Source of the DNA: a virus | Strand: one strand, 5' to 3' | Virus record (IMG/VR): IMGVR_UViG_3300034108_001154 | Coordinates: 62,001-126,000 of that record | DNA length: 64,000 nucleotides | Shown here: positions 1 to 64,000 of the stretch, one piece after another | How positions within the stretch are numbered: the stretch's first letter is position 1 | How the letters are laid out: each line of letters starts with the position of its first letter | Notes under the pieces: generated by a model | What the model saw: the letters and a program-made list of their open reading frames with translations, nothing else | Database searches by the model: none | Told to the model about the DNA's origin: nothing | Translations under genes and position numbers: made by a program

Positions 1-13
1 GCACTTTTATAAA

Positions 14-463
14 ATGAAAAAATTATTATTACTATCTTTGATGTTAATCACATCATTAACTTATGGACAAAAATGCTACACTGTTAAAAATGTAGAGAGT
101 CTTGCTAAAATTGAAAATATAAATCCTAAAAGATTTACATTAGGTGTTAAACAAATAACTGAAGAAATTCTATCTGAAAAATATAGTATATGTGAAGATG
201 GTGAATCAGTAATGGTTGTTGTTAAGAGTATTGAGGCACCTACAACAAGTATTTCAATTGGACCATTTGAAAAGAAAAGAAAAGTTACTATTGTGACTGT
301 TGATTTAATTATTAATGGTAAAGTATATACTGGAATTGGTGAAAGTAAGACTGATGTAAAATCTACATTTATTGAATTGCAAGATGAAAATATTCCATTT
401 GAAAAATCAGCGTTTTCAGCTGCATTAAAAAAATCATTAATAAGTGCTATTAACCAAATGTAA
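14..463 (+). CDS. Small secreted protein of unknown function
   Basis: The 149-residue product starts with a basic and hydrophobic signal peptide (residues 1-18) ending in TYG before a Gln, a common Bacteroidetes signal peptidase I pattern. The mature part is about 130 residues with two early cysteines and no motif I recognise. The next gene starts one base after the stop codon and also encodes a signal peptide, so the two probably form an operon. The gene may begin further upstream as part of a transcript outside the window. Confidence 0.7.
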   Translation: MKKLLLLSLMLITSLTYGQKCYTVKNVESLAKIENINPKRFTLGVKQITEEILSEKYSICEDGESVMVVVKSIEAPTTSISIGPFEKKRKVTIVTVDLIINGKVYTGIGESKTDVKSTFIELQDENIPFEKSAFSAALKKSLISAINQM

Positions 464-464
464 T

Positions 465-2138
465 ATGAGAAGATATCTCACCCTGTTATTATTAATAATA
501 TCCAATATTGTATTTGCTCAAACATTTACATATTCGGGTTATATGTATAATGCGGGTGGATTACCAGCTCAAAATGTTGCTGTAAAATTATATAAACGTA
601 CTACACCAACTCTTACTGGGTTTACATCACAAACCAATTATAACGGACACTCTTACTATCGTTCTACTGGTTCAATGACTTGGACTAATGCAAAGGTTGC
701 TTGTGAAAATATGGGAGGTCACTTAGCTACCGTATCTAATTCAGCTGAGAACAATTTCTTATTTAATACATGGCCATCTGGTTGGATTGGATATTATCAA
801 GATAGAGTTTCTGGATATACTTATTCGGAAGCAGCTGGTGGATTTCGTTGGACAGAAACTAAAGTAACTGATGGATTGGTTGCTGATTATGATGTTTCTT
901 CTTATACATCAGGAACCACACTAACTGATATTGTATCTGGTATTAATTCTACATTATACAATACACCATCATACTCAAGTACTGGTGGGAAATATTTAAC
1001 ATTCAATGGAACTAATCAATACGCAATAACAAATAATTTAGCATCCAAATTTTCGAATAATAAAATAACTATAATGGCTTGGATATATCCAACCGGAAAT
1101 GGAGTTATATCATCGGAATTAGGTGTTGGTAGTCCTACATCAGGTTGGCATGAATCAATAATGGAAATCACTGGAAGTAATACCCTTAGAGTTGGATTTT
1201 GGAATGGTAGTGGAATTACTCAATTAAGTACATCTATTACATTAAACGCTTGGCATTTGGTTTCTATTACTTATGATGGGGCATCAATGAAAGGATATTT
1301 AAATAATGTAAATTTTGGAAGTACTAATTTTACTAGAGATGTTCCGTATGTGTATTCGGGAAACGGACAATATTTCGCATTTGGATTAAGTGATGTTACT
1401 AATATGGGTTCTGGAGCTTATGGTAATTTTAGATTAGGTGATTATCAAATATTCAATAGAGCTATAACAGCCGATGAAATTGATAGAACATATAACTTAT
1501 ATGCATATCGATATAAATTAAATCAATACACAAATTGGAATTCCGGAGAACCTAATAACTCACCCAGTGAAGATTATACACAATTTGTTACAGGTGGTAA
1601 ATGGAATGATTTAGGAAATACATCTTTACCTTATGTTATAGAATTTGATTATATTAACGATTTTACTCCATGGGTTTTACATCAAACAGTTTATACTAAC
1701 TCTTCTGGATATTATTCATTTTCTCAATCAACCAATCCAGCAACCGAATGGTATATTCAATATGATATTCCAACACCTACAACACAACTAAGTACCAGTG
1801 ATATTAATTCTATAATGTACAAAGTTATTAGTAATTCATTTAATGGATTAGATTATTATAAGTACGATGTAAATAATGATGGTGAAGTAACTGTATCTGA
1901 TGTTTATTATATTCATATGAAAAAAGTTGGGATGAAATCTATATGGGAAAATTCTTTACCAAATGTTAGATTATTTACCCAATCACAATATAATATAATA
2001 AATTCATCAACTACTGATTTACGCCCTACCTATATAGGAACATCCTCAATTATAATAAATAATCCAACAAGTGGTGGAAGTTCAAATTACTACTTAATTA
2101 ATACCGGTTATTCTAATAGTACAACAATTTCGTACTAA
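465..2138 (+). CDS. Secreted C-type lectin / LamG adhesin-like protein
   Basis: I chose the ATG at 465 because it gives a clean signal peptide ending in VFAQ; an in-frame start at 444 would bury it and overlap the previous gene. The 557-residue protein has the first half of a C-type lectin fold (about 60-130), a LamG/concanavalin-like domain (about 135-343), the second half of the lectin fold with the WNSGEPNN and WND motifs (about 354-395), and an EF-hand or dockerin-like loop DVNNDGEVTVSD (about 467-478). It probably binds host-surface sugars, either on the virion or after export. The split lectin is discussed in the findings. Confidence 0.72.
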   Translation: MRRYLTLLLLIISNIVFAQTFTYSGYMYNAGGLPAQNVAVKLYKRTTPTLTGFTSQTNYNGHSYYRSTGSMTWTNAKVACENMGGHLATVSNSAENNFLFNTWPSGWIGYYQDRVSGYTYSEAAGGFRWTETKVTDGLVADYDVSSYTSGTTLTDIVSGINSTLYNTPSYSSTGGKYLTFNGTNQYAITNNLASKFSNNKITIMAWIYPTGNGVISSELGVGSPTSGWHESIMEITGSNTLRVGFWNGSGITQLSTSITLNAWHLVSITYDGASMKGYLNNVNFGSTNFTRDVPYVYSGNGQYFAFGLSDVTNMGSGAYGNFRLGDYQIFNRAITADEIDRTYNLYAYRYKLNQYTNWNSGEPNNSPSEDYTQFVTGGKWNDLGNTSLPYVIEFDYINDFTPWVLHQTVYTNSSGYYSFSQSTNPATEWYIQYDIPTPTTQLSTSDINSIMYKVISNSFNGLDYYKYDVNNDGEVTVSDVYYIHMKKVGMKSIWENSLPNVRLFTQSQYNIINSSTTDLRPTYIGTSSIIINNPTSGGSSNYYLINTGYSNSTTISY

Positions 2139-2141
2139 TGT

Positions 2142-2151
2142 TATATTTATA
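2142..2151 (+). promoter_or_regulatory. TATATTTATA motif (possible late promoter)
   Basis: The sequence TATATTTATA lies 19 bases before the ATG of the next gene. The same motif, with one or two changes, precedes several structural or lysis-type genes in this window. No TTTG box sits at the usual distance, so it is not the standard host-type promoter. That it is a late promoter is inference. Confidence 0.35.
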
Positions 2152-2170
2152 AAAACAGAATAAAAAAATT

Positions 2171-2770
2171 ATGGCAAAGTACACAAAAGAACAAATTGAA
2201 AAAGCAGTTAAATCAAAAGGATACGTTTGGTTTGAAGATGCTTCTAACAAAGGATTTGATTTAAACATCGTAGGTATCAGAAATTCATCAACCGGTACAA
2301 AGGTTACTAACGTATTTGATGATGCAATTTCAGTATCATATAAAGATGGTGGTAATTGGATTTACAAAGAATGGGTAAACACAACCGACCCTGGTACAAA
2401 GGGAGTTAAAGAATATCATAATGCAGCTGGAGTTGCTCGTTTAGTTCCGGGTCAATATAGAGGTTCACATACATTGGGATTACATCAAGGTAAATACGAA
2501 GCACTTAAACAACAAAAGCCGGTTAAGGTTTATAGAGATGCTAATAGAGATATGAACTATGATGAAACCAAAATCCAAGAAGGTATCTTTGGTATCAACA
2601 TCCACAAAGCTGGAGCAGATTCAACTTATGTTGAAAATTGGTCTGAAGGATGTCAAGTATTCAAAAAAGCAGCTGATTTTGAAGAATTTATGGTTATTAC
2701 GAGAAAATCAGGTGCAATACATGGTAAATCGTTTACATATACATTAATAGAATCGAAAGATATTGTTTAA
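2171..2770 (+). CDS. Putative cell-wall enzyme, YkuD-like (endolysin candidate)
   Basis: The 199-residue protein has GINIHKAG (about 141-148) followed by SEGCQVF (about 158-164). A His and then an S-x-G-C motif resemble the catalytic arrangement of YkuD-type L,D-transpeptidases and related phage proteins. It lacks a signal peptide, as expected for an endolysin released by a holin. It ends just before a strong terminator. The fold assignment is tentative; a structural or lysis-related role is also possible. Confidence 0.45.
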   Translation: MAKYTKEQIEKAVKSKGYVWFEDASNKGFDLNIVGIRNSSTGTKVTNVFDDAISVSYKDGGNWIYKEWVNTTDPGTKGVKEYHNAAGVARLVPGQYRGSHTLGLHQGKYEALKQQKPVKVYRDANRDMNYDETKIQEGIFGINIHKAGADSTYVENWSEGCQVFKKAADFEEFMVITRKSGAIHGKSFTYTLIESKDIV

Positions 2771-2794
2771 TAACACATTGAATATCAATAATTT

Positions 2795-2823
2795 AAAGGG
2801 AAAGCGAAAGTTTTCCCTTTTTT
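2795..2823 (+). terminator. Rho-independent terminator
   Basis: An 11-base-pair stem (AAAGGGAAAGC with GTTTTCCCTTT, one G-U pair) is capped by a GAAA tetraloop and followed by T residues. It directly follows the putative cell-wall enzyme and precedes a promoter, so it separates two transcription units. Confidence 0.9.
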
Positions 2824-2824
2824 A

Positions 2825-2856
2825 TTTGGAATTATCAAATATTTGTTGTATATTTG
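2825..2856 (+). promoter_or_regulatory. Bacteroidetes-type promoter with ATCA element
   Basis: TTTG (2825-2828), a 20-base spacer and TATATTTG (2849-2856) match the -33/-7 promoter of Bacteroidetes. ATCA occupies spacer positions 6-9. The leader then carries AAAACCCTAAAA just before the ATG at 2883. Confidence 0.85.
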
Positions 2857-2882
2857 AGTTATAACTTAAAACCCTAAAAGAT

Positions 2883-3287
2883 ATGATAAATTTTGATAGA
2901 GTACCCGCTGGACAGATTTTTGATGTAAAGGTTTCACAAGGAACCGCAACTAAAACAAAAAGATTAAAGTTATGTAAACTTAAAGCTCGTTCTATACTTT
3001 TTATAGAAGTGGATAAAACACTTAGAGTAAATACCTTTTACAAATTCCCAATTAAAGAGGTAACCCAATTATTGGAAGATTTAGATACACCAGTTATAGA
3101 ATTTAAAAATGGTGTAATGCCTGAGAAATGGGAATCTGCTTGGGATTCAATGGGTGGACCTTCTAAATCAGTTCAATCATATGGTAGATTCGCACAAGCA
3201 GCCAAACCATTTAGTAATCATTCCAAAGGATGGAGTTCAAATGCACCACAATATAACTATGGTGGGGGAGCTCACTTTAGAACTTAA
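2883..3287 (+). CDS. Hypothetical protein
   Basis: This 134-residue protein has a basic N-terminal half and a C-terminal tail rich in Gly, Ser, Asn and aromatic residues that looks disordered. It has no motif I recognise. It is a single-gene unit with its own promoter, and it shares the AAACCCTAA-like pre-start element with four genes around the VWA/AAA+ module at 55.8-58.6 kb, which suggests shared control. Confidence 0.65.
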   Translation: MINFDRVPAGQIFDVKVSQGTATKTKRLKLCKLKARSILFIEVDKTLRVNTFYKFPIKEVTQLLEDLDTPVIEFKNGVMPEKWESAWDSMGGPSKSVQSYGRFAQAAKPFSNHSKGWSSNAPQYNYGGGAHFRT

Positions 3288-3306
3288 TAAAGTATTTGAG
3301 AAAACA

Positions 3307-3338
3307 TTTGGTATTCTCAGATAAATTTCGTATATTTG
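3307..3338 (+). promoter_or_regulatory. Bacteroidetes-type promoter with CTCA element
   Basis: TTTG (3307-3310), 20 bases, TATATTTG (3331-3338). CTCA fills spacer positions 6-9, and CG precedes the -7 box as in many of these promoters. Confidence 0.85.
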
Positions 3339-3360
3339 TATAAATAATAAAACTAACGTT

Positions 3361-3750
3361 ATGTTTGGAAGAAATAAATCAAATAATACCAAAGCTCAGG
3401 AATTGAGAGATTTGGAAATTGAAAAGAATATAATCAATAGAGAAATTGAATTGTATCGTAGAGAAAAATTTAATCAAGTAGATAATGATATTGAAACTCA
3501 TAAAATCAAAAGATTAAAAGAAGTTGCAGAATTGGAAATTCAATGTCATAGACAATTGGGAGAATATGAACATGAATTTCATTCAACTAAAGAAATAAGA
3601 GGTATTGAGTTGGCAAGAGTGGAAGCAAAGATAGAAGCACTCAATTCAATTGAACCTACATTGATGGATATCATCAGTAATAAAGATAAAGAAATTGAAC
3701 GATTGGTTAATATAATCAACGCATTGACAAACCATCGTACTAAAAAATAA
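3361..3750 (+). CDS. Coiled-coil protein of unknown function
   Basis: The 129-residue product is highly charged and helical, with long Glu/Lys/Arg heptad-like stretches across most of its length, so it is probably an extended coiled coil. No catalytic motif is visible. It has its own promoter upstream, and another promoter separates it from the gp32-like gene, so it appears monocistronic in the early/replication region. Confidence 0.65.
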   Translation: MFGRNKSNNTKAQELRDLEIEKNIINREIELYRREKFNQVDNDIETHKIKRLKEVAELEIQCHRQLGEYEHEFHSTKEIRGIELARVEAKIEALNSIEPTLMDIISNKDKEIERLVNIINALTNHRTKK

Positions 3751-3764
3751 TATTACGGATAAAA

Positions 3765-3796
3765 TTTGGAAGTATCAGATTTTATTCGTATATTTG
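3765..3796 (+). promoter_or_regulatory. Promoter for the SSB gene, ATCA element
   Basis: TTTG (3765-3768), 20 bases with ATCA at positions 6-9, then TATATTTG (3789-3796). The predicted start near 3801 leaves a leader of about 115 bases, one of the longest in the window. Confidence 0.85.
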
Positions 3797-3828
3797 TATA
3801 AATAAATGGATAAGACCATCTTAAAACT

Positions 3829-3879
3829 TGGTTTTTTGATATTTATATAAGGTGTAGGAAAGACACCATAATAAAACCA
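3829..3879 (+). promoter_or_regulatory. Structured leader of the SSB mRNA
   Basis: TGGTTTT (3829-3835) can pair with AAAACCA (3873-3879), enclosing a hairpin GGTGT (3851-3855) / ACACC (3863-3867). An alternative pairing uses ACCA near 3815 with TGGT at 3829. T4 gene 32 is known to control its own translation by binding a structured leader; a comparable role here is inference. Confidence 0.4.
3838..3847 (+). promoter_or_regulatory. GATATTTATA motif (possible second promoter)
   Basis: A one-base variant of the TATATTTATA motif lies inside the SSB leader, 68 bases before the start codon. It could be a late promoter for SSB or simply part of the structured leader. Confidence 0.25.
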
Positions 3880-3915
3880 TTAAAACTTAATTATAAACTT
3901 TTAAAACAAAAAACA

Positions 3916-4749
3916 ATGGCTATTAATTTAGATGCAATTAGAGGTAGACTAAACAAACTACAAAACACTGGAAGTACAAAAAACAATCTTTGGAAACCAG
4001 CAAATGGTAAGACTCAAGTGAGAATCGTACCTTACAAGTTCAACAAAGAAAATCCTTTTATCGAACTTTATTTCCACTACAACATTAACAACAAATCTTA
4101 TCTATCTCCGATGTCTTTCGGAAGACCTGACCCAATTGTTGAGTTTGCTGACAAACTTAAACGAATGGGTGATAAGGAAGATTGGAAAGCTGCTAAGAAA
4201 ATGGAACCGAAGTTGAGAACATTCGTACCTGTTATTGTAAGAGGTGAAGAAAACGAAGGAGTTAAATTTTGGGGATTTGGTAAGACGGTTTATCAGGAAA
4301 TCTTAGGTTACATCGCTGACCCAGATTATGGAGATATTACCGACCCAACAACTGGTAGAGATATCACTATTGATTATGTATCAGCTGAAGATGCAGGAAC
4401 TTCTTATCCTGTAACTACAATTAGAGTTAAACCAACTCAAACTCCTATTTTGGAAGATTCTGAAAAATTGAAAGCAGCAATGGAAGGTCAAACTAACATT
4501 ACTGATATCTATCAGGAACTTTCTTACGCTGAATTAAAAGGTGTATTAGAAGGGTGGTTGAATCCAACTGGTGATGAAGGTTCTGAATCAACTTCACAAT
4601 CAACATTATCAACACCGGCTCCGGCTCCACAATCGGCACCAGCAGCAGCTCCAATTAAAAATGAAGCATTCGCCGCTACACCAGCAGTTGAGGAACGTAA
4701 GAAAATGGATGATGTAGCATCAGCATTTGATGACTTATTCAACAACTAA
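3916..4749 (+). CDS. 32: Single-stranded DNA-binding protein (gp32-like)
   Basis: The 277-residue protein resembles T4 gp32 in length and plan: a basic N-terminus (RGRLNKLQ), an OB-fold core rich in aromatics (about 25-215), a Pro/Ala/Ser linker (about 220-255) and an acidic C-terminal tail ending DDVASAFDDLFNN, the part that in T4 contacts partner proteins. It contains no cysteine, so the zinc site of T4 gp32 is absent. It coats ssDNA during replication and recombination. UvsX follows directly, which fits a recombination/replication operon. Confidence 0.85.
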   Translation: MAINLDAIRGRLNKLQNTGSTKNNLWKPANGKTQVRIVPYKFNKENPFIELYFHYNINNKSYLSPMSFGRPDPIVEFADKLKRMGDKEDWKAAKKMEPKLRTFVPVIVRGEENEGVKFWGFGKTVYQEILGYIADPDYGDITDPTTGRDITIDYVSAEDAGTSYPVTTIRVKPTQTPILEDSEKLKAAMEGQTNITDIYQELSYAELKGVLEGWLNPTGDEGSESTSQSTLSTPAPAPQSAPAAAPIKNEAFAATPAVEERKKMDDVASAFDDLFNN

Positions 4750-4764
4750 AAACTAAAAAGTTAT

Positions 4765-5886
4765 ATGGCAAAAACATCGAAAGAGGTGGATTTAGCAAGT
4801 GTTCTTGCTGATTCCCTAAACAAACAATCCAAAGACCAAAGAGTAGCATTCTTTTTGGATGCCGGAGATTCCCCAACCGACGTGAGTGGGTGGGTATCAA
4901 CTGGAGCATCAATGCTAGATGTTGCCATTTCTAATCGACCTTATGGTGGATTACCTATTGGTAGAATCACCGAAATTACTGGACTTGAACAATCTGGAAA
5001 ATCATTAGTATCTGCTCACCTCCTTGCTGAAACACAAAAGCAAGGTGGTGTTGCGGTTCTAATAGATACCGAAAATGCGGTCAGTAGAGAGTTCTTACAG
5101 GCAATTGGAGTAGATGTATCTAAATTACTATATGTAGCGGCTGAGACAGTAGAACAATGTTTCGAATACACCGAAATCATTATTGAGAAAGTGCGAGTAG
5201 CATCGAAAGATAAACTCGTAACAATCGTAGTGGATTCAGTAGCAGCAGCATCAACTGAAAAGGAGATGGAAGCAGATTATGGTAAAGATGGATACGCAAC
5301 CGATAAAGCAATTATTATCTCAAAGGCAATGCGTAAAATCACAAACTTAATTGGTAGACAGAAAATCACATTGGTTTTCACAAATCAATTAAGACAGAAG
5401 ATGAACGCTATGCCATTCTCTGACCCTTGGACAACTTCTGGTGGTAAAGCAATCGCTTTCCACGCATCGGTTCGTTTAAGATTAAAGAGTATGGGAACCA
5501 TTAAGGCAAAGGAAAATGGTAACGATAGAATCGTAGGTATCAAAGTACGTTGTCAGGTTGTTAAAAATCGTATGGGTCCACCATTACGTTCCGCTGATTT
5601 CGATATCTTCTTTGATAGAGGAATCGATAACTATGGAGCATGGTTGGCGCAAATGAAAGAGCATGGTTTGGTAAAACAAACTGGTGCTTGGTATGAGTAC
5701 ACCGATATTGATACTGGTGAAATTATCAAATATCAATCTAAAGATTTCCCAAAATTATTACAAGATAATGACTCTATTAGAGAACAAATTTACAAAGGAA
5801 TTTGTGAAGCAACAATCTTACAATATAAAAAGGATTCAATGGATACCGATAATTTGGTAGTAGATTCTGAGGTAATCGGGGATTAA
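4765..5886 (+). CDS. uvsX: UvsX RecA-like recombinase
   Basis: The 373-residue protein has a Walker A motif GLEQSGKS (73-80), a Walker B-like VVDSVAAAS, and the NQLRQK region of RecA-family DNA-binding loops. It forms filaments on ssDNA for strand exchange and recombination-dependent replication. It follows the SSB gene in an apparent operon with the exonuclease and helicase, as expected for a T4-like core. The start is preceded only by an A-rich stretch. Confidence 0.9.
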   Translation: MAKTSKEVDLASVLADSLNKQSKDQRVAFFLDAGDSPTDVSGWVSTGASMLDVAISNRPYGGLPIGRITEITGLEQSGKSLVSAHLLAETQKQGGVAVLIDTENAVSREFLQAIGVDVSKLLYVAAETVEQCFEYTEIIIEKVRVASKDKLVTIVVDSVAAASTEKEMEADYGKDGYATDKAIIISKAMRKITNLIGRQKITLVFTNQLRQKMNAMPFSDPWTTSGGKAIAFHASVRLRLKSMGTIKAKENGNDRIVGIKVRCQVVKNRMGPPLRSADFDIFFDRGIDNYGAWLAQMKEHGLVKQTGAWYEYTDIDTGEIIKYQSKDFPKLLQDNDSIREQIYKGICEATILQYKKDSMDTDNLVVDSEVIGD

Positions 5887-5903
5887 ATTATAAAAAATAT
5901 GTT

Positions 5904-6122
5904 ATGAGTAGATTGAAAGAAATGTTAAAAACAAGTGCACAAGCCGATAGAGCAAAAGCACTACTTACATTAGAATTATTAGAAAAGAATCCAGCTGGAA
6001 TTGGTGACCATTCTACAAATGATTTCTATAACAACGCTGAAGAAGCTCTTCAAATGTTGGTAGATGCAGATGATAGATTGAAAGCAATAGAAACTTATTT
6101 TAACTCTGATAAAACTAACTAA
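5904..6122 (+). CDS. Small hypothetical protein in recombination operon
   Basis: The 72-residue protein is mostly helical and mildly acidic. It sits between UvsX and the exonuclease and overlaps the next start codon by one base (TAATG), implying translational coupling. Its position suggests an accessory replication or recombination role, for example a UvsY-like mediator, but I see no motif that proves this. Confidence 0.6.
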   Translation: MSRLKEMLKTSAQADRAKALLTLELLEKNPAGIGDHSTNDFYNNAEEALQMLVDADDRLKAIETYFNSDKTN

Positions 6123-7168
6123 TGAAAGAACTCTATAAAGATATCCTCAATAAAGTGAGTGAGGAACACAAAACAAACCACCTAAGAGAGAGAAACAGTA
6201 GAGTTCTTATCATTGATGGACTTAATACCTTCATCCGTAGCTGGACAACTAATCCTACAATGAATGAGGATGGTGACCATACGGGTGGAGTTATTGGTTC
6301 ATTAAAATCAATTGGATATCAAATCAGAGAATTCAACCCAACGAGAGTTATTGTAACTTTTGATGGTAAGAATGGTTCTGAATCCAGAAAGAAAATCCAC
6401 GAAGGATATAAAGCTGGTAGAGAGAAGAATAGATTTAGAGTTAATCGCACCTATGGTGAGATGATGAGTGAAGAGGATGAACGATTATCAATGAGGCAAC
6501 AATTTGTATGGCTGAATGATATGTTGGATTATCTACCAGTTCAAACAATGATTTACGATGGAATTGAAGCAGATGATACTATTGCATATTTAACCCAATA
6601 TACTCAAAATGAGTATGATGGTGAAGTTGTAATTGTTTCAACTGATAAAGATTTCCTACAATTAGTTTCTGATAAAGTTAGTGTATTTTCACCAACTAAA
6701 AAGAAACTATATAATAGACAAGTTGTATTTGATGAATTTGAAATTTGGCCTGAAAATCTCCTATTATATCGTACATTAGATGGGGATAAGTCCGATAACA
6801 TTCCGGGTATTAAAGGATGTGGTATCAAAACACTTCTTAAACGATTTCCTGAACTATCTGAAGATAGACTTATTACGCATGATGAATTGTTTCAAATGTG
6901 TGAAGGTAAATTGGGTAAAATCAAACTTTATAATGATATTTTAGAAGCAAGGGAACAACTCCTTATGAATAAGCGATTAATGGAGTTGAAAGAACCACAT
7001 ATACCAACAAATCAAAAGCTTAAGATAATTGATAGATTCAGAGAAGATGATGTTGCATTCAATAAATTAGAATTCCTTAAAGTTGGTAACAAATATAAGG
7101 TTTTACAAAATTGGAGAGACATTAATGATTGGTTACAATCGACATTCCACAACATTATTATAAAATAA
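6122..7168 (+). CDS. rnh: RNase H / 5'-3' exonuclease (FEN-like)
   Basis: The 348-residue protein has the acidic motifs of the FEN/T4 RNase H family in order: IIDGLNTFIRSW near the N-terminus, TFDGKNGSESRKK, YDGIEADDTIAY, STDKDFLQLV, then LDGDKSDNIPGIKGCGIKT, the helix-hairpin-helix region. It should remove RNA primers from Okazaki fragments and trim flaps. Length is close to the 305 residues of T4 RNase H. It is coupled by overlap to the upstream small gene. Confidence 0.88.
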   Translation: MKELYKDILNKVSEEHKTNHLRERNSRVLIIDGLNTFIRSWTTNPTMNEDGDHTGGVIGSLKSIGYQIREFNPTRVIVTFDGKNGSESRKKIHEGYKAGREKNRFRVNRTYGEMMSEEDERLSMRQQFVWLNDMLDYLPVQTMIYDGIEADDTIAYLTQYTQNEYDGEVVIVSTDKDFLQLVSDKVSVFSPTKKKLYNRQVVFDEFEIWPENLLLYRTLDGDKSDNIPGIKGCGIKTLLKRFPELSEDRLITHDELFQMCEGKLGKIKLYNDILEAREQLLMNKRLMELKEPHIPTNQKLKIIDRFREDDVAFNKLEFLKVGNKYKVLQNWRDINDWLQSTFHNIIIK

Positions 7169-7169
7169 A

Positions 7170-7201
7170 TTAGGTTTTATCACAAATTTTTTATATCTTT
7201 G
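7170..7201 (+). promoter_or_regulatory. Promoter for the helicase gene, ATCA element
   Basis: TTAG (7170-7173), 20 bases, TATCTTTG (7194-7201). ATCA is again at spacer positions 6-9 although the -33 box is TTAG rather than TTTG. Confidence 0.7.
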
Positions 7202-7223
7202 TGGAAACAAATAGGTTATATAC

Positions 7224-8582
7224 ATGCAAAATACAGACACACTATCTAAATACGGACAATCATTTCAAACAAAAGTTTTATCTTGTTTGATTGCTGATGT
7301 TCGTTTATTAGATACGCTCAGAGAGGTTATACATCCTAAGTTTTTTGAATCCGAAGCAAACAAATGGATTGTTGAGGAGATAATGGAATATTATGATGAT
7401 TTCAAACGTACACCATCATTAGATGTGTTTAAAGTTGAAATTTCAAAAATGGAAGATTCTGGAATGCAGAAACGAATTGTTGAACAACTTAAATTGGCAT
7501 TTACCCAATTAGGTGATAATGACTTGGATTATGTAAAAAAAGAATTTTCTAACTTTTGCATCAATCAGAATCTTAAAGAAGCAATTGTACAATCCGTTGA
7601 TTTATTAAAAGCTGGTTCTTATGATAGAATTAAAGATTTAGTAGATAAAGCAATGAAAGTTGGAGTTGATACTGATTTGGGTTTAGATTACGTTTTAGAT
7701 TTTGAAGAACGTAGTGAAGATTTAAATAGAACAACTGTACCAACTTCTTGGGATTGTATTAATGGGTTAATGGATGGTGGATTAGGACCCGGTGAATTGG
7801 GAGTAATAGTTGCACCATCAGGAGTTGGTAAAACTTGGGTACTATGTGCACTTGGAGCGGCTGCTGTGAAAGCTGGAATGAATGTAGTACATTATTCATT
7901 AGAATTATCCGAACATTATGTAGGACAGCGATATGATACTGTATTCACACAAATCCCATCTGGGGATTTAAAAAATAGAAAAGAGGATGTACTTCAAAAG
8001 ATTAAAAAACTAAAAGGTAGATTACTCATTAAGTATTTTCCACCAAAGGGTATATCAGCTAGAAACATCGAATCTCACATTGAAAAGATGACTGCTGCGG
8101 GTAATAAACCGGATTTAGTTATTATTGATTACGCTGATTTACTACTCTCTACTACAAACAAATCAGAATCAACTTATGGTGAGCAAGGTGGTGTTTATAT
8201 TGAACTAAGAGGAATGGGTGGTATGTTAGGAATACCCGTTTGGACAGCATCTCAAACCAATCGTTCGGCAATTGATAGTGAAGTTATTGAAGCTGATAAA
8301 GTGGCTGATTCATACGCTAAAGTTATGAACGCAGATTTCATTATGAGTATCAGTAGAAAATCTAAAGATAAATTAAACAACACCGCTAGATTTCACGTGA
8401 TGAAGAATAGATTCGGACCGGATGGATTAACATTCCCATCTAAAATGGATACTAATATTGGTTCAATTGAAGTATTTGAAGCATCATCATCTGATGGAAT
8501 TATTACATCAAAAGAAAGTAATGATGGGGCGATTATGGAGAAGAAATTATTACATAAAAAATATGTAGATAACTTTGGATAA
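7224..8582 (+). CDS. 41: Replicative DNA helicase (DnaB / gp41-like)
   Basis: The 452-residue protein has an N-terminal helical domain (about 1-150) and a RecA-like ATPase core with Walker A APSGVGKT (197-204), Walker B VIIDYAD (299-305) and a Q/N-rich sensor region ASQTNRSA. This is the plan of DnaB-family helicases such as T4 gp41. It unwinds DNA ahead of the fork. No separate primase is visible in the window. Confidence 0.88.
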   Translation: MQNTDTLSKYGQSFQTKVLSCLIADVRLLDTLREVIHPKFFESEANKWIVEEIMEYYDDFKRTPSLDVFKVEISKMEDSGMQKRIVEQLKLAFTQLGDNDLDYVKKEFSNFCINQNLKEAIVQSVDLLKAGSYDRIKDLVDKAMKVGVDTDLGLDYVLDFEERSEDLNRTTVPTSWDCINGLMDGGLGPGELGVIVAPSGVGKTWVLCALGAAAVKAGMNVVHYSLELSEHYVGQRYDTVFTQIPSGDLKNRKEDVLQKIKKLKGRLLIKYFPPKGISARNIESHIEKMTAAGNKPDLVIIDYADLLLSTTNKSESTYGEQGGVYIELRGMGGMLGIPVWTASQTNRSAIDSEVIEADKVADSYAKVMNADFIMSISRKSKDKLNNTARFHVMKNRFGPDGLTFPSKMDTNIGSIEVFEASSSDGIITSKESNDGAIMEKKLLHKKYVDNFG

Positions 8583-8638
8583 TACTCAATCAATCAATAT
8601 GTGGTATGTAAAAATACCAAACAAAAAAATAAAAAAAT

Positions 8639-8708
8639 TAACTTTGTAAATTGAATTCTTTTTCAATATATACAATAGTTATAATCACCCAACTGAAAAA
8701 ATGGTTGG
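8639..8708 (+). other. Structured leader with a weak promoter-like box
   Basis: TAACTTTG (8639-8646) fits the -7 consensus but has no TTTG box 20 bases upstream. Downstream lie two short inverted repeats, ATTGAA/TTCAAT (8650-8667) and CCAAC/GTTGG (8689-8708), ahead of the ATG at 8738. The 155-base gap between the helicase and the next gene holds nothing else I recognise. Confidence 0.3.
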
Positions 8709-8737
8709 ACTTAACAATTAAAAACAAAATAAAGATT

Positions 8738-8908
8738 ATGGCAAATTCGCAAGAAATTTTCGAACAAATTAAAGAGTTATACACTCAATTTGAAAAAGAG
8801 CACAATGGTACAACCAAAGCTGCTAAATCAAGAGCTAGAAAAGCTATTGGTGAGATTAAAAAATTGGTAACTGATTATAGAAAAGTATCCATAGAGGAAA
8901 CTAAATAA
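8738..8908 (+). CDS. Hc1-like histone H1 family protein
   Basis: I place the start at 8738 after an A-rich leader; an upstream in-frame start would add 29 hydrophobic residues that look non-coding. The 56-residue product is helical, with a central Lys/Arg/Ala patch (TTKAAKSRARKAIGEIKKL), and resembles the short Hc1-like proteins of Bacteroidetes in size and plan. Such proteins bind and compact DNA. It lies between helicase and nrdB, so it may organise phage DNA. The family match is by eye. Confidence 0.5.
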   Translation: MANSQEIFEQIKELYTQFEKEHNGTTKAAKSRARKAIGEIKKLVTDYRKVSIEETK

Positions 8909-8921
8909 TAGAGTTAAAACT

Positions 8922-9917
8922 ATGAGCAAATTATTTACTGAAAGAATACCCTACAAACCATTTGAATTTCCAGTGTATTATGAAGAAGGCTGGTTAAAAC
9001 AAGCTCAGGCATTTTGGTTACATACTGAAATCTCAATGCAGGGTGATGTTAAAGATTGGAATGAAAATCTTACATCTGATGAAAAACATTTGGTTGGTAA
9101 CATTCTATTGGGTTTTGCTCAAACTGAATGTGCTGTATCTGATTATTGGACTACGATGGTAACCAAATGGTTTCCAAAGCATGAAATTAAGCAGATGGCT
9201 ATGATGTTTGGTTCACAAGAAACAATTCATGCAACCGCATATTCATATCTAAATGAAACATTAGGGTTAGATGATTTCTCAGCATTTTTGCACGAACCTG
9301 CAGTTGCTGAGAAATTCCAACTCTTAACTTCTACTACAGCTGATTGGACACATAACGATTTGGAAACAAATCCGATAGCAAGACAGGAAGTAGCAAGAAG
9401 TTTGGCAATCTTTTCAGCATTCGCTGAAGGAGTATCGCTCTATTCATCATTTGCGGTTCTATATTCGTTCCAAATGAGAAATCTATTGAAAGGTATAGGA
9501 CAACAAATGAAATGGTCTGTAAGGGATGAATCCTTACATTCTAAGATGGGTTGTCAATTGTTCAATCATATGTGTGAAGAGTTTCCTGAATTAAAGGAAG
9601 CTAGTAAAGAATCAATCGAAGAAGCAGCTAAACTAATCGTAGAATTAGAATCTCATTTTATTGATAAGATGTTTGAAAATGGTGATTTAGAAAATCTAAA
9701 ATCATCAGATTTGAAAGAATTTATTAAAGCGAGAACAAATACCAAACTTAGAGAATTAGGTTATGATGGTATTTTCGAATTCAACTCTAAGAAAGCTGAT
9801 AATTTAGAATGGTTCTATCACTTAACTGGTGGTACTACACATACTGATTTCTTCGCTATTAGACCTACTGATTATTCAAAGGCTAATGAAGGGGAAGATT
9901 GGGGAGATTTATTTTAA
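8922..9917 (+). CDS. nrdB: Ribonucleotide reductase class I, beta subunit
   Basis: The 331-residue protein carries the di-iron and radical region SQETIHATAY, with Glu, His and the radical Tyr in the order seen in NrdB, and a later RDESLHSKMG carrying further iron ligands. It ends in a short acidic tail (EDWGDLF), like the C-terminal peptide that docks on the alpha subunit. With NrdA and thioredoxin nearby it makes dNTPs for phage DNA synthesis. Confidence 0.92.
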   Translation: MSKLFTERIPYKPFEFPVYYEEGWLKQAQAFWLHTEISMQGDVKDWNENLTSDEKHLVGNILLGFAQTECAVSDYWTTMVTKWFPKHEIKQMAMMFGSQETIHATAYSYLNETLGLDDFSAFLHEPAVAEKFQLLTSTTADWTHNDLETNPIARQEVARSLAIFSAFAEGVSLYSSFAVLYSFQMRNLLKGIGQQMKWSVRDESLHSKMGCQLFNHMCEEFPELKEASKESIEEAAKLIVELESHFIDKMFENGDLENLKSSDLKEFIKARTNTKLRELGYDGIFEFNSKKADNLEWFYHLTGGTTHTDFFAIRPTDYSKANEGEDWGDLF

Positions 9918-9923
9918 TAAACA

Positions 9924-9955
9924 TTAGGTTTAATCAAATAAATTTCGTATATTTG
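9924..9955 (+). promoter_or_regulatory. Promoter with ATCA element, start codon at the TSS
   Basis: TTAG (9924-9927), 20 bases with ATCA at positions 6-9, TATATTTG (9948-9955). Only four bases separate the -7 box from the ATG at 9960, so the mRNA would be leaderless or nearly so. Confidence 0.75.
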
Positions 9956-9959
9956 TAGT

Positions 9960-10373
9960 ATGAGTACATTCACATATTTAAATAATTGCATCAAAACTGA
10001 TATTGCACCAAGCCCAATACATGGAATTGGTACATTTGCTCTTAGAGATATCAAAGCCGGTGAATCATTATTTGAAAGATGGGATGGGGAAACTGGAACA
10101 TATACAATAACCCATTTAGAATTTGAACAACTACCAATATATGTTAAACGCATAATACTTAAATCATACGAAAATAAAAGGGGTGAATACCCCTTTGTAT
10201 GGTTTAAATTATATAATGATGGATATTTTAATTTAGTAAATCCATTGGCATATACAAACACATTAGGTGTTGAAAGGGCTAACTTCAACACTCAAAATAA
10301 AATAGCAATTACACACATTAAAGCAGGTGAAGAATTATTCGGAACCTACGATTTAGATAGCACAATATTATGA
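9960..10373 (+). CDS. SET-domain protein, putative lysine methyltransferase
   Basis: The 137-residue protein has the SET N-motif IHGIGTFALRDIKAGE (about 21-36) and a C-terminal block AITHIKAGEELFGTYDL, as in single-domain SET methyltransferases. The usual NHS-type cofactor motif is replaced by YTNTLGVERANF, so activity is uncertain. It overlaps the MazG-like gene by four bases (ATGA). A phage SET protein could methylate a host or phage protein; substrate unknown. Confidence 0.65.
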   Translation: MSTFTYLNNCIKTDIAPSPIHGIGTFALRDIKAGESLFERWDGETGTYTITHLEFEQLPIYVKRIILKSYENKRGEYPFVWFKLYNDGYFNLVNPLAYTNTLGVERANFNTQNKIAITHIKAGEELFGTYDLDSTIL

Positions 10374-10678
10374 ATTTTGATGAATTAATACAAAACGTAA
10401 AAGGATGGGCTGATGCTAAGGATATCCTAAAAGCAGAAAACGCACCCAAACAATTGATGAAAGTGATGGAAGAGTTGGGTGAAACCGCTGGAGCAATCGC
10501 AAAGAACAAAAAAACAGAAGAAATCCAAGATGGGATTGGTGATACATTTGTAACATTAATCATATTAGCATATCAGTTGGGATTAGAACCAGCTGAATGT
10601 TTAGAGCATGCTTGGAATGAAATTAAGAATAGAAAAGGAAATACTGTTAATGGTGTTTTCATAAAAGAAGAGAATTAA
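10370..10678 (+). CDS. mazG: MazG-like nucleotide pyrophosphohydrolase
   Basis: The 102-residue protein contains EELGE (34-38) and EEIQDGIGD (50-58), the two acidic metal-binding halves of the MazG fold. These enzymes hydrolyse (d)NTPs or, in some phages, ppGpp-like alarmones. It is sandwiched between the SET gene and nrdA with overlap or a one-base gap, placing it in a nucleotide-metabolism operon. Confidence 0.82.
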   Translation: MNFDELIQNVKGWADAKDILKAENAPKQLMKVMEELGETAGAIAKNKKTEEIQDGIGDTFVTLIILAYQLGLEPAECLEHAWNEIKNRKGNTVNGVFIKEEN

Positions 10679-10679
10679 A

Positions 10680-12461
10680 ATGGCTAAAAATTACGGAGAA
10701 GATTTAGGTTGGGAATTGGGAGTAGATTTTCCAGAATGGGGAAATACCGAAATCTATGTAAAAACTATTAGTAAAGGGTATTTGCTAGCTGGAGAGAAAC
10801 CAAAAGATGCATATTGGAGAGTTTCTACTAAAGTAGCACAACGATTAAACAAACCACAATTGGCATCAAAGTTTTTTGATTACATTTGGAAAGGTTGGTT
10901 AAACTTGGCTACACCTGTTTTATCAAACACTGGAACTGATAGGGGTTTACCTATATCTTGTTTCGGAATTGATGTAGCTGATTCAATATTTGATATTGGT
11001 ACTAAGAATTTAGAACTAATGTTATTAGCAAAACATGGTGGTGGGGTTGGAATTGGTATTAATCAAATTAGACCAGCTGGAGCACAAATTACTGGAAATG
11101 GAACATCTGATGGTGTAATTCCATTTACAAAAATCTATGATTCAACCATACTTGCCACAAATCAGGGTTCAGTTCGTAGGGGAGCAGCATCTGTTAACCT
11201 AAACATTGACCATAAAGATTTTGAAGATTGGTTAGAGATTAGAGAACCAAAAGGTGATGTAAATCGCCAATCACTTAACCTACACCAATGTGCAGTAGTA
11301 GGTGATAAGTTTATGAGAAAGTTGGAAAACGGAGATGAAGAAGCTCGTAGAAAATGGGGTAAATTACTTCAGAAACGTAAAGCAACTGGAGAACCTTATA
11401 TTATGTTTAAGGGTAATGTTAATAAACAAAACCCAGAGATGTACAAAGTTAATGGATTGAAAGTTCATATGACAAACATATGTTCTGAAATCGCTCTTCA
11501 TACTGATGAATCACATTCATTTGTATGTTGTTTATCATCTTTAAACTTAGCTAAGTACGATGAGTGGAAAGATACTGATTTAGTATATACCGCAACTTGG
11601 TTTTTAGATGGAGTTCTTTCAGAATTTATCCAAAAAGCTAAAAACTTAAAAGGATTTGAAAACTCAGTTCGTTCTGCTGAAAAAGGTAGAGCATTGGGAT
11701 TAGGTGTATTAGGATGGCACACTTATTTACAACAAAGGGGTATTCCATTTGAAGGAATGATTGCACAATTTGAAACTCGTAAGATTTTCTCTCAATTAAA
11801 GATTGAATCTGAAAGAGCAAGTAGAGATATGGCAGTTGAATTGGGTGAACCTTTATGGTGTAGAGATAGTGGGTTTAGAAATACACACTTAAGAGCAATT
11901 GCACCAACGGTATCAAACTCTAAATTGAGTGGTGATGTATCTGCTGGTATTGAACCTTGGGCAGCTAACGTATTTACGGAACAAACTGCTAAAGGAACTT
12001 TTATTCGTAAGAATGGTGAATTGGAAAGGGTTTTTAAAAAAATAGGAATCAATACAAAAGAAATTTGGGATAAAATTATGGCAGATGGAGGTTCAATTCA
12101 GGATATTAATGAATTGAATGAATGGAGATTCTTAAATGGTAAAGTATTAAAGAAAGAAGATATATCTGAATTAGATTACGAAAAATCATTTAATATTAAG
12201 GATGTATTTAAAACATTCAAAGAAATAAATCAATTAGAATTGGTTAGACAAGCTGGAATTAGACAGCAGTATATTGACCAAGCGGTTTCATTAAATTTGG
12301 CATTCCCATCTACCGCAACACCAAAATGGATACATACTGTAAGTATGGAAGCATGGAAGCAAGGTGTTAAAACACTTTATTATATGAGAACTGAATCAGT
12401 ACTCAGAGGTGATATTGCTGATAGAGCAATGGATATTGATTGCTTGAGTTGTGATGGATAG
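10680..12461 (+). CDS. nrdA: Ribonucleotide reductase class I, alpha subunit
   Basis: The 593-residue protein retains all catalytic landmarks: PISCFG and CCLSSLNL (redox cysteines), TNICSEI (the N-x-C-x-E active site), TLYYMRTES (radical-relay tyrosines) and a C-terminal DCLSCDG CxxC pair. It is shorter than the roughly 760-residue E. coli enzyme and starts directly in the catalytic barrel, so the N-terminal ATP-cone that mediates dATP inhibition appears missing. A feedback-resistant enzyme is a reasonable inference. Thioredoxin follows. Confidence 0.92.
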   Translation: MAKNYGEDLGWELGVDFPEWGNTEIYVKTISKGYLLAGEKPKDAYWRVSTKVAQRLNKPQLASKFFDYIWKGWLNLATPVLSNTGTDRGLPISCFGIDVADSIFDIGTKNLELMLLAKHGGGVGIGINQIRPAGAQITGNGTSDGVIPFTKIYDSTILATNQGSVRRGAASVNLNIDHKDFEDWLEIREPKGDVNRQSLNLHQCAVVGDKFMRKLENGDEEARRKWGKLLQKRKATGEPYIMFKGNVNKQNPEMYKVNGLKVHMTNICSEIALHTDESHSFVCCLSSLNLAKYDEWKDTDLVYTATWFLDGVLSEFIQKAKNLKGFENSVRSAEKGRALGLGVLGWHTYLQQRGIPFEGMIAQFETRKIFSQLKIESERASRDMAVELGEPLWCRDSGFRNTHLRAIAPTVSNSKLSGDVSAGIEPWAANVFTEQTAKGTFIRKNGELERVFKKIGINTKEIWDKIMADGGSIQDINELNEWRFLNGKVLKKEDISELDYEKSFNIKDVFKTFKEINQLELVRQAGIRQQYIDQAVSLNLAFPSTATPKWIHTVSMEAWKQGVKTLYYMRTESVLRGDIADRAMDIDCLSCDG

Positions 12462-12486
12462 AATAAACAATTAAAACAAAAAGAAG

Positions 12487-12750
12487 ATGTTAGAAGTAAA
12501 GAAATTTTATGGAACTTGGTGTGGACCGTGTAAAATGTTAACACCAACGATTGAACGATTAAAAGAACAACATAGTGATGTTACTTTTAGAGATATTGAT
12601 GTTGATAAAGATTTTGAGGCAGCATCTCAATACTCAGTTCGTAGTATTCCATTAGTGGTTATTGAAAAAAACGGAAAAGAAGTACAACGATTTTCTGGAG
12701 TTCAATCTGAAATGGCATATACAAACGCAATTAATGAATGGAAAAATTAA
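12487..12750 (+). CDS. trxA: Thioredoxin
   Basis: The 87-residue protein has WCGPCK (11-16) and the cis-proline motif SIPLVV, hallmarks of a compact thioredoxin. It directly follows nrdA and probably re-reduces its C-terminal CxxC pair. It is shorter than cellular thioredoxins (about 105 residues), as is common for phage versions. Confidence 0.9.
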   Translation: MLEVKKFYGTWCGPCKMLTPTIERLKEQHSDVTFRDIDVDKDFEAASQYSVRSIPLVVIEKNGKEVQRFSGVQSEMAYTNAINEWKN

Positions 12751-12759
12751 TATAAAAAA

Positions 12760-12963
12760 ATGCCAATACTAAGAGGTCAGTCTCACCCGTCATCAAAATT
12801 GACAGATGAGCAGGTTATACAAATAAGAAGGTTATGGAAAATGGGACACCGAAATGTTAGAGTAATTGCTCAAAACAACAAATGTTCCTCAGCCAATATT
12901 CTAAGAATTGTGAGAAATGAGACATGGACACACTTAAATGAATTTTGGACTGGTAGTTTATGA
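12760..12963 (+). CDS. Small helix-turn-helix DNA-binding protein
   Basis: The 67-residue protein reads SSKLTDEQVIQIRRLW, then a turn, then VRVIAQNNKCSSANILRIV and a final TWTH, the pattern of short HTH domains often attached to phage HNH endonucleases. Here it stands alone. It overlaps the Mom-like gene by four bases and may act as its regulator or DNA-targeting partner; this is inference. Confidence 0.6.
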   Translation: MPILRGQSHPSSKLTDEQVIQIRRLWKMGHRNVRVIAQNNKCSSANILRIVRNETWTHLNEFWTGSL

Positions 12964-13727
12964 AAGAAAACAAACAATATTGCGATACTTCAAAGCTATC
13001 AATTAGATTAATAACCAAATCGGTAGCAAAGGATATTATAGTAAACAATCATTATAGTGGTTTGTGGACTAAAGTATCCTATGCTATTGGTTTATTTACC
13101 TCTGAAGTAGAAGAGCATACATTCTTTAGTAATGTAGAAGATAAATTAATTGGAGTTGCTTGTTATGGTGACCCAATAGGTAGAAGTGCTGGGCAATCAA
13201 TTACACCCCTATTAGAACGGGATGAGGTATTAGAATTAACTCGATTATTTGTATTTGATGGTTATGGTTCTAATATTGAAAGTTGGTTCCTATCTCAAAC
13301 ATTTGATTGGTTAAGAGAAAATGTACCAAACATTAAAGCACTAATATCATATTCAGACCCGAAAGAAGGACATTGTGGTACTATATATCAAGCCACAAAT
13401 TGGTTGTATCAGGGTAACAAACTAAGATTTAACGATAGTTGGGATTTTCGATGGGAAGAAGATGGTGATTGGCACCACCAACGAACATCTTATGTCAAAT
13501 TTGGAACTAACAATCCAACTGAAATCCAAAAGATAGCATCATCTACGTTTTGGATACGAAAGAACCCAAGAAAACATAGATATGTGTATATTCTCTCAAA
13601 AGGTGGCGAACGTAGGAAACTTATGAAAACCATAAAGCACCCATTATTCCCATATCCAAAGGAAAATGAGGAATTTATAGAACAAATTACAAAAATGGAA
13701 CCGATTAATTTGGAAATATCAAATTAA
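12960..13727 (+). CDS. Mom-like DNA modification protein, copy 1
   Basis: The 255-residue protein resembles the Mom/GNAT-like family: an N-terminal VNNHYSG block, LELTRLFVFDGYGSNIES in the middle, and ALISYSDPKEGHCGTIYQA plus NWLYQG. Phage Mu Mom adds a carbamoylmethyl group to adenine N6 and blocks restriction. A paralogue lies at 14118-14921. The last codons contain the promoter of the next gene. The family call is by motif only; the actual DNA modification is not known. Confidence 0.65.
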   Translation: MKENKQYCDTSKLSIRLITKSVAKDIIVNNHYSGLWTKVSYAIGLFTSEVEEHTFFSNVEDKLIGVACYGDPIGRSAGQSITPLLERDEVLELTRLFVFDGYGSNIESWFLSQTFDWLRENVPNIKALISYSDPKEGHCGTIYQATNWLYQGNKLRFNDSWDFRWEEDGDWHHQRTSYVKFGTNNPTEIQKIASSTFWIRKNPRKHRYVYILSKGGERRKLMKTIKHPLFPYPKENEEFIEQITKMEPINLEISN

Positions 13728-13740
13728 TTTCGTATATTTG
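13709..13740 (+). promoter_or_regulatory. Promoter inside the 3' end of the Mom-like gene
   Basis: TTTG (13709-13712), 20 bases with ATCA at positions 6-9, TATATTTG (13733-13740). The -33 box and the ATCA element lie in the last codons of the upstream gene. Confidence 0.85.
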
Positions 13741-13757
13741 TTTTATAAATTAAATAT

Positions 13758-13961
13758 ATGGCTAGGAAACCTATAAAGTTTTTTCCACTAACAAATGAGT
13801 TAAGGGAACTTTTGAAACTTATAAAGACTATTGGTGGAGATTATCCACATCAACAATTAGTTGATTTCACATTACGTTCAGGTCATTACCACCCAAAAGA
13901 TAAGGTGTGGTTAAACAAAGTAAGAGAGCATTATATTAATACAACAATCAAATTAAATTAG
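13758..13961 (+). CDS. Small hypothetical protein
   Basis: The 67-residue basic protein contains several His and Trp residues in its second half and no motif I recognise. It is the first gene after an internal promoter and precedes another small gene and the second Mom-like gene, so it may belong to the modification cluster. Confidence 0.55.
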   Translation: MARKPIKFFPLTNELRELLKLIKTIGGDYPHQQLVDFTLRSGHYHPKDKVWLNKVREHYINTTIKLN

Positions 13962-13963
13962 TT

Positions 13964-14116
13964 ATGACAGCAGAGGAGCAAATTGAAGAAATCTTAATGG
14001 AGGCATCCGCATTTGGTTTACGTTTTGAAGTAATAGAAACTGCAAAACAATATCAATCTGAAGGAGTGGATAAGGTAACCGCATTTGAAAACGCATTTAA
14101 TGAGTGGGTAAAGTAA
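13964..14116 (+). CDS. Small acidic hypothetical protein
   Basis: A 50-residue reading frame begins MTAEEQIEEILMEA and ends FENAFNEWVK. It is acidic and helical. It starts two bases after the preceding stop and ends one base before the next ATG, which is good evidence of a real gene despite its size. Function unknown. Confidence 0.6.
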   Translation: MTAEEQIEEILMEASAFGLRFEVIETAKQYQSEGVDKVTAFENAFNEWVK

Positions 14117-14117
14117 A

Positions 14118-14921
14118 ATGAAAGAAGAAGGTAAACATTATGTTGATGCCAGTAGAGTAAGTGTAGCTCCTATTGCTAAATCTATCGCTAAAGATATGAT
14201 TGTTAAAAAACACTACACTCATGCTTGGACAGCATGTAGATACGCATTGGGTATCTATTATAGAGAAGATGAAACATCAGTTGGGTTTTCAGATAACAAA
14301 TTAGTTGGAGTAGCAGTTTATGGGTTCCCTGTTGGAGCCAAAGCACCAACATCGGTATGTGATGGGTTAACAAAAGATAACATCTTAGAACTTACCCGTT
14401 TGTATGTTGATGATGGATATGGTTCAAATATTGAAAGTTGTGCATTAGGTAAAACATTCCAATGGATTAGAGAAAATGATACTAATATTAAAGTATTACT
14501 ATCATACGCTAATAATGGACAAGGACACGTTGGTGGGATATACAAAGCTACCAATTGGATTTATCAGGGATTAAATACTGATATTGCATTGATGCCAAAT
14601 TGGGGAATTTCATTAATTAATGACCCATTCGATTGGATTCATAGTAGGACAGTTTATAATAACTGGGGAAGTGGTAATTTGGAGCATCTTAGAAAGGAAA
14701 TTGGAAAGGATGGATATAAGGAGTTTTGGAGAAGAGAAGAACCACCAAAACATAGGTATATTCAAATATTACCCCAAAATAAGAAGGAGAGAAAGGACTT
14801 GATGGGTAGATTAAAACATCCAATACAGCCATATCCAAAGGATTTAAACGATTATAATACCGAAGTAGTACATCACACTACATACGCACCAGAAGAGAGT
14901 AATGACATCAATTTTTGGTAA
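14118..14921 (+). CDS. Mom-like DNA modification protein, copy 2
   Basis: The 267-residue protein shares its whole layout with the gene at 12960: KKHYTHAW, LELTRLYVDDGYGSNIES, VLLSYANNGQGHVGGIYKA, TNWIYQG, and a C-terminal PPKHRYIQ. The two are diverged paralogues, suggesting different targets or sequence contexts. A regulatory region with an inverted repeat and pseudoknots follows. The Mom call rests on motifs. Confidence 0.65.
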   Translation: MKEEGKHYVDASRVSVAPIAKSIAKDMIVKKHYTHAWTACRYALGIYYREDETSVGFSDNKLVGVAVYGFPVGAKAPTSVCDGLTKDNILELTRLYVDDGYGSNIESCALGKTFQWIRENDTNIKVLLSYANNGQGHVGGIYKATNWIYQGLNTDIALMPNWGISLINDPFDWIHSRTVYNNWGSGNLEHLRKEIGKDGYKEFWRREEPPKHRYIQILPQNKKERKDLMGRLKHPIQPYPKDLNDYNTEVVHHTTYAPEESNDINFW

Positions 14922-14927
14922 AATACT

Positions 14928-14950
14928 AACTTATTGATAATCAATTAGTT
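14928..14950 (+). other. Near-perfect inverted repeat
   Basis: AACTTATTGA and TCAATTAGTT flank a TAA centre, with one mismatch in ten pairs. It lies between the second Mom-like gene and the next promoter and has no T-run after it. It could be an operator or a transcript-end hairpin. Confidence 0.4.
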
Positions 14951-14970
14951 ATAAAATAATTAAAAAACAT

Positions 14971-15001
14971 TTTGCTATATGAATTATAATTCGTATCTTA
15001 G
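14971..15001 (+). promoter_or_regulatory. Promoter for the DGQHR/HNH gene
   Basis: TTTG (14971-14974), 19 bases, TATCTTAG (14994-15001). The middle element reads ATGA instead of ATCA. Transcription from here gives a leader of about 100 bases holding two predicted pseudoknots. Confidence 0.6.
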
Positions 15002-15013
15002 TGTTATAAAGAT

Positions 15014-15042
15014 AGGGTAAGAACTCACCCTTATATGAGTTC
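15014..15042 (+). promoter_or_regulatory. Predicted H-type RNA pseudoknot 1
   Basis: Stem 1 pairs AGGGT (15014-15018) with ACCCT (15027-15031). Stem 2 pairs GAACTC (15021-15026) with GAGTTC (15037-15042). The two interleave, with loop 1 of two bases (AA) and loop 3 of five bases (TATAT), and the stems abut without a gap. This is feasible H-type pseudoknot geometry. Confidence 0.6.
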
Positions 15043-15053
15043 AAAATAAACAA

Positions 15054-15085
15054 TGTGGTAAAGGTATCACCACAACAACGATACC
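15054..15085 (+). promoter_or_regulatory. Predicted H-type RNA pseudoknot 2
   Basis: Stem 1 pairs TGTGGT (15054-15059) with ACCACA (15069-15074). Stem 2 pairs GGTATC (15063-15068) with GATACC (15080-15085). Loop 1 is AAA and loop 3 is five bases. The design copies pseudoknot 1 with different sequence. It ends 18 bases before the ATG. Confidence 0.62.
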
Positions 15086-15103
15086 AAAAAAAATTAAATT
15101 ATT

Positions 15104-16627
15104 ATGGCTATTAAAAAATCAATTAGCGCAAAAGTTCTTTCTGGTGGAACTCTAAACAAACTAAGAGAAATGTCCCCTTATATTTATGTGGATAAGCATC
15201 AATTACAAAGATTGCTTGATAAGTGGGAGGATACAACATCAGCAAAACATATGAAAGCGTGTTTAATTGGACACTCAAATATCTACACAATTGTATTAGT
15301 AAGTATTGATGGATGTTTAGACTATTGTGAATCATTGATATCTCAATATTCTGAAGGAGATGACAGATATGAATCTGTTAAAGAAACAATTGATTACTTA
15401 CAAAACCTAACAAAGTTAGGATATCGTTATCTAAATATAGATGGTCAACATAGAGTGGAATGTTATTCTGACTATTTAAATTCCAAATTTACAATTACAG
15501 AATCAGTAATTGATTTAATCGAAAGTAAAGATGGTAATACAATACCATTTGAAATGAAAGGTATATATTTCAAAGATATGCCGGAACTTACTCAAAAGCA
15601 AGTATTGGATTTACCAATTACAATTGTATTAGTTGAAAAAGCAACTTTGCAGGATATGGTTGATATTACAATCTATACCAATATCGGAGAACCTTGGAAT
15701 GATAATGAACGAAGAATTATCATACCATCTCAATTCAATAGATTCCTACATTCATTTATGAATAATAACCCATTATTAACAGCAATGTTTAATAATACAA
15801 AGAATCTATCAAGCGATTACTCTCTTTTGAAAAAGGGTGATGCACTTATAATAGCTGAATGGTTTGCATATTATTACAACGTATTGGAGGGTAACATATA
15901 TAGTTGGCCAAAGAATTCTATGTTAGATACTATGGCTTCAATTGAAGGATTACCAAAACATAGTAAAAAGAGAATGAATGATACTAAATCATTAATCAGT
16001 AAATCGATAGAATTAGCAAATTCAGCCGGAGATGTTAAATTTGAAAGAACATTCTTAGATAACTTATTTATATTAATGACGGTATTGAATACTCCATCTC
16101 ACCCAATGAATAATAAAGATAAGGAGATAAAAATTAATAGTTATAAAAAGTTTATCGATTGGTTTGCAAAAACTGAAGCAACTTTGAGAAAGGAAGATGA
16201 ATTCCTTATAGACCCGGCAACTGGAAAAGATTATGTACATCCTATTACTGGTAAGAAATCAACAAACGCCGAATCATTTAAAAGAAAATGTGGAGCTAAG
16301 AAAACGGATGATATACAAATTCGTTCTACTATGATTATGGAAAAGTTTTATAAAAGTTATGATAAACTTTTCGCTAGTGGTGTTATTACTTTAATTGATA
16401 CTACAAACTATACTAAAAAACAAAAATTAAACGCAGCAATTCAAAATGATTGGATTGATGCTGATGGGAATGAGTTCACATTTGAGCAACTAATGGGTAC
16501 TAATTCAATTATGGAAGGTGACCATATTGATGCTAGAGCAAGTGGTAATGAAACTACTATACAAAATTTAGTAATCAGAAATAAAACATCAAATATCAGA
16601 AAATCAAATAAAGCAATTTTAAAATAA
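15104..16627 (+). CDS. DGQHR-domain protein with C-terminal HNH nuclease
   Basis: The 507-residue protein has YLNIDGQHRVE (about 107-117), the ParB/DUF262-like motif of DndB and GmrS-type proteins, followed by YTNIGEPWNDNERR, as in DUF262. Near the C-terminus MEGDHIDARASGNETTIQNL with later Asn/Lys residues looks like an HNH active site. GmrSD-type enzymes of this plan cleave modified DNA. Here it sits beside two Mom-like genes. It could degrade host DNA, exclude other phages or act as a homing-like enzyme. The structured leader implies tight translational control. Confidence 0.65.
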   Translation: MAIKKSISAKVLSGGTLNKLREMSPYIYVDKHQLQRLLDKWEDTTSAKHMKACLIGHSNIYTIVLVSIDGCLDYCESLISQYSEGDDRYESVKETIDYLQNLTKLGYRYLNIDGQHRVECYSDYLNSKFTITESVIDLIESKDGNTIPFEMKGIYFKDMPELTQKQVLDLPITIVLVEKATLQDMVDITIYTNIGEPWNDNERRIIIPSQFNRFLHSFMNNNPLLTAMFNNTKNLSSDYSLLKKGDALIIAEWFAYYYNVLEGNIYSWPKNSMLDTMASIEGLPKHSKKRMNDTKSLISKSIELANSAGDVKFERTFLDNLFILMTVLNTPSHPMNNKDKEIKINSYKKFIDWFAKTEATLRKEDEFLIDPATGKDYVHPITGKKSTNAESFKRKCGAKKTDDIQIRSTMIMEKFYKSYDKLFASGVITLIDTTNYTKKQKLNAAIQNDWIDADGNEFTFEQLMGTNSIMEGDHIDARASGNETTIQNLVIRNKTSNIRKSNKAILK

Positions 16628-16632
16628 AATGG

Positions 16633-17754
16633 ATGAGAGTATTAGTAATACCTAATTACACAAATTTTGGTATGGCAAAAGACATCAATAGGGATTCGTT
16701 CCTATTGGTGTTTAAGTCATTTTTAGACAACACCGAAATAGGAAAAGAATGGGAATGGATTCTCCCATACCCAGATTTAAATAACCACCCTGGTATAATC
16801 AATCAATTTGAATATCCCAATGTTAAGTTGGTTAAAATGGATGGATTGGATTGTTTTCCACCAAAAATGAGAGTAGATTATCCCAATAATTTCTTCAACC
16901 GAATTATTGAAAAATATAATGGTGAATTTAATCTAATTTGGTCACATTTACCTGAATGGACTAATGAGTTTAAAATTACTCGTATTTACAATAAAACACA
17001 ACCTATTATTGGTTATTGTCATTGGTGGGAAATTAAAGATAATGGTGCTAGAGATGATAATTCATTTTGGAGAAATGTGAAAGGCATGTTACAAATGAAG
17101 GTTTGTGGTGTAAACTCACAATGGGTTAAAGATTTGGTTATTAAAAGAGCAAAAGAAACATTTAAATCGCATATTACTGATAAGTTAGAAGAGATTATTC
17201 AACCTTGGTATTTAGGATGCGATTCAGCAACACCAACTCAAACATATAAACCAAAAACTATTGTGTTTAATCATAGAGAAGGTGTATATACAGGTTCAGA
17301 TTGGTTTTTTGAAACTATGGATAACCTATGGAAAGAAAGACAAGATTTTGAAGTTTGGACTTCCTTAAACAATATGAATAAACCATATACCAAATATATT
17401 GGACATGCTGATAGGAATGTTTATATGAATCAATTAGCAGAAGCTCATTTTGGTGTAGGAACGTTTCAAGGTTATTCAGCATGGAGTATGAGTGCAACTG
17501 ATGGGTTAAGTAGAGGTGTACCTTATTTACTACCTAATGATTTTTGTTACCCTGAAATGGTTGGTAACGAATACCCACTTCTTTACAATGGAAAAAAAGA
17601 ATTTAAAGAAATGGTTGTTAAATTATTAGATGGTGAAATTGAAAGACCTGATATAACTCACATTGCTCAATCACTATTATGGGAATCTCAACTTAAAAGT
17701 TGGAAAATCGAAGAAAACTTCGTAAATAATGCGAGAAATACTTTTGATAAGTAA
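16633..17754 (+). CDS. GT-B glycosyltransferase, possibly a DNA-modifying one
   Basis: The 373-residue protein has a two-lobed layout with a C-terminal block from NHREGVYTGSDWFF to SRGVPYLLP, typical of GT-B enzymes. It lies five bases after the DGQHR/HNH gene and before the DNA polymerase, far from the main sugar island. T4 glucosyltransferases that act on DNA are GT-B enzymes, so DNA glycosylation is possible but not shown. Confidence 0.62.
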   Translation: MRVLVIPNYTNFGMAKDINRDSFLLVFKSFLDNTEIGKEWEWILPYPDLNNHPGIINQFEYPNVKLVKMDGLDCFPPKMRVDYPNNFFNRIIEKYNGEFNLIWSHLPEWTNEFKITRIYNKTQPIIGYCHWWEIKDNGARDDNSFWRNVKGMLQMKVCGVNSQWVKDLVIKRAKETFKSHITDKLEEIIQPWYLGCDSATPTQTYKPKTIVFNHREGVYTGSDWFFETMDNLWKERQDFEVWTSLNNMNKPYTKYIGHADRNVYMNQLAEAHFGVGTFQGYSAWSMSATDGLSRGVPYLLPNDFCYPEMVGNEYPLLYNGKKEFKEMVVKLLDGEIERPDITHIAQSLLWESQLKSWKIEENFVNNARNTFDK

Positions 17755-17773
17755 AAAAATTATCGTATATTTG
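17743..17773 (+). promoter_or_regulatory. Promoter for DNA polymerase
   Basis: TTTG (17743-17746), 19 bases, TATATTTG (17766-17773). The ATCA element is missing. The -33 box lies in the last codons of the glycosyltransferase gene. Confidence 0.7.
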
Positions 17774-17796
17774 TAGAACAATTAAATAAAAGAAAT

Positions 17797-20313
17797 TTGT
17801 ATTCAAACATATATTATCAAAGAGAAAAGAACTTAGTCCATTTGTGGGATGATACTCAAGGGTATAGGAGTTTTCCATATACCCGATATGCTTATGAAAA
17901 AGCAGTAAATGGTGAGTACACCACTCTATATGGAGATAAGGTGACTAAGATTTATAAATTCAAAGGAGATGACCCTACACTATTTGAATCAGATGTACCT
18001 GAAACTACGAGAGTTTTAGTAGATATGTACACCAATTCGGATATTCCATCTGAAGGACACGTTACACTTACATATGATATTGAGTGTGAGATGGAGAGTG
18101 GATTACCTGACCCAGAAAAAGCAGAGAATGAATTAACATCAATTGCACTGCATGATTCTGCTACTAACCAATATTGGGTATTAGTAATGGATAAAAAAGG
18201 TCAAATGGTAGAGCGTAAAACTGATAAAGCTATCGTTATTCCGTTTACACATGAAGAAGATATGTTAATGAAATATTTGGAATTGTATGAGTATATAAAT
18301 CCATCTATTGTAACTGGTTGGAATATTGATTATTTCGATACACCAATGTTATATAATCGTATCAAACGTTTATTGGGTGAAAGACATGCAAATAGATTAT
18401 CACCAATTGGACAGTGTTTTTGGTCACCATATCGTAAAAGGTATTTTATGGCAGGTGTATCTTATTTGGATTACCTTTCACTTTATAAAAACTTCACATA
18501 TTCAGAATTAGATTCATATAGATTAGATACCATTGCTCAAAGAGAATTGGGTAGGGGTAAGATTGAATATGAAGGAAACTTAGATATCTTATTCAGAGAT
18601 GATATTGAAAAGTTTATTGAGTATAACTTAGTCGATGTTGAGTTAGTTGTTGATTTTGATAAGAAACTACAATTCATAGATACCGCTAGAGGTATCTGCC
18701 ACGCAGGACACGTTCCATATGAAGATTTCGTATATTCATCAAAGTATTTGGAAGGAGCATTATTATGTTATCTTAAAAGAAAGAACATTGTAGCACCTAA
18801 CAAACCTGCTGATAGAAGAGAGAGAATGGAAGCTCTTAAGGAAAATAATGAAGAGAAATTCATTGGAGCATATGTTAAAGCACCTATTGTTGGAAAATAT
18901 GATTGGATTTATGATTTGGATTTAACTTCCCTATATCCATCAATCATTATGAGTATCAATATCTCACCAGAAACCAAAGTTGGTAAGTTGGAAGATTGGG
19001 ATGCACAAAAATACTTAAAAGGTGAAGTTAATGAGTATAAAGTTGGTGATAATTACATAACAAAAGAAAATCTAAAAATTCTATTAGAGAAAAGTAAATA
19101 TTCCGTAGCATCAAATGGTGTTATGTATAGAACGGATACACCGGGTTGTATTCCTGATATATTGGACTTATGGTTCTCTCAAAGGGTTGAATTTAGAAAA
19201 TTAGAAAAAAAATATGGTGATGAGGGAGATAAAGAAAAGTACGCATTCTATAAAAAACGCCAGCTGGTTCAGAAAATTTTACTTAACTCTTTATATGGGG
19301 TGCTTGGTCTTCCTGCCTTTAGGTTCTATGATGTTGATAATGCTACCGCTGTTACCACTACGGGACAGACAGTTATTAAAAGCACAGCTGATATGGCTAA
19401 CATCAAATACAATAAGGAGCTTGGCACTCCTGATGCTGACAGTAATATATATATTGATACTGATTCGGTATTTTTCTCCGCAGTTCCTCTTTTAGACCAT
19501 CGAATTCCAAATTGGAAAAATGATGAGCAGGATGTAATTGCTGGTTATGTAAATGATATAGCTGGTGAGATGCAGAATTACCTAAATGACTTCTATGATA
19601 TCTTAGGTAAAAGGGTATTCAACATTGATAAGCATAGATTTGAAATTAAAAAGGAATTCGTATCAAAAGCTGGTATTTGGATTGCTAAAAAGAGATACGC
19701 ACAATGGATTATTTCCGATAATGGTGTACCTTGTGATAGATTGGATGTAAAGGGATTAGATGTGGTTAGGTCATCATACCCAGCGGCTTTCCGTAAGTTT
19801 ATGGGAGAAATATTAATTGAAATTCTTAGAGGTGATACGGAAACCCAAATAACTGATAAAGTTTATAATTTCAAAAAAGAATTGGTTAATATGGATGTTG
19901 TTAAGATTGCTAAAGCCGGAGCAGTTAAAAACTTAACAAAGTACATGCCAAAGAAGAAACAACAAACGGCAATGTTTCAATTCCCATCAGGTTGCCCAGC
20001 ACACGTTAAAGCATCTATTGCATATAATCAACTATTAATTCATTTTGGTTTAGAAAATCAATTTGCACCATTAAAAGATGGTGATAAAATTAAATGGGTA
20101 TATCTTAAACAAAACCCATTTGGATTAGATGCAGTTGGATTAAATGGTTATAGTGACCCAAAAGAAATTATGGACTTAGTAACTACCTACATTGATTATG
20201 ATAAAATCTTTGAAAGGGAACTCCTTAAGAAATTGGAAGATTTCTATGGAGCATTAAATTGGGGAGAGGTTTTATCCTCAACCAAAACAGCAGAAAAGTT
20301 TTTTGCATTTTAA
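17797..20313 (+). CDS. 43: Family B DNA polymerase (gp43-like)
   Basis: The 838-residue protein has exonuclease motifs TYDIECE, GWNIDYFDTP and YNLVDVELV, and polymerase motifs DLTSLYPSI, KILLNSLYG and IDTDSVF. It is the replicative polymerase with 3'-5' proofreading. The reading frame starts at a TTG; the next Met is about 70 residues later and would remove the N-terminal beta region seen in T4-like polymerases, so TTG is the likely start. It lies 23 bases after the -7 box. Confidence 0.93.
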   Translation: MYSNIYYQREKNLVHLWDDTQGYRSFPYTRYAYEKAVNGEYTTLYGDKVTKIYKFKGDDPTLFESDVPETTRVLVDMYTNSDIPSEGHVTLTYDIECEMESGLPDPEKAENELTSIALHDSATNQYWVLVMDKKGQMVERKTDKAIVIPFTHEEDMLMKYLELYEYINPSIVTGWNIDYFDTPMLYNRIKRLLGERHANRLSPIGQCFWSPYRKRYFMAGVSYLDYLSLYKNFTYSELDSYRLDTIAQRELGRGKIEYEGNLDILFRDDIEKFIEYNLVDVELVVDFDKKLQFIDTARGICHAGHVPYEDFVYSSKYLEGALLCYLKRKNIVAPNKPADRRERMEALKENNEEKFIGAYVKAPIVGKYDWIYDLDLTSLYPSIIMSINISPETKVGKLEDWDAQKYLKGEVNEYKVGDNYITKENLKILLEKSKYSVASNGVMYRTDTPGCIPDILDLWFSQRVEFRKLEKKYGDEGDKEKYAFYKKRQLVQKILLNSLYGVLGLPAFRFYDVDNATAVTTTGQTVIKSTADMANIKYNKELGTPDADSNIYIDTDSVFFSAVPLLDHRIPNWKNDEQDVIAGYVNDIAGEMQNYLNDFYDILGKRVFNIDKHRFEIKKEFVSKAGIWIAKKRYAQWIISDNGVPCDRLDVKGLDVVRSSYPAAFRKFMGEILIEILRGDTETQITDKVYNFKKELVNMDVVKIAKAGAVKNLTKYMPKKKQQTAMFQFPSGCPAHVKASIAYNQLLIHFGLENQFAPLKDGDKIKWVYLKQNPFGLDAVGLNGYSDPKEIMDLVTTYIDYDKIFERELLKKLEDFYGALNWGEVLSSTKTAEKFFAF

Positions 20314-20345
20314 TTTGGAAATGTGGAAAATAATTCGTATATTTG
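20314..20345 (+). promoter_or_regulatory. Promoter for the sliding clamp gene
   Basis: TTTG (20314-20317), 20 bases, TATATTTG (20338-20345). The ATCA element is replaced by GTGG. Confidence 0.8.
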
Positions 20346-20377
20346 TATAACAAAAAAGTAAAACTTAAAATTAAATT

Positions 20378-21073
20378 ATGGAAAAATTAAAATTAGATGG
20401 CTTCATCAATCGTTACAACCTTGGTGGTGAAGTAGAATCAGTAATGTTAAAATCAGATGATACAAGCGTATCAGTTAGAATGATTTCAGATGACAAAACC
20501 TTATTAGGTGATGTAAGTGTAGTAGAATCGGAATTCCCAAATGGTGAGTTCGGTATTTACACCACATCTCAATTAAGAGGTTTGTTAAGTGTATTAGATA
20601 ATGGTATCACTGTTGAGGAAGTTACTGGGGCATTGAAGTTCTCTGATAAAGGAACAAAAGTTCAGTATATGTTGGCAGCACCATCAGTTATCCCATCGGT
20701 ACCTGACTTGAAAGCACTTCCACCATTCAATGTAAATATTACATTAGATAATGAGTTTATTAATAAATTCATCAAATCTAAAGGAGCATTAGCTGACGCT
20801 GATACATTTACATTCACTTGTAAAGATGGTAAAGGTGAAATTATCTTAGGATACTCATCAATAAACTCTAACCGAATCTCAATTGGTGTAGATTGTAAAT
20901 GTGAAGGTAATGTGGATGCAATTGCATTCTCAGCAAAATACCTAAAAGCTATCTTAATGGCTAATAGAGGTTCAACAACCTCATCATTACAAATCTCATC
21001 ACAGGGATTGGCAACGTTATCATTTACCGATGGTGACTATGTATCAAATTATTACTTAGTAGAGATTAAATAA
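20378..21073 (+). CDS. 45: Sliding clamp (gp45-like)
   Basis: The 231-residue protein matches T4 gp45 in length (228) and in clamp-like beta-rich pattern, with the DNA polymerase before it and clamp-loader genes after it. The clamp tethers the polymerase and, in T4, also activates late transcription. I see no short signature motif; the call rests on length, composition and context. Confidence 0.8.
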   Translation: MEKLKLDGFINRYNLGGEVESVMLKSDDTSVSVRMISDDKTLLGDVSVVESEFPNGEFGIYTTSQLRGLLSVLDNGITVEEVTGALKFSDKGTKVQYMLAAPSVIPSVPDLKALPPFNVNITLDNEFINKFIKSKGALADADTFTFTCKDGKGEIILGYSSINSNRISIGVDCKCEGNVDAIAFSAKYLKAILMANRGSTTSSLQISSQGLATLSFTDGDYVSNYYLVEIK

Positions 21074-21093
21074 TAACAACTAAAAAGTAGCAT

Positions 21094-22314
21094 ATGAGCT
21101 TTTGGGATACCGAACCGCAAAAACCAATATTTGTATTTGAAGATGAGAAACAAAAACTCATCGAAAATATGAACTACCTTATGACAATGAGTGTAGAAGA
21201 ACAAACCTTATACAAAAAATGGGTAGAGTTGCAGGAGGAATCTATGTTTAGGGATAAATCCCAAATGGCATCTCTATATGATACTCAATGGAAACCAACT
21301 GATATCAATAATAAGGAACTAACTATTAGAGAAATCGAAGAGTTAGACCCTTATGTTGAGATTGTTGAAGATGATGCAGTACAATCTACCAAATGGACTT
21401 ATGTTCGTAAAATGATTCACACAATGAGTTGGACAGCAAATCCTGGTCGAAATGTGAAGATATTTATAAAAGATAGGAATAGTGGTAAATTGTTAGGATT
21501 AGTTTCATTAGCATCCGATGTAACCGCAATGGGTGTTAGAGATAACTACATTGGTTGGACTAAGGAAGATAAATTTGCTAAAGGTAAACTTAACTATACA
21601 ACTATTGCATCATCTATTGTATGTACTCAGCCACTTGGTTACAACTTCTTAGGGGGTAAGTTAACCGCAATGATGACTACGGTTCCGGAAGTTAGGGAAT
21701 TTTGGAAAAAGAAGTACGGACAAACTCTAATAGCAGTTGGTACAACTTCCCTTTATGGAATACATTCACAATACAATGGAATTCCTCACTTTAAAACATT
21801 AGGTGAATCAGCTGGTAAAATTAGTTTAAAGCCGGATGATAAATTCTATGACCCTTGGCATCAATGGATTAAGGAAAATCGTGCAGAGTGGTATCAAACT
21901 GCTATCACAAACGAACGAATCCGTAATGGGGCTAATATGGGTACTGGTGAAGGAGCTAGTGGACCTGTAAGTGGTATTAAACAAAAGATTTTGGGACAGA
22001 TATTCAAAGAATGTAACATTAAAGCAAATGAATATCATCATGGGTTTAAACGAGGTGTATATCTCGCTATGATTTATGAAAATGGACCTGAGTTCCTACG
22101 TTCAGAAATTGAAGAATCTGAATTGGTAATGAAACCAAAGTTCGCTGAAGGATATGATTACATTAATAAGTGGTGGAAAAGACAGGCAATTAAGAGATAT
22201 TCTAAGTTGCATGATGAAGGTAGATTAAAACCGGAACATTTATATTACATAGATGGTATTGGTGTAGAATGGGAAGATTTTAAGGCTCAGAGATTGAGTG
22301 AAGTAGGTAGATAA
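21094..22314 (+). CDS. DruA-like (DUF4338-like) protein
   Basis: The 406-residue protein has GKLLGLVSLASDVTA, then RDNYIGWTKEDK, a Leu-rich helix after NFLGGKLTAMM and KKYGQTLIAVGTTSLYG, in the order seen in the DruA/DUF4338 family of the Druantia anti-phage system. No helicase partner is nearby. It is inserted between the clamp and clamp-loader genes. It may be a competition or replication accessory factor. The match is by eye. Confidence 0.55.
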   Translation: MSFWDTEPQKPIFVFEDEKQKLIENMNYLMTMSVEEQTLYKKWVELQEESMFRDKSQMASLYDTQWKPTDINNKELTIREIEELDPYVEIVEDDAVQSTKWTYVRKMIHTMSWTANPGRNVKIFIKDRNSGKLLGLVSLASDVTAMGVRDNYIGWTKEDKFAKGKLNYTTIASSIVCTQPLGYNFLGGKLTAMMTTVPEVREFWKKKYGQTLIAVGTTSLYGIHSQYNGIPHFKTLGESAGKISLKPDDKFYDPWHQWIKENRAEWYQTAITNERIRNGANMGTGEGASGPVSGIKQKILGQIFKECNIKANEYHHGFKRGVYLAMIYENGPEFLRSEIEESELVMKPKFAEGYDYINKWWKRQAIKRYSKLHDEGRLKPEHLYYIDGIGVEWEDFKAQRLSEVGR

Positions 22315-22330
22315 TAAATAAAAAAACAAA

Positions 22331-23278
22331 ATGGCATTTTTCGAACAAAGTATAGAAGAAAAAGTAGATAATTCATTGTGGGTTGAATCATATAGACCTA
22401 CTCGATTAGATGATTATGTAGGTAACGAACACCTTAAAGCAAAGGTAGCGGGTTATTTAGAAACTGGTGATGTACCACATCTTTTATTGTATGGTAGAGC
22501 TGGTACGGGTAAAACTACATTAGCAAAATTGATTGTAAAATCAATTGAATGTGATTATATGATTATAAACGCATCATCTGAAAACAATGTGGAGACAGTT
22601 CGTAATAAAGTTACCAACTTTGCATCATCACAGGGTTTTAAGAAATGGAAGATTGTAATTTTGGATGAGTTTGATTATATGACTCAAAATGCACAGGCAA
22701 TTCTTCGTAACTTAATGGAAACGTTTAGTGGACATTGTAGATTCATTTTGACTTGTAATTATGTTGAGAAGGTAATTGACCCGATTCAATCTCGTTGCCA
22801 AACTTTCCAAATTGTACCTCCAACTAAAAAAGATGTTGCAGTACAGGTTAGTAAAATCCTTAACAATGAAGGAGTAAAATTCGAAGTTAAAGATTTGGTA
22901 CCAATTATTGATGCTGGGTATCCTGATATTCGTAAGATTATCAATACCTGTCAATTAAATTCAGTAAAAGGTGAGTTGAAAGTAGATACAAAAAATCTAT
23001 TGGAAAACGATTACAAAATGAAAGTTTTGGATATTCTTAAATCAAAAGATGATAAGAGAAATAAGTATATGAATATGAGGCAAACAATTATTGATAGTAG
23101 AGTTACTGACTTTACTGAATTGTTTACATTATTATATGATAAGGTAGATGAATACGCTCCATCTAACACAGCAAATGTTATTATTGCATTATCACAAGGG
23201 CAAAGTAACCATTTCAATTCAATTGATAAGGAAATCCCAATGGCAGCGTGTTTAATTGAAATTTTAAATTTAGTATAA
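22331..23278 (+). CDS. 44: Clamp loader large subunit (gp44-like)
   Basis: The 315-residue AAA+ protein has a Walker A LYGRAGTGKTT, a Walker B VILDEFDYM (DEFD instead of the common DEAD) and the SRC motif QSRCQ of clamp loaders. It loads the sliding clamp with ATP. It overlaps the next gene by one base. Confidence 0.9.
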   Translation: MAFFEQSIEEKVDNSLWVESYRPTRLDDYVGNEHLKAKVAGYLETGDVPHLLLYGRAGTGKTTLAKLIVKSIECDYMIINASSENNVETVRNKVTNFASSQGFKKWKIVILDEFDYMTQNAQAILRNLMETFSGHCRFILTCNYVEKVIDPIQSRCQTFQIVPPTKKDVAVQVSKILNNEGVKFEVKDLVPIIDAGYPDIRKIINTCQLNSVKGELKVDTKNLLENDYKMKVLDILKSKDDKRNKYMNMRQTIIDSRVTDFTELFTLLYDKVDEYAPSNTANVIIALSQGQSNHFNSIDKEIPMAACLIEILNLV

Positions 23279-23592
23279 TGGCGAAAGTATTAGGAATGAA
23301 TAGTGGGAAACCACAAAAACCATCAGCTGAAGCGCAAGCTGGTGGACCAAAAATAGATATAGGTAAATCTAAACCAATCTTATGTGAAAAATGTGGATAC
23401 GATACATTTGTAACTGGTGGTAAGTTTAGAAAAATATCAAAGTTACTAACTGGAACACCACAAGATGTAGTTATCCCAATTGATATCTTTATTTGTGGTA
23501 ATTGTGGTGAAGTATGTGAGGAATTGATGCCACCTGAATTGAGAGTATTAGAACAATTAGATAAGCAAAATACAAACGAACAAACTAAGTAA
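23278..23592 (+). CDS. Zinc-ribbon protein between clamp-loader genes
   Basis: The 104-residue protein has CEKCGYD (about 39) and CGNCGEVC (about 78), two CxxC knuckles that can bind one zinc. The N-terminus is Gly/Ala/Pro-rich. It is coupled by single-base overlaps to both clamp-loader subunits. A role in replication or in late transcription (as a clamp-linked adaptor) is inferred from position only. Confidence 0.7.
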   Translation: MAKVLGMNSGKPQKPSAEAQAGGPKIDIGKSKPILCEKCGYDTFVTGGKFRKISKLLTGTPQDVVIPIDIFICGNCGEVCEELMPPELRVLEQLDKQNTNEQTK

Positions 23593-24041
23593 TGGCAGCT
23601 ACCCTTTTTGACCATATTACACAAATAACCAATGTTCAAAACCCTAAGTATTGGGATACATTGGATGAGAGTGACCGTAAGACCTGGTCAAACTATATGG
23701 TACTCCGTTTTCTATCTATGAAATATGAGTGGGTAGAAACTATCGCTAGTGTTCAACCATATCTTCAGGAAGTACCACCTAAAGCAATGTATTTGGCTTT
23801 AATTGATTTACTCCCAAAGGGTAGACATTTTATGAAATACATCAAACCAAAGGGTGCTGATAAGTATGAGGGATGGTTAATAGATTTGGTAGCTAAAAAC
23901 TATGAAGTATCAAAGATAGAAGCAGAAGATTATCTAAAGATATTATATGCATCTCACACTGGTAAACAAAAAATTATTGAGTTGGCTGAAAACTATGGGA
24001 CAGACCCAAAAGTGATAAAAAAACTAAAAATAAACGTATAA
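23592..24041 (+). CDS. 62: Clamp loader small subunit (gp62-like)
   Basis: The 149-residue protein resembles T4 gp62 in its LPKGRHFMKYIK segment and the following helical block WLIDLVAKNYEVSKIEAEDY, matching the order of the T4 protein (187 residues). It lacks ATPase motifs, as expected. In T4 gene 62 precedes gene 44; here the order is reversed with a zinc-ribbon gene between. Confidence 0.75.
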   Translation: MAATLFDHITQITNVQNPKYWDTLDESDRKTWSNYMVLRFLSMKYEWVETIASVQPYLQEVPPKAMYLALIDLLPKGRHFMKYIKPKGADKYEGWLIDLVAKNYEVSKIEAEDYLKILYASHTGKQKIIELAENYGTDPKVIKKLKINV

Positions 24042-24051
24042 TAAATCAATT

Positions 24052-24087
24052 AAAGTTTGGAAAATCCAAACTTTTTTTGTATATTTG
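24052..24087 (+). promoter_or_regulatory. Terminator overlapping a promoter
   Basis: AAAGTTTGGA (24052-24061) pairs with TCCAAACTTT (24065-24074) and is followed by T residues, a good terminator for the clamp-loader operon. The same DNA holds TTTG (24056-24059), a 20-base spacer and TATATTTG (24080-24087), a promoter for the next gene. Confidence 0.8.
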
Positions 24088-24105
24088 TAATATAAAATTA
24101 AAGTT

Positions 24106-24972
24106 ATGGCAAAAGTAAGTTTTTCACAATTCTCAACATGGAGTTCATGTCCTCAACAATATAAGTTGAGATACATCGATAAGTTGGGTGAAAGTTCTGC
24201 CAATATTCATACACTCTTTGGAACCGCAATGCACGAAACAATCCAACATTTCCTTTCGGTTATGTATGGGGTTTCTAAAAAGCAAGCGGAACTAATTGAT
24301 ACTGATAAGTTATTATTAGAATGGATGCGTAAAGAATATATCAAAGAAACTGAAAAACTTAGTTCGGGTGTAATATGTACCCAATTGGAGTTAGAAGAGT
24401 TCTATGGTGATGGTAGAAGAATCCTTGAGTGGTTCAAAAAGAAATTAGATAAGTTCTACACTAAAACTGGGTTTGAATTAGTTGGAATTGAAATTCCACT
24501 TAATGCACCTATTAAAGAAGGTGTATATCTTATTGGATTTATCGATATTGTAATGAGAGATTTATCAACTGGTGAAATTATCATCATTGATTTAAAAACA
24601 TCAACAATGGGATGGAATAAGTACCAAAAAGCTGATAAGTTAAAGAACGCTCAGATTATAATCTATAAAAAATATTATTCTGAATTATTTAATATTCCTT
24701 TGGATAAAATCAAAGTAGAGTATCAGATTATGAGAAGGAAAATGCCTGAAGAGGCTCCATTTCCAATTCCATATATGTCAAAACACATTCCTGCATCTGG
24801 AAAACCAACTGTAAATAAAGTATATGGTGAGTTTATGGAATTTGTGAATAGTGTATTTGATGATGAGGGTAAATTTAGAGATGTTCCATATCCAAAAAAC
24901 CCCGGAGAACGAAAAAAGAATTGTAAATTTTGTGAATTCGGCCAACGAGGTTTATGTGATGGGATTTCTTAA
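24106..24972 (+). CDS. Cas4-like PD-(D/E)XK nuclease with Fe-S cysteines
   Basis: The 288-residue protein has GFIDIVMRD then IIIIDLKTS (the D...DxK core), QIIIYKKYY (QxxxY motif) and cysteines at SSCPQ near the N-terminus and CKFCEFGQRGLCDG at the C-terminus, four in all, as in Cas4/AddB-type iron-sulfur nucleases. It probably processes DNA ends in recombination or host DNA breakdown. It has its own promoter and lies next to the replication genes. Confidence 0.82.
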   Translation: MAKVSFSQFSTWSSCPQQYKLRYIDKLGESSANIHTLFGTAMHETIQHFLSVMYGVSKKQAELIDTDKLLLEWMRKEYIKETEKLSSGVICTQLELEEFYGDGRRILEWFKKKLDKFYTKTGFELVGIEIPLNAPIKEGVYLIGFIDIVMRDLSTGEIIIIDLKTSTMGWNKYQKADKLKNAQIIIYKKYYSELFNIPLDKIKVEYQIMRRKMPEEAPFPIPYMSKHIPASGKPTVNKVYGEFMEFVNSVFDDEGKFRDVPYPKNPGERKKNCKFCEFGQRGLCDGIS

Positions 24973-25021
24973 CGAAAAATAAATATCCATATACTTATAT
25001 ATATAAATTAATATAAACAAT

Positions 25022-25219
25022 ATGGAAACCCAAACAAAATTAACAACTGTTAAGATTCTAAAGGGAGTATATTCGAATTTTAAAAGTGTATCTTTTGAAT
25101 CGGATGTTACCTTACAAAAATTAGTAAATAGAACTGTAGAGAGATATGTTACAGATGAAAAATTCAGAAACGAAATGAACGAATATCTGAAATTACAAAT
25201 CTCTGGTTCTCAATTTTAA
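25022..25219 (+). CDS. Small protein, possibly ribbon-helix-helix
   Basis: The 65-residue product has a short beta-like N-terminus (TTVKILKGVY) and two helices with LQKLVNRTVERYV, resembling an Arc/MetJ-type DNA-binding fold. It stands just before the sugar island and could regulate it. No clear promoter of the main type precedes it; the upstream gap holds AT-rich sequence only. Confidence 0.5.
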   Translation: METQTKLTTVKILKGVYSNFKSVSFESDVTLQKLVNRTVERYVTDEKFRNEMNEYLKLQISGSQF

Positions 25220-25242
25220 AAAAAAAGTTATTTCAATAAGTT

Positions 25243-26634
25243 ATGAATAAAAAGAAAAAGATTTTATTGCTTTCTGATGATTTGCGAATGGCAAGTGGTA
25301 TTGCCACTATGAGCAAAGCATTAGTAATGGGTACTGTTGACAAGTACGATTGGTTCCAAGTAGGAGCCGCAATTAATCACCCTGAGCAAGGTAAAGTATT
25401 GGATGTATCTGTTGATGTTGCCGCTCAAACTGGTGTAGCAGATGCTAGTGTTAAAATACTACCTTGGACTGGATATGGTGATGCTGGATTGGTTAGACAA
25501 TTAATCAACGCTGAACAACCTGATGCTATATTACACTTTACCGACCCGAGATATTGGATTTGGTTATATGAGATGGAGCATGAGATTAGACAAAATGTTC
25601 CAATTATGTTTTACGCTATTTGGGATGATTTACCAGACCCATTATATAATCGTAACTATTACGAAAGTTGTGATTGGATTGGATGCATTTCTCGTCAAAC
25701 CTATGGTATCGTATCCCGTTTAACCGCATTAACGGACAAGCCAACTTGGAAACCTCATTCAGATTGGCAGGTATCCTATGTACCACATGGTATTAATTCA
25801 AAAGAATATTTCCCAACAGAAGTACCAGCCGAATTTCGTTCTGAGATATTAGGTGGTAAAGAATATGATTTTGTATTCTTTTGGTCAAACCGAAATATTC
25901 GTAGAAAACAACCATCTGATGTTATTATGGCATTTAAACAATTTTGTGAGGAATTGGGTGAAGAAAAAGCATCTAAAGTTTGCTTAGTGATGCACACACA
26001 ACCTATCGATGAAAATGGTACCGATTTACCAACGGTTTATAGTACATTAGCACCAAATTGTAACGTTATATTTTCAGATAAACGTAGAACTACAAATGAA
26101 TTAAATTACCTATACAATATGGCTGATGTAACAATCAATATCGCTGGTAATGAGGGATTTGGATTAACAACCGCTGAATCTATAATGGCTGGTACCCCAA
26201 TTATCGTAAACGTAACTGGTGGTTTGCAAGACCAATGTGGTTTTAGGTATAAAGATAGTGGAAAATTGGTTAATTCGGAAGATTATATCAAAATTGGTTC
26301 ACTTCACAATTGGAGAGATTGGGAAGATAAATTAGAACCAGGACCTTGGGTTAGACCTGTATGGAGTAGAGCACAATCATTAACAGGTTCAGTTCCAACA
26401 CCATATATTTGGGATGATAAAGTTGATATCTATGATGTTGCTAAAGCAATGATGGATATGTACAATACACCAAAAGAAACTCTTTTAGAGAATGGATTAA
26501 AGGGAAGAGAAGCTTTCATTGGTGAAATAGGATTAAGTTCAGAAAATATGTGTAAAACATTAGTTGATGGAATGGAAGGAACCTTTGAAAATTGGAAACC
26601 TCGTAAATCATACGAACTATTTAAATTGAATTAA
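25243..26634 (+). CDS. GT-B glycosyltransferase (group 1-like)
   Basis: The 463-residue protein opens ILLLSDDLRMASGIATMSKA, with a later GNEGFGLTTAESIMAGTPIIV block, the EX7E-type signature of GT4-like transferases. It starts the sugar island. It likely transfers a sugar from a nucleotide donor to a glycan in the cytoplasm; donor and acceptor unknown. Confidence 0.8.
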   Translation: MNKKKKILLLSDDLRMASGIATMSKALVMGTVDKYDWFQVGAAINHPEQGKVLDVSVDVAAQTGVADASVKILPWTGYGDAGLVRQLINAEQPDAILHFTDPRYWIWLYEMEHEIRQNVPIMFYAIWDDLPDPLYNRNYYESCDWIGCISRQTYGIVSRLTALTDKPTWKPHSDWQVSYVPHGINSKEYFPTEVPAEFRSEILGGKEYDFVFFWSNRNIRRKQPSDVIMAFKQFCEELGEEKASKVCLVMHTQPIDENGTDLPTVYSTLAPNCNVIFSDKRRTTNELNYLYNMADVTINIAGNEGFGLTTAESIMAGTPIIVNVTGGLQDQCGFRYKDSGKLVNSEDYIKIGSLHNWRDWEDKLEPGPWVRPVWSRAQSLTGSVPTPYIWDDKVDIYDVAKAMMDMYNTPKETLLENGLKGREAFIGEIGLSSENMCKTLVDGMEGTFENWKPRKSYELFKLN

Positions 26635-26651
26635 GAAGAAAATAAAAAGTT

Positions 26652-27947
26652 ATGAATAAACCATTATTAGTATATCAAGCTCCAGTATTCACTCGAAGTG
26701 GTTATGGTGACCATGCGAGAGATATCTTACGAAGCTTATTTGAAATGGATAAGTACGATGTTAAAGTTGTACCAACCAGATGGGGAAATACTCCACAAAA
26801 TCAAGTTGACCAAACAACTGAATTTGGTAAAAAGGTATTTGCAAATGTAATTACCGAATTGAACCGAAAGCCGGATATCTTTATGCAGATGTCCGTTGCT
26901 AATGAATTTGAAGCAAAGGGTAATTTTAACATTGGTATTACTGCTGGTGTAGAAACTACTATTTTACCAAAGGAATTTATTGATGGTTCAAATAAAATGG
27001 ATATGGTTATAGTACCATCTCAATTCACAAAGAATTTGATGTTAGGTACTGCATATCAAGAAAAAAATAATCAAACGGGGCAGATAGTAAATGAGTTCAG
27101 AATTAGTAAACCAGTTGAAGTTTTGTTCGAAGGTGTAAATACTGAAATTTACTCAAACCCGGTCAACTCATTAACTGAGTTAGATAAATTAGAAACTGAT
27201 TTTAATTTCTTATTTGTTGGGCATTGGTTAAAGGGAAATTTAGGGCAAGATAGGAAAGATGTAGGTATGGTTATTAAAACATTCGCTACAGTATTCAAAT
27301 ATCTACCTAAAGATAAAAGACCTGGTCTTATTATGAAAACCTCACATGCTGGATTTTCAGTAATGGATAGAGAAGCTACAAGAGATAAGATTGATAATAT
27401 ATTAAAACCATTTGGTAAGGATGCACCTAAAGTATATCTTTTACATGGTGATTTAACTGATGATGAAATGGCATCATTATACCATCATCCAAAAGTTAAA
27501 GCAATGGTTTCATTTACTAAAGGTGAAGGATATGGTAGACCATTAGCTGAATTCACTATGACCGGTAAACCAATTGTTGTTTCTGGGTGGAGCGGACAAA
27601 TGGATTTCTTACCAAAAGAACACACTATATTTTTAGAGGGTTCATTAACAAATATTGATGAATCCGCAGTTGATACATTTATATTAGCAAATGCACAATG
27701 GTTTAGTGTAAACTACTCAGATGCGGCCAACAAATTATATAAGGTATTTAATGATTACGATGTACATTTAAAACAATCGGCTGGATTAAAATCCAACACA
27801 TTAAAGAATTTTACATTAGAAAAAATGCATGAAGTTTTTAAACAAATGATGGAAAGATATGAAAAGGGAATACCGCAGGTAAAACCATTCAACCTACCAA
27901 ATTTAAACAAAAACAAAATGGAATTACCTAAACTAAATAAAGTATAA
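26652..27947 (+). CDS. GT-B glycosyltransferase (group 1-like)
   Basis: The 431-residue protein begins YQAPVFTRSGYGDHARDI and has TKGEGYGRPLAEFTMTGKPI near residue 290, again the GT4 donor-binding signature. It is the second of two GT-B enzymes in tandem and overlaps the next gene by one base. It probably acts in the same glycan pathway. Confidence 0.82.
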   Translation: MNKPLLVYQAPVFTRSGYGDHARDILRSLFEMDKYDVKVVPTRWGNTPQNQVDQTTEFGKKVFANVITELNRKPDIFMQMSVANEFEAKGNFNIGITAGVETTILPKEFIDGSNKMDMVIVPSQFTKNLMLGTAYQEKNNQTGQIVNEFRISKPVEVLFEGVNTEIYSNPVNSLTELDKLETDFNFLFVGHWLKGNLGQDRKDVGMVIKTFATVFKYLPKDKRPGLIMKTSHAGFSVMDREATRDKIDNILKPFGKDAPKVYLLHGDLTDDEMASLYHHPKVKAMVSFTKGEGYGRPLAEFTMTGKPIVVSGWSGQMDFLPKEHTIFLEGSLTNIDESAVDTFILANAQWFSVNYSDAANKLYKVFNDYDVHLKQSAGLKSNTLKNFTLEKMHEVFKQMMERYEKGIPQVKPFNLPNLNKNKMELPKLNKV

Positions 27948-28432
27948 TGGCAACTACTCCAAATCAGGCAATAAAGTATAAACCACTAATATTAGAAGAA
28001 AAACGTGTATCCCGTTCGGCTGTACAGCCGTATGGGGTATATCGTATATCTACTTACAAATATGCGGATGGTAATAAGGAATCCCTAAGTGGAGCCGATT
28101 CAACTATTATATTCGTAACGGGAATATATGAACAAAAGTTCTCAGCAATTAAATTATCATCAATTAAACCGGAAGATTTTTTCAAATGGTTTAAGAAATT
28201 GGAAGATAAAGCTAATAAAGTTTTAAATGAACAAAAAACTACAAATGTTGGATTATATGATATAGCAACTGTATATGATAGAGGTGGAGAACGTATCTAT
28301 AATAGTTACGTTAAAACTGGTATTGAATTAAAAAAGATTGAAAATCCATATCGTACATATAACAAAGATGGGATTCAATATATGAGTGAAGTATTTTTTA
28401 AGAAAAATGTATTAGAAGAATATTATGGTTAA
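27947..28432 (+). CDS. Hypothetical protein in sugar island
   Basis: The 161-residue protein is mixed alpha/beta with a basic C-terminal half and no motif I recognise. It overlaps both neighbours, so it is co-translated with the glycosyltransferases. It does not itself look like a sugar enzyme and may be structural or an accessory factor. Confidence 0.6.
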   Translation: MATTPNQAIKYKPLILEEKRVSRSAVQPYGVYRISTYKYADGNKESLSGADSTIIFVTGIYEQKFSAIKLSSIKPEDFFKWFKKLEDKANKVLNEQKTTNVGLYDIATVYDRGGERIYNSYVKTGIELKKIENPYRTYNKDGIQYMSEVFFKKNVLEEYYG

Positions 28433-29054
28433 TATAACATATGCAGTTACAGTTTGTAATGAAATTGAAGAGATTACAAAATTAATCAATTTCATACATC
28501 CGAGAATTCAAAAAGAGGATGAGATTTTGATTCAATATGATTCAGATGGGGCTACTGAAGATGTGGTAAACTATCTAAGAATTATAGGTGAATTACATCA
28601 AAACATAAACATAATAAGTTTTCCACTTAATAAGGATTTTGCAAGTTTTAAAAACAACTTAAAGAATCATGCAAATGGTATCTTTATTTTCCAATTGGAT
28701 GCAGATGAAATCCCATCGGAATTTTTGATTGAAAATATGCACGATTTAATCGAAGCTAACTTAGATATTGATTTATTCTTTGTACCAAGAGTTAATACCG
28801 TTGAAGGATTAACCGATGAACATATTAAAAAATGGGGATGGCAATTAAATCCAAATGGTTGGATTAACTGGCCTGATTTACAAACTAGAATTTACCGAAG
28901 AACATCGGAGATTGAGTGGGATGGTAAAGTACATGAAAGAATCAAAGGTTATAATACATTAACTATCCTACCATTGCAAGAGGAATACGCTATCTATCAC
29001 CCTAAAGGAATAGAAAGACAAGAAAAACAAAACGAATTGTACGATACTATATGA
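28425..29054 (+). CDS. GT2 family glycosyltransferase
   Basis: The 209-residue protein has ITYAVTVCNE at the N-terminus, FQLDADEIP (the DxD-type metal site) near residue 90 and WDGKVHERIKG later, a motif set typical of small GT-A transferases. It overlaps the genes on both sides by a few bases. Confidence 0.8.
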   Translation: MVNITYAVTVCNEIEEITKLINFIHPRIQKEDEILIQYDSDGATEDVVNYLRIIGELHQNINIISFPLNKDFASFKNNLKNHANGIFIFQLDADEIPSEFLIENMHDLIEANLDIDLFFVPRVNTVEGLTDEHIKKWGWQLNPNGWINWPDLQTRIYRRTSEIEWDGKVHERIKGYNTLTILPLQEEYAIYHPKGIERQEKQNELYDTI

Positions 29055-30028
29055 GAATAGCATTTTTAACTGAAATGGGATTTAGTGGAACTATCCCACC
29101 AACTCATAATAATATGAGAACTGAGTTTGCTTGGATGAACGCTCTTAATGCGGTTCACTATCCATTAGAAACTTATGATTCGGTTAAAAACTATGATGTT
29201 GTATTTATCATATTTCCAAAAGGAAAAACCTATTTAAATTCTGAAGGTAGTACATTAGTAAATGGAGTAAATCCAGTATCTAAATATTTACAACAACCAA
29301 TAATACCAACTTTAAAAGAAAGTAATACTAAAGTATATTACATTCAAGAAGGACCACATTGGTGGTGGAATGATTATGAAGTTATAGACCAAATTCAGTT
29401 CTATAACTTTTTATCACTTACTGATGGTATATTTGCACACAATCTATCAGATTCTCAATATTATAGAGGATTATTCTGGAATAAAAAGGTAGAGATAATT
29501 CATTCACTTATGATAGAGGATTTCATCAAAGATATTCAACCTATTACTGAGGATAAAGTACTGATTGGTGGTAACTTCTCCCGATGGTATGGTGGGTTTG
29601 AATCTTATATGGTAGCATCTGAATTTGGATTACCAATATGGGGACAAGAATCTCACTCAAAAAGAGTAAATGAAGGTGGTATTGGTAACCTATCCCACTT
29701 CCCAAGAATGAATTGGAACGATTGGATGGTAGAAGTATCTAAATTCAAATATGGTGTACATCTAATGCCAACGGTAGCAGCTGGTACATTCTCACTTAAT
29801 TGTGCATATTTTGGGATACCTGTAATTGGTAATGAAAAGTTAGATACACAACGATTGCTACATCCAAACTTATCAGTAGATGTATCTGATATTGAATCAG
29901 CTATGTTAATGGTTGAGATGTTAAAAGACCCCATTTTCTACAAAAAGAAAAGTGAAGAAGCAAAAGATAATTACCAAACTTACTATACAAAAGAAGTTTG
30001 GTTAAAACAAATGATGAATAAAATATGA
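29051..30028 (+). CDS. Putative GT-B-like glycosyltransferase
   Basis: The 325-residue protein has a Rossmann-like start (MRIAFLTEMGFSG), a middle part rich in Trp (EGPHWWWND), and a C-terminal lobe with FPRMNWNDWM and CAYFGIPVIGNEK, fitting a GT-B fold. It overlaps its neighbours by four bases. Donor unknown. Confidence 0.62.
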   Translation: MRIAFLTEMGFSGTIPPTHNNMRTEFAWMNALNAVHYPLETYDSVKNYDVVFIIFPKGKTYLNSEGSTLVNGVNPVSKYLQQPIIPTLKESNTKVYYIQEGPHWWWNDYEVIDQIQFYNFLSLTDGIFAHNLSDSQYYRGLFWNKKVEIIHSLMIEDFIKDIQPITEDKVLIGGNFSRWYGGFESYMVASEFGLPIWGQESHSKRVNEGGIGNLSHFPRMNWNDWMVEVSKFKYGVHLMPTVAAGTFSLNCAYFGIPVIGNEKLDTQRLLHPNLSVDVSDIESAMLMVEMLKDPIFYKKKSEEAKDNYQTYYTKEVWLKQMMNKI

Positions 30029-30795
30029 TAACAGTTATATTAAATGGTTATAAGAGAGGCGAAAACCTCAACGAACAATTAGAAGCTCTAAGGAATCAAA
30101 CGGTAAAGCCGGATGAGATTCTTTTATGGTATAATAATCCAGGTGATAACGATTTGTTGAATTATGATATTGGAACGGAAATTCCAGTTGCATATTGTAA
30201 TTACAACTTTGGTGTATGGGCAAGATTCTACTTCGCAATGAACGCTAGAAATCCTTATGTTTGTGTATTTGATGATGATACAATCCCTGGCGAAAGATGG
30301 TTAGAAAATTGTATGGAAACTATGAAAACACATGAAGGTTTATTGGGTTCAGTTGGATTACTTTATCCAAACCCATTACCAGCGGAACATTCATCTTATT
30401 ACGAACACTACTTAAGATTCGGATGGCCGGAATTAGGTAACAATGAAAGAACTGTACAAGTTGATTTAGTTGGACATAGTTGGTTCTTTAAGAAAGAATG
30501 GTTATCTCATATGGTGAGAGAATTACCTGACCCAAAATACAATACCTGTGGTGAAGATATGCACTTTTCGTATATGTTACAAAAGTATGCAGGAATACCT
30601 ACATTTGTACCGCCACATCCTAAAGATGATAAATCCCTATGGGGGAGTATCAAAGGAGCTGAATATGGTGGTGATGCTAACTCACTATGGGAATCAAACC
30701 AAGCTAGTGTAGAAGGTACACCATTTAAACAATTAATGAATCAATATTTTCACGAACAAAGAATTAAAGGTTGGAAATTAGTAAATGAAAAATAA
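30025..30795 (+). CDS. GT2 family glycosyltransferase
   Basis: The 256-residue protein has ITVILNGYKRGENL at the start, CVFDDDTIPG (metal-binding DxD) near residue 84, and TCGEDMHFSY near residue 180, the acceptor-side ED motif. This is a standard GT-A layout. It overlaps the epimerase gene by eleven bases. Confidence 0.82.
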   Translation: MITVILNGYKRGENLNEQLEALRNQTVKPDEILLWYNNPGDNDLLNYDIGTEIPVAYCNYNFGVWARFYFAMNARNPYVCVFDDDTIPGERWLENCMETMKTHEGLLGSVGLLYPNPLPAEHSSYYEHYLRFGWPELGNNERTVQVDLVGHSWFFKKEWLSHMVRELPDPKYNTCGEDMHFSYMLQKYAGIPTFVPPHPKDDKSLWGSIKGAEYGGDANSLWESNQASVEGTPFKQLMNQYFHEQRIKGWKLVNEK

Positions 30796-31786
30796 TACAA
30801 TATTACTCTGTTTTGGGACAAGACCCGAATGGTTAAAAATTAAACCATTGATTAAGATTATGGATAGAAGTGAATATAAACTTCTATTTACAGGTCAACA
30901 CCCTGATTTACTTCAAAATGTTAAAGTAGATTATAAAATTAATATAAACAATTCTGATAATAGATTGGATTCAATTATATCAGATTGTATGTTACAATTC
31001 CCTAATGGGGAATTCAGTTCAGTATTAGTTCAAGGTGATACTGGTTCAGCATTTGGCTGTGCATTAGCAGCATTCAATAGACAGTTAAAGATTTACTATT
31101 TGGAAGCTGGGTTAAGAAGTGGTGATTTACAACACCCATACCCTGAAGAGGGATATAGACAAATGATAGCAAGAATAGCAGATGTGAATCTTGCACCAAC
31201 TCAATTATCGGCTAATAATCTAATAAAAGAAAAAGTACATGGTAAAATTCATGTAGTTGGAAACTCTGTATTGGATAATTTGGTAGATTTTGGTGACCCA
31301 ACTTATGAAAACTTTGTACTGATTACTTTACATCGTAGAGAAAATCATTATTGGATGGATAAGTGGTTTACAGAACTTAATGATTTAGCAATAGCTAATC
31401 CTGATTTGGAATTTATTTTACCAATTCATCCAAATCCAAATGTTCAAAAATGGAAACATCTATTAACCAGTGTTAATGTGGTTGAACCAATGGAACATAC
31501 TGATATGATTTTACATATTAAGAAATGTAGATTCATTATTTCGGATAGTGGTGGATTACAAGAAGAGGGCTCATTTTTTAATAAGCAAGTAATTGTATGT
31601 AGAACTACAACCGAAAGACCTGAAGGATTATATACAGGTCATTTACATTTATGTAAAAATCCAAATGATTTAAAAAAATTATTTGGAAAAGTTAATAATA
31701 ATCCGTATATTAGTGAAAATTGTCCATATGGTGATGGTGATACTGCTATTAAAGTTTTAAATATATTAAGAGATGAAAAATTTTAG
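30785..31786 (+). CDS. wecB: UDP-GlcNAc 2-epimerase-like protein
   Basis: The 333-residue protein has the family landmarks in order: CFGTRPEWLK, YLEAGLRSGD, PEEGYRQ, VGNSVLDN, LHRREN, SDSGGLQEE and TTERPEG. The enzyme converts UDP-GlcNAc to UDP-ManNAc, a precursor for surface polysaccharides. It is about 40 residues shorter than cellular WecB but keeps the motifs, so it is probably active. Confidence 0.88.
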   Translation: MKNNTILLCFGTRPEWLKIKPLIKIMDRSEYKLLFTGQHPDLLQNVKVDYKININNSDNRLDSIISDCMLQFPNGEFSSVLVQGDTGSAFGCALAAFNRQLKIYYLEAGLRSGDLQHPYPEEGYRQMIARIADVNLAPTQLSANNLIKEKVHGKIHVVGNSVLDNLVDFGDPTYENFVLITLHRRENHYWMDKWFTELNDLAIANPDLEFILPIHPNPNVQKWKHLLTSVNVVEPMEHTDMILHIKKCRFIISDSGGLQEEGSFFNKQVIVCRTTTERPEGLYTGHLHLCKNPNDLKKLFGKVNNNPYISENCPYGDGDTAIKVLNILRDEKF

Positions 31787-32549
31787 AGAACACTTTTTTA
31801 AATTTAAATCCAAATTGGATAATAAAGAAAACTTCGCATTTTCACGTTATTCAGATGGTGAAATGTATATCTTACAAAATAAAGAATTAGTATTAGATAA
31901 TGGGCTAATTCAGATTGGAAATGAAAAGCAAGGTGGTGTTTATCAGTCACCTGATTTCAAACACTTTGACCCAAAAGAACATTCATTTTATCAACAGAAG
32001 TTAGTTGAATCACTTCAATACAAACAACACAATTATTACAAAGGAATTAGTTGTAGTTGTTGTGTAGGTAAGGAAGCATTTGATTGGCAGGTTGATTTAG
32101 CTGGTGGTGATGATGAATCACTAACTTGGGCTAATCTTTGGGTAAACGGAAACTATCCTATATTCATAACACATATTCTACCAATTTTTTATAGTAGAGA
32201 TTGTGTGTTTATTGGACATGAGGATGCTAACTTAAATAGATTACCATTTTTTGTGAAAGACTTTAGAGTGGGTTATAACGCAATGATTAATGATTATGGA
32301 AAAATTGAAAATATTAAAGAGTGGATTAGAACAAATAATGTTAAAAACCACATATTCCTTTTTTCGGCTTCTACTTTTACCAATTTGGCAATTGTGGAGT
32401 TGTTTAGAGATTACCCTGATAACACTTATGTTGATATTGGGACTTGTTTAACACCAATGATGGATATGCCAACTCATAGAGGGTATTTACAATCATTTTG
32501 GAATTACCAAAACACACAAGATATTCAAAAGATTTGCATATGGAATTAG
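31773..32549 (+). CDS. GT-D-like glycosyltransferase candidate
   Basis: The 258-residue protein has FSRYSDGEMYIL near residue 24, close to the R-x-G-D-G-E motif of GT-D fold enzymes (DUF1792-like). Several Cys (SCSCCV) occur in the middle. It overlaps the epimerase gene by 14 bases and the next gene by 10. The assignment is moderate. Confidence 0.55.
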   Translation: MKNFREHFFKFKSKLDNKENFAFSRYSDGEMYILQNKELVLDNGLIQIGNEKQGGVYQSPDFKHFDPKEHSFYQQKLVESLQYKQHNYYKGISCSCCVGKEAFDWQVDLAGGDDESLTWANLWVNGNYPIFITHILPIFYSRDCVFIGHEDANLNRLPFFVKDFRVGYNAMINDYGKIENIKEWIRTNNVKNHIFLFSASTFTNLAIVELFRDYPDNTYVDIGTCLTPMMDMPTHRGYLQSFWNYQNTQDIQKICIWN

Positions 32550-32923
32550 TAGAATGTACAAGCGGATATTGGGAATTTGTAAGAGTTCTTAGAAATGATA
32601 AAAGAGTATTGAGTGGATTTATCAAATCAACTCATATTACTGAAGAAATGCAGAATTCATATATGAAAACACATTCTCAGTTTTATCGTATAGCATTGGT
32701 TAATGGTAAACCTGCTGGATACGTTGGTGTTATTGAAGATGATATCAGAGTATGTACACATCCTGATTTTCAAGGTTTGGGAGTTGGTAAGTTTATGATA
32801 AACCAATGTATGGTTACATGGCCTACCGCATTTGCAAAAGTAAAAATAGATAATGAAGCAAGTATGAAATTATTCGAAGCTTGTGGATTTACAAAAAAAT
32901 ATTATATATTAACTAAAGATTAA
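32540..32923 (+). CDS. GNAT acetyltransferase
   Basis: I start the gene at the ATG at 32540, which overlaps the previous stop slightly; an in-frame ATG at 32498 would make a longer overlap. The 127-residue product has HPDFQGLGVGKFMI, the acetyl-CoA-binding motif A of GNAT enzymes, and a final EACGFTKK. It may acetylate an amino sugar made by the neighbouring aminotransferase. Confidence 0.8.
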   Translation: MELVECTSGYWEFVRVLRNDKRVLSGFIKSTHITEEMQNSYMKTHSQFYRIALVNGKPAGYVGVIEDDIRVCTHPDFQGLGVGKFMINQCMVTWPTAFAKVKIDNEASMKLFEACGFTKKYYILTKD

Positions 32924-32926
32924 ATT

Positions 32927-33553
32927 ATGTTACACAATCCATACAAAATTGTAAGAATGTTTGAAGAGGAAATCGCTAATTATACCGGCGCTCCTTACGC
33001 TATCTCAATTGATAGTTGTACAAACGCATTATTCCTTATTTGTAAATACAATGAGGTGAAGGAAGTTACAATCCCATCAAAAACGTATCTATCAGTACCT
33101 CAATCGATTATACATGCTGGTGGTACAGTTATCTTCGATAAGAGAGCAGAAACAAACCATTGGAAGGGTTTATACCAATTCAAACCATATCCTATCTACG
33201 ATGCCGCAAAACGATTAACAAGCGGTATGTACATACCCGGAACTTATATGGGGTTATCATTCCACATTAAAAAGTTACTTCCAATTTGGAAAGGTGGTAT
33301 GATTCTAACCGATAATGCTGATGCGGCTGATTGGTTTAAAAAAGCTCGTTATGAAGGTAGAAGTGAAAAATATTACAAAGAGGATGATATTACATTCCAT
33401 GGTTGGAATATGTATATGACTCCACAACAAGCAGCTCAAGGTTTGGCTATGTTTCAAAACTATCCAGAACATATGAGTGATTTAGGTGAAGATAATGGTT
33501 ATAGAGATTTAACCGAATTTACTGTTTTCAAAAGCAATAAAGTTATAGAATAA
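32927..33553 (+). CDS. Short DegT-like sugar aminotransferase
   Basis: The 208-residue protein has YDAAKRL (PLP-binding Asp) and SFHIKK (the Schiff-base Lys) in the DegT/DnrJ/EryC1 order, plus TIPSKTYLS near the start. Family members have about 370 residues; the C-terminal small domain is missing. The reading frame is clean and overlaps the next gene by one base, so this is a compact form rather than an obvious pseudogene. Confidence 0.65.
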   Translation: MLHNPYKIVRMFEEEIANYTGAPYAISIDSCTNALFLICKYNEVKEVTIPSKTYLSVPQSIIHAGGTVIFDKRAETNHWKGLYQFKPYPIYDAAKRLTSGMYIPGTYMGLSFHIKKLLPIWKGGMILTDNADAADWFKKARYEGRSEKYYKEDDITFHGWNMYMTPQQAAQGLAMFQNYPEHMSDLGEDNGYRDLTEFTVFKSNKVIE

Positions 33554-34218
33554 TGAAAGTAGAAAAATTAATTAGTAAAAATCAACCATCAAATTGGTTT
33601 AATCAAATAACAAAAGAATGTAGGGATGAATATCCAATTCATTTAGTTGACATAGATGCATCGGAAAAACTCGTTGATATGGGATGTAATGTTGGTGGTT
33701 TTAGTGAAGCATGGAATTATCGCTTTCATAATATCTTAGCAATTGATGCAGCCTCATATAATGTTGAACAATATAAAAGTAGACATTCTCATCAAATTTT
33801 ACACAAAGCAGTATCATCTAAAGATGGTGAAATTGTAAAGTTAAAAAAATATATGGGTAACAATGATGATGATACTAATTCTGGAAACTTTTCAATAACA
33901 GGTTTTGTAAATGAACATAACAAACATGGATTTAGGGGTGATGAATATGAAGAGGTTGAAACTATTAGTTTAGAAACCATTTTAGAAATGGTTGGTACTA
34001 TTGGTTTGTTGAAAATTGATATAGAAGGTGCTGAAGTGGATGTATTGTACCAAAAGGATTTATCAAAAGTAAATTACATAACTGGAGAATTCCATAATTT
34101 TATTGGTAAAGAAAATCAATCAAAATTATTTGGATGGATTGGTAATACTCATACTGAAATATATTCTGTTGGTGATGGTGTTAGTTCTCATTTTATAAAA
34201 ATGTGGAAAAGAAAATAG
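33553..34218 (+). CDS. FkbM family methyltransferase
   Basis: The 221-residue protein has LVDMGCNVGGFSEAW (SAM-binding motif I), IDAASYNVEQY, and LLKIDIEGAEVDVL, the characteristic FkbM block. FkbM enzymes O-methylate sugars or natural products. It starts on the last base of the aminotransferase stop codon, indicating a joint role in making a decorated sugar. Confidence 0.85.
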   Translation: MKVEKLISKNQPSNWFNQITKECRDEYPIHLVDIDASEKLVDMGCNVGGFSEAWNYRFHNILAIDAASYNVEQYKSRHSHQILHKAVSSKDGEIVKLKKYMGNNDDDTNSGNFSITGFVNEHNKHGFRGDEYEEVETISLETILEMVGTIGLLKIDIEGAEVDVLYQKDLSKVNYITGEFHNFIGKENQSKLFGWIGNTHTEIYSVGDGVSSHFIKMWKRK

Positions 34219-34219
34219 T

Positions 34220-34945
34220 ATGAAAATAGCACTATGTTTACATGGTTTATTTGATTCAACAACTGATGGTAGTTCCAATGGTTATGATGGATACAACCAT
34301 ATTAAAAAACACATTTTAGATATTACTGATACTGATGTGTTTATCCATAGTTGGGATATTGAAAAAGAGAGTGAAATCACTAAGTTATATAATCCAACGT
34401 CAGCCATATTTGAAGCCCCAAAAGATTTTAATGAATTGGTAAATGGTAGAGGTTTAAATAATTTGAGTGGAACACCACGTTCACCTCAAAGTGTATTATC
34501 CCATCTTTATAGTGTAACTGAATCAATGAAGTTACCATATATAACTAATTCAGAATATGATATCATTATTAAAGCTCGTTTTGATTTGGGTAGAATAAAT
34601 AGAGATACATCTGGACCAGGTAGAGGTAACCCATACCCAGTTCAATGTATTAATTTTCAAACTGAAATCGAATCTGATAAAATATATATGGCAGATTGGA
34701 ATCATTTCAAAATGGGACCAGCGGATATGTGGTTTTATGGTACAATGGAAACTATGAAACCATTTACATCATTATATAATTCATTAGAGGAGCAAATGGA
34801 ATTTAGAAGTCCATTTCACACATTTGCAGCTCAGATAGAAGGAAACCCTGGTGACCTTTCAAATTCCATAGCATTTTATAAATGGTGGATGATACAAAAT
34901 GGACTTTGGGAAAATAGAATAAATTTACAAACAATATGGGAATAG
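34220..34945 (+). CDS. WavE-like putative glycosyltransferase
   Basis: The 241-residue protein begins MKIALCLHGLFDS and has DIIIKARFDLGRI (an R-x-D type motif) near residue 115. It resembles the C-terminal half of the protein at 53314-54807, which carries RARTDTYFD at the matching place. Such proteins are linked to LPS or capsule synthesis. Confidence 0.55.
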   Translation: MKIALCLHGLFDSTTDGSSNGYDGYNHIKKHILDITDTDVFIHSWDIEKESEITKLYNPTSAIFEAPKDFNELVNGRGLNNLSGTPRSPQSVLSHLYSVTESMKLPYITNSEYDIIIKARFDLGRINRDTSGPGRGNPYPVQCINFQTEIESDKIYMADWNHFKMGPADMWFYGTMETMKPFTSLYNSLEEQMEFRSPFHTFAAQIEGNPGDLSNSIAFYKWWMIQNGLWENRINLQTIWE

Positions 34946-35634
34946 AATTACCAATAGTAGTGTACACTCACACCGATATGAAGGATGTATGGCCAATGTT
35001 TTTTGGACAATTCAAAAAATATATCAATGGTTATAAAGTGTATGTGGCTGTTAATCAAATAGATACGCAAATACCATCGGATTATATCCAATTGGTATAT
35101 GATGATTCAAAATCATATACAGAGCGCTGGAGACAAATACTTCCACAAATTGAGGAAGATGTTATTATGTTTTTGCATGAGGATATGATATTATTCGATA
35201 CACCTAATTTTGAATTATTAGAAAAGTATTATGGTTATGTTAAAAGTGGAGTAGTTGAGAGTATTAAAATGATATTAGCAGGTGATTCATTTCTTCCATC
35301 AACCATAGATAGTACATTAGTTACCAATCAATACGCAAAGTTTTCAATCCAACCAACACTAGTTAAAAAGGAAATATTTCAAAATTTAGTTAATACTATT
35401 GGTTCGTTAAATATTTGGCAATTTGAAGAAGCTATTATTTCATATGGTCGGGATTTTATGATACGAGTTGGTAGTGAGAAAAAAAGAGGTATGTATCACT
35501 ATGATAGTATTGTTTTCCCTTATATAGCAACTGCTATTAATAAAGGAAAATGGAATATGAGTGAATACCAAAAAGAATTGGATAAAATGTTTAATGAATA
35601 TGGTGTAATGCCATTTGAAAGAGGAATAGTATGA
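34936..35634 (+). CDS. Putative GT-A-like glycosyltransferase
   Basis: The 232-residue protein starts IELPIVVYTHTDM and has IMFLHEDMILFD, a possible DxD-type metal site, near residue 75. The C-terminus resembles other phage sugar proteins. It overlaps both neighbours. No certain family. Confidence 0.5.
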   Translation: MGIELPIVVYTHTDMKDVWPMFFGQFKKYINGYKVYVAVNQIDTQIPSDYIQLVYDDSKSYTERWRQILPQIEEDVIMFLHEDMILFDTPNFELLEKYYGYVKSGVVESIKMILAGDSFLPSTIDSTLVTNQYAKFSIQPTLVKKEIFQNLVNTIGSLNIWQFEEAIISYGRDFMIRVGSEKKRGMYHYDSIVFPYIATAINKGKWNMSEYQKELDKMFNEYGVMPFERGIV

Positions 35635-36998
35635 TAAAATTAATAGTATTTGATTTAGATGGAGTTTTAGTAGAAGCTAAGAATATCCACTTTGATGCAC
35701 TAAATAATGCATTAGGACCTGAATATGAAATAAGTTGGGCTGAACACCTTTCAACTTATGATGGTTTGAAAACAAACCAAAAGTTGAATATGTTGAGTGA
35801 ACAAAAGGGATTACCAACTGAATTACATAAACAAGTATGGGATAAAAAACAAAAGTACACATTACAGATGTTAAAAGAGTTGAAACCAAATCAAACTCTA
35901 CAATCGGTAATGAATGCACTTTCTGAAGATGGATACAAATTAGCAGTTTGTTCTAATTCAATCAGAAAGACAGTTTTGACTGTACTTTCAAAATTGGGAA
36001 TAATGGAGTTTATGGATTTAATTATCTCAAATGAAGATGTTAAGAATTCTAAACCACACCCTGAGATGTATTGGAAAGCAATTTCAATGATGAGTTGTTT
36101 ACCAGAAGAAACTCTAATTGTAGAGGATTCACCTTATGGGTTACTTGCGGCATCTCGTTCCAAATCTCATATTTTGAGAGTTAGAAATCCACAAGAAGTA
36201 ACCTATACGAACATATTTAAAAAATTAACTGAAATACAAATGGGTAAAATAGAAACAACACCTAAATGGGTAGATAAAAAGTTGAATGTATTAATTCCAA
36301 TGGCTGGTGCTGGAAGTAGATTCCAAACTGCTGGTTATACATTCCCAAAACCACTAATTGATGTAGAGGGTAAACCAATGATTCAAGTTGTGGTAGAAAA
36401 TTTGAACATAGATGCAAATTACATATATGTAGTTCAGAAAGCACATAGAGAGCAATATAACTTAGATACCTTACTAAATTTAATTACACCTGGTTGTAAA
36501 GTAGTAGAAGTAGATACATTAACCGAAGGAGCTGCTTGTACGGCATTATTGGCTAAAGAATTTATTGATTCAGAGGCACCACTTTTCTTTGCAAATTCAG
36601 ACCAATTTGTAGAATGGGATTCAAACGAATTCTTTTACAAAATGAATGAGAACGATTGTGATGGTGGAATACCAACATTTAAAGCAACTCACCCAAAATG
36701 GAGTTTTGCTAAGTTAGATGATGATGGATTTGTAACCGAAGTACAAGAGAAAAACCCAATATCTGATTTGGCAACAATTGGTTTTTATTATTGGAAACAT
36801 GGTTCGGATTTTGTGAAATACGCTGAAGAGATGATTGAGCAAGATATTAGAGTGAATGGAGAATTCTATGTTTGTCCTGTTTATAACAACGCAATTAAAG
36901 CTGGATTAAAGGTTAGAACATTCGATGTACCTAAAATGTGGGGATTGGGAACCCCTGAGGATTTAAAATATTATTTAGAAAATTATAAAAATGATTAA
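35631..36998 (+). CDS. HAD phosphatase fused to sugar nucleotidyltransferase
   Basis: The 455-residue protein has an N-terminal HAD domain (about 1-200) with VFDLDGVLVE, CSNSIRK and IVEDSPYGL, then a nucleotidyltransferase domain (about 215-455) starting LIPMAGAGSRFQ with FPKPLIDVEGKPMI and FANSDQF. The first could act on a sugar phosphate, the second attach a nucleotide, so one protein may do two steps toward an activated sugar. Confidence 0.82.
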   Translation: MIKLIVFDLDGVLVEAKNIHFDALNNALGPEYEISWAEHLSTYDGLKTNQKLNMLSEQKGLPTELHKQVWDKKQKYTLQMLKELKPNQTLQSVMNALSEDGYKLAVCSNSIRKTVLTVLSKLGIMEFMDLIISNEDVKNSKPHPEMYWKAISMMSCLPEETLIVEDSPYGLLAASRSKSHILRVRNPQEVTYTNIFKKLTEIQMGKIETTPKWVDKKLNVLIPMAGAGSRFQTAGYTFPKPLIDVEGKPMIQVVVENLNIDANYIYVVQKAHREQYNLDTLLNLITPGCKVVEVDTLTEGAACTALLAKEFIDSEAPLFFANSDQFVEWDSNEFFYKMNENDCDGGIPTFKATHPKWSFAKLDDDGFVTEVQEKNPISDLATIGFYYWKHGSDFVKYAEEMIEQDIRVNGEFYVCPVYNNAIKAGLKVRTFDVPKMWGLGTPEDLKYYLENYKND

Positions 36999-37818
36999 AA
37001 CAGCTACTATAATAACAACTCATAATCCTAAATTTCATCATGCATTTAATTTATTGGAATCCTATATAAAATATGTAGAGAAACCACATGACTTATATTT
37101 TATTTTTACAAATGAAAATGAAATGTTTGATTTTAATTGGAAATCCGAATACAAATATATGGATAATTATAAACCATTAATATTGGATGAATCATTGAGA
37201 GATAAAAAAAGTATTGTTAATGTTAAAAAAATGTTTGCATTACAATCTATAATTAACGATTATGATTATGTTGGTGTATATGATTGTGAATCTGAATTTG
37301 TTAAAAATTGTAACTTAGATACCATATATGAAAATATTGCATCATATGATTATGTAAAGGCTAACGAATCTGAAATTGGAGGTAATATAATAAAGTTAGC
37401 AGCAGGATATATGGGATTGGATACTAATGAAATATTAATAAATCAAACTAAAAATTATTCTCTATATTGGTGGTTTAGTGAAATACCTGTTTATAAAAAA
37501 GAATTGTTTATAGATTTCTATGATTGGTATAAATCATCTGAAAATTTAAATACATTACAATCAGAATATTATGCATTTGATTATTTGGTTTATATAATAT
37601 GGTTAGTTTGTTTTAAAAATTTTAAAATCAAACATATTGAATTACCATTTAAATCCGAAATTTCAGCAGTTGAGGATTTTAGATTAACACAAGAACAAAA
37701 GGATATTGTTAGTAATGAATTTCAATCGTATTGGTCTGTAAATGGTGTAAACCATAAAAAGTATGATAATATAAAATTAATAGTACATTCGGATAATGCT
37801 GGATATATAGATAAATAA
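36991..37818 (+). CDS. Putative glycosyltransferase
   Basis: The 275-residue protein begins TATIITTHNP and has GVYDCESEF near residue 95, which could be a metal-binding motif of a GT-A fold. It is very AT-rich in codon use compared with the replication genes. The family is uncertain. Confidence 0.45.
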   Translation: MIKTATIITTHNPKFHHAFNLLESYIKYVEKPHDLYFIFTNENEMFDFNWKSEYKYMDNYKPLILDESLRDKKSIVNVKKMFALQSIINDYDYVGVYDCESEFVKNCNLDTIYENIASYDYVKANESEIGGNIIKLAAGYMGLDTNEILINQTKNYSLYWWFSEIPVYKKELFIDFYDWYKSSENLNTLQSEYYAFDYLVYIIWLVCFKNFKIKHIELPFKSEISAVEDFRLTQEQKDIVSNEFQSYWSVNGVNHKKYDNIKLIVHSDNAGYIDK

Positions 37819-37828
37819 AAAAATAATA

Positions 37829-39067
37829 ATGACAAATTATCAAAGAGTTACCTTTATTATACCTTGTAGGAATAATTTAAGATTTTTACAACAAGCCGTT
37901 TCATCAATTGAAGAACATTATGGTGATGGGCATGATATTGTGATAATGGATGATGCATCAACTGATGATAGTTGGGAATGGATTGAAAAATATGGTTCGG
38001 ATAAGAATCATATTTTAACTTATAGAAATGGTGGAAAAGATAGAGTTGGGCATACTGTTTTATACGATATAGGTATTCAATTAGCTAGAACACCAATCGT
38101 AACAATATTACATTCAGATATGATTGTAACACCAAACTATGTTGGGAATATGTTGAAACACCTTAAACCAATGAGTGTAGTTTCAGCCACTAGAATCGAA
38201 CCACCATTGCATCCACCTGGTCCTGAAAAATATGTTAAGAATTTTGGAATGGATGTGGATGAGTTTACTGATGCCAAATCCAATTTCTTAAAATTTGTAT
38301 ATGAAGCTGAGTATCTAAATGAGGGTAAAGTTACTAATGGTATCTTTGCACCTTGGATGTTATATAAAGAAGATTTTGTATCTATTGGTGGGCATGATAA
38401 ATTATTTGCACCTATGGAGTTGGAAGATTCTGATATATTTAATAGGTTCCATTTGAATGGGTACCAATTAATTCAGAGTAGAGATGCATTTGTATATCAT
38501 ATGACTTGTAGAGGTAGTAGATTTAAAGATGGTATCGAAATAGAAAAAGAGATACCACTACCAGATGGTACAATATGGTTCAAACCAAAAGACTCTGAAG
38601 AATATTTACAACTAAGAGCAACCAAATTTAGAGAGTGGTGGAGAAAGTGGCATACTGATGTTTTACATGATGATAATATGATGCCAATAGTTCCTAAAAG
38701 ATATTCAACATCATTTATAATTGAAAATTGTAGACCACAACTACTTTCAATATTAGAACCCTGGTGTGATGATATCTATGTAGATTGTGAATTTAACTCA
38801 TATATTATGAATGAAGATTCTAAATCGGAATATATAATATCCGATAAAGTTCATTCAATTGGTAATGATGTTAAAAATAATGTACACATTAAATTTGATG
38901 CTAGTAAATTAACTAATCAACATTTTACTGAATTTATTAAAAAATTACCATTTATTATTGAACAAACTGGGCAATTGGGTACATTCAATTGGGATATATT
39001 TGAAATAAGTATTTTATCTTTAAATACAATTGACATGATTAAACCTCACTTTAAAAACGTATTTTAA
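37829..39067 (+). CDS. GT2 family glycosyltransferase with extra C-terminal domain
   Basis: The 412-residue protein has VTFIIPCRNN, IVIMDDASTDDSWE and ILHSDMIV in the GT2 order, then PMELEDSDIFNRF with the acceptor-side ED. Residues 290-412 form an extra domain I do not recognise. It is followed by a one-base-overlapping GT gene. Confidence 0.82.
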   Translation: MTNYQRVTFIIPCRNNLRFLQQAVSSIEEHYGDGHDIVIMDDASTDDSWEWIEKYGSDKNHILTYRNGGKDRVGHTVLYDIGIQLARTPIVTILHSDMIVTPNYVGNMLKHLKPMSVVSATRIEPPLHPPGPEKYVKNFGMDVDEFTDAKSNFLKFVYEAEYLNEGKVTNGIFAPWMLYKEDFVSIGGHDKLFAPMELEDSDIFNRFHLNGYQLIQSRDAFVYHMTCRGSRFKDGIEIEKEIPLPDGTIWFKPKDSEEYLQLRATKFREWWRKWHTDVLHDDNMMPIVPKRYSTSFIIENCRPQLLSILEPWCDDIYVDCEFNSYIMNEDSKSEYIISDKVHSIGNDVKNNVHIKFDASKLTNQHFTEFIKKLPFIIEQTGQLGTFNWDIFEISILSLNTIDMIKPHFKNVF

Positions 39068-39951
39068 TGAAAAAAAAGACATTAGTATGTATCCATATAA
39101 TGCCATCTGAAATAGAAATGTTTCAAAGGTTTATGGAACAATATAGAAAAGCATTATCGTATTGTAGAGAATATGATGTTACTATAAAAGCAACTTTGAA
39201 TTTAAACCCAAAACTTACGGATTGGGAAAATAGTGAGTTAAAGCAAGATTACTTTATGAATATCTTCAATGCTCAGTTTCAATATAAAGAATTGAAAAAT
39301 ATAAATCAAATTATATTAGATGAATCTATGTGGGGTACAACTCAACAAAAGAGAGAATCTATTAAAATTGATTACTTTGACCAATTTATATTTTGTGATA
39401 CGGATATTGTGATGCATGAACATCAGTTAATATACCAATTACAAGCAGCAGAAAGATTGGAGGGTATGTATATACTTTCACCATCAATTCCAAAGTGGTG
39501 GGATATGAGTTGGGATGGTTTAGTAAGTGATTCAATGAAAAATGCCGAAGCATTTAGTGAAGAAACTATGTTAGGTGCATTTACACAAACTCCAACTAAT
39601 ATGCAACTTAAGAAGTTACCATATATTAAATTTGGATGTGGTATGCATACTCTATATTCTAAATCATTTTGGCAGTTTGTTGGAATACCTGAATCATTTG
39701 GTGGTTATGGACCCGAAGATACTTATGGTATGACAGCTGGTAGAATAGCATTAGAAGCTGGTTATGTAGTGAATCAATACGTTTTAGATGGATTATACAT
39801 TACAGAAGATTATATAAATAGAGTTCCATCATTTGATGGTAAAATTAAAACTATTGACAAAAAATCTGAATTTTACAAAAACGCAGAAGCAATTGGTAGA
39901 GATGAATTGGTGGCATTTGTAGAAAGATTAAAACAAAAAAGTATCACTTAA
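39067..39951 (+). CDS. Glycosyltransferase, last gene of the sugar island
   Basis: The 294-residue protein has FIFCDTDIVMHE (DxD) near residue 110 and GGYGPEDTYGM near residue 216, the C-terminal signature of galactosyltransferase-like GT-A enzymes. It ends the island; a class-2 motif and a holin-like gene follow. Confidence 0.7.
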   Translation: MKKKTLVCIHIMPSEIEMFQRFMEQYRKALSYCREYDVTIKATLNLNPKLTDWENSELKQDYFMNIFNAQFQYKELKNINQIILDESMWGTTQQKRESIKIDYFDQFIFCDTDIVMHEHQLIYQLQAAERLEGMYILSPSIPKWWDMSWDGLVSDSMKNAEAFSEETMLGAFTQTPTNMQLKKLPYIKFGCGMHTLYSKSFWQFVGIPESFGGYGPEDTYGMTAGRIALEAGYVVNQYVLDGLYITEDYINRVPSFDGKIKTIDKKSEFYKNAEAIGRDELVAFVERLKQKSIT

Positions 39952-39961
39952 TCATTAATTT

Positions 39962-39971
39962 GATATTTATA
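39962..39971 (+). promoter_or_regulatory. GATATTTATA motif (possible late promoter)
   Basis: A one-base variant of the TATATTTATA motif, 51 bases before the holin-like gene. No TTTG box lies 20 bases upstream. Confidence 0.35.
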
Positions 39972-40022
39972 CCAAATACGTTTCAGAATTGGTTACATTA
40001 AATCTAATTAAGAAACAAAATT

Positions 40023-40256
40023 ATGGGATTTATCAAAGACATGTTTAAAGACAGTAACGAAATTAACGAAAAAAATGTAGTAGGATTTGCATCATTCGCA
40101 GTAATGGTAATATTCGCATTAGCTGATATCGTAACTGGATTTTTAGGAAAAGACTTAATGGTTCAAGAATTCATTTATAATTCATTCGTAATAATTACGT
40201 TGGGTTCATTTGGAATCGATGGATTACAAAAGTTTGCTGGAAAGAGAGAAGAGTAA
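40023..40256 (+). CDS. Small two-helix membrane protein, holin candidate
   Basis: The 77-residue protein has two likely membrane helices (about 19-41 and 48-66), a charged N-terminus and a basic C-terminal tail, the plan of a class II holin. It forms its own small transcription unit, bounded by a class-2 motif and a strong terminator. Holin identity is inferred; a membrane scaffold is also possible. Confidence 0.5.
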   Translation: MGFIKDMFKDSNEINEKNVVGFASFAVMVIFALADIVTGFLGKDLMVQEFIYNSFVIITLGSFGIDGLQKFAGKREE

Positions 40257-40262
40257 TAACAT

Positions 40263-40287
40263 AAAGCCTCCCAATTGGGGGGCTTTT
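40263..40287 (+). terminator. Rho-independent terminator
   Basis: A ten-pair stem (AAAGCCTCCC with GGGGGGCTTT, one T-G pair) and an AATT loop are followed by T residues. It closes the holin-like unit. Confidence 0.88.
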
Positions 40288-40308
40288 ATTGTTAAATAAA
40301 AATATCTT

Positions 40309-40318
40309 TATATTTATT
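40309..40318 (+). promoter_or_regulatory. TATATTTATT motif (possible late promoter)
   Basis: A one-base variant of TATATTTATA, located 26 bases before the next ATG and directly after a terminator, so some promoter is needed here. Confidence 0.4.
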
Positions 40319-40344
40319 GTAAATGATATAAAAAGGATTAAAGT

Positions 40345-40905
40345 ATGAAATCAGTTGAAAAATACATTGTAGAGAATTATGGGAAAAGAACCGCATCAAA
40401 ATTAATGAGTGAGGGTATTCCTAAATTATTTCTAAAAATTGAAGCAGTTAAGAAACAAATAGAAAAATTAACTGCAGAAAGAAAACAAAAATTTGGTGGA
40501 GCATATGCTGCTAAAGTTAATAGTGAAACGGATGTAAATAAAAGAAATACATTGGTTAAACCAATTTTAGACATCACCAAAAAAATAAATGCACTACACA
40601 AAAATCTTATCGATTTGTATGATATGGAGGAAAGATACATAAAGGATTTAGGTAAAGATGATGAATTGGTAGTTTCCGAAGATACGGATTTAGGTCATCA
40701 GGATGATGAACCGGGTATGTTAAGAGCTGATTTAAGTATTATCGAAAGATATGCTGAAGAATTAGGTGAGATGTTGGCTCAGTTTGATAGTACTGGTGAA
40801 GAAGTTGATTTTCCACATTGGTGGCAAGCTAAGATAGTTAATGCTAAAGAAGATATGATTGCGGCTAAACACTACTTAAGGTCAGAATTAGAAAAAAATA
40901 ATTAA
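40345..40905 (+). CDS. Helical protein, possible virion-internal protein
   Basis: The 186-residue protein is strongly helical. Its start MKSVEKYIVENYG contains a hydrophobic-x-E site like the capsid-targeting sequences in the genes downstream, and LMSEG follows at about 22-26. The C-terminus has a Trp-rich block DFPHWWQAKIVNAKEDM. No enzyme motif. A structural or injected role is inferred. Confidence 0.55.
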   Translation: MKSVEKYIVENYGKRTASKLMSEGIPKLFLKIEAVKKQIEKLTAERKQKFGGAYAAKVNSETDVNKRNTLVKPILDITKKINALHKNLIDLYDMEERYIKDLGKDDELVVSEDTDLGHQDDEPGMLRADLSIIERYAEELGEMLAQFDSTGEEVDFPHWWQAKIVNAKEDMIAAKHYLRSELEKNN

Positions 40906-40917
40906 AAATAACTAACA

Positions 40918-41235
40918 ATGCAATCAGAATCAATTTACGCAGTAATAATAACACTAATAACAGTATTAGGTTCAGCTGGAGCTTGGAGGTTTTATGAGAA
41001 AAAAGCCGAAAGACAGGAAAAGGAAGATGAATTTATTAAACATGATTGCTCTAAGAGAATTGATAGATTGGAACAATTGTTAGAAAGAAGTAGTCAAGAA
41101 AAAGATGAACTTAGGGATAAGATACTAAATCTTACTAGAGATTTGGCAGAATTAACTATTAAAGTTCAATATCTTGAAATGGAAAATAAAAAATTGTTAG
41201 AATTAAATACTCAATTTCTGAAACAAAGCTCCTAA
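40918..41235 (+). CDS. Membrane-anchored coiled-coil protein
   Basis: The 105-residue protein has an N-terminal membrane helix (about 5-22) and then a long charged coiled coil, similar in plan to i-spanin (Rz-like) proteins. Its nearness to the holin-like gene supports a lysis role, but no partner o-spanin was recognised. Confidence 0.55.
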   Translation: MQSESIYAVIITLITVLGSAGAWRFYEKKAERQEKEDEFIKHDCSKRIDRLEQLLERSSQEKDELRDKILNLTRDLAELTIKVQYLEMENKKLLELNTQFLKQSS

Positions 41236-41239
41236 TTTA

Positions 41240-41271
41240 TTAGGATATATCAGAAAAAAATTGTATATTTG
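41240..41271 (+). promoter_or_regulatory. Promoter with ATCA element
   Basis: TTAG (41240-41243), 20 bases with ATCA at positions 6-9, TATATTTG (41264-41271). Confidence 0.75.
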
Positions 41272-41296
41272 TATGTTAACAATCAAACAAGAAAAT

Positions 41297-41827
41297 ATGA
41301 TAGCAAGGAGTTTATTAGTGGAATCTAAGAAGTTAAGAATATTTGATTTTGATGATACATTAGTAAAAACAACATCATTTATATACATAACGCATTCTAA
41401 TGGAAAAAAATCAAAATTAACTCCAGGTCAATACGCTGTTTATAATGAAAAACCTGGTGATGAATTTGATTTTTCTGATTTTCAAAAAGTTCAGAATCCT
41501 CAAGAAATAAAAAAGATTACGAATGTACTTCGTAGAGTAATGGGTAGTAGTGGTGGAGATGGTGTTTACATCCTAACTGCAAGAGCAGCATATCAACCTA
41601 TTAAACAATATCTAAAGGATATTGGTATTAATTCTAATAAAATATTTGTAGTTGCATTAGCATCTAACAACCCGAAAGATAAAGCAGATTGGATAGAAGA
41701 TAAAATCGATAACGAAGGTTATGATGATGTTTACTTTGCGGATGATTCTGAAAAGAATGTAGAGGCAACCAAAGCAATGTTAAGAGGTAAGGATGTTAGA
41801 TGGAGAGTACAACATATAAAACATTAA
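41297..41827 (+). CDS. HAD-type phosphatase with capsid-targeting-like N-terminus
   Basis: I start at the ATG at 41297; earlier in-frame starts (TTG 41261, ATG 41273) lie in or at the promoter. The 176-residue product reads MIARSLLVESKK, then LRIFDFDDTLVKT (HAD motif I), ILTARAAYQP and FADDSEKNVEAT (motif IV). It resembles the phosphatase part of T4 PseT. Its first ten residues match the M-I-x-x-x-L-L-x-E pattern of the family downstream, so it may be packaged and injected. Confidence 0.75.
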   Translation: MIARSLLVESKKLRIFDFDDTLVKTTSFIYITHSNGKKSKLTPGQYAVYNEKPGDEFDFSDFQKVQNPQEIKKITNVLRRVMGSSGGDGVYILTARAAYQPIKQYLKDIGINSNKIFVVALASNNPKDKADWIEDKIDNEGYDDVYFADDSEKNVEATKAMLRGKDVRWRVQHIKH

Positions 41828-41832
41828 AAAGA

Positions 41833-41842
41833 TATATTTATA
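41833..41842 (+). promoter_or_regulatory. TATATTTATA motif (possible late promoter)
   Basis: Exact TATATTTATA, 19 bases before the next ATG, the same distance as at 2142. Confidence 0.4.
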
Positions 41843-41861
41843 AGAATAACAAAGTACAACT

Positions 41862-42143
41862 ATGAAATTAAACTTTAAACTAAAAGGTAATACATATTCA
41901 GCTGAATTTGGTGTACATCCCAACATTAAAGATGGTGGGATTGCTTGTATTGCAAAAACTTCAAAAGATTTGGATGTTTTACAAAATATAATATCTGATT
42001 CAAATGAAGCATTAGTTATTCCAAAGGCATTACAAAGTTATTTGGAATCAAAATTAAAATTACCAATTGATATTGATTTTGATTATAAAGGTGCTGGATA
42101 TGGGTTTAAAATAGATATGTACAGCTTATTAAAGAAATTATAG
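41862..42143 (+). CDS. Hypothetical protein
   Basis: The 93-residue protein is mixed alpha/beta, mildly basic, with no motif I recognise and no capsid-targeting-like start. It lies in the late-looking cluster and is preceded by a class-2 promoter-like motif. Confidence 0.6.
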   Translation: MKLNFKLKGNTYSAEFGVHPNIKDGGIACIAKTSKDLDVLQNIISDSNEALVIPKALQSYLESKLKLPIDIDFDYKGAGYGFKIDMYSLLKKL

Positions 42144-42149
42144 AAGATT

Positions 42150-43337
42150 ATGAAAAAATCAATAAAAGAGGGTTCGATGAGTGATGTAGATTTGATGGCT
42201 AAAGAGGCATCATCATTTAAAGAATTCGTTAAGGAATTTTACAAAGAATTCAAAGACTTCCCTAAAAATAGAGATGCGATGAAATGGTTGGAAGATACCT
42301 ATAAATCAGTTAGTGAAGGTACTGAATCTGATGAATTGGAAAGAGTGGCAGATGCACTTCCTCAAACTGTTGAAGAAATGATTAATGAAATTTCTTTATC
42401 ATCAGCTGGTGTTAGAGATTTTTTAAGAGCGTTGTATCGTAATAACAAAATACTAAAGAAATTAGGATTTTCTAATTTTAAAGGTGCAGTTGATTATATT
42501 AGAAGTAATGGTGGTCGTGATTGGGATGAGTTAAGAGATGAGGCTACTGGATTTGGATTGAAATTTGAATCAATAAACGAAGAAAAACCTGGTCTTTGGG
42601 CAAACATCCGAGCTAAAAGAGCGAGAGGTGAGAAACCTGCACATGGTAATTCTGATGCACATAAAGATGCAGTTAAAGCTGGTAAGAAAATAAATAACGA
42701 AGACCATAGCGGAGACCCATCCGATAAATACGTTGTAAAACCTTGTAAAGACCCAATTGAAAAATGGGCTGTATGGGAAGGTGATATTAGAGTAAAGGGA
42801 TTTGAAACACAACCTGAAGCTCAAGCATTCGCTGATATGAAAAACAAAGAGCAAGGGTTAACTGAAGTAGGTGATGTAATTGATACAATCACTATGGATA
42901 TACCATTGTTTATTAGAACATTGGAATTTGCAAGAGAAGATGCTAAAACTGATATGGATTTGCATGATTTTGCTGAAAGAGCTATTAAGCTTACAAAGGA
43001 AAAGGGTACAATCGATATGAGTTCATATAATGAATTGATTGGTGGTAGTTCTGTAAATGAAGGAGCCGGATGTGGTTGTGGTTGTGGGTGTGGTGGTTCT
43101 AAGTTAACAGAAAACACCGAACCAACTATTATAACCCAATTAAAGGATATAGTTAAGACTAGTTCAAATAAAGTTTTAGTAGACCCAAAGAGTGGTAAAA
43201 AAGTAAGAGTTGATTTGTACTCAGCATCAGCAATAACTAAAGTATATGATGCACTTAAGCAACAATCAAACAAAGATAAATTCGTAAGTACTGGATTAAT
43301 GGGTATGCAATCAATGGCATTTAAATTATTAAAGTAA
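42150..43337 (+). CDS. Multi-part protein with Gly-Cys repeat
   Basis: The 395-residue protein has a helical N-terminal third, a middle segment KYVVKPCKDPIEKWAVWEGD resembling short sequence modules in other phage structural proteins, a helical block DMDLHDFAERAIKL, and a GCGCGCGCGG run near residue 308 that could bind metal or form disulfides. It lies among likely internal or structural proteins and overlaps the next gene by one base. Confidence 0.55.
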   Translation: MKKSIKEGSMSDVDLMAKEASSFKEFVKEFYKEFKDFPKNRDAMKWLEDTYKSVSEGTESDELERVADALPQTVEEMINEISLSSAGVRDFLRALYRNNKILKKLGFSNFKGAVDYIRSNGGRDWDELRDEATGFGLKFESINEEKPGLWANIRAKRARGEKPAHGNSDAHKDAVKAGKKINNEDHSGDPSDKYVVKPCKDPIEKWAVWEGDIRVKGFETQPEAQAFADMKNKEQGLTEVGDVIDTITMDIPLFIRTLEFAREDAKTDMDLHDFAERAIKLTKEKGTIDMSSYNELIGGSSVNEGAGCGCGCGCGGSKLTENTEPTIITQLKDIVKTSSNKVLVDPKSGKKVRVDLYSASAITKVYDALKQQSNKDKFVSTGLMGMQSMAFKLLK

Positions 43338-43861
43338 TGAGCTCATCTAAATTAAAAACCATATTATCGGAAATAGAATGGAAGGGTATGAAAGTTGAGC
43401 TTGGAAAAGTTTATACATTTAAAGATATTCCACCATTCAAAACTCCACAACAAATCAGAGAAGAGGAAGAAGTAGTAACTCAACCTGATAATGATAGAGA
43501 AATGGTAGTTGGTGTAGCTGAAATTGTTTCTATGGTAAGTGATACCGAAAATAGAAAAGAGATAGCTGCTAAAATGATGAAAAAGTTTGATTATGAAAAT
43601 GTAAAATATAATCCAACTGAATTTTTAAAACTAAGTGGAGTTACTGAAAGTATAGATGAGTTAGTTCAAATGTCAATACAAAATGTGGCAACTGATTTAA
43701 TTCCAAGAGATATAGTTAATGTAGTAACACCAGAATCTAAAGAAAGATATACATCATTTGTAAGAGATTTGGTGAGTACATTAAATATGTTTTATAAGAA
43801 ACATGGGGTGGATAGAAGATTTACCGATAGTAATTTCAAATATACAAAATTTTCAAAATAA
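43337..43861 (+). CDS. Protein with capsid-targeting-like N-terminus
   Basis: The 174-residue protein begins SSKLKTILSEIEWKG, in which LKTILSE matches the hydrophobic-x-E prohead protease-type site. The rest is helical and acidic without enzyme motifs. It is the first of three adjacent genes with this kind of start. Confidence 0.58.
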   Translation: MSSSKLKTILSEIEWKGMKVELGKVYTFKDIPPFKTPQQIREEEEVVTQPDNDREMVVGVAEIVSMVSDTENRKEIAAKMMKKFDYENVKYNPTEFLKLSGVTESIDELVQMSIQNVATDLIPRDIVNVVTPESKERYTSFVRDLVSTLNMFYKKHGVDRRFTDSNFKYTKFSK

Positions 43862-43862
43862 T

Positions 43863-44138
43863 ATGATACGATTAAGTAAATTAATAAACGAAGCATCTGT
43901 TGTTGAATTAAGTGAATTAACTCCAATTCAACAAAAGCAAATTAAAGCATTCGAATCAATAATCGGTGGAAAGGCCGAAATGATTTGGGATGGTATACAT
44001 GGTTTTGTAGTTGCTATAAAATTACAAAATTATCATGGTGCATATCGATTTGATGTAGATACTATGAAAAAATTAATAGCAGCAAAAGTTCGTTGGGTTG
44101 AAGAAGATTTGGGTAAACGAGTTAGTATAGGATTTTAA
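43863..44138 (+). CDS. Small protein with capsid-targeting-like N-terminus
   Basis: The ATG at 43863 is chosen: it gives MIRLSKLINEAS, the same start as the next gene, and begins two bases after the previous stop; an earlier in-frame start at 43803 lies inside that gene. The 91-residue product has a compact alpha/beta C-terminal part (EMIWDGIHGFVVAIKL) of unknown function. Confidence 0.6.
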   Translation: MIRLSKLINEASVVELSELTPIQQKQIKAFESIIGGKAEMIWDGIHGFVVAIKLQNYHGAYRFDVDTMKKLIAAKVRWVEEDLGKRVSIGF

Positions 44139-44153
44139 TAACAAAATATAATT

Positions 44154-45134
44154 ATGATACAATTAAAACAATTGATAAATGAGGCTAGTGATTTCACTGC
44201 TAAGAGTAAGGAAAGTGGAAAGTTAGTACACTTCAAATCAAAAGATTCTTATGATAAAGCTATTAAGGCTGGTTCACATGAGGACCCAACTGCAAAAACA
44301 TCAAAGGGTGGTGATGCTAAGTCTGGTGTGAATATCTTTAATACACCATCTAAAGATGAACCAAAATCGGATACACCCAAAGCAACTCCTGCTAGTTTAG
44401 CTGTTGATAAAGTTGTTTATAATACGAGAACTAAATCAGTTGGTATTGTAAGAATGGCAGATGAAAGAGGTGAAACAAAAACCGATGCAGATGGTAATGT
44501 AAATACATCTGAATTAGAACCATATAACCCAACAAAGTATCCACATCAAAAAGATGCTAAAGTTGCACCATCTACTCAAAAAGAGGTAGATAGTAGAGGT
44601 TTATGGAATCCATTTGCACCTGATAGTGATGAACCAAAAGCAGCTGAACCAAAAGCACCAAGAAAAGGTGACCCAACGGTAAATAAAGAAGTTAGAAAGA
44701 TAGCTCAAAAGATGGGAATTTCATCTGATAAGATGGATAAAACTGAGTATCAAAAGAAAATGGCTCAAGCAGCAGTTGCGGCACTTACTGATTCAAACTT
44801 CCATAGTGAAGCAAGAGAGTTAGTAGCAGCATTAGAAGGGAAACCTGAATTAGCAGAGAAGCCAGATTACCCCAACCCATCAGACCCTAAGTTCAGAGAA
44901 AAGATGGATGTAATCAGAGCTAAATATGATTCAGTATATAGTTCACCTGATGATGATGCACAAGATTTGGGGGTAGCCGCATCACAAGCAGCCGGATGGA
45001 GTGGAGATACCGCAATTGATGGAATTGCATTTGAATTAAGAATGAACGGATTTCATAAATTAGCAGATAAGATACAATCAGTAATTAAAGAAGGTAAAGT
45101 TAATAGAACTTCACTTAAGAACTTAATGAAATGA
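44154..45134 (+). CDS. Low-complexity protein with capsid-targeting-like N-terminus
   Basis: The 326-residue protein begins MIQLKQLINEASDF. Residues 10-180 are Lys/Asp/Ser/Pro-rich and look disordered; the C-terminal third is helical. It overlaps the next gene by four bases. Its composition suits a protein packed with DNA in the head. No enzyme motif. Confidence 0.6.
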   Translation: MIQLKQLINEASDFTAKSKESGKLVHFKSKDSYDKAIKAGSHEDPTAKTSKGGDAKSGVNIFNTPSKDEPKSDTPKATPASLAVDKVVYNTRTKSVGIVRMADERGETKTDADGNVNTSELEPYNPTKYPHQKDAKVAPSTQKEVDSRGLWNPFAPDSDEPKAAEPKAPRKGDPTVNKEVRKIAQKMGISSDKMDKTEYQKKMAQAAVAALTDSNFHSEARELVAALEGKPELAEKPDYPNPSDPKFREKMDVIRAKYDSVYSSPDDDAQDLGVAASQAAGWSGDTAIDGIAFELRMNGFHKLADKIQSVIKEGKVNRTSLKNLMK

Positions 45135-45985
45135 TAAAATTAAATCAGTTAACTGAAAATAAAAACACCCAACCCAACTTAAATGAGGGGTTGGGTGATG
45201 CTATTTCTAAGATTAGGAATTTAGCAATAAGGATAGCTGATAAGAAAGCTGGAAATGCGGTAAAGCATCTTAACTTAGATAAAATTAGTAAAGATAAACC
45301 GGATACAAAGGCAGCAATGAATAAAGCTCAATCGGTTTTTTCAAAGCAAACTGGAATGAATGAGGATTTACGAAGTACAATTAATAAATTTTCAGTTAAT
45401 GTAGGAAGTAAATCAGCATTGGGAGCAATTATATCAGCTGTATTAACTGCTGGTAGTTGGACTCAATACGCAACAGCATCATTTTCACAATGGTATTATT
45501 CTGAAATCCAAAGATTAGCAGAACCTGAGGTAATGAAAATAATGGAAGATGTATATGGTGCACAAGCAGCTGAAGGTTCTTTATGGGCTAAGTTGGGAAT
45601 GTACGCATTTTTTATATTTTTTATAATTGCAGTTGTAATGTTTGTATCTGCTAAAATAACACAAAATAGAAAAACCGAAAATACGATGATAAAATTAACT
45701 GATTTGATGTCAGAATCAAACGAAACTTATTTCAAATCATTTACCGATGCGGCATCAGCTGCTAAAGCATACGCTATGAAAAAAGGGTATGAAATTGATG
45801 AGAATGATTGGCAAACACAAATAGCAATGGGAGGTAAGTATTCTCGTTCAAGACCATCTATTGGTAAGACTAATTCATTTACTGTTGGATTATTGAGAAA
45901 TGGTAAACCCCAAAGAAAGGCACTACATATTTCAGTATATGGTATGGCTAGTGGAAACTTTGAATTAACTAATTATATTAATTGA
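45131..45985 (+). CDS. Fused membrane-helix protein with two targeting-like starts
   Basis: The 284-residue protein begins MIKLNQLTENK, contains a hydrophobic helix (about 152-174, AFFIFFIIAVVMFVSA) and then a second start-like segment MIKLTDLMSESNE at residues 186-198 followed by a compact domain ending KALHISVYGMASGNFEL. The last part looks like a separate protein fused in frame. An internal start at 45686 could also be used. Confidence 0.6.
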   Translation: MIKLNQLTENKNTQPNLNEGLGDAISKIRNLAIRIADKKAGNAVKHLNLDKISKDKPDTKAAMNKAQSVFSKQTGMNEDLRSTINKFSVNVGSKSALGAIISAVLTAGSWTQYATASFSQWYYSEIQRLAEPEVMKIMEDVYGAQAAEGSLWAKLGMYAFFIFFIIAVVMFVSAKITQNRKTENTMIKLTDLMSESNETYFKSFTDAASAAKAYAMKKGYEIDENDWQTQIAMGGKYSRSRPSIGKTNSFTVGLLRNGKPQRKALHISVYGMASGNFELTNYIN

Positions 45986-45989
45986 TATA

Positions 45990-46256
45990 ATGAGTAAAGA
46001 AAAATCTTTGGTTACAGTTTATGTTAAAAATGGTGATATAAATAAAGCTCTTAAGATATTCAAAAACAAAACATTTGAATCAGGTCATCTTTTGGAGTTG
46101 AGAGATAGGAAGGAATTTACTAAACCAACTACTAAAAGGAGAAAGCAAATGAAAGATGCTATTCGTAGGCAAGAATTATTAACTATATTGGATAAAATAT
46201 CCAATGGAGATACAACAATAAAGGTTCCGGAAAAGAAAGTTAAAAATAAAAAGTAA
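45990..46256 (+). CDS. rpsU: Ribosomal protein bS21-like
   Basis: The 88-residue protein has the bS21 pattern: VTVYVKNGDINKALKIFKN, then LLELRDRKEFTKPTTKRRKQ, and a basic tail. Phage-encoded bS21 is known from several large phages. It may enter host ribosomes; in Bacteroidetes bS21 is part of the complex that hides the anti-Shine-Dalgarno sequence. It sits in the late-looking cluster before the tail fibre. Confidence 0.82.
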   Translation: MSKEKSLVTVYVKNGDINKALKIFKNKTFESGHLLELRDRKEFTKPTTKRRKQMKDAIRRQELLTILDKISNGDTTIKVPEKKVKNKK

Positions 46257-46270
46257 TATCTCAAAAAGAG

Positions 46271-46280
46271 AATATTTATA
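46271..46280 (+). promoter_or_regulatory. AATATTTATA motif before the tail fibre gene
   Basis: A one-base variant of TATATTTATA lies only three bases before the ATG at 46284. If it is a promoter, the mRNA is leaderless, so this site is weaker evidence than the others. Confidence 0.25.
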
Positions 46281-46283
46281 GAT

Positions 46284-48794
46284 ATGGCAGCAAGTATAAA
46301 AATATCAGATTTAAGTCAGTTAGTATCAGGTTCCATAGTTGGTACAACTAAGATACCAGTTGTGGATGGTGGGACAACGTTATATGCACAGGCATCATCT
46401 ATAAAAGCATACGTTAGTTCGGATTTAGCAACGGATGCTGAATTAGCATCGCAAATATCAGCGGTTAACTCCACCATTAGTGGATTAACAACTGCTAATA
46501 TCTCTGAGAACGCATCTTATAAATATTATACCGATGCTAGGGTAACTGATAGATTAAACGTACTTAATGTATTATCTGGTTCATCTACTTCATTGATTGT
46601 TTCTGATGGAAGTACAAACGTAACTGCTGTTGATAAAATTACATTTAATAATGCAACTGTTTTCAATGCTGGTAGTGGTGATGTGACTGTAACTGTACCA
46701 TCTTCATTAACTGTTGGTAATGGTTCAGGAATACCTATTAGTAGTGTTGATACTATTACATTTCCAGGCGCAACAATTGCTGATAACACTAATGGTGATA
46801 TAACTGTTACTATATCAGGTACAGCTACGAATATATCTGCATTAAATTCATTCACATCATCAGCAAATTCATCTATTAATTCAATTAATTCAACTACTGG
46901 TTCTATTAATTTAACTACTGGTTCTATTAATTCATTTACTGGTTCTATTAGAGGTGAGGTTAATAGTATTGAAGCATATACTTCATCATTAAAAGCAGCA
47001 TCTATTGTATCATCATCACAACAAATAACTAATTTAGGTTTTTTAAGTAGTTCATTTGGTCTAATATCATCATCACAACAAATAAGTGATTTTGGGTTTA
47101 TAAGCGCATCTGGTGGTACAACAATTCCTCAGGGGACTGTTTCTGGTTCTCAACAAATAGTTGGTTTAGGATTTGTAACTACAAGTTCATTAGCAACTGG
47201 GCCAAATTTCCATATAATATCACAATCTATAATAGCTACTGACCCTATTGATTCTAATTTATTATTATCATCGGTATATGTAGATAAAACCAGAACAATA
47301 ACATTTTCACAATTTTCAGCATCGTTAGATTCTAGGTTTGGAGCTGGTGGTGGTTCTGATTATATTTCAAATGTTACATTTGGTAATAATAGATTAACAT
47401 TTACTGGGGTTGGTTCAGCATTTAATGATTTTGTTCAATTTCCAAATGGATTGGTATCATCATCCGCACAATTAAATGGATTTGGATTCCTTACATCAAC
47501 AGATGTTAATTCAACATACATAGTTAATAGATTACCAAGCGGAGTTATTAGTGGTTCAACTCAAATAACTAATTTAGGATTTGCAACAACATCATCTTTG
47601 ATTGGTAATGGGTTTATATCATCATCCGCACAAATTACATTAACAAATTCTAACACTGGTGGATTTGATACATCCTATGTTGCTGAAAATGTAAATTATA
47701 AATATTATACTGATGCTAGAGTTCAAAATGTACTAAATGGATTAACATTAGTATCTGGTTCATTCGGATTACCATCTGGTTCGGTTAGTTCATCATCTCA
47801 AATAGATTACCAACTAATATATAACAAACCAGTATTCTATACTGGTTCTAATAATGTTTTTATTACATCTGGCTCCTCTGGATATAGTAGTCCTTGGGTT
47901 ATTATTGAGGTACTATCACCTACATTAACTCAATTTTCATCATTAGTATCATCGATTAGTAGTTCATTATTAACTAATGGTATAGTATCATCATCAACAC
48001 AAATATCCAATTTAGGATTTGTGAGTAACGGAAGTTTAGCAGGATTAAATAATTGGACGGGTTCAAGTGGTGGATTTGGGTTAACATCATCATCATTAGC
48101 AAGTAGAATTGTTAATTTATCAAATGTAGTATTAACCGCATCTGCACAAATTGATTATGATTTTATTCAAAATACACCAACATTCGCACCTGGAGATGGT
48201 ATTTTAATATCTCAAAGTTTAGAGAACGCAATTACTATAACAAATAACGCATCGGCACCTACGTGGAATAGTATAACATCAAAACCAAATAATTTGGTAT
48301 CATCATCATTACAAGTAGATGGATATAATTTATTTGCTAAGACTGGTTCTACAAATACATTCTATGGTAATCAAACTGTAAATGGTGAAGTTCAAACTAC
48401 CGATTTAACTGTAACTGGTATTAGTGACTTTCAAGGAGCAGCTACCTTTGCTGGTACATCTACATTTAATAACCCTGTTATTAATGAAATAACAGCCATA
48501 TCAGTAAATGGATTTACGGCATCTTTAGATTTTAGTATAGGTAATTTATTTGAAATAAATTTAGACGGAAATGCTATAACACACATATCAGCTAGTAATA
48601 TATCATTCGGTCAAACTGCAACGGTATTAATTACAACTGCTAATCAATCTACTGCATCATTTAGTTCAAACGTAAGACAACCATTTGGTTCATTCTACAC
48701 CGCATCTTTGGTTGGTAGTATTGATATTATAACACTTACAAAATTCAATTCTACTGATGTTTATGTAACTTCGGTAAAAAATAATTTTGTATAA
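46284..48794 (+). CDS. Large tail fibre protein
   Basis: The 836-residue protein is Ser/Thr/Ala/Gly/Asn-rich, has YKYYTDARV twice (near 84 and 471), a motif frequent in phage tail fibres, and about ten S-S-x-Q-I/L/V units. It carries no enzyme motif. It likely forms a trimeric fibre that binds the host surface. The 3' end holds the -33 box of the next gene's promoter. Confidence 0.82.
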   Translation: MAASIKISDLSQLVSGSIVGTTKIPVVDGGTTLYAQASSIKAYVSSDLATDAELASQISAVNSTISGLTTANISENASYKYYTDARVTDRLNVLNVLSGSSTSLIVSDGSTNVTAVDKITFNNATVFNAGSGDVTVTVPSSLTVGNGSGIPISSVDTITFPGATIADNTNGDITVTISGTATNISALNSFTSSANSSINSINSTTGSINLTTGSINSFTGSIRGEVNSIEAYTSSLKAASIVSSSQQITNLGFLSSSFGLISSSQQISDFGFISASGGTTIPQGTVSGSQQIVGLGFVTTSSLATGPNFHIISQSIIATDPIDSNLLLSSVYVDKTRTITFSQFSASLDSRFGAGGGSDYISNVTFGNNRLTFTGVGSAFNDFVQFPNGLVSSSAQLNGFGFLTSTDVNSTYIVNRLPSGVISGSTQITNLGFATTSSLIGNGFISSSAQITLTNSNTGGFDTSYVAENVNYKYYTDARVQNVLNGLTLVSGSFGLPSGSVSSSSQIDYQLIYNKPVFYTGSNNVFITSGSSGYSSPWVIIEVLSPTLTQFSSLVSSISSSLLTNGIVSSSTQISNLGFVSNGSLAGLNNWTGSSGGFGLTSSSLASRIVNLSNVVLTASAQIDYDFIQNTPTFAPGDGILISQSLENAITITNNASAPTWNSITSKPNNLVSSSLQVDGYNLFAKTGSTNTFYGNQTVNGEVQTTDLTVTGISDFQGAATFAGTSTFNNPVINEITAISVNGFTASLDFSIGNLFEINLDGNAITHISASNISFGQTATVLITTANQSTASFSSNVRQPFGSFYTASLVGSIDIITLTKFNSTDVYVTSVKNNFV
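46893..46955 (+). repeat. Three 21-base tandem repeats in tail fibre gene
   Basis: Three units of 21 bases (46893-46913, 46914-46934, 46935-46955) encode a seven-residue unit of the type TGSIN-x-x. Small in-frame repeats can expand or contract and alter fibre length. Confidence 0.75.
47005..48330 (+). repeat. Degenerate S-S-x-Q-I repeats in tail fibre gene
   Basis: About ten degenerate units with the core S-S/A-x-Q-(I/L/V), often preceded by (I/V)(V/L/I)S and followed by LGF, are spread over residues 240-680. They probably form repeating beta or triple-helix modules of the fibre shaft. Confidence 0.65.
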
Positions 48795-48817
48795 TCCAAA
48801 TTAATTTCGTATATTTG
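48786..48817 (+). promoter_or_regulatory. Promoter overlapping the tail fibre gene end
   Basis: TTTG (48786-48789), 20 bases, TATATTTG (48810-48817). The middle element is shifted (ATCCA). The -33 box lies in the last codons of the fibre gene. Confidence 0.82.
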
Positions 48818-48834
48818 TAAAATAAATAAAAGTT

Positions 48835-49305
48835 ATGTCAAAAGGTAGAATCTATTGGTTTACTGGTGAAGCTAGTAATAGTAGAGAATTGGGAAAAAGA
48901 CTTCACACACTTCTCCAATCTGAAAAAAGAAATTGGAGAAGGGATGTATTTTACTTAGATAGTGAAGAGTTAAGAAAGATTACAAATAATACAGATTATA
49001 CTGATTCTGGTACAATCAAACACATAAGACATTTACAAATGATTGCCCAATACCTACACACAACGGGTTGTGATGTAGTAGTATCTGATATATCACCATA
49101 TAAAGAGGTTAGAGAGGAGTTTAAACGTAGAATAGGTTTGACTAACTTTTCTGAATTTTATGTTCACAATTCAAAGCAACCATTGGATTATTCCACATAT
49201 GGTGCACCAACCGAAAACTTCATATCAGTTGATACATTCCGAAATAATTTTGAACTTTCATTTGGGAGTATAGTTAATTATCTAATAGATAATCATAAAT
49301 TATAA
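48835..49305 (+). CDS. APS-kinase-like protein with degenerate P-loop
   Basis: The 156-residue protein follows the adenylylsulfate kinase plan: WFTGEASNSRELGKRL at the start, VFYLDSEELR, then HLQMIAQYLHTTGCDVVVSDISPYKEVR. The P-loop that should read G-x-S-G-S-G-K-S/T lacks the Lys and glycines, so classical ATP binding is doubtful. It has its own promoter. A retained substrate-binding or regulatory role is inferred. Confidence 0.65.
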   Translation: MSKGRIYWFTGEASNSRELGKRLHTLLQSEKRNWRRDVFYLDSEELRKITNNTDYTDSGTIKHIRHLQMIAQYLHTTGCDVVVSDISPYKEVREEFKRRIGLTNFSEFYVHNSKQPLDYSTYGAPTENFISVDTFRNNFELSFGSIVNYLIDNHKL

Positions 49306-49319
49306 AAAATCAAATAACC

Positions 49320-49329
49320 TATATTTATA
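49320..49329 (+). promoter_or_regulatory. TATATTTATA motif (possible late promoter)
   Basis: Exact TATATTTATA, 28 bases before the next ATG, with no TTTG box 20 bases upstream. Confidence 0.38.
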
Positions 49330-49357
49330 TACATATAGTAGAAACTTAAAATAGTAT

Positions 49358-49930
49358 ATGAAAATGGAAGATGTTACAAATGAGGAACCAATGTTCCCAA
49401 ACTTTGACCCAACCAAAGATTTATCGAAAGCACCCAAACAACGAACTAAACGTGGGTTAGGTGCAAAACCTCTAATGGAATCTGAAATTAGAGATGTACA
49501 ACAAAAAGCACGTTCCGCTATGGAAGCTGCTAGAATGTTGGGAGTATCATACAATACATATAAGAAATACGCAAGAGATTATGGTATCTTTGAAGATTTG
49601 AAGAATCCATTTGGACTTGGTATAACCAAAGGTTCATCTGATAAGGGTAGTACCCATGCATTGGATGATATCTTAGCTGGTATGTATCCCAATTACCCAA
49701 TACATAAATTCAAAAAGAGATTATTGAATAATGGATATATGTTAGAAAAATGTAATAGTTGTGGATTTGAAGAAAAACGGGTAACCGATTTCAAGGTTCC
49801 ATTAGTATTAGATTTTATTGATGGAGATAGATGCAACCACAAATATGAGAACCTTAGAATGCTATGTTTTAATTGCTCATTCCTTATAAATGGGAACCTT
49901 ACAGGTCCAAAAGCGGAGTACGAATATTAA
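49358..49930 (+). CDS. HTH plus zinc-knuckle protein, degenerate HNH
   Basis: The 190-residue protein has an HTH-like segment AARMLGVSYNTYKKYA (about 56-72) and a C-terminal zinc site CNSCGF...CFNCS around LDFIDGDRCNHKYENLRML. This resembles an HNH nuclease, but the first catalytic His is Phe and the last is Ser, so it more likely binds DNA than cuts it. It could be a transcription factor of the phage. Confidence 0.6.
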   Translation: MKMEDVTNEEPMFPNFDPTKDLSKAPKQRTKRGLGAKPLMESEIRDVQQKARSAMEAARMLGVSYNTYKKYARDYGIFEDLKNPFGLGITKGSSDKGSTHALDDILAGMYPNYPIHKFKKRLLNNGYMLEKCNSCGFEEKRVTDFKVPLVLDFIDGDRCNHKYENLRMLCFNCSFLINGNLTGPKAEYEY

Positions 49931-49942
49931 TTTTAAAAAAAG

Positions 49943-49974
49943 TTTGGTAAATTCAGATTTTTTTCGTATCTTTA
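49943..49974 (+). promoter_or_regulatory. Promoter with TTCA element
   Basis: TTTG (49943-49946), 20 bases with TTCA at positions 6-9, TATCTTTA (49967-49974). Confidence 0.65.
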
Positions 49975-50012
49975 CATAAATAAACAATATATATAAATAT
50001 AAAACACAAATT

Positions 50013-50225
50013 ATGAACAAGTATTTTGAAGTTACAGTAGAAGTTGTAGTTGCCACTCTTAAGAATGGTAAAGACAAGAAGAACAAAGAAATTTATTTAG
50101 TAGATGCACAATCGGTAACAGAAGCTGAAGCAAGAGTTGTAAAAGACTTTATGGATGCGGGTGTGGTTGTAGACTACAAAGTAAGTGGAGCAAGAGAAAG
50201 CAGAATTATCAGAGTTATTGAATAA
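50013..50225 (+). CDS. DUF4494-like Bacteroidetes protein
   Basis: The 70-residue protein begins KYFEVTVEVVVAT and has IYLVDAQSVTEAEARVV, the pattern of DUF4494, a family I know mainly from Bacteroidetes and their phages. Its role is unknown. It overlaps the next start by one base. Confidence 0.7.
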   Translation: MNKYFEVTVEVVVATLKNGKDKKNKEIYLVDAQSVTEAEARVVKDFMDAGVVVDYKVSGARESRIIRVIE

Positions 50226-50488
50226 TGAAAGAACCTGAAGTTATTACCGAAGAGGTGAAAATAAAAGTTGCTAAGAGAGTAGCACCTGGAGACAGGTGGA
50301 CTCCCTTAGACAACACTTCAGTCATACTTGAATCGTTGACCGATTTATTAGAGTATGTTTATCAGAAAAGAGGCAATACACAATTTTACATGGATGCTAA
50401 GGATGGTTTCACTTACGTGATTGAAAAAGAACAAAAAGTAATAGAACCACAACCCGATAAAAAGTATTCATTGTATGGAGAGTATTAG
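50225..50488 (+). CDS. Small hypothetical protein
   Basis: The 87-residue protein has a basic N-terminal half and a C-terminal half with FYMDAKDGFTYVIEKEQ. No known motif. It is coupled to the DUF4494-like gene by overlap, and the next small gene starts inside its last codons. Confidence 0.6.
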   Translation: MKEPEVITEEVKIKVAKRVAPGDRWTPLDNTSVILESLTDLLEYVYQKRGNTQFYMDAKDGFTYVIEKEQKVIEPQPDKKYSLYGEY

Positions 50489-50621
50489 AACCTATTTTAA
50501 AAGATTATTATTAGGATTAGCAATAACATTTGTAACCATCTTATCAGATAAGAAACTACATGTAATAAACAAAGATATGGTTTCGGATTCAGTTGATGAT
50601 GATTTTCATATGTTTATCTAA
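50475..50621 (+). CDS. Very small membrane-associated protein
   Basis: A 48-residue frame begins MESIRTYFKRLLLGLAITF and ends DDDFHMFI. It has an amphipathic or membrane-bound N-terminal helix and an acidic tail. It overlaps the previous gene by 14 bases. Length is short, so confidence is moderate. Confidence 0.45.
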   Translation: MESIRTYFKRLLLGLAITFVTILSDKKLHVINKDMVSDSVDDDFHMFI

Positions 50622-50628
50622 TTTTGAT

Positions 50629-50638
50629 AATATTTATA
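50629..50638 (+). promoter_or_regulatory. AATATTTATA motif (possible late promoter)
   Basis: A one-base variant of TATATTTATA, 30 bases before the next ATG. Confidence 0.33.
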
Positions 50639-50668
50639 TCAAAGTAAATTAATTTAAAAAAAAAAAGA

Positions 50669-50968
50669 ATGAACACAATTTTAATTATTATTGGAGTATT
50701 AGCTGTAGCTATTGGTATCGTAATCTATTTACAAAAGACAGGTAAAATAGAAGATAAGGATGGAGATTTAATTCCAGACTCAATTGAAGATACAGCAGCT
50801 AAAGTTAAAGAAGTAACTAAGCAAGTTAAGGTTAGAGCTAATAATATTGCTAAAGAATCTAAAGAAGTTGTTGCAGCGGTTAAGAAAGTTGCTAAAGAAT
50901 CTAAAGATGTAATTGATGCAGTTAAAGGAACTTCTAAAGGAAAAAGAAAACCATCTACAAAAAAATAA
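50669..50968 (+). CDS. Membrane-anchored helical protein
   Basis: The 99-residue protein has an N-terminal membrane helix (about 3-20), a short acidic loop DKDGDLIPDSIED that could bind calcium, and a basic Lys/Ala/Val-rich repeat-like helix to the end. It resembles small membrane or YtxH-like proteins. It may act at the host membrane. Confidence 0.58.
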   Translation: MNTILIIIGVLAVAIGIVIYLQKTGKIEDKDGDLIPDSIEDTAAKVKEVTKQVKVRANNIAKESKEVVAAVKKVAKESKDVIDAVKGTSKGKRKPSTKK

Positions 50969-51250
50969 ATGGATTATTTATTGATTTTTAGTATAATCGC
51001 AATTATATTCATATTAGGGATTTTTGTAATCATTAGAATGATGTATCAAACTAATGAATTGAAATATGAACTAAAATTGGCTAAAGTAAATTGCCAAAAG
51101 GATTTGGATAGAATTGAAGATAAAATTAATCAATTGGTACATAAAGATAGTTCATACTATTTTAATGAAATCCAAAAATTAGAAAAGTTGCAAAACACTT
51201 TAGCTAAGTTGATTGATTCACAAGTCAATAAATTTGATTCACAAAAATAA
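50969..51250 (+). CDS. Membrane-anchored coiled-coil protein
   Basis: The 93-residue protein has one N-terminal membrane helix (about 3-22) followed by a charged coiled coil. It begins directly after the previous stop codon. With the previous gene it could form a membrane-linked pair. Confidence 0.58.
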   Translation: MDYLLIFSIIAIIFILGIFVIIRMMYQTNELKYELKLAKVNCQKDLDRIEDKINQLVHKDSSYYFNEIQKLEKLQNTLAKLIDSQVNKFDSQK

Positions 51251-51269
51251 ATTTAAGTATTAGTTTATT

Positions 51270-51410
51270 ATGAAGCAGAATAATTCACTTTCTTCAAACC
51301 ATTGGGATAATGAGTTTGATGGAATGAAAAAGAAACTCGCAAATAAGAAAAAAACTGAATATAAAAGAAAAGAGAAGTATCGTAAGGATAGATTCTCAGA
51401 TGATTACTAA
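51270..51410 (+). CDS. Very small basic protein
   Basis: A 46-residue frame rich in Lys and Arg (MKKKLANKKKTEYKRKEKYR) between two well-supported genes. Basic composition suggests nucleic-acid binding. Its reality rests on position and absence of any other reading in the gap. Confidence 0.45.
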   Translation: MKQNNSLSSNHWDNEFDGMKKKLANKKKTEYKRKEKYRKDRFSDDY

Positions 51411-51431
51411 TCATTAGGTTATACTTGTTTA

Positions 51432-52181
51432 ATGGAAGATGTTACAATTTTAATTCAGGGTAAAATTACCCAAGAAACCTATAATTTCTATGTTGAGGCC
51501 TATCCTCAATATCCAATTGTAATTTCAACTTGGTCTAATCATCAATTAGACCTTTCTTATTTTCCTAATAATTTAACAATAGTTCAATCTCATTTACCTG
51601 AAAAATCAGGTGACCAGAATATGAACTATCAATTCATATCTACGTTAAATGGACTTAGTAATGTTAAAACTAAATATGTAATAAAATTTAGAGGAGATGA
51701 GTATTTTTCAAATATAAATACCATTAGTGAATCTATAAAAAGTAACCCATCAAAGATATGGTCAGCACCTATATTTTTTAGACACCCATTACATTTCAAA
51801 TATCATATATCAGACCACATCATTGGTGGTACAATCGAATCTCTTAAATTTATGTATAGTGCAGCTAAGTATGCATTTGATAATGAATTGATATTTCATG
51901 TAAAGGATGGGGTTAAACATAAATATTGGGAACCTGAAATCCATCTAACTCGTTCATTTTTAATGGCTAAGTATAAAACTGATTTGGTAAATGAAACCCC
52001 AGCAGAAATAATGTTTGAAAATTTTGATATATTAAAATTGGATAAATTAAAACCATATAAAGTAATTGCAAATATATTTAAAACGCATTGGTATAGTGAT
52101 TTTTCACCACATAATAATGAAAGTATAGAAAATATAAATGAATTATTTGATGAAATATTGCCTTATAACAAATGGAAATGA
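51432..52181 (+). CDS. WavE-like polysaccharide protein
   Basis: The 249-residue protein has VTILIQGKITQETY, VISTWSNHQLDL, FISTLNGLSNVKTKYVIKFR with a following GDEYF, matching the order of the WavE family linked to LPS core synthesis. It opens the second sugar cluster. It overlaps the next gene by ten bases. Confidence 0.68.
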   Translation: MEDVTILIQGKITQETYNFYVEAYPQYPIVISTWSNHQLDLSYFPNNLTIVQSHLPEKSGDQNMNYQFISTLNGLSNVKTKYVIKFRGDEYFSNINTISESIKSNPSKIWSAPIFFRHPLHFKYHISDHIIGGTIESLKFMYSAAKYAFDNELIFHVKDGVKHKYWEPEIHLTRSFLMAKYKTDLVNETPAEIMFENFDILKLDKLKPYKVIANIFKTHWYSDFSPHNNESIENINELFDEILPYNKWK

Positions 52182-52642
52182 TACTAATATCACATAGGGG
52201 AAATTTAGAAGGTAAATTAACGGATGTTGAAAATAGACCTGATTATATAGATGAAGCACTTAATGCTGGATATGATGTTGAAATTGATGTGTGGATGATA
52301 GAAGGTGTTCTTTTATTAGGACATGATGAACCACAATATGGAATCTCACAACACTGGTTAAACGAAAGACATTCTAAGTTGTGGATACATTGTAAAAATG
52401 TAGAAGCAATAGAGTGGTTTAATATGATTGGTGGATTCAATTACTTTTGGCATGAAGAAGATACAATGACATTAACATCACATGGTTATATGTGGGTGTA
52501 TCCAGGAAAACAACCTGTTAAAAATAGTATTGCAGTAATGCCTGAAATTCATAATGATGATATTTCAGAATGTAAAGGAGTTTGTTCGGATTATATAAAA
52601 AATTACAAAGATGAAAAAAGTAGTAGCGGGGATTTGTATTAA
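52172..52642 (+). CDS. Glycerophosphodiester phosphodiesterase-like protein
   Basis: The 156-residue protein has ILISHRGNL (the HRG motif), VEIDVWMI and LLLGHDEPQYG, the metal and catalytic positions of GDPD enzymes. It is shorter than usual (about 250). It may cut a glycerol-phosphate linkage in a teichoic-acid-like or lipid substrate. It overlaps the NUDIX gene by 32 bases. Confidence 0.68.
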   Translation: MEMILISHRGNLEGKLTDVENRPDYIDEALNAGYDVEIDVWMIEGVLLLGHDEPQYGISQHWLNERHSKLWIHCKNVEAIEWFNMIGGFNYFWHEEDTMTLTSHGYMWVYPGKQPVKNSIAVMPEIHNDDISECKGVCSDYIKNYKDEKSSSGDLY

Positions 52643-52997
52643 GTATATTGATAACACACCATATGTGTTATTAGGATTGAAACCTGATGGGCATTGGGAA
52701 TTTCCTGGTGGAAAGGTGGAAGTTGGTGAAATTGATAAACAAGCTCTTGAAAGGGAGTGGATAGAGGAATTAGATGCAATTGTTAAAGTTGGTGAATTTT
52801 ATACCAGCGTACAAGAACATCCATATGATGTTTGGTTCTATAATGTAGAACTTACCAAAGATGATAATGATGGTAGTGGAGCAAAAGCAAAAGAACATAT
52901 TGATGTAACTTGGTTTGATATTTCTAATTTGGATTCAATTCCAATGGCATCTACAAACTATATAGTTGCTAACTTATTAATGCAAGATTATTTATAA
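52611..52997 (+). CDS. NUDIX hydrolase
   Basis: The 128-residue protein has GGKVEVGEIDKQALEREW followed by IEELD, the NUDIX box, except that the Gly after EE-x is Asp. Such enzymes clean up oxidised nucleotides or split nucleotide sugars. The metal-binding glutamates are intact. Confidence 0.82.
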   Translation: MKKVVAGICIKYIDNTPYVLLGLKPDGHWEFPGGKVEVGEIDKQALEREWIEELDAIVKVGEFYTSVQEHPYDVWFYNVELTKDDNDGSGAKAKEHIDVTWFDISNLDSIPMASTNYIVANLLMQDYL

Positions 52998-53317
52998 TGA
53001 AAGTAGATAAATTAAATGATTTTTTTAAAGGATGGGTAGTTGGAAACTTCAACCCATCTCTTTTCAAAACGAACGATTTTGAGGTAGCTGTTAAGGAATA
53101 TAAAACAGGGGATTATGAAGTAGCCCATTATCACAAAGTTGCAACTGAAATAACAATTATAACACAAGGATTGGTTCGTATGAATGGTACTGTTTATACA
53201 AAGGGTGATGTAATTACAATCGAACCCGGTGAATCTACTGATTTTAAAGTTTTAGATAATACAACAACAACAGTTATTAAATTCCCTTGTGTAGAGGGTG
53301 ATAAATATTTACTATGA
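52997..53317 (+). CDS. Cupin-domain protein
   Basis: The 106-residue protein has GDYEVAHYHKVATE then ITIITQG, an intact first cupin motif (two His, Glu, Gly). The second motif is partly kept, with its His replaced. Single-domain cupins often act on sugars or bind metal. It is coupled by one-base overlap to its upstream neighbour and by a four-base overlap to the downstream gene, in the second sugar cluster. Confidence 0.78.
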   Translation: MKVDKLNDFFKGWVVGNFNPSLFKTNDFEVAVKEYKTGDYEVAHYHKVATEITIITQGLVRMNGTVYTKGDVITIEPGESTDFKVLDNTTTTVIKFPCVEGDKYLL

Positions 53318-54807
53318 TAAATTACGTTTACATAAAAATACCAGCATCCGATTTTGGGTTATTTGAAAATTTATTTCATGGCAAAAGAGCCAATGAATAC
53401 AAAATACATTCAGCAGGACATAGTTGGAACTATCCTACTAAAATAAAAGGTTGGCAAGATTGGGATTACCCACAACAAACACCTAATATATTTAGAGATG
53501 TAGCTACATTTAAGTTAAGTCCAAATGATGTATTTATTACAACTATTAGAAATCCATTTAATATTTTGGTAGATTATTATAAAGAAAACTGGGCTAATCT
53601 AAAGACTCATTATAATCTAGCTGATATAAATTCAGTTGATGATTTCCAAAAATTTGTGGATATCTATCTAAATAAATCTATTGTATTTCATGCACCCGCA
53701 TTTCGTAACTCAATGTTTTCACAATTAAAGGATATCAATGGTAATTGGTTATTTGATGATAATAGTATTATAATAAGGAGTGAATATATTAATGAGGATT
53801 TAGCTAAATTCTCAGAAACAATAAATTTACCAATATCGCTTGAATTCACACAACCAAAGGTTGATAACGTTATAACATATAGAGATGACCAAATTGAGAG
53901 ATTAACAAAATTATGGAAATCTGACTTGGATTATTTCGGATATTCATTTAATAAATCAGAAATGAACACAAAAAAACAAACTAACAGTTTACATAAGCCA
54001 AAGATAGCATTGTGTTTCTCTGGTGAAATAAGAGATTTAGATAGAACTAAGGAGTATTGGGGTGAATTGATTAAGAAGTATGACATTGATGTATATGGTT
54101 CATTCTGGGACACTTATAATACTGAATGTGGTGATACTATTGAAAACTTTCATAGGATATACAATGTTAAGAAGGTGGAGGTTGAAAATTATAATTCATT
54201 TAATGAATCTACCTTATCTATTCTAAGAATTGGTATTGAACCACCAACTTCATTATTGTATTTTTTAAGAGATTCCTGTGTGAACTTTGGTACAATGAGT
54301 ATGTGGTACAAAATTTGGAGAGCAAATTTATTAACAAAGGATTTGGGTATTGATTATGATATTGTAATAAGAGCTAGAACTGATACTTATTTTGATGATA
54401 ATTTAGATATATCCATTAATGATATGTTAAATTTACCACATGGTAGGGTTAGGTTAAATAATCACGATAAATCGGAGGGTATATCGGACCTATTTGCATA
54501 TGGTTCACCAAAGATGATGGATTATTATTCAACGTGCTATTTTTTCATAATGAATTATTTAACTGAAGGGTATTATTTGGTTCCACATGAGCATATGTTG
54601 CATATTCATATGAACAAAATAAACGTTCCAATTAGATTTATGGTTAATAACATAACAATCACAAGAACATCCAGAGGAACTGAGGATGAAGTATATTGTA
54701 ATGGTGTTGATATAAATGAAGAGATTTTACAATCGGATTTTATGGAACTGGAACCACAAAAAGATTTATTCTACAAAGCAAATATTAAAGAAAAATTCAA
54801 AATATGA
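53314..54807 (+). CDS. Sulfotransferase-like domain fused to WavE-like domain
   Basis: The 497-residue protein has an N-terminal half with VFITTIRNPFNILVDYY and a later LTKLWKSDLDYFGYSF, as in sulfotransferases, and a C-terminal half from PKIALCFSGEIRDL with DIVIRARTDTYFD, similar to the protein at 34220. A canonical 5'-PSB PAPS loop was not obvious. It may decorate a glycan. The fusion is seen, the activity is inferred. Confidence 0.58.
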   Translation: MINYVYIKIPASDFGLFENLFHGKRANEYKIHSAGHSWNYPTKIKGWQDWDYPQQTPNIFRDVATFKLSPNDVFITTIRNPFNILVDYYKENWANLKTHYNLADINSVDDFQKFVDIYLNKSIVFHAPAFRNSMFSQLKDINGNWLFDDNSIIIRSEYINEDLAKFSETINLPISLEFTQPKVDNVITYRDDQIERLTKLWKSDLDYFGYSFNKSEMNTKKQTNSLHKPKIALCFSGEIRDLDRTKEYWGELIKKYDIDVYGSFWDTYNTECGDTIENFHRIYNVKKVEVENYNSFNESTLSILRIGIEPPTSLLYFLRDSCVNFGTMSMWYKIWRANLLTKDLGIDYDIVIRARTDTYFDDNLDISINDMLNLPHGRVRLNNHDKSEGISDLFAYGSPKMMDYYSTCYFFIMNYLTEGYYLVPHEHMLHIHMNKINVPIRFMVNNITITRTSRGTEDEVYCNGVDINEEILQSDFMELEPQKDLFYKANIKEKFKI

Positions 54808-55490
54808 AAAAGTTTATTTTTATAACCATTTCCGTAGTATTACTACCAATATTTGGATATTCTCAAACCAAATTGGACTCACTTGATTTTGATAAGTACA
54901 TACATTCAATTACAGGTAGGTTTTCAACTAAATACCATTCAACCATTGATACCACCAGAGGTGATGTATTAGTAAGGACTGTAGAGTATGATACACATGA
55001 TGAAGCGACTCTAATCTATACTCAGCAAGGTGAACTAATTGAGGGTAAGTACTATCCATATAGACAACGTATATACGCAATATACCAAATTGATGATTAT
55101 TACATTGGTTTAAACATATTCTCAATACCAAATGAAGTTGATTTTTGGAATGTACTAACTGATACCAAAGTTGCGTCTGGTAAGTTTAATTTAGATGATA
55201 TAACATTTAAAGTTGATACCAACAAACTAAAGGCACTTGCCATCTATGACCTACCATATAAAGTGGGGTGTGATATAAAGATATACAAAGATAACTTAGG
55301 GGCATTTAGAGGTAGTACCAATGAATCGGATTGTAAAGGCTCATTTAAGGGAGCAACCTACACTACAACTGAGTTTGTAATATACCAACACGAAGTTATT
55401 AGTTGGGAGAGGGGTTGGGATGATTCTGGAACTCAAATATGGGGGCCAAAAACAGGTCCATATATCTACTCAAAAGTTGCAAATCACTAA
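54804..55490 (+). CDS. Secreted protein of unknown function
   Basis: The 228-residue protein has a signal peptide (about 1-21) ending FGYSQ, of Bacteroidetes type. The mature part is beta-rich with aromatic residues and two cysteines, and no enzyme motif. It overlaps the sulfotransferase-like gene by four bases. Confidence 0.65.
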   Translation: MKKFIFITISVVLLPIFGYSQTKLDSLDFDKYIHSITGRFSTKYHSTIDTTRGDVLVRTVEYDTHDEATLIYTQQGELIEGKYYPYRQRIYAIYQIDDYYIGLNIFSIPNEVDFWNVLTDTKVASGKFNLDDITFKVDTNKLKALAIYDLPYKVGCDIKIYKDNLGAFRGSTNESDCKGSFKGATYTTTEFVIYQHEVISWERGWDDSGTQIWGPKTGPYIYSKVANH

Positions 55491-55537
55491 TTTTTCAAAT
55501 ATCTTATATTTAAACCCATATAAATAAAAACATTATT

Positions 55538-55696
55538 ATGGATATAAGTGAAAGAATTCAAGATATTATTGATGGTTTAGAGGAGGCAATATCATATGAA
55601 GAGTGGAAACAGGTAGAGGATGCTAGAAAAGAGTTATTATTTCTATTAGCAGACTTAGATTCAGATTTTCCATCTACATTTGAGGAAGATTTTTAA
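55538..55696 (+). CDS. Small acidic hypothetical protein
   Basis: A 52-residue frame, helical and very acidic (MDISERIQDIIDGLEEAISY). A TTATATTTAA sequence, two changes from the class-2 motif, lies about 25 bases upstream. The stop codon lies inside a 16-base direct repeat. Confidence 0.5.
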   Translation: MDISERIQDIIDGLEEAISYEEWKQVEDARKELLFLLADLDSDFPSTFEEDF

Positions 55697-55721
55697 GAAA
55701 ATCGTAAGATTTTTAAGAAAA
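55686..55721 (+). repeat. 16-base direct repeat before a promoter
   Basis: AAGATTTTTAAGAAAA occurs at 55686-55701 and again at 55706-55721, separated by TCGT, just before the -33 box at 55724. It could bind a regulator of the module downstream. Confidence 0.6.
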
Positions 55722-55723
55722 CC

Positions 55724-55755
55724 CTTGTTTATATCAAATATTATTCGTATATTAG
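55724..55755 (+). promoter_or_regulatory. Promoter with ATCA element, twin of 58511
   Basis: CTTG (55724-55727), 20 bases with ATCA at positions 6-9, TATATTAG (55748-55755). From the -33 box through the following ACAGGTAATTGAGAGAGT it is nearly identical to the promoter of the AAA+ gene. Confidence 0.8.
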
Positions 55756-55794
55756 ACAGGTAATTGAGAGAGTAATTAATCAAACCCCTAATAT

Positions 55795-55935
55795 ATGAAA
55801 CCAAAAAACACCCTTCCAACCCACAGACGATTGTTAATCGAGTCGATGGAACTACTTTTTAGTGGTAAAAAAACCAAAGCTAAAAAGACACTAAAACAAG
55901 CCAAATTAGAGATTGATAAATTTTATCAAAAATAA
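55795..55935 (+). CDS. Very small basic protein
   Basis: A 46-residue frame begins MKPKNTLPTHRRLLIESM and is rich in Lys. Its start is preceded by CAAACCCCTAA, a variant of the shared pre-start element. It is the first gene of the VWA/AAA+ module and may regulate it or bind nucleic acid. Confidence 0.5.
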   Translation: MKPKNTLPTHRRLLIESMELLFSGKKTKAKKTLKQAKLEIDKFYQK

Positions 55936-55946
55936 CTTCAATTTTA

Positions 55947-55978
55947 TTTGGATATCTCAGGTATTTGTCGTATATTTG
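55947..55978 (+). promoter_or_regulatory. Promoter for the VWA gene, CTCA element
   Basis: TTTG (55947-55950), 20 bases with CTCA at positions 6-9, TATATTTG (55971-55978). The downstream AGTATAAGATT matches the leader of the gene at 58260. Confidence 0.85.
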
Positions 55979-56019
55979 AGTATAAGATTAAGAGATAAAT
56001 TAATTAAAACCCTAAAAAT

Positions 56020-58137
56020 ATGAGTAAATTTAAAAAGTACGGAAATTCTTCTTATTGGTTAAAGGACTGGGAAGATGATGACATCATTGTTAATCAAATG
56101 AATGATGTGGAACGTAAATCACATGACCTTTACAAATTAGCCGCTTCTAAACGAGCTATCTCCAACTTCGTTAATATCGTTACCAACGATTCAATTCCTG
56201 TTAAATTTAGTACACGTGGTGATTCCTATACCGATGGTAAGACTGTGGTAATTGGTTCACAAATCGTAGACCCTAAGGATTTTGATGTGGCTGTTGGATT
56301 AGCATTGCACGAAGGTTCTCACATTAAACTTTCAGATTTTAAAACATTAGGTGATATTTACAATTTGGTTCCATCTCATATTAAAGATGGGGCAATCAAA
56401 AAAGGTATTACTAATCCAATTTCAACTATCAAAGATATTTGGAATGTGGTTGAGGACCGTAGAATTGATTACTACGTTTTTACCTCCGCTCCGGGTTATA
56501 GAGATTACTATCGTTCAATGTACGATAAATACTTTAATGACCCATTAATTGATAAGGGATTAACTTCAGATGAATATACTGAATCAACAATTGATTCTTA
56601 TATGTTCCGAATCATTAACATTCACAACAAAAATACAAACCTTAACGCTTTACCGGGTTTCACCGAAATCTATAAAACAATTGGTTTAGGTACTATTAAC
56701 CGATTGAAATCTACCTTAGATACATTTAATGTGGCTATGGAAGTTTTTCAAATTATTCTAAATAACTTACCATCATTATCTGATGGTGAAGGTGAGGGTA
56801 CTGGTGGACAGGGTGATTCTGAAGAAAATCAAAATCAAAATGGAAATGGTAATGGTAGTTCAAATGAATCACGTGAAATGAGTGATTCTGAATTTGATGA
56901 TTTAATGGATTCATTGGATGGTTCATCTCCAATGACGGGTGATATGGATAGTAAACCAACTGGTGGTTCTTCTATGGAAATTGAAATGCCTGAAGGTGTT
57001 GAGCGTGGTGAAGCAACTGAATCAACTGAAGGTGGTAAGGAATCAAATAAATTAACTCTTAGTGATAACCAAAAAAACCTCCTTAAAAAGAAAATTCAAA
57101 AGCAGAAAGAGTTTATGAGAGGTGAAATTCGTAAAAAATCTATCACTCGAACTGAAGCAAATAATGTTAACGCAATTGAGGAAAGTGGTTCAGAAATTAC
57201 TTCAGTTGGTGCTGGTGTTAATGATGGTTGGGGTAACTCTCGAAAGGGTACAACTTGTATAGTAGTTAAGAAACTTACCAAATCATTATTTGAAAATCAA
57301 ATGTTCCCAATGACTGATAACAATTGGTACAAACCTGAAGAGACTGGATTGATTAAAATGCATTATGAGACTGAAGTTCAAAATGGAATTCGAATTGGAA
57401 CTATATTAGGAAAGAAACTTCAGGTTAGAGGTGAGGACCGTTCTACGGTGTTCAATCGCCAAAAGAATGGTAGTATTGATAAACGAATGATTTCATCATT
57501 AGGATTTGGTAATGAAAATGTGTTCCAATATATGGAAACCGATTCTTACAAAAAAGCTAACCTACATATCTCAATTGATGCTAGTGGTTCAATGGGTGGT
57601 TCTAAATGGGTTAATACCTTAACCAATGTGGTTGCACTTTGTAAAGCAGTTGATATGATTCAAAACCTATCAATTCAGGTTTCATTCAGAACTACACATG
57701 GTAATTCACCATATGTGGTTATGGCTTACGATTCTCGTATTGATAAGTTCTCAAAGGTAAAACAAATGTTTCCGGCACTTAGAGCTGGTGGTACTACTCC
57801 TGAGGGATTATGTTTTGAGGCAATTATGAAGAATTTCTTAGGTTCTAATAACGATATGGATTCTTACTTCCTAAACATCTCAGATGGTGAACCTTACTTT
57901 GAAGGTGGTTCTTTCCGATATAGTGGTGAACCGGCATTCGAACACACTCGTAAAATGGTTAAACAAATCGAAGGAATGGGAATTAAAACTCTTTCTTACT
58001 TTGTAGATGAGTGGTCAAATACAACCGAACCATCTCGAGGATTTAAGAAGATGTATGGTAAGGGAGCTAAGAAAATCGATGTAACAAATGTGGCTCAAAT
58101 AACTAAAACAATAAATGAGTTGTTCTTAACAAAATAA
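56020..58137 (+). CDS. Metallopeptidase-like VWA protein (CobT-like)
   Basis: The 705-residue protein has an N-terminal domain with LHEGSHIKLSD (HExxH at 97-101) and NVVEDRRIDYY, the third-ligand type motif seen in VWA-linked metallopeptidases. Residues 250-345 are low complexity. A VWA domain follows with DASGS (520-524, MIDAS). It resembles CobT/DUF2201-type proteins that work with MoxR/CobS ATPases, present at 58590. It may remodel or cleave a target complex; substrate unknown. Confidence 0.75.
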   Translation: MSKFKKYGNSSYWLKDWEDDDIIVNQMNDVERKSHDLYKLAASKRAISNFVNIVTNDSIPVKFSTRGDSYTDGKTVVIGSQIVDPKDFDVAVGLALHEGSHIKLSDFKTLGDIYNLVPSHIKDGAIKKGITNPISTIKDIWNVVEDRRIDYYVFTSAPGYRDYYRSMYDKYFNDPLIDKGLTSDEYTESTIDSYMFRIINIHNKNTNLNALPGFTEIYKTIGLGTINRLKSTLDTFNVAMEVFQIILNNLPSLSDGEGEGTGGQGDSEENQNQNGNGNGSSNESREMSDSEFDDLMDSLDGSSPMTGDMDSKPTGGSSMEIEMPEGVERGEATESTEGGKESNKLTLSDNQKNLLKKKIQKQKEFMRGEIRKKSITRTEANNVNAIEESGSEITSVGAGVNDGWGNSRKGTTCIVVKKLTKSLFENQMFPMTDNNWYKPEETGLIKMHYETEVQNGIRIGTILGKKLQVRGEDRSTVFNRQKNGSIDKRMISSLGFGNENVFQYMETDSYKKANLHISIDASGSMGGSKWVNTLTNVVALCKAVDMIQNLSIQVSFRTTHGNSPYVVMAYDSRIDKFSKVKQMFPALRAGGTTPEGLCFEAIMKNFLGSNNDMDSYFLNISDGEPYFEGGSFRYSGEPAFEHTRKMVKQIEGMGIKTLSYFVDEWSNTTEPSRGFKKMYGKGAKKIDVTNVAQITKTINELFLTK

Positions 58138-58172
58138 TTCAAATTGTTAATAACTTTATTGAAAATAATTAG

Positions 58173-58211
58173 AAAAAGGCTTGTTTATCTCAAGTCTTTT
58201 TTGTATATTTG
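58173..58211 (+). promoter_or_regulatory. Terminator overlapping a promoter (CTCA element)
   Basis: AAAAAGGCTTG (58173-58183) pairs with CAAGTCTTTTT (58191-58201), one G-T pair, and ends in T residues. CTTG (58180-58183), 20 bases with CTCA at positions 6-9, and TATATTTG (58204-58211) form a promoter in the same DNA. Confidence 0.75.
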
Positions 58212-58259
58212 AGTATAAGATTGATAGATAGATTAAATCACTTAAAAAACCCCTAAATT

Positions 58260-58484
58260 ATGGCTAAAAGTAAAAAAACGATTGAAGTTAGTACTATGTT
58301 GGATTGGGCTAATGAACAACTAAAACGAACCGATGAGTTCGCTACAGTGGCATTTAAGGCTGGCATTGCCACCACCATTGAAAGAATCCTATTCAATACC
58401 AATAATTACAAAGGATTTGGGTTTATAGACAACGCAGATTCGGATACTGGTACATTAGGTTATTATAGTCGATTTTATTATTAA
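58260..58484 (+). CDS. Small protein between VWA and AAA+ genes
   Basis: The 74-residue protein has no motif I recognise. Its leader shares the AGTATAAGATT and AAACCCCTAAA elements with the VWA gene, so it is probably part of the same regulon. It could be an adaptor for the ATPase. Confidence 0.55.
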   Translation: MAKSKKTIEVSTMLDWANEQLKRTDEFATVAFKAGIATTIERILFNTNNYKGFGFIDNADSDTGTLGYYSRFYY

Positions 58485-58510
58485 AAAAAGCAAAAATAAT
58501 TGGCAAAAAG

Positions 58511-58542
58511 CTTGTTTATATCAGAAATTGTTCGTATATTAG
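58511..58542 (+). promoter_or_regulatory. Promoter for the AAA+ gene, twin of 55724
   Basis: CTTG (58511-58514), 20 bases with ATCA at positions 6-9, TATATTAG (58535-58542), then ACAGGTAATTGAGAGAGT as at 55755. Confidence 0.8.
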
Positions 58543-58589
58543 ACAGGTAATTGAGAGAGTAATTAATTAAAACCCTAAAATAAATAAAA

Positions 58590-59798
58590 ATGAAAGATTT
58601 AAAAATTGGATTCGTAGGAAATGAGGTTTACAAAGTAGAAGCTTTTGGTAACTCATTTAAGTTAATTGACACTAAAGGTCAAAAAGTTGGTACAATGGGT
58701 ATCGGAACCGGTACTCGTAAAGATGCATTTGAGCAGGGATTGGCTCTTCAGGCATTCGTTCAAAAGAATGGTAAGAAGGTTTTCCGAAAAGTGGGAATGG
58801 AAGTTTATAATAACTTAGTTTCCCCAATGAATACCGATAATGGTGGTGTTCAATTTGAAGATAAAGGTGACCATAACGCAATCAAAGATTTCATTCACAA
58901 TAGTTCAATTGATTTGAAACCAATTGAATTGGTGATGACACCTCTAAAGTGGAAATACTTAGTTCGTTCAGCTGTTAGAGCTAAAAACATTATGATGACT
59001 GGACCTGCTGGTTGTGGTAAAACAATGGCAGCTAAAGCATTGGTTAAAGCACTTGACCGACCTGATTTCTACTTCAACTTAGGAGCAACGCAAGACCCTC
59101 GTGCTACTTTGATTGGTAATACTCACTTTGATAAAAACAAAGGAACTTTCTTCGCTGAATCGGCATTCGTTAAAGCAATTAAAACTCCAAACGCTGTGAT
59201 TCTATTAGATGAGTTGAGTAGAGCTCACCCTGATGCTTGGAACATTTTGATGACCGTTTTAGATGGTGGACAACGTTACTTACGTTTGGATGAGGCTGAA
59301 GGTTCACCAATTGTTAAAGTGGCTGAAGGTGTTACCTTTATCGCTACCGCTAACATAGGTTCTGAATATACTTCGACTAGGGTAATCGATAGGGCTATCT
59401 TAGACCGTTTCGTAACTATCGAAATGGATGTTCTAAATGATGAGCAGGAATTTGGATTGTTAAAGTTTATGTTCCCTGAGGTTAATGATTATGATTTGAA
59501 AGCAATCGCTGAAATCGCTCACCACACTCGAACTCAATCGATGAGTGATTCTGGTAAAGTTACCGCTATGGTATCGACGAGAGCTAGTGTTGAAATGGCT
59601 GGATTAATTTATGATGGATTCGATTTATTCGAATCAGCTGAAATTTCAATCTTCCCATTCTTCTCTAATGATGGTGGTGTAGATTCTGAAAGAACTTATG
59701 TGAAACAACTGGTTCAAAAATATGTTAAAGATACATCAGCAGAAGCTCTTTTTACCGAACAAAAAGAAGAGTTAGTAGATGAAATCCCAATGTTCTAA
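58590..59798 (+). CDS. MoxR/CobS-like AAA+ ATPase
   Basis: The 402-residue protein has an N-terminal extra domain (about 1-110), Walker A GPAGCGKT (138-145), Walker B VILLDELSRAH, and a sensor region FIATANIGSEYTSTRVID, typical of MoxR/CobS ATPases. CobS genes are known in T4-like cyanophages. Paired with the VWA protein at 56020, it probably acts as a chaperone-like remodelling machine. Confidence 0.82.
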   Translation: MKDLKIGFVGNEVYKVEAFGNSFKLIDTKGQKVGTMGIGTGTRKDAFEQGLALQAFVQKNGKKVFRKVGMEVYNNLVSPMNTDNGGVQFEDKGDHNAIKDFIHNSSIDLKPIELVMTPLKWKYLVRSAVRAKNIMMTGPAGCGKTMAAKALVKALDRPDFYFNLGATQDPRATLIGNTHFDKNKGTFFAESAFVKAIKTPNAVILLDELSRAHPDAWNILMTVLDGGQRYLRLDEAEGSPIVKVAEGVTFIATANIGSEYTSTRVIDRAILDRFVTIEMDVLNDEQEFGLLKFMFPEVNDYDLKAIAEIAHHTRTQSMSDSGKVTAMVSTRASVEMAGLIYDGFDLFESAEISIFPFFSNDGGVDSERTYVKQLVQKYVKDTSAEALFTEQKEELVDEIPMF

Positions 59799-59816
59799 GG
59801 TTAATCAATTATAAAT

Positions 59817-59846
59817 GAGATGGGGGGTAATACCCCCCTGAATCTC
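59817..59846 (+). other. Strong GC-rich hairpin
   Basis: GGGGGGT (59822-59828) pairs with ACCCCCC (59832-59838), extended by GAGAT/ATCTC across a small bulge. No T-run follows. It may terminate or stabilise the AAA+ mRNA. Confidence 0.6.
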
Positions 59847-59870
59847 TAAATTCAAAAAAAAAGATTAACT

Positions 59871-60206
59871 ATGAAAATACTCCAAACAATAGATTGGAAA
59901 ATGCGAAAGTTCAATTTAAATATAAAATTACTTAATATATACATCAACGGACCTTATGAACAATGGGGTGTTGAAATTCTGAAAATAACAAAGGGATTGC
60001 ATTCTTATTATTTATTTAAATTTTTATGTTTCTTACCAAATTACACAAACCGATTTAGATTTAGATGGGAGGGTGATTTGTTCTTTTTAAGGAATACTTT
60101 AGCAAAGCAATTGGATGAGTTGCAAGACCACAAAGTATGGTCACCTCGAACATTCAATAAATTCCACAAAATAAAATACAATGTATTAAAATTCATATTA
60201 CGATGA
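59871..60206 (+). CDS. Hypothetical protein
   Basis: The 111-residue protein is basic and rich in aromatic residues (YYLFKFLCFLPNY), with no motif I recognise. It overlaps the ligase gene by four bases (ATGA), so it may be linked to DNA repair. Confidence 0.55.
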   Translation: MKILQTIDWKMRKFNLNIKLLNIYINGPYEQWGVEILKITKGLHSYYLFKFLCFLPNYTNRFRFRWEGDLFFLRNTLAKQLDELQDHKVWSPRTFNKFHKIKYNVLKFILR

Positions 60207-61297
60207 AATTAGAAACGATTTACAAAAAAACTAAGACAGGTGCAACTCAAGAGTGGACAATTGAAGTATCCGATAATAAATACAGAACTCATAGTGGACA
60301 ATGTGGTGGAGTAATTACCACAAACACATGGACAGTTGTGTATGGTAAAAATGAAGGTAAAGCAAATGGTACTACTGATAACGAACAAGCTCTTAAAGAA
60401 GCAATAGCTAAGAGAACTAAAAAGTTAGAGAGTGGTTATTTTGAAAGTATTAATAACATTGATACTAAACAATACTTTGAACCTATGTTGGCGGCCAAGT
60501 GGGAAGATTACAAAGATAAAATTGAATACCCAATATTCTCTCAACCAAAATTAGATGGTATCCGATGTATCCTTACCAAAGATGGTATGTTTAGTAGGAA
60601 TGGTAAACCAATTGTATCAGCACCTCACATTTTTGAATCAATGAAATATTTGTTTGATGAGAATCCAAATCTAATATTTGATGGAGAATTGTACGCTGAT
60701 AAGTTCGCTAATGATTTCAATAAGATTGTATCGTTGGTGAAAAAAACAAAGCCAACTCCATCTGATTTAGAGGAATGTAAAAAAGTAATCAAATACCATA
60801 TCTATGATTTCCCATCACATGGTGGTGAATTTGTTGAAAGATTCAAAGCATTGTATGGTGTTAAGTTACCATCTACTTGTGAGTTTGTAACAACCCACCC
60901 TGTTAGGGATGAGGCTGGTGTTATGGATTTGTATGGTAAATATGTTGAGCAGGGTTATGAGGGGCAAATGCTTCGTACTGGTGGACTTTATGAGAATAAA
61001 CGAAGTAAGTACCTTTTGAAGCATAAATCCTTTGTAGATGAGGAATATACGATTTTAGATATATGTGAAGGTGAGGGTAACCGAACCGGCACTTGTGGAT
61101 ATATGGTATTTAATACCAAAGATGGAAAGCGATTCAAATCAAATGTAAAGGGGACATTTGCTGAAACAGCTGAGATTTTAGAAAACAAAGATTCCTTGAT
61201 AGGTAAAGAAGCAACTGTTAAGTACTTTAACCTAACACCGGATGGAATTCCCCGATTTCCTTATGTTATAAAAATAAATAGAAATGAGTATGAGTAA
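60203..61297 (+). CDS. 30: ATP-dependent DNA ligase
   Basis: The 364-residue protein has an N-terminal WGR-like part (about 1-85) ending in KKLESGYFE, then the adenylation site QPKLDGIRC with Lys116, a LIFDGELY motif, YEGQMLRTG, and YLLKHKS near the C-terminus. It seals nicks after Okazaki fragment processing. It is shorter than T4 gp30 (487) but complete in its catalytic motifs. Confidence 0.88.
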   Translation: MKLETIYKKTKTGATQEWTIEVSDNKYRTHSGQCGGVITTNTWTVVYGKNEGKANGTTDNEQALKEAIAKRTKKLESGYFESINNIDTKQYFEPMLAAKWEDYKDKIEYPIFSQPKLDGIRCILTKDGMFSRNGKPIVSAPHIFESMKYLFDENPNLIFDGELYADKFANDFNKIVSLVKKTKPTPSDLEECKKVIKYHIYDFPSHGGEFVERFKALYGVKLPSTCEFVTTHPVRDEAGVMDLYGKYVEQGYEGQMLRTGGLYENKRSKYLLKHKSFVDEEYTILDICEGEGNRTGTCGYMVFNTKDGKRFKSNVKGTFAETAEILENKDSLIGKEATVKYFNLTPDGIPRFPYVIKINRNEYE

Positions 61298-61430
61298 AGA
61301 CACCAAAGATTGGATGGAAAAGTTAGTAAAGAACTATCGAATTCCATTGGAAGAGGACAAATCCAAAAAACAAGAACCAAAGAAACTATTGAAAGAATCA
61401 CAATTAAAAAAGATTTTGGAAAGAAATTAG
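61284..61430 (+). CDS. Very small charged protein
   Basis: A 48-residue frame overlapping the ligase end by 14 bases, rich in Lys and Glu, ending LKKILERN. Its stop codon TAG is also the end of the next promoter's -33 box. Confidence is moderate because of size. Confidence 0.45.
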   Translation: MSMSKDTKDWMEKLVKNYRIPLEEDKSKKQEPKKLLKESQLKKILERN

Positions 61431-61458
61431 GTTATTTGAATTATTTTTTGTATATTTG
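61427..61458 (+). promoter_or_regulatory. Promoter overlapping a stop codon
   Basis: TTAG (61427-61430), 20 bases, TATATTTG (61451-61458). The ATCA element is not present (TTGA). Four bases separate the -7 box from an ATG at 61463. Confidence 0.65.
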
Positions 61459-61504
61459 AAATATGAATTACTATAATATACAAGCATTCGTAAAAAAGAT
61501 AAAG

Positions 61505-61768
61505 ATGAAAACATTCAAAGATTTAGAATTTAAACCACATACTGCCGGAATGGGAGGTGTGATGAGTCGTATCATATTTGAAAATGGATATGGTGCTAGT
61601 GTAGTTAAGACCCCATATACCTATGGTGGTGATAGGGGAAAATATGAATTAGCAGTATTAGGTACTGATGGTGATTTGACATATGATACTCCAATTACAG
61701 ATGATGTTATTGGGTATTTATCAGAAACAGAAGTTACTGATATATTAGAACAAATCCAAAAATTGTAA
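61505..61768 (+). CDS. Hypothetical protein with uncertain start
   Basis: I prefer the ATG at 61505, which follows an A-rich leader; an ATG at 61463 would be leaderless, four bases after the -7 box. The 87-residue product from 61505 (MKTFKDLEFKPH) is alpha/beta with no known motif. It runs into the next gene with one base between. Confidence 0.55.
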   Translation: MKTFKDLEFKPHTAGMGGVMSRIIFENGYGASVVKTPYTYGGDRGKYELAVLGTDGDLTYDTPITDDVIGYLSETEVTDILEQIQKL

Positions 61769-61769
61769 T

Positions 61770-62231
61770 ATGGCATATAATAAATTCCGTTGGTACACAT
61801 CTAAACTTAGAAAGAAGCCACTACCAAAATCAGCTCCATTACTCCGAAGGATTCAAAATGGTGATTTTGAAGTTTCACCTTATTTTGATGAGGCAAAGTA
61901 TAATAGAGAACTTGCGATTGAAGCTTATGAATTGACTAAAAAGAATGCACTTATTTCAGACCCAGCTCAATTAGAGATGGAGGCATTGTATGCTGGTAGA
62001 ATTAAAAGAGTAAAAGCTCTTAAGTTAGATGAAGTAGGTAATACTGATGAGAATAAACGATTGCGAGAATTACAAAGAGCATTAGCCGAAGAATTCGAAA
62101 AGGATTTATGGGAGAAGGCTATGGAAAGAAAGCGGGGTAAGGGTACTACTGAAGATTTATATTGGTGGTATAAAAAACAATGTAAGCTTGGTTACACTAA
62201 ATCAGAATTACAAATTAGAGGAATCATATGA
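61770..62231 (+). CDS. Hypothetical helical protein
   Basis: The 153-residue protein is basic at its N-terminus and strongly helical and charged after residue 40. No enzyme motif. It overlaps the next small gene by four bases. Confidence 0.6.
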   Translation: MAYNKFRWYTSKLRKKPLPKSAPLLRRIQNGDFEVSPYFDEAKYNRELAIEAYELTKKNALISDPAQLEMEALYAGRIKRVKALKLDEVGNTDENKRLRELQRALAEEFEKDLWEKAMERKRGKGTTEDLYWWYKKQCKLGYTKSELQIRGII

Positions 62232-62404
62232 AAGAAGCATACTTTAAAGTACTAAATACAATTAAAACTGCACAATACGCTGCAATGGCAAATGGAAGTG
62301 TGAAAAAATTAATAAATAATTTTAGTAATATGTATGATGACAAGGATTTAATTGAATCTTTGGATACTATTTATAATGAAAAACTAAAAGAATATCAACT
62401 ATAA
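62228..62404 (+). CDS. Small helical hypothetical protein
   Basis: A 58-residue helical protein (MKEAYFKVLNTIKTAQYAAM) coupled to the upstream gene by a four-base overlap, which supports it as real. Confidence 0.55.
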   Translation: MKEAYFKVLNTIKTAQYAAMANGSVKKLINNFSNMYDDKDLIESLDTIYNEKLKEYQL

Positions 62405-62415
62405 TACTTATTGAT

Positions 62416-62691
62416 ATGGAAATGATTAAAAGCAGATACGGATTAGAGAGAGTTATCGAAAAATTAGATACCAATAGACTTAGGATTACTGGGGAATCTC
62501 AATTTCAAAGAACATCAACAAATGATTCCGGTGAAACGGTAATGTTTGACTTTGAAGGTGGACCGGTATTATCGGTAGGAGGAGTACTTAATTTTCAAAA
62601 ATCAAAATGGATTATAACATCAATCACACCAATTGATTCAAAGTACGAAGGATTGGTAGAATGCATTGTAGGGGTTAAATTATCTTATTAG
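62416..62691 (+). CDS. Hypothetical beta-rich protein
   Basis: The 91-residue protein has a beta-rich pattern (GPVLSVGGVLNFQKSKWIIT) and no recognised motif. It may be a small structural or regulatory protein. Confidence 0.58.
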   Translation: MEMIKSRYGLERVIEKLDTNRLRITGESQFQRTSTNDSGETVMFDFEGGPVLSVGGVLNFQKSKWIITSITPIDSKYEGLVECIVGVKLSY

Positions 62692-62702
62692 GAGAATAGA
62701 TT

Positions 62703-62897
62703 ATGTTTGGTTTACTATCAGAGGCAGAAGTACAAGACCCACTTATCACTAAAAAGATATTGGAATCACTTACAGCGGCCCAAAACAAAATGTTGAACGA
62801 TGGTAGACTTCTAATCAACCCTATAACAGGGGATACAATAGTACCCATTCGGGTATCACAAAATCAAATAGCAAAAATTGTAATTAATATATTTTAA
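62703..62897 (+). CDS. Small hypothetical protein
   Basis: The 64-residue protein begins MFGLLSEAEVQD, which resembles the capsid-targeting-like starts at 41-45 kb, but it lies in another gene cluster, so the likeness may be chance. AGGAG lies before its start, the only good Shine-Dalgarno-like sequence I noticed. Confidence 0.52.
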   Translation: MFGLLSEAEVQDPLITKKILESLTAAQNKMLNDGRLLINPITGDTIVPIRVSQNQIAKIVINIF

Positions 62898-62898
62898 G

Positions 62899-63009
62899 AT
62901 GGAAATCAAATATCCAACTTTTAAGTATTTTAATGAAGAGTGGAATAACGAACCCCACACCGATGATGAGTATGGAGATACGCATGTAGATGGTGTAGAT
63001 GAAATTTAG
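62899..63009 (+). CDS. Very small acidic protein
   Basis: A 36-residue frame, very acidic at the C-terminus (DDEYGDTHVDGVDEI), one base after the previous stop. Tight spacing supports it, size does not. Confidence 0.4.
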   Translation: MEIKYPTFKYFNEEWNNEPHTDDEYGDTHVDGVDEI

Positions 63010-63020
63010 TTATTGGGATT

Positions 63021-63063
63021 AAGGGGATACCTCCTTTTCATCGATTCGGTGGGGGGTGAGTCG
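63021..63063 (+). other. Two adjacent hairpins in a GC-rich patch
   Basis: AAGGGG (63021-63026) pairs with CTCCTT (63031-63036), followed by T residues; CGATTC (63042-63047) pairs with GAGTCG (63058-63063) around a G-rich ten-base loop. This patch is far more GC-rich than its surroundings and could be a terminator plus a small structured RNA. Confidence 0.45.
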
Positions 63064-63076
63064 CAACCTTAATTTT

Positions 63077-63110
63077 TTTGATAGTTTTGTTATATTTATA
63101 CTTATATTTG
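63077..63110 (+). promoter_or_regulatory. Weak promoter region with TATATTTATA
   Basis: TTTG (63077-63080) and TATATTTG (63103-63110) are 22 bases apart, and an exact TATATTTATA lies at 63091-63100 between them. Which element is used cannot be decided from sequence. Confidence 0.4.
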
Positions 63111-63146
63111 AATATTACATTTAGCTATCCTTACACTTATTACTAT

Positions 63147-63365
63147 ATGAATAACTCCGCACATCCGAATCCACAACGTAGTAGATTAGAAAGATTTATA
63201 TACGAAATACAAAGCCGCTTGGGAATACAACCAAAATGGGAAAGGGATTTACTTCAAACCGATGAGAAGTTAAAGACGTATAAGGAGTTTAAGGATAAGG
63301 GGATATGTAGTACATTGTATTACTTAAGAATAAATTTTTTAAAAGGATGGACAATAAAATTATAG
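63147..63365 (+). CDS. Small basic hypothetical protein
   Basis: I choose the ATG at 63147; the longer frame from 63078 would start in the promoter. The 72-residue product is basic and helical, with no recognised motif, and overlaps the next gene by 19 bases. Confidence 0.55.
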   Translation: MNNSAHPNPQRSRLERFIYEIQSRLGIQPKWERDLLQTDEKLKTYKEFKDKGICSTLYYLRINFLKGWTIKL

Positions 63366-63556
63366 AGTTAATCAACAAATACCCAAACGATGCTGAGTTG
63401 GGAAATGTTATCCGTAGAGCGTATTGGAGAGAATCCACAACTGGGGAGAAAATCTTTGAATCCCCGGATAAGGGAAAAACGATATACTCCCGTCAAAGTG
63501 GTGAAACCGAACGAACTTTAGTAGATAGGCAGATGGAGATACCATATGAGGGATAA
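63347..63556 (+). CDS. Small hypothetical protein
   Basis: The 69-residue protein is charged, with GNVIRRAYWRESTTGEKIF in the middle, and has no recognised motif. It overlaps both neighbours, as in other phage small-gene arrays. Confidence 0.55.
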   Translation: MDNKIIELINKYPNDAELGNVIRRAYWRESTTGEKIFESPDKGKTIYSRQSGETERTLVDRQMEIPYEG

Positions 63557-63653
63557 ACTAAAAAGGTTTTGGAAGAGGTTAGTATCTCTTACATTAGAAG
63601 CTGGGGAAGGGATATGGGAAGCAACCAAAAATGGAAATTATCCATATTTATAG
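63546..63653 (+). CDS. Very small hypothetical protein
   Basis: A 35-residue frame (MRDKLKRFWKRLVSLTLEAG) with an amphipathic basic helix, overlapping the previous gene by 11 bases. Confidence 0.4.
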   Translation: MRDKLKRFWKRLVSLTLEAGEGIWEATKNGNYPYL

Positions 63654-63684
63654 GGGAGTTAAGTAACAACCCAATTTCGAGTCT

Positions 63685-64000
63685 ATGTACAAAGTAAGAG
63701 GATATCAAAAACCGGAGGATTCGTTCCACACTATTGGAGAGTGGGAACGTATCTCTAAGCGTTTTTTAGACCTACAAAAGGGTGGTTCCGATACTAGGGG
63801 TGGGGTTTTACCTACGGACCCGAAGATGATGGAACTTATAGATACTTATTTTGGATATCAACTATGGGTTGAAACCGATTTGTATGGGGATTTGACCAAG
63901 AAAAACGTTTTAGACTTTATTGAAGATTTTGTAAACCATAGGATATGGGGAATCAGAGATGAGTTTGGGGATTATATAAAGAACATAAACAATGATAGGA
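63685..64000 (+). CDS. Hypothetical protein, cut by the window end
   Basis: The frame starts at the ATG at 63685 and stays open to the window end (at least 105 residues). It is charged, with KMMELIDTYFGYQLWVET and NVLDFIEDFVNHRIWG, and has no recognised motif. The 3' end lies outside the window. Confidence 0.6.
   Translation, partial: MYKVRGYQKPEDSFHTIGEWERISKRFLDLQKGGSDTRGGVLPTDPKMMELIDTYFGYQLWVETDLYGDLTKKNVLDFIEDFVNHRIWGIRDEFGDYIKNINNDR

Follow-up and report, generated by a model that had tools for sequence, protein, structure and literature searches.

What do the nine neighboring genes at 40345-45985 of the window (the whole 64,000-nucleotide stretch of viral DNA analyzed here) encode, and why do several of their products begin alike? 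The first-pass annotation described a shared N-terminal pattern, M-(I/K)-x-L-x-x-L-x-x-E, likened it to the capsid targeting sequence of the T4 internal proteins and Alt, and proposed that the proteins are packed in the head, processed and injected with the DNA. We consider it very probable that the block relies on capsid targeting of the T4 type together with gp21 processing, and that this scheme extends to cleavable head cargo polyproteins. The features are as follows, with a slash marking the predicted cut after Glu:

40345 to 40905, plus strand: tagged protein, MKSVEKYIVE/N (V4, Y7, I8, E10)
40918 to 41235, plus strand: small protein with a hydrophobic N terminus and a coiled coil, without a tag; conserved block neighbor in relatives
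41273 to 41827, plus strand: HAD-type phosphatase with N-terminal extension MIARSLLVE/S; ATG at 41297, upstream ATG at 41273
41862 to 42143, plus strand: small protein without a tag, conserved block neighbor
42150 to 43337, plus strand: candidate polyprotein of small domains, without a canonical N-terminal tag
43337 to 43861, plus strand: tagged protein, MSSSKLKTILSE/I, T4 spacing shifted by two residues
43863 to 44138, plus strand: tagged protein, MIRLSKLINE/A
44154 to 45134, plus strand: tagged protein, MIQLKQLINE/A
45131 to 45985, plus strand: imperfect N-terminal tag MIKLNQLTE/N, then a middle segment containing a strongly hydrophobic stretch, then a last domain
45686 to 45715, plus strand: internal tag MIKLTDLMSE/S in full register, directly preceding that last domain (residues 186-195 of the protein starting at 45131; position computed from the alignment)
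45990 to 46256, plus strand: ribosomal protein S21

All five N-termini listed by the first-pass annotation are present, and the pattern as written fits two of them: MIRLSKLINE, whose likely start at 43863 lies just after an upstream stop at 43861, and MIQLKQLINE, the N terminus of 44154. The other three depart from it, MIKLNQLTE (45131) being one residue too short, MSSSKLKTILSE (43337) carrying the pattern displaced by two residues, and MIARSLLVE (41297) lacking L4 and lying within an ORF whose upstream ATG is at 41273. Among the 146 genes of the 143-kb contig that holds the window, the strict pattern occurs twice, at 44154 and at contig position 127619 (MIKLMDLLNEE), and the corrected start of 43863 adds a third; shuffled N-termini gave a mean of 0.02. 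A register taken from the T4 literature, with hydrophobic residues at 4, 7 and 8 and Glu at 10 (hydrophobic at E-6, E-3 and E-2), is found in 15 of the 179 genes of the virus versus 3.1 in shuffles (0 of 2000 reached 15) and 2.1 expected from internal windows. These 15 genes include 40345, 43337, 43863 and 44154 as well as three consecutive genes just beyond the window. Within the block the register is present in 4/9 genes versus 4/134 in the background (Fisher P = 4.7e-4, for a gene grouping chosen after reading the sequences), and the internal tag in 45131 is a further copy. Enrichment of the plain [LIV].E motif within the block is marginal (z = 1.6), and matches to the small gp21 rule (L/I-x-E) are frequent by chance; we counted both against our explanation.

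In the T4 IPIII tag, experiment has shown that residues 4 and 7 matter for targeting and residues 8 and 10 for processing (PMC9026906). All four positions are matched in 40345, 43863, 44154, 43337 (with its two-residue shift) and the internal tag of 45131, while the starts at 41297 and 45131 do not match strictly. Relatives of the HAD phosphatase start with MPISRSLFVE/S or bear MIARSLLTE/K. The pattern could instead be chance, or a generic amphipathic helix with no packaging role, as the motif is short and the four matching background genes, which are unrelated, match by chance. We regard this as very improbable given the excess over two controls (shuffles and internal windows), the retention of tags in relatives while the protein bodies behind them change, and the tie to a head cluster and a protease.

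A search of the 143-kb contig for a protease returned none, because the contig is a fragment; the first S77 control search gave no match anywhere, and the negative was therefore not relied on by itself. A 270,865-bp IMG/VR contig of the same virus, identical in the block region, settles the point. It encodes a gp21-like (S77) prohead protease (PF03420 profile match, E = 2.8e-26), the gene that the first-pass annotation had proposed to look for, with a gp23 capsid protein gene nearby. As part of the explanation that we hold very probable as a whole, this virus would be a T4-like jumbo phage of a kind predicted to infect Bacteroidota.

The gene neighborhood points the same way. In a 62%-identical relative, the tagged homolog of 44154 is part of the gp20-gp21-gp22-gp23 head cluster, placed between gp21 and gp22/gp23, and the gene order 43863-44154-x-S21 is retained. 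A 43863-type domain also sits after an internal TLNE/A site in a relative's head cluster. Since S21 is normally a head-cluster gene in phages of this group, its position beside the block identifies the block as a segment displaced from that cluster. A protein of cyanophage S-SM1, GC190, carries the tag MKKFSAFLNE/A in the same register and was detected in virions (PMC3037559). The THIGYGKY module matched this S-SM1 protein weakly (E about 0.05), and the match was dropped as evidence. Searches of named phages by tblastn with 44154, the contig-127619 paralog and the L013 polyprotein gave no match. Residues 113-181 of 40345 form a domain that is also present in Flavobacterium phage immuto, within a protein of 841 aa. 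In the 44154 protein, the tag is followed by a small module that is shared (residues 13-40), then by a disordered stretch and finally by a helical body; a fold search with the model of this protein gave no significant match. The untagged 40918 and 41862 within the block were counted against our explanation.

Presence in the head and cleavage by gp21, as first proposed, are thus well supported by inference, because of the protease, the T4 tag positions, the head-cluster homologs and the tagged cyanophage virion protein. We propose that the ten-residue amphipathic N-terminal tag would dock each protein on the prohead scaffold core, and that the gp21-type prohead protease would cut after Glu (LINE/A, VNE/A or VNE/G) to free the body inside the head. 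Delivery of the cargo into the host with the DNA is the least certain part.

The first-pass annotation missed that the tag-type site recurs between domains. Many cargo proteins are small domains strung by a linker, E-S-V-N-E/A or E-S-V-N-E/G, that conforms to the gp21 rule (L/I/V-x-E), with sites spaced about 70-115 residues apart. In 42150, the domains are separated by SVSE (residue 56), MINE (80), SINE (144), GLTE (239), SVNE (304) and KLTE (321). Syntenic relatives combine the domains of 42150, 44154 and 45131 in one chain of 722-751 aa with about nine linkers, a single ORF at the genomic position of window genes 42150-45985; residues 197-284 of 45131, its last domain, form the final polyprotein segment there. 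Across 28 polyproteins we counted 113 linker sites versus 9.6 in shuffles; the motif was refined after part of the data had been seen, and the later IMG/VR sets served as an out-of-sample test. In a domain-context test, the site lay at the domain edge in 19/22 unrelated upstream contexts, and for a second domain in 13/14, against 12-15% at random positions. Cut-rule sites thus recur at domain boundaries more often than chance predicts. A domain often found outside this architecture (w4) had the site in only 8/27 contexts. This test replaced a first boundary test that took all local alignments as junctions and was weak (33 versus 22.9, P = 0.005), its signal having been diluted by terminase, portal and low-complexity alignments.

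The gp21-like protease is encoded on 21/22 polyprotein-bearing contigs and lies ≤8.5 kb from the polyprotein in 19/20. In a model of the L013 polyprotein (9629-11011), each of the five sites lies in a stretch of low confidence, the model itself being poor (mean pLDDT 55). The L093 polyprotein, like 42150, has no canonical N-terminal tag, and this was counted against our explanation.

The linkers might alternatively be DNA-level recombination seams or flexible linkers that undergo no proteolysis, the N-terminal pattern being a separate matter. Linker DNA is indeed highly uniform in this group, with GAATCAGTAAACGAA in 30/71 junctions with unrelated flanks, and its codon use differs from background. 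However, a synonymous DNA word lies in frame as ESVNE followed by A or G at 81/86 viral sites; the protein sequence is therefore what is shared, which weakens linker DNA uniformity alone as the explanation of the motif. At the edge of another domain (w6), the linker varies (LTEN, INEA, LNEG, VTEA, MNEA) while hydrophobic-x-Glu is constant, and an N-terminal tag can substitute for it. The capsid maturation site also has the same form as the linker. We judge a role as seam or flexible linker without proteolysis improbable, although seam and cut site are mutually compatible roles. Under the cargo polyprotein explanation, the same cut site would be reused between the domains of a chain, so that one targeted chain would yield several small internal proteins, and domains would pass freely between having their own gene and tag and being a polyprotein segment. 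More tentatively, it is possible that aquatic T4-like phages exchange small effector domains between genomes as cassettes, with the ESVNE linker (often the same 15 bases) acting as both prohead-protease cut site and recombination seam and one targeted chain delivering many separate proteins to the host.

Products with such sites need not be effectors. They may be prohead core (scaffold-like) proteins similar to T4 gp67/gp68 and gp22, chopped by gp21 and then expelled or inert: gp21 cuts T4 core proteins into several fragments (PMC9026906), the polyproteins sit among core genes, and most cargo domains have no enzymatic annotation. A tagged HAD phosphatase, a zeta-toxin/AAA_33 P-loop protein and a cytidylyltransferase plus GNAT domain would nevertheless be unlikely scaffold, and domain content is very variable between relatives, unlike scaffold. 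We consider this alternative rather unlikely. A Mel-JY01 388-aa protein that by eye resembled an ADP-ribosyltransferase found no support as such in Pfam, PHROGs or PDB sequences, and this idea was rejected. For the cargo explanation, sequence comparison establishes the tag register, the presence of both a protease and a capsid gene in this virus, the shared head-cluster ancestry, the site enrichment and the interchangeability of tag and linker.

These findings suggest that modular protein packing, perhaps with delivery, is widespread in related phages and has so far gone unannotated. The sequence rule flags likely head-packaged proteins in uncultivated T4-like phages, many of whose genes are unannotated, and predicts exact cut positions. 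If the explanation is true, head cargo would be a large, fast-shuffling set rather than a few internal proteins, partly made as polyproteins that the head protease processes; it would supply unknown host-takeover and anti-defense factors, and its tag and cleavable linker might be put to use in engineering, the tag for packaging.

Like T4 IPI-III and Alt, the block proteins have a tag of about 10 residues with hydrophobic residues at 4, 7 and 8, Glu at 10 and Ala next in several (PMC9026906), an S77 protease of the gp21 type encoded by the same virus, and unrelated bodies behind similar tags. They differ in that their bodies have no Pfam or PHROGs match to IPI-III or Alt, and in that the site recurs between domains, in strings of up to about ten segments. 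We know of no T4 internal protein with such strings of inter-domain sites. In the giant phages phiKZ and SPN3US, prohead proteases of a related family cut after Glu, many cargo and ejection proteins are processed, and propeptides contain extra sites (PMC5694885, PMC9026906). The motif is A-x-E in SPN3US and S-x-E in phiKZ, and most propeptides are long, whereas this group has V/I/L-N/T/S-E, short tags and regular inter-domain linkers. The polyvalent proteins of phages and conjugative elements are also long and multidomain with shuffled domains, are proposed to enter the host, and were likened by their authors to viral polyproteins (PMC5512222). They use embedded peptidase domains; in contrast, Pfam scans of the chains here found neither a peptidase nor another catalogued polyvalent domain, with one LPD5 match under the cut-off, and cutting would occur in trans by the head protease. 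Finally, bS21-encoding Bacteroidetes phages, which have large genomes of up to 331 kb, carry bS21 near TerL, portal, prohead protease, MCP and unnamed hypothetical proteins, to which the sections of PMC9723584 drawn on here give no role. In those phages bS21 is on the opposite strand, whereas here it shares the strand of its neighbors and, in the window's virus, lies apart from the head cluster.

The window belongs to a 143,445-base virus fragment with T4-type genes, and several adjacent genes within positions 40345-45985, a block of nine, encode short amphipathic starts ending in Glu. The first-pass annotation had likened these to T4 capsid-targeting sequences with the pattern M-(I/K)-x-L-x-x-L-x-x-E, a strict form that fits two of its five listed examples, the other three being shifted or imperfect. 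The pattern does recur in the genome: the strict form occurs twice in 146 contig genes, against 0.02 with shuffled N-termini, and three times once the start of gene 43863 (genes are named by window start) is corrected. Scored for a T4 register with hydrophobic residues at E-6, E-3 and E-2, 15 of the 179 genes of the window virus match (shuffles 3.1, internal windows 2.1). Four of these are block genes; among the others are genes of the head cluster, the gene for a 1490-aa protein and a run of three adjacent genes (contig 126457-128476). The block stands at 4/9 genes versus 4/134 in the background (P = 4.7e-4).

In T4 IPIII, targeting is governed by residues 4 and 7 and processing by residues 8 and 10, and gp21 cuts after L/I-x-E (PMC9026906). 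The starts MIRLSKLINE and MIQLKQLINE present L4, L7, I8 and E10 at these positions, the 40345 start MKSVEKYIVE presents V4, Y7, I8 and E10, and an internal copy in 45131, MIKLTDLMSE, presents L4, L7, M8 and E10. In an AlphaFold2 model of 44154, residues 4-11 form a low-confidence helix. A small beta-beta-alpha module comes next, then ~120 disordered residues, and finally a helical body that is predicted well and for which a fold search recognized no fold.

The prohead protease invoked by the annotation is encoded on a 270,865-base contig holding an identical copy of the region (gp21-like, E 2.8e-26), together with gp23 (3.8e-76). In L067, a stretch from a relative with 62% identity to window 44154, the gene order is as follows, the names terminase, portal and scaffold being our reading of sequence and order:

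First part: terminase, tagged protein MIKLQTLLNEE, portal, several tagged or multidomain proteins, protease
Second part, continuing from the protease: 43863 homologue, 44154 homologue MIKLRQLINEE, tagged MIKLSQILKEG, S21, scaffold, capsid protein

Given this order, the window segment 43863-44154-45131-S21 would most simply be read as part of the head cluster that has moved elsewhere. For Bacteroidetes phages, PMC9723584 places bS21 close to the genes for TerL, portal, protease and capsid and describes its transcription late in infection together with core structural genes. The capsid protein of this group is likely matured at a site (LLDE↓A, LISE↓A, IVSE↓A or LVTE↓A, located by eye where T4 has E65; arrow, presumed cut) that has the same form as the tags and linkers. 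In one relative the capsid protein match (L063, G006:C1:58781-60202) is interrupted by one TAG and one TAA stop, which may reflect an insertion, an intron or a fault of assembly. In Microcystis phage Mel-JY01, a 388-aa protein (L074 13395-14561) lies between S21 and the scaffold/capsid genes, the place of the 44154 homologue in a relative; its C-terminus, ADP-ribosyltransferase-like by eye, was unsupported by profile or PDB sequence searches. Flavobacterium phage immuto carries a duplicated module (GFEQWLDSVSAQMDKFGKNNPTIQAIEKA...) behind Glu-rich linkers in its scaffold-position protein (L075 12955-14196).

Head-cluster proteins of the window virus and its relatives resemble small domains strung together through ESVNE-like linkers. 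Per 1000 residues, the head cluster has 5.9 copies of the motif [LIV][NTS]E[ASGEN], the block has 3.9 and the remaining sequence 0.79, the last equalling the shuffled-sequence rate, in a comparison that is partly in-sample. Among IMG/VR relatives, one domain has [LIVM][NTS]E at its boundary in 19 of 22 unrelated upstream contexts and a second has a site in 13 of 14, one of these contexts being an 82-aa gene in which the N-terminal tag MKLLDILNE↓G replaces the linker. Across 28 non-redundant polyproteins we counted 113 [LIVM][NTS]E[AGSN] sites versus 9.6 in shuffles, with a median spacing of 80 residues, the consensus E-S-V-N-E↓A/G and only rare D or Q for E. The motif is also enriched in other ORFs of these contigs (2.4 per 1000); many of them belong to the head cluster themselves, a plausible reason for the excess. 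In the 735-kb phage record LR756501.1, positions 67519-67716 match w4, a domain of window 42150, at 44% identity, and a nearby ORF (L073 15418) carries an ESVNE linker.

Three relatives (L093, L094 and L100) offer what is, judged from sequence, the most telling polyprotein case. Their surroundings follow the window order (homologues of 40345, 40918, the HAD gene and 41862, then S21 and fibre), and a single ORF of 722-751 aa with ~9 sites stands for window genes 42150-45985. The chain holds two 42150 domains, the middle of 44154, which begins after SVVNE↓G, and the last domain of 45131; no counterparts of 43337 and 43863 were found in it. In the window proteins the 42150 and 45131 domains begin immediately after a site, and so they do in the chain, with one exception at its last junction, KVNE↓A in L093 and absent from L100. 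Neither 42150 nor the L093 polyprotein has a canonical N-terminal tag. The gp21-like protease family PF03420 is found on 21 of 22 contigs with such polyproteins, within 8.5 kb in 19 of the 20 measured, and above cut-off on 10 of 18 contigs having only the w4 domain, which there often sits outside a polyprotein architecture.

The annotation was right in kind: the genes most probably make up a capsid-targeting and processing system of the T4 type, to which we add putatively cleavable domain strings, an architecture of which we found no description in the literature searched. Most likely, the tag would dock on the core, gp21 would cut after Glu, and the bodies would remain in the head, some being delivered. 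Targeting and cleavage are inferred with good support and are highly probable; delivery of cargo into the host is plausible, at even chances, on the model of T4 Alt and internal proteins.

Tags also occur on enzymes. Mass spectrometry of purified Synechococcus phage S-SM1 virions detected the cytidyltransferase T4-GC190 (PMC3037559), and the start of this protein, MKKFSAFLNE↓AERSF, has the register of the window tags; this detection supports the tag and is not proof for the window proteins. Tagged genes of the window virus include:

L066 2407-6879 (contig G002, same virus), minus strand: 1490-aa protein, tag and cytidylyltransferase-like domain
L005 2457-4476 (contig 126457-128476), just beyond the right end of the window: three tagged genes in a row

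The 1490-aa protein (MSDLSKFLVES...; PF01467 4.4e-8, phrog_395 2.8e-15) is a candidate large head cargo protein; it also has a GNAT-like domain, ESVINE/LLTE sites in its interior and possibly a Zn ribbon. Of the three consecutive genes, one encodes a small YunG-like protein and another a P-loop protein resembling zeta-toxin/AAA_33 (MISLKEIIKGILSEG). The third product (MIKLMDLLNEE) is paralogous to the N-terminal module of 44154, and in relatives its body occurs as an internal domain of proteins of 1400-1800 aa. The virus further encodes GroES- and GroEL-like chaperonins (L005 15149-17053), and a long run of glycosyltransferase-like genes (window 25243-39951) precedes the block, its order partly conserved in the relatives L159-L161.

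Of 71 junctions with unrelated flanks, 30 have precisely GAATCAGTAAACGAA as their linker DNA; the codon use of the linker differs from background, and conservation ends at the linker. This uniformity could be a trace of shuffling at a short shared sequence. In other viral contigs a synonymous word encodes in-frame ESVNE[AG] at 81 of 86 sites, and the protein sequence is therefore the common denominator. The exact GAATCAGTAAACGAA word was seen in at least 120 viral stretches, in frame at 103 of the 108 sites examined (L010-L207).
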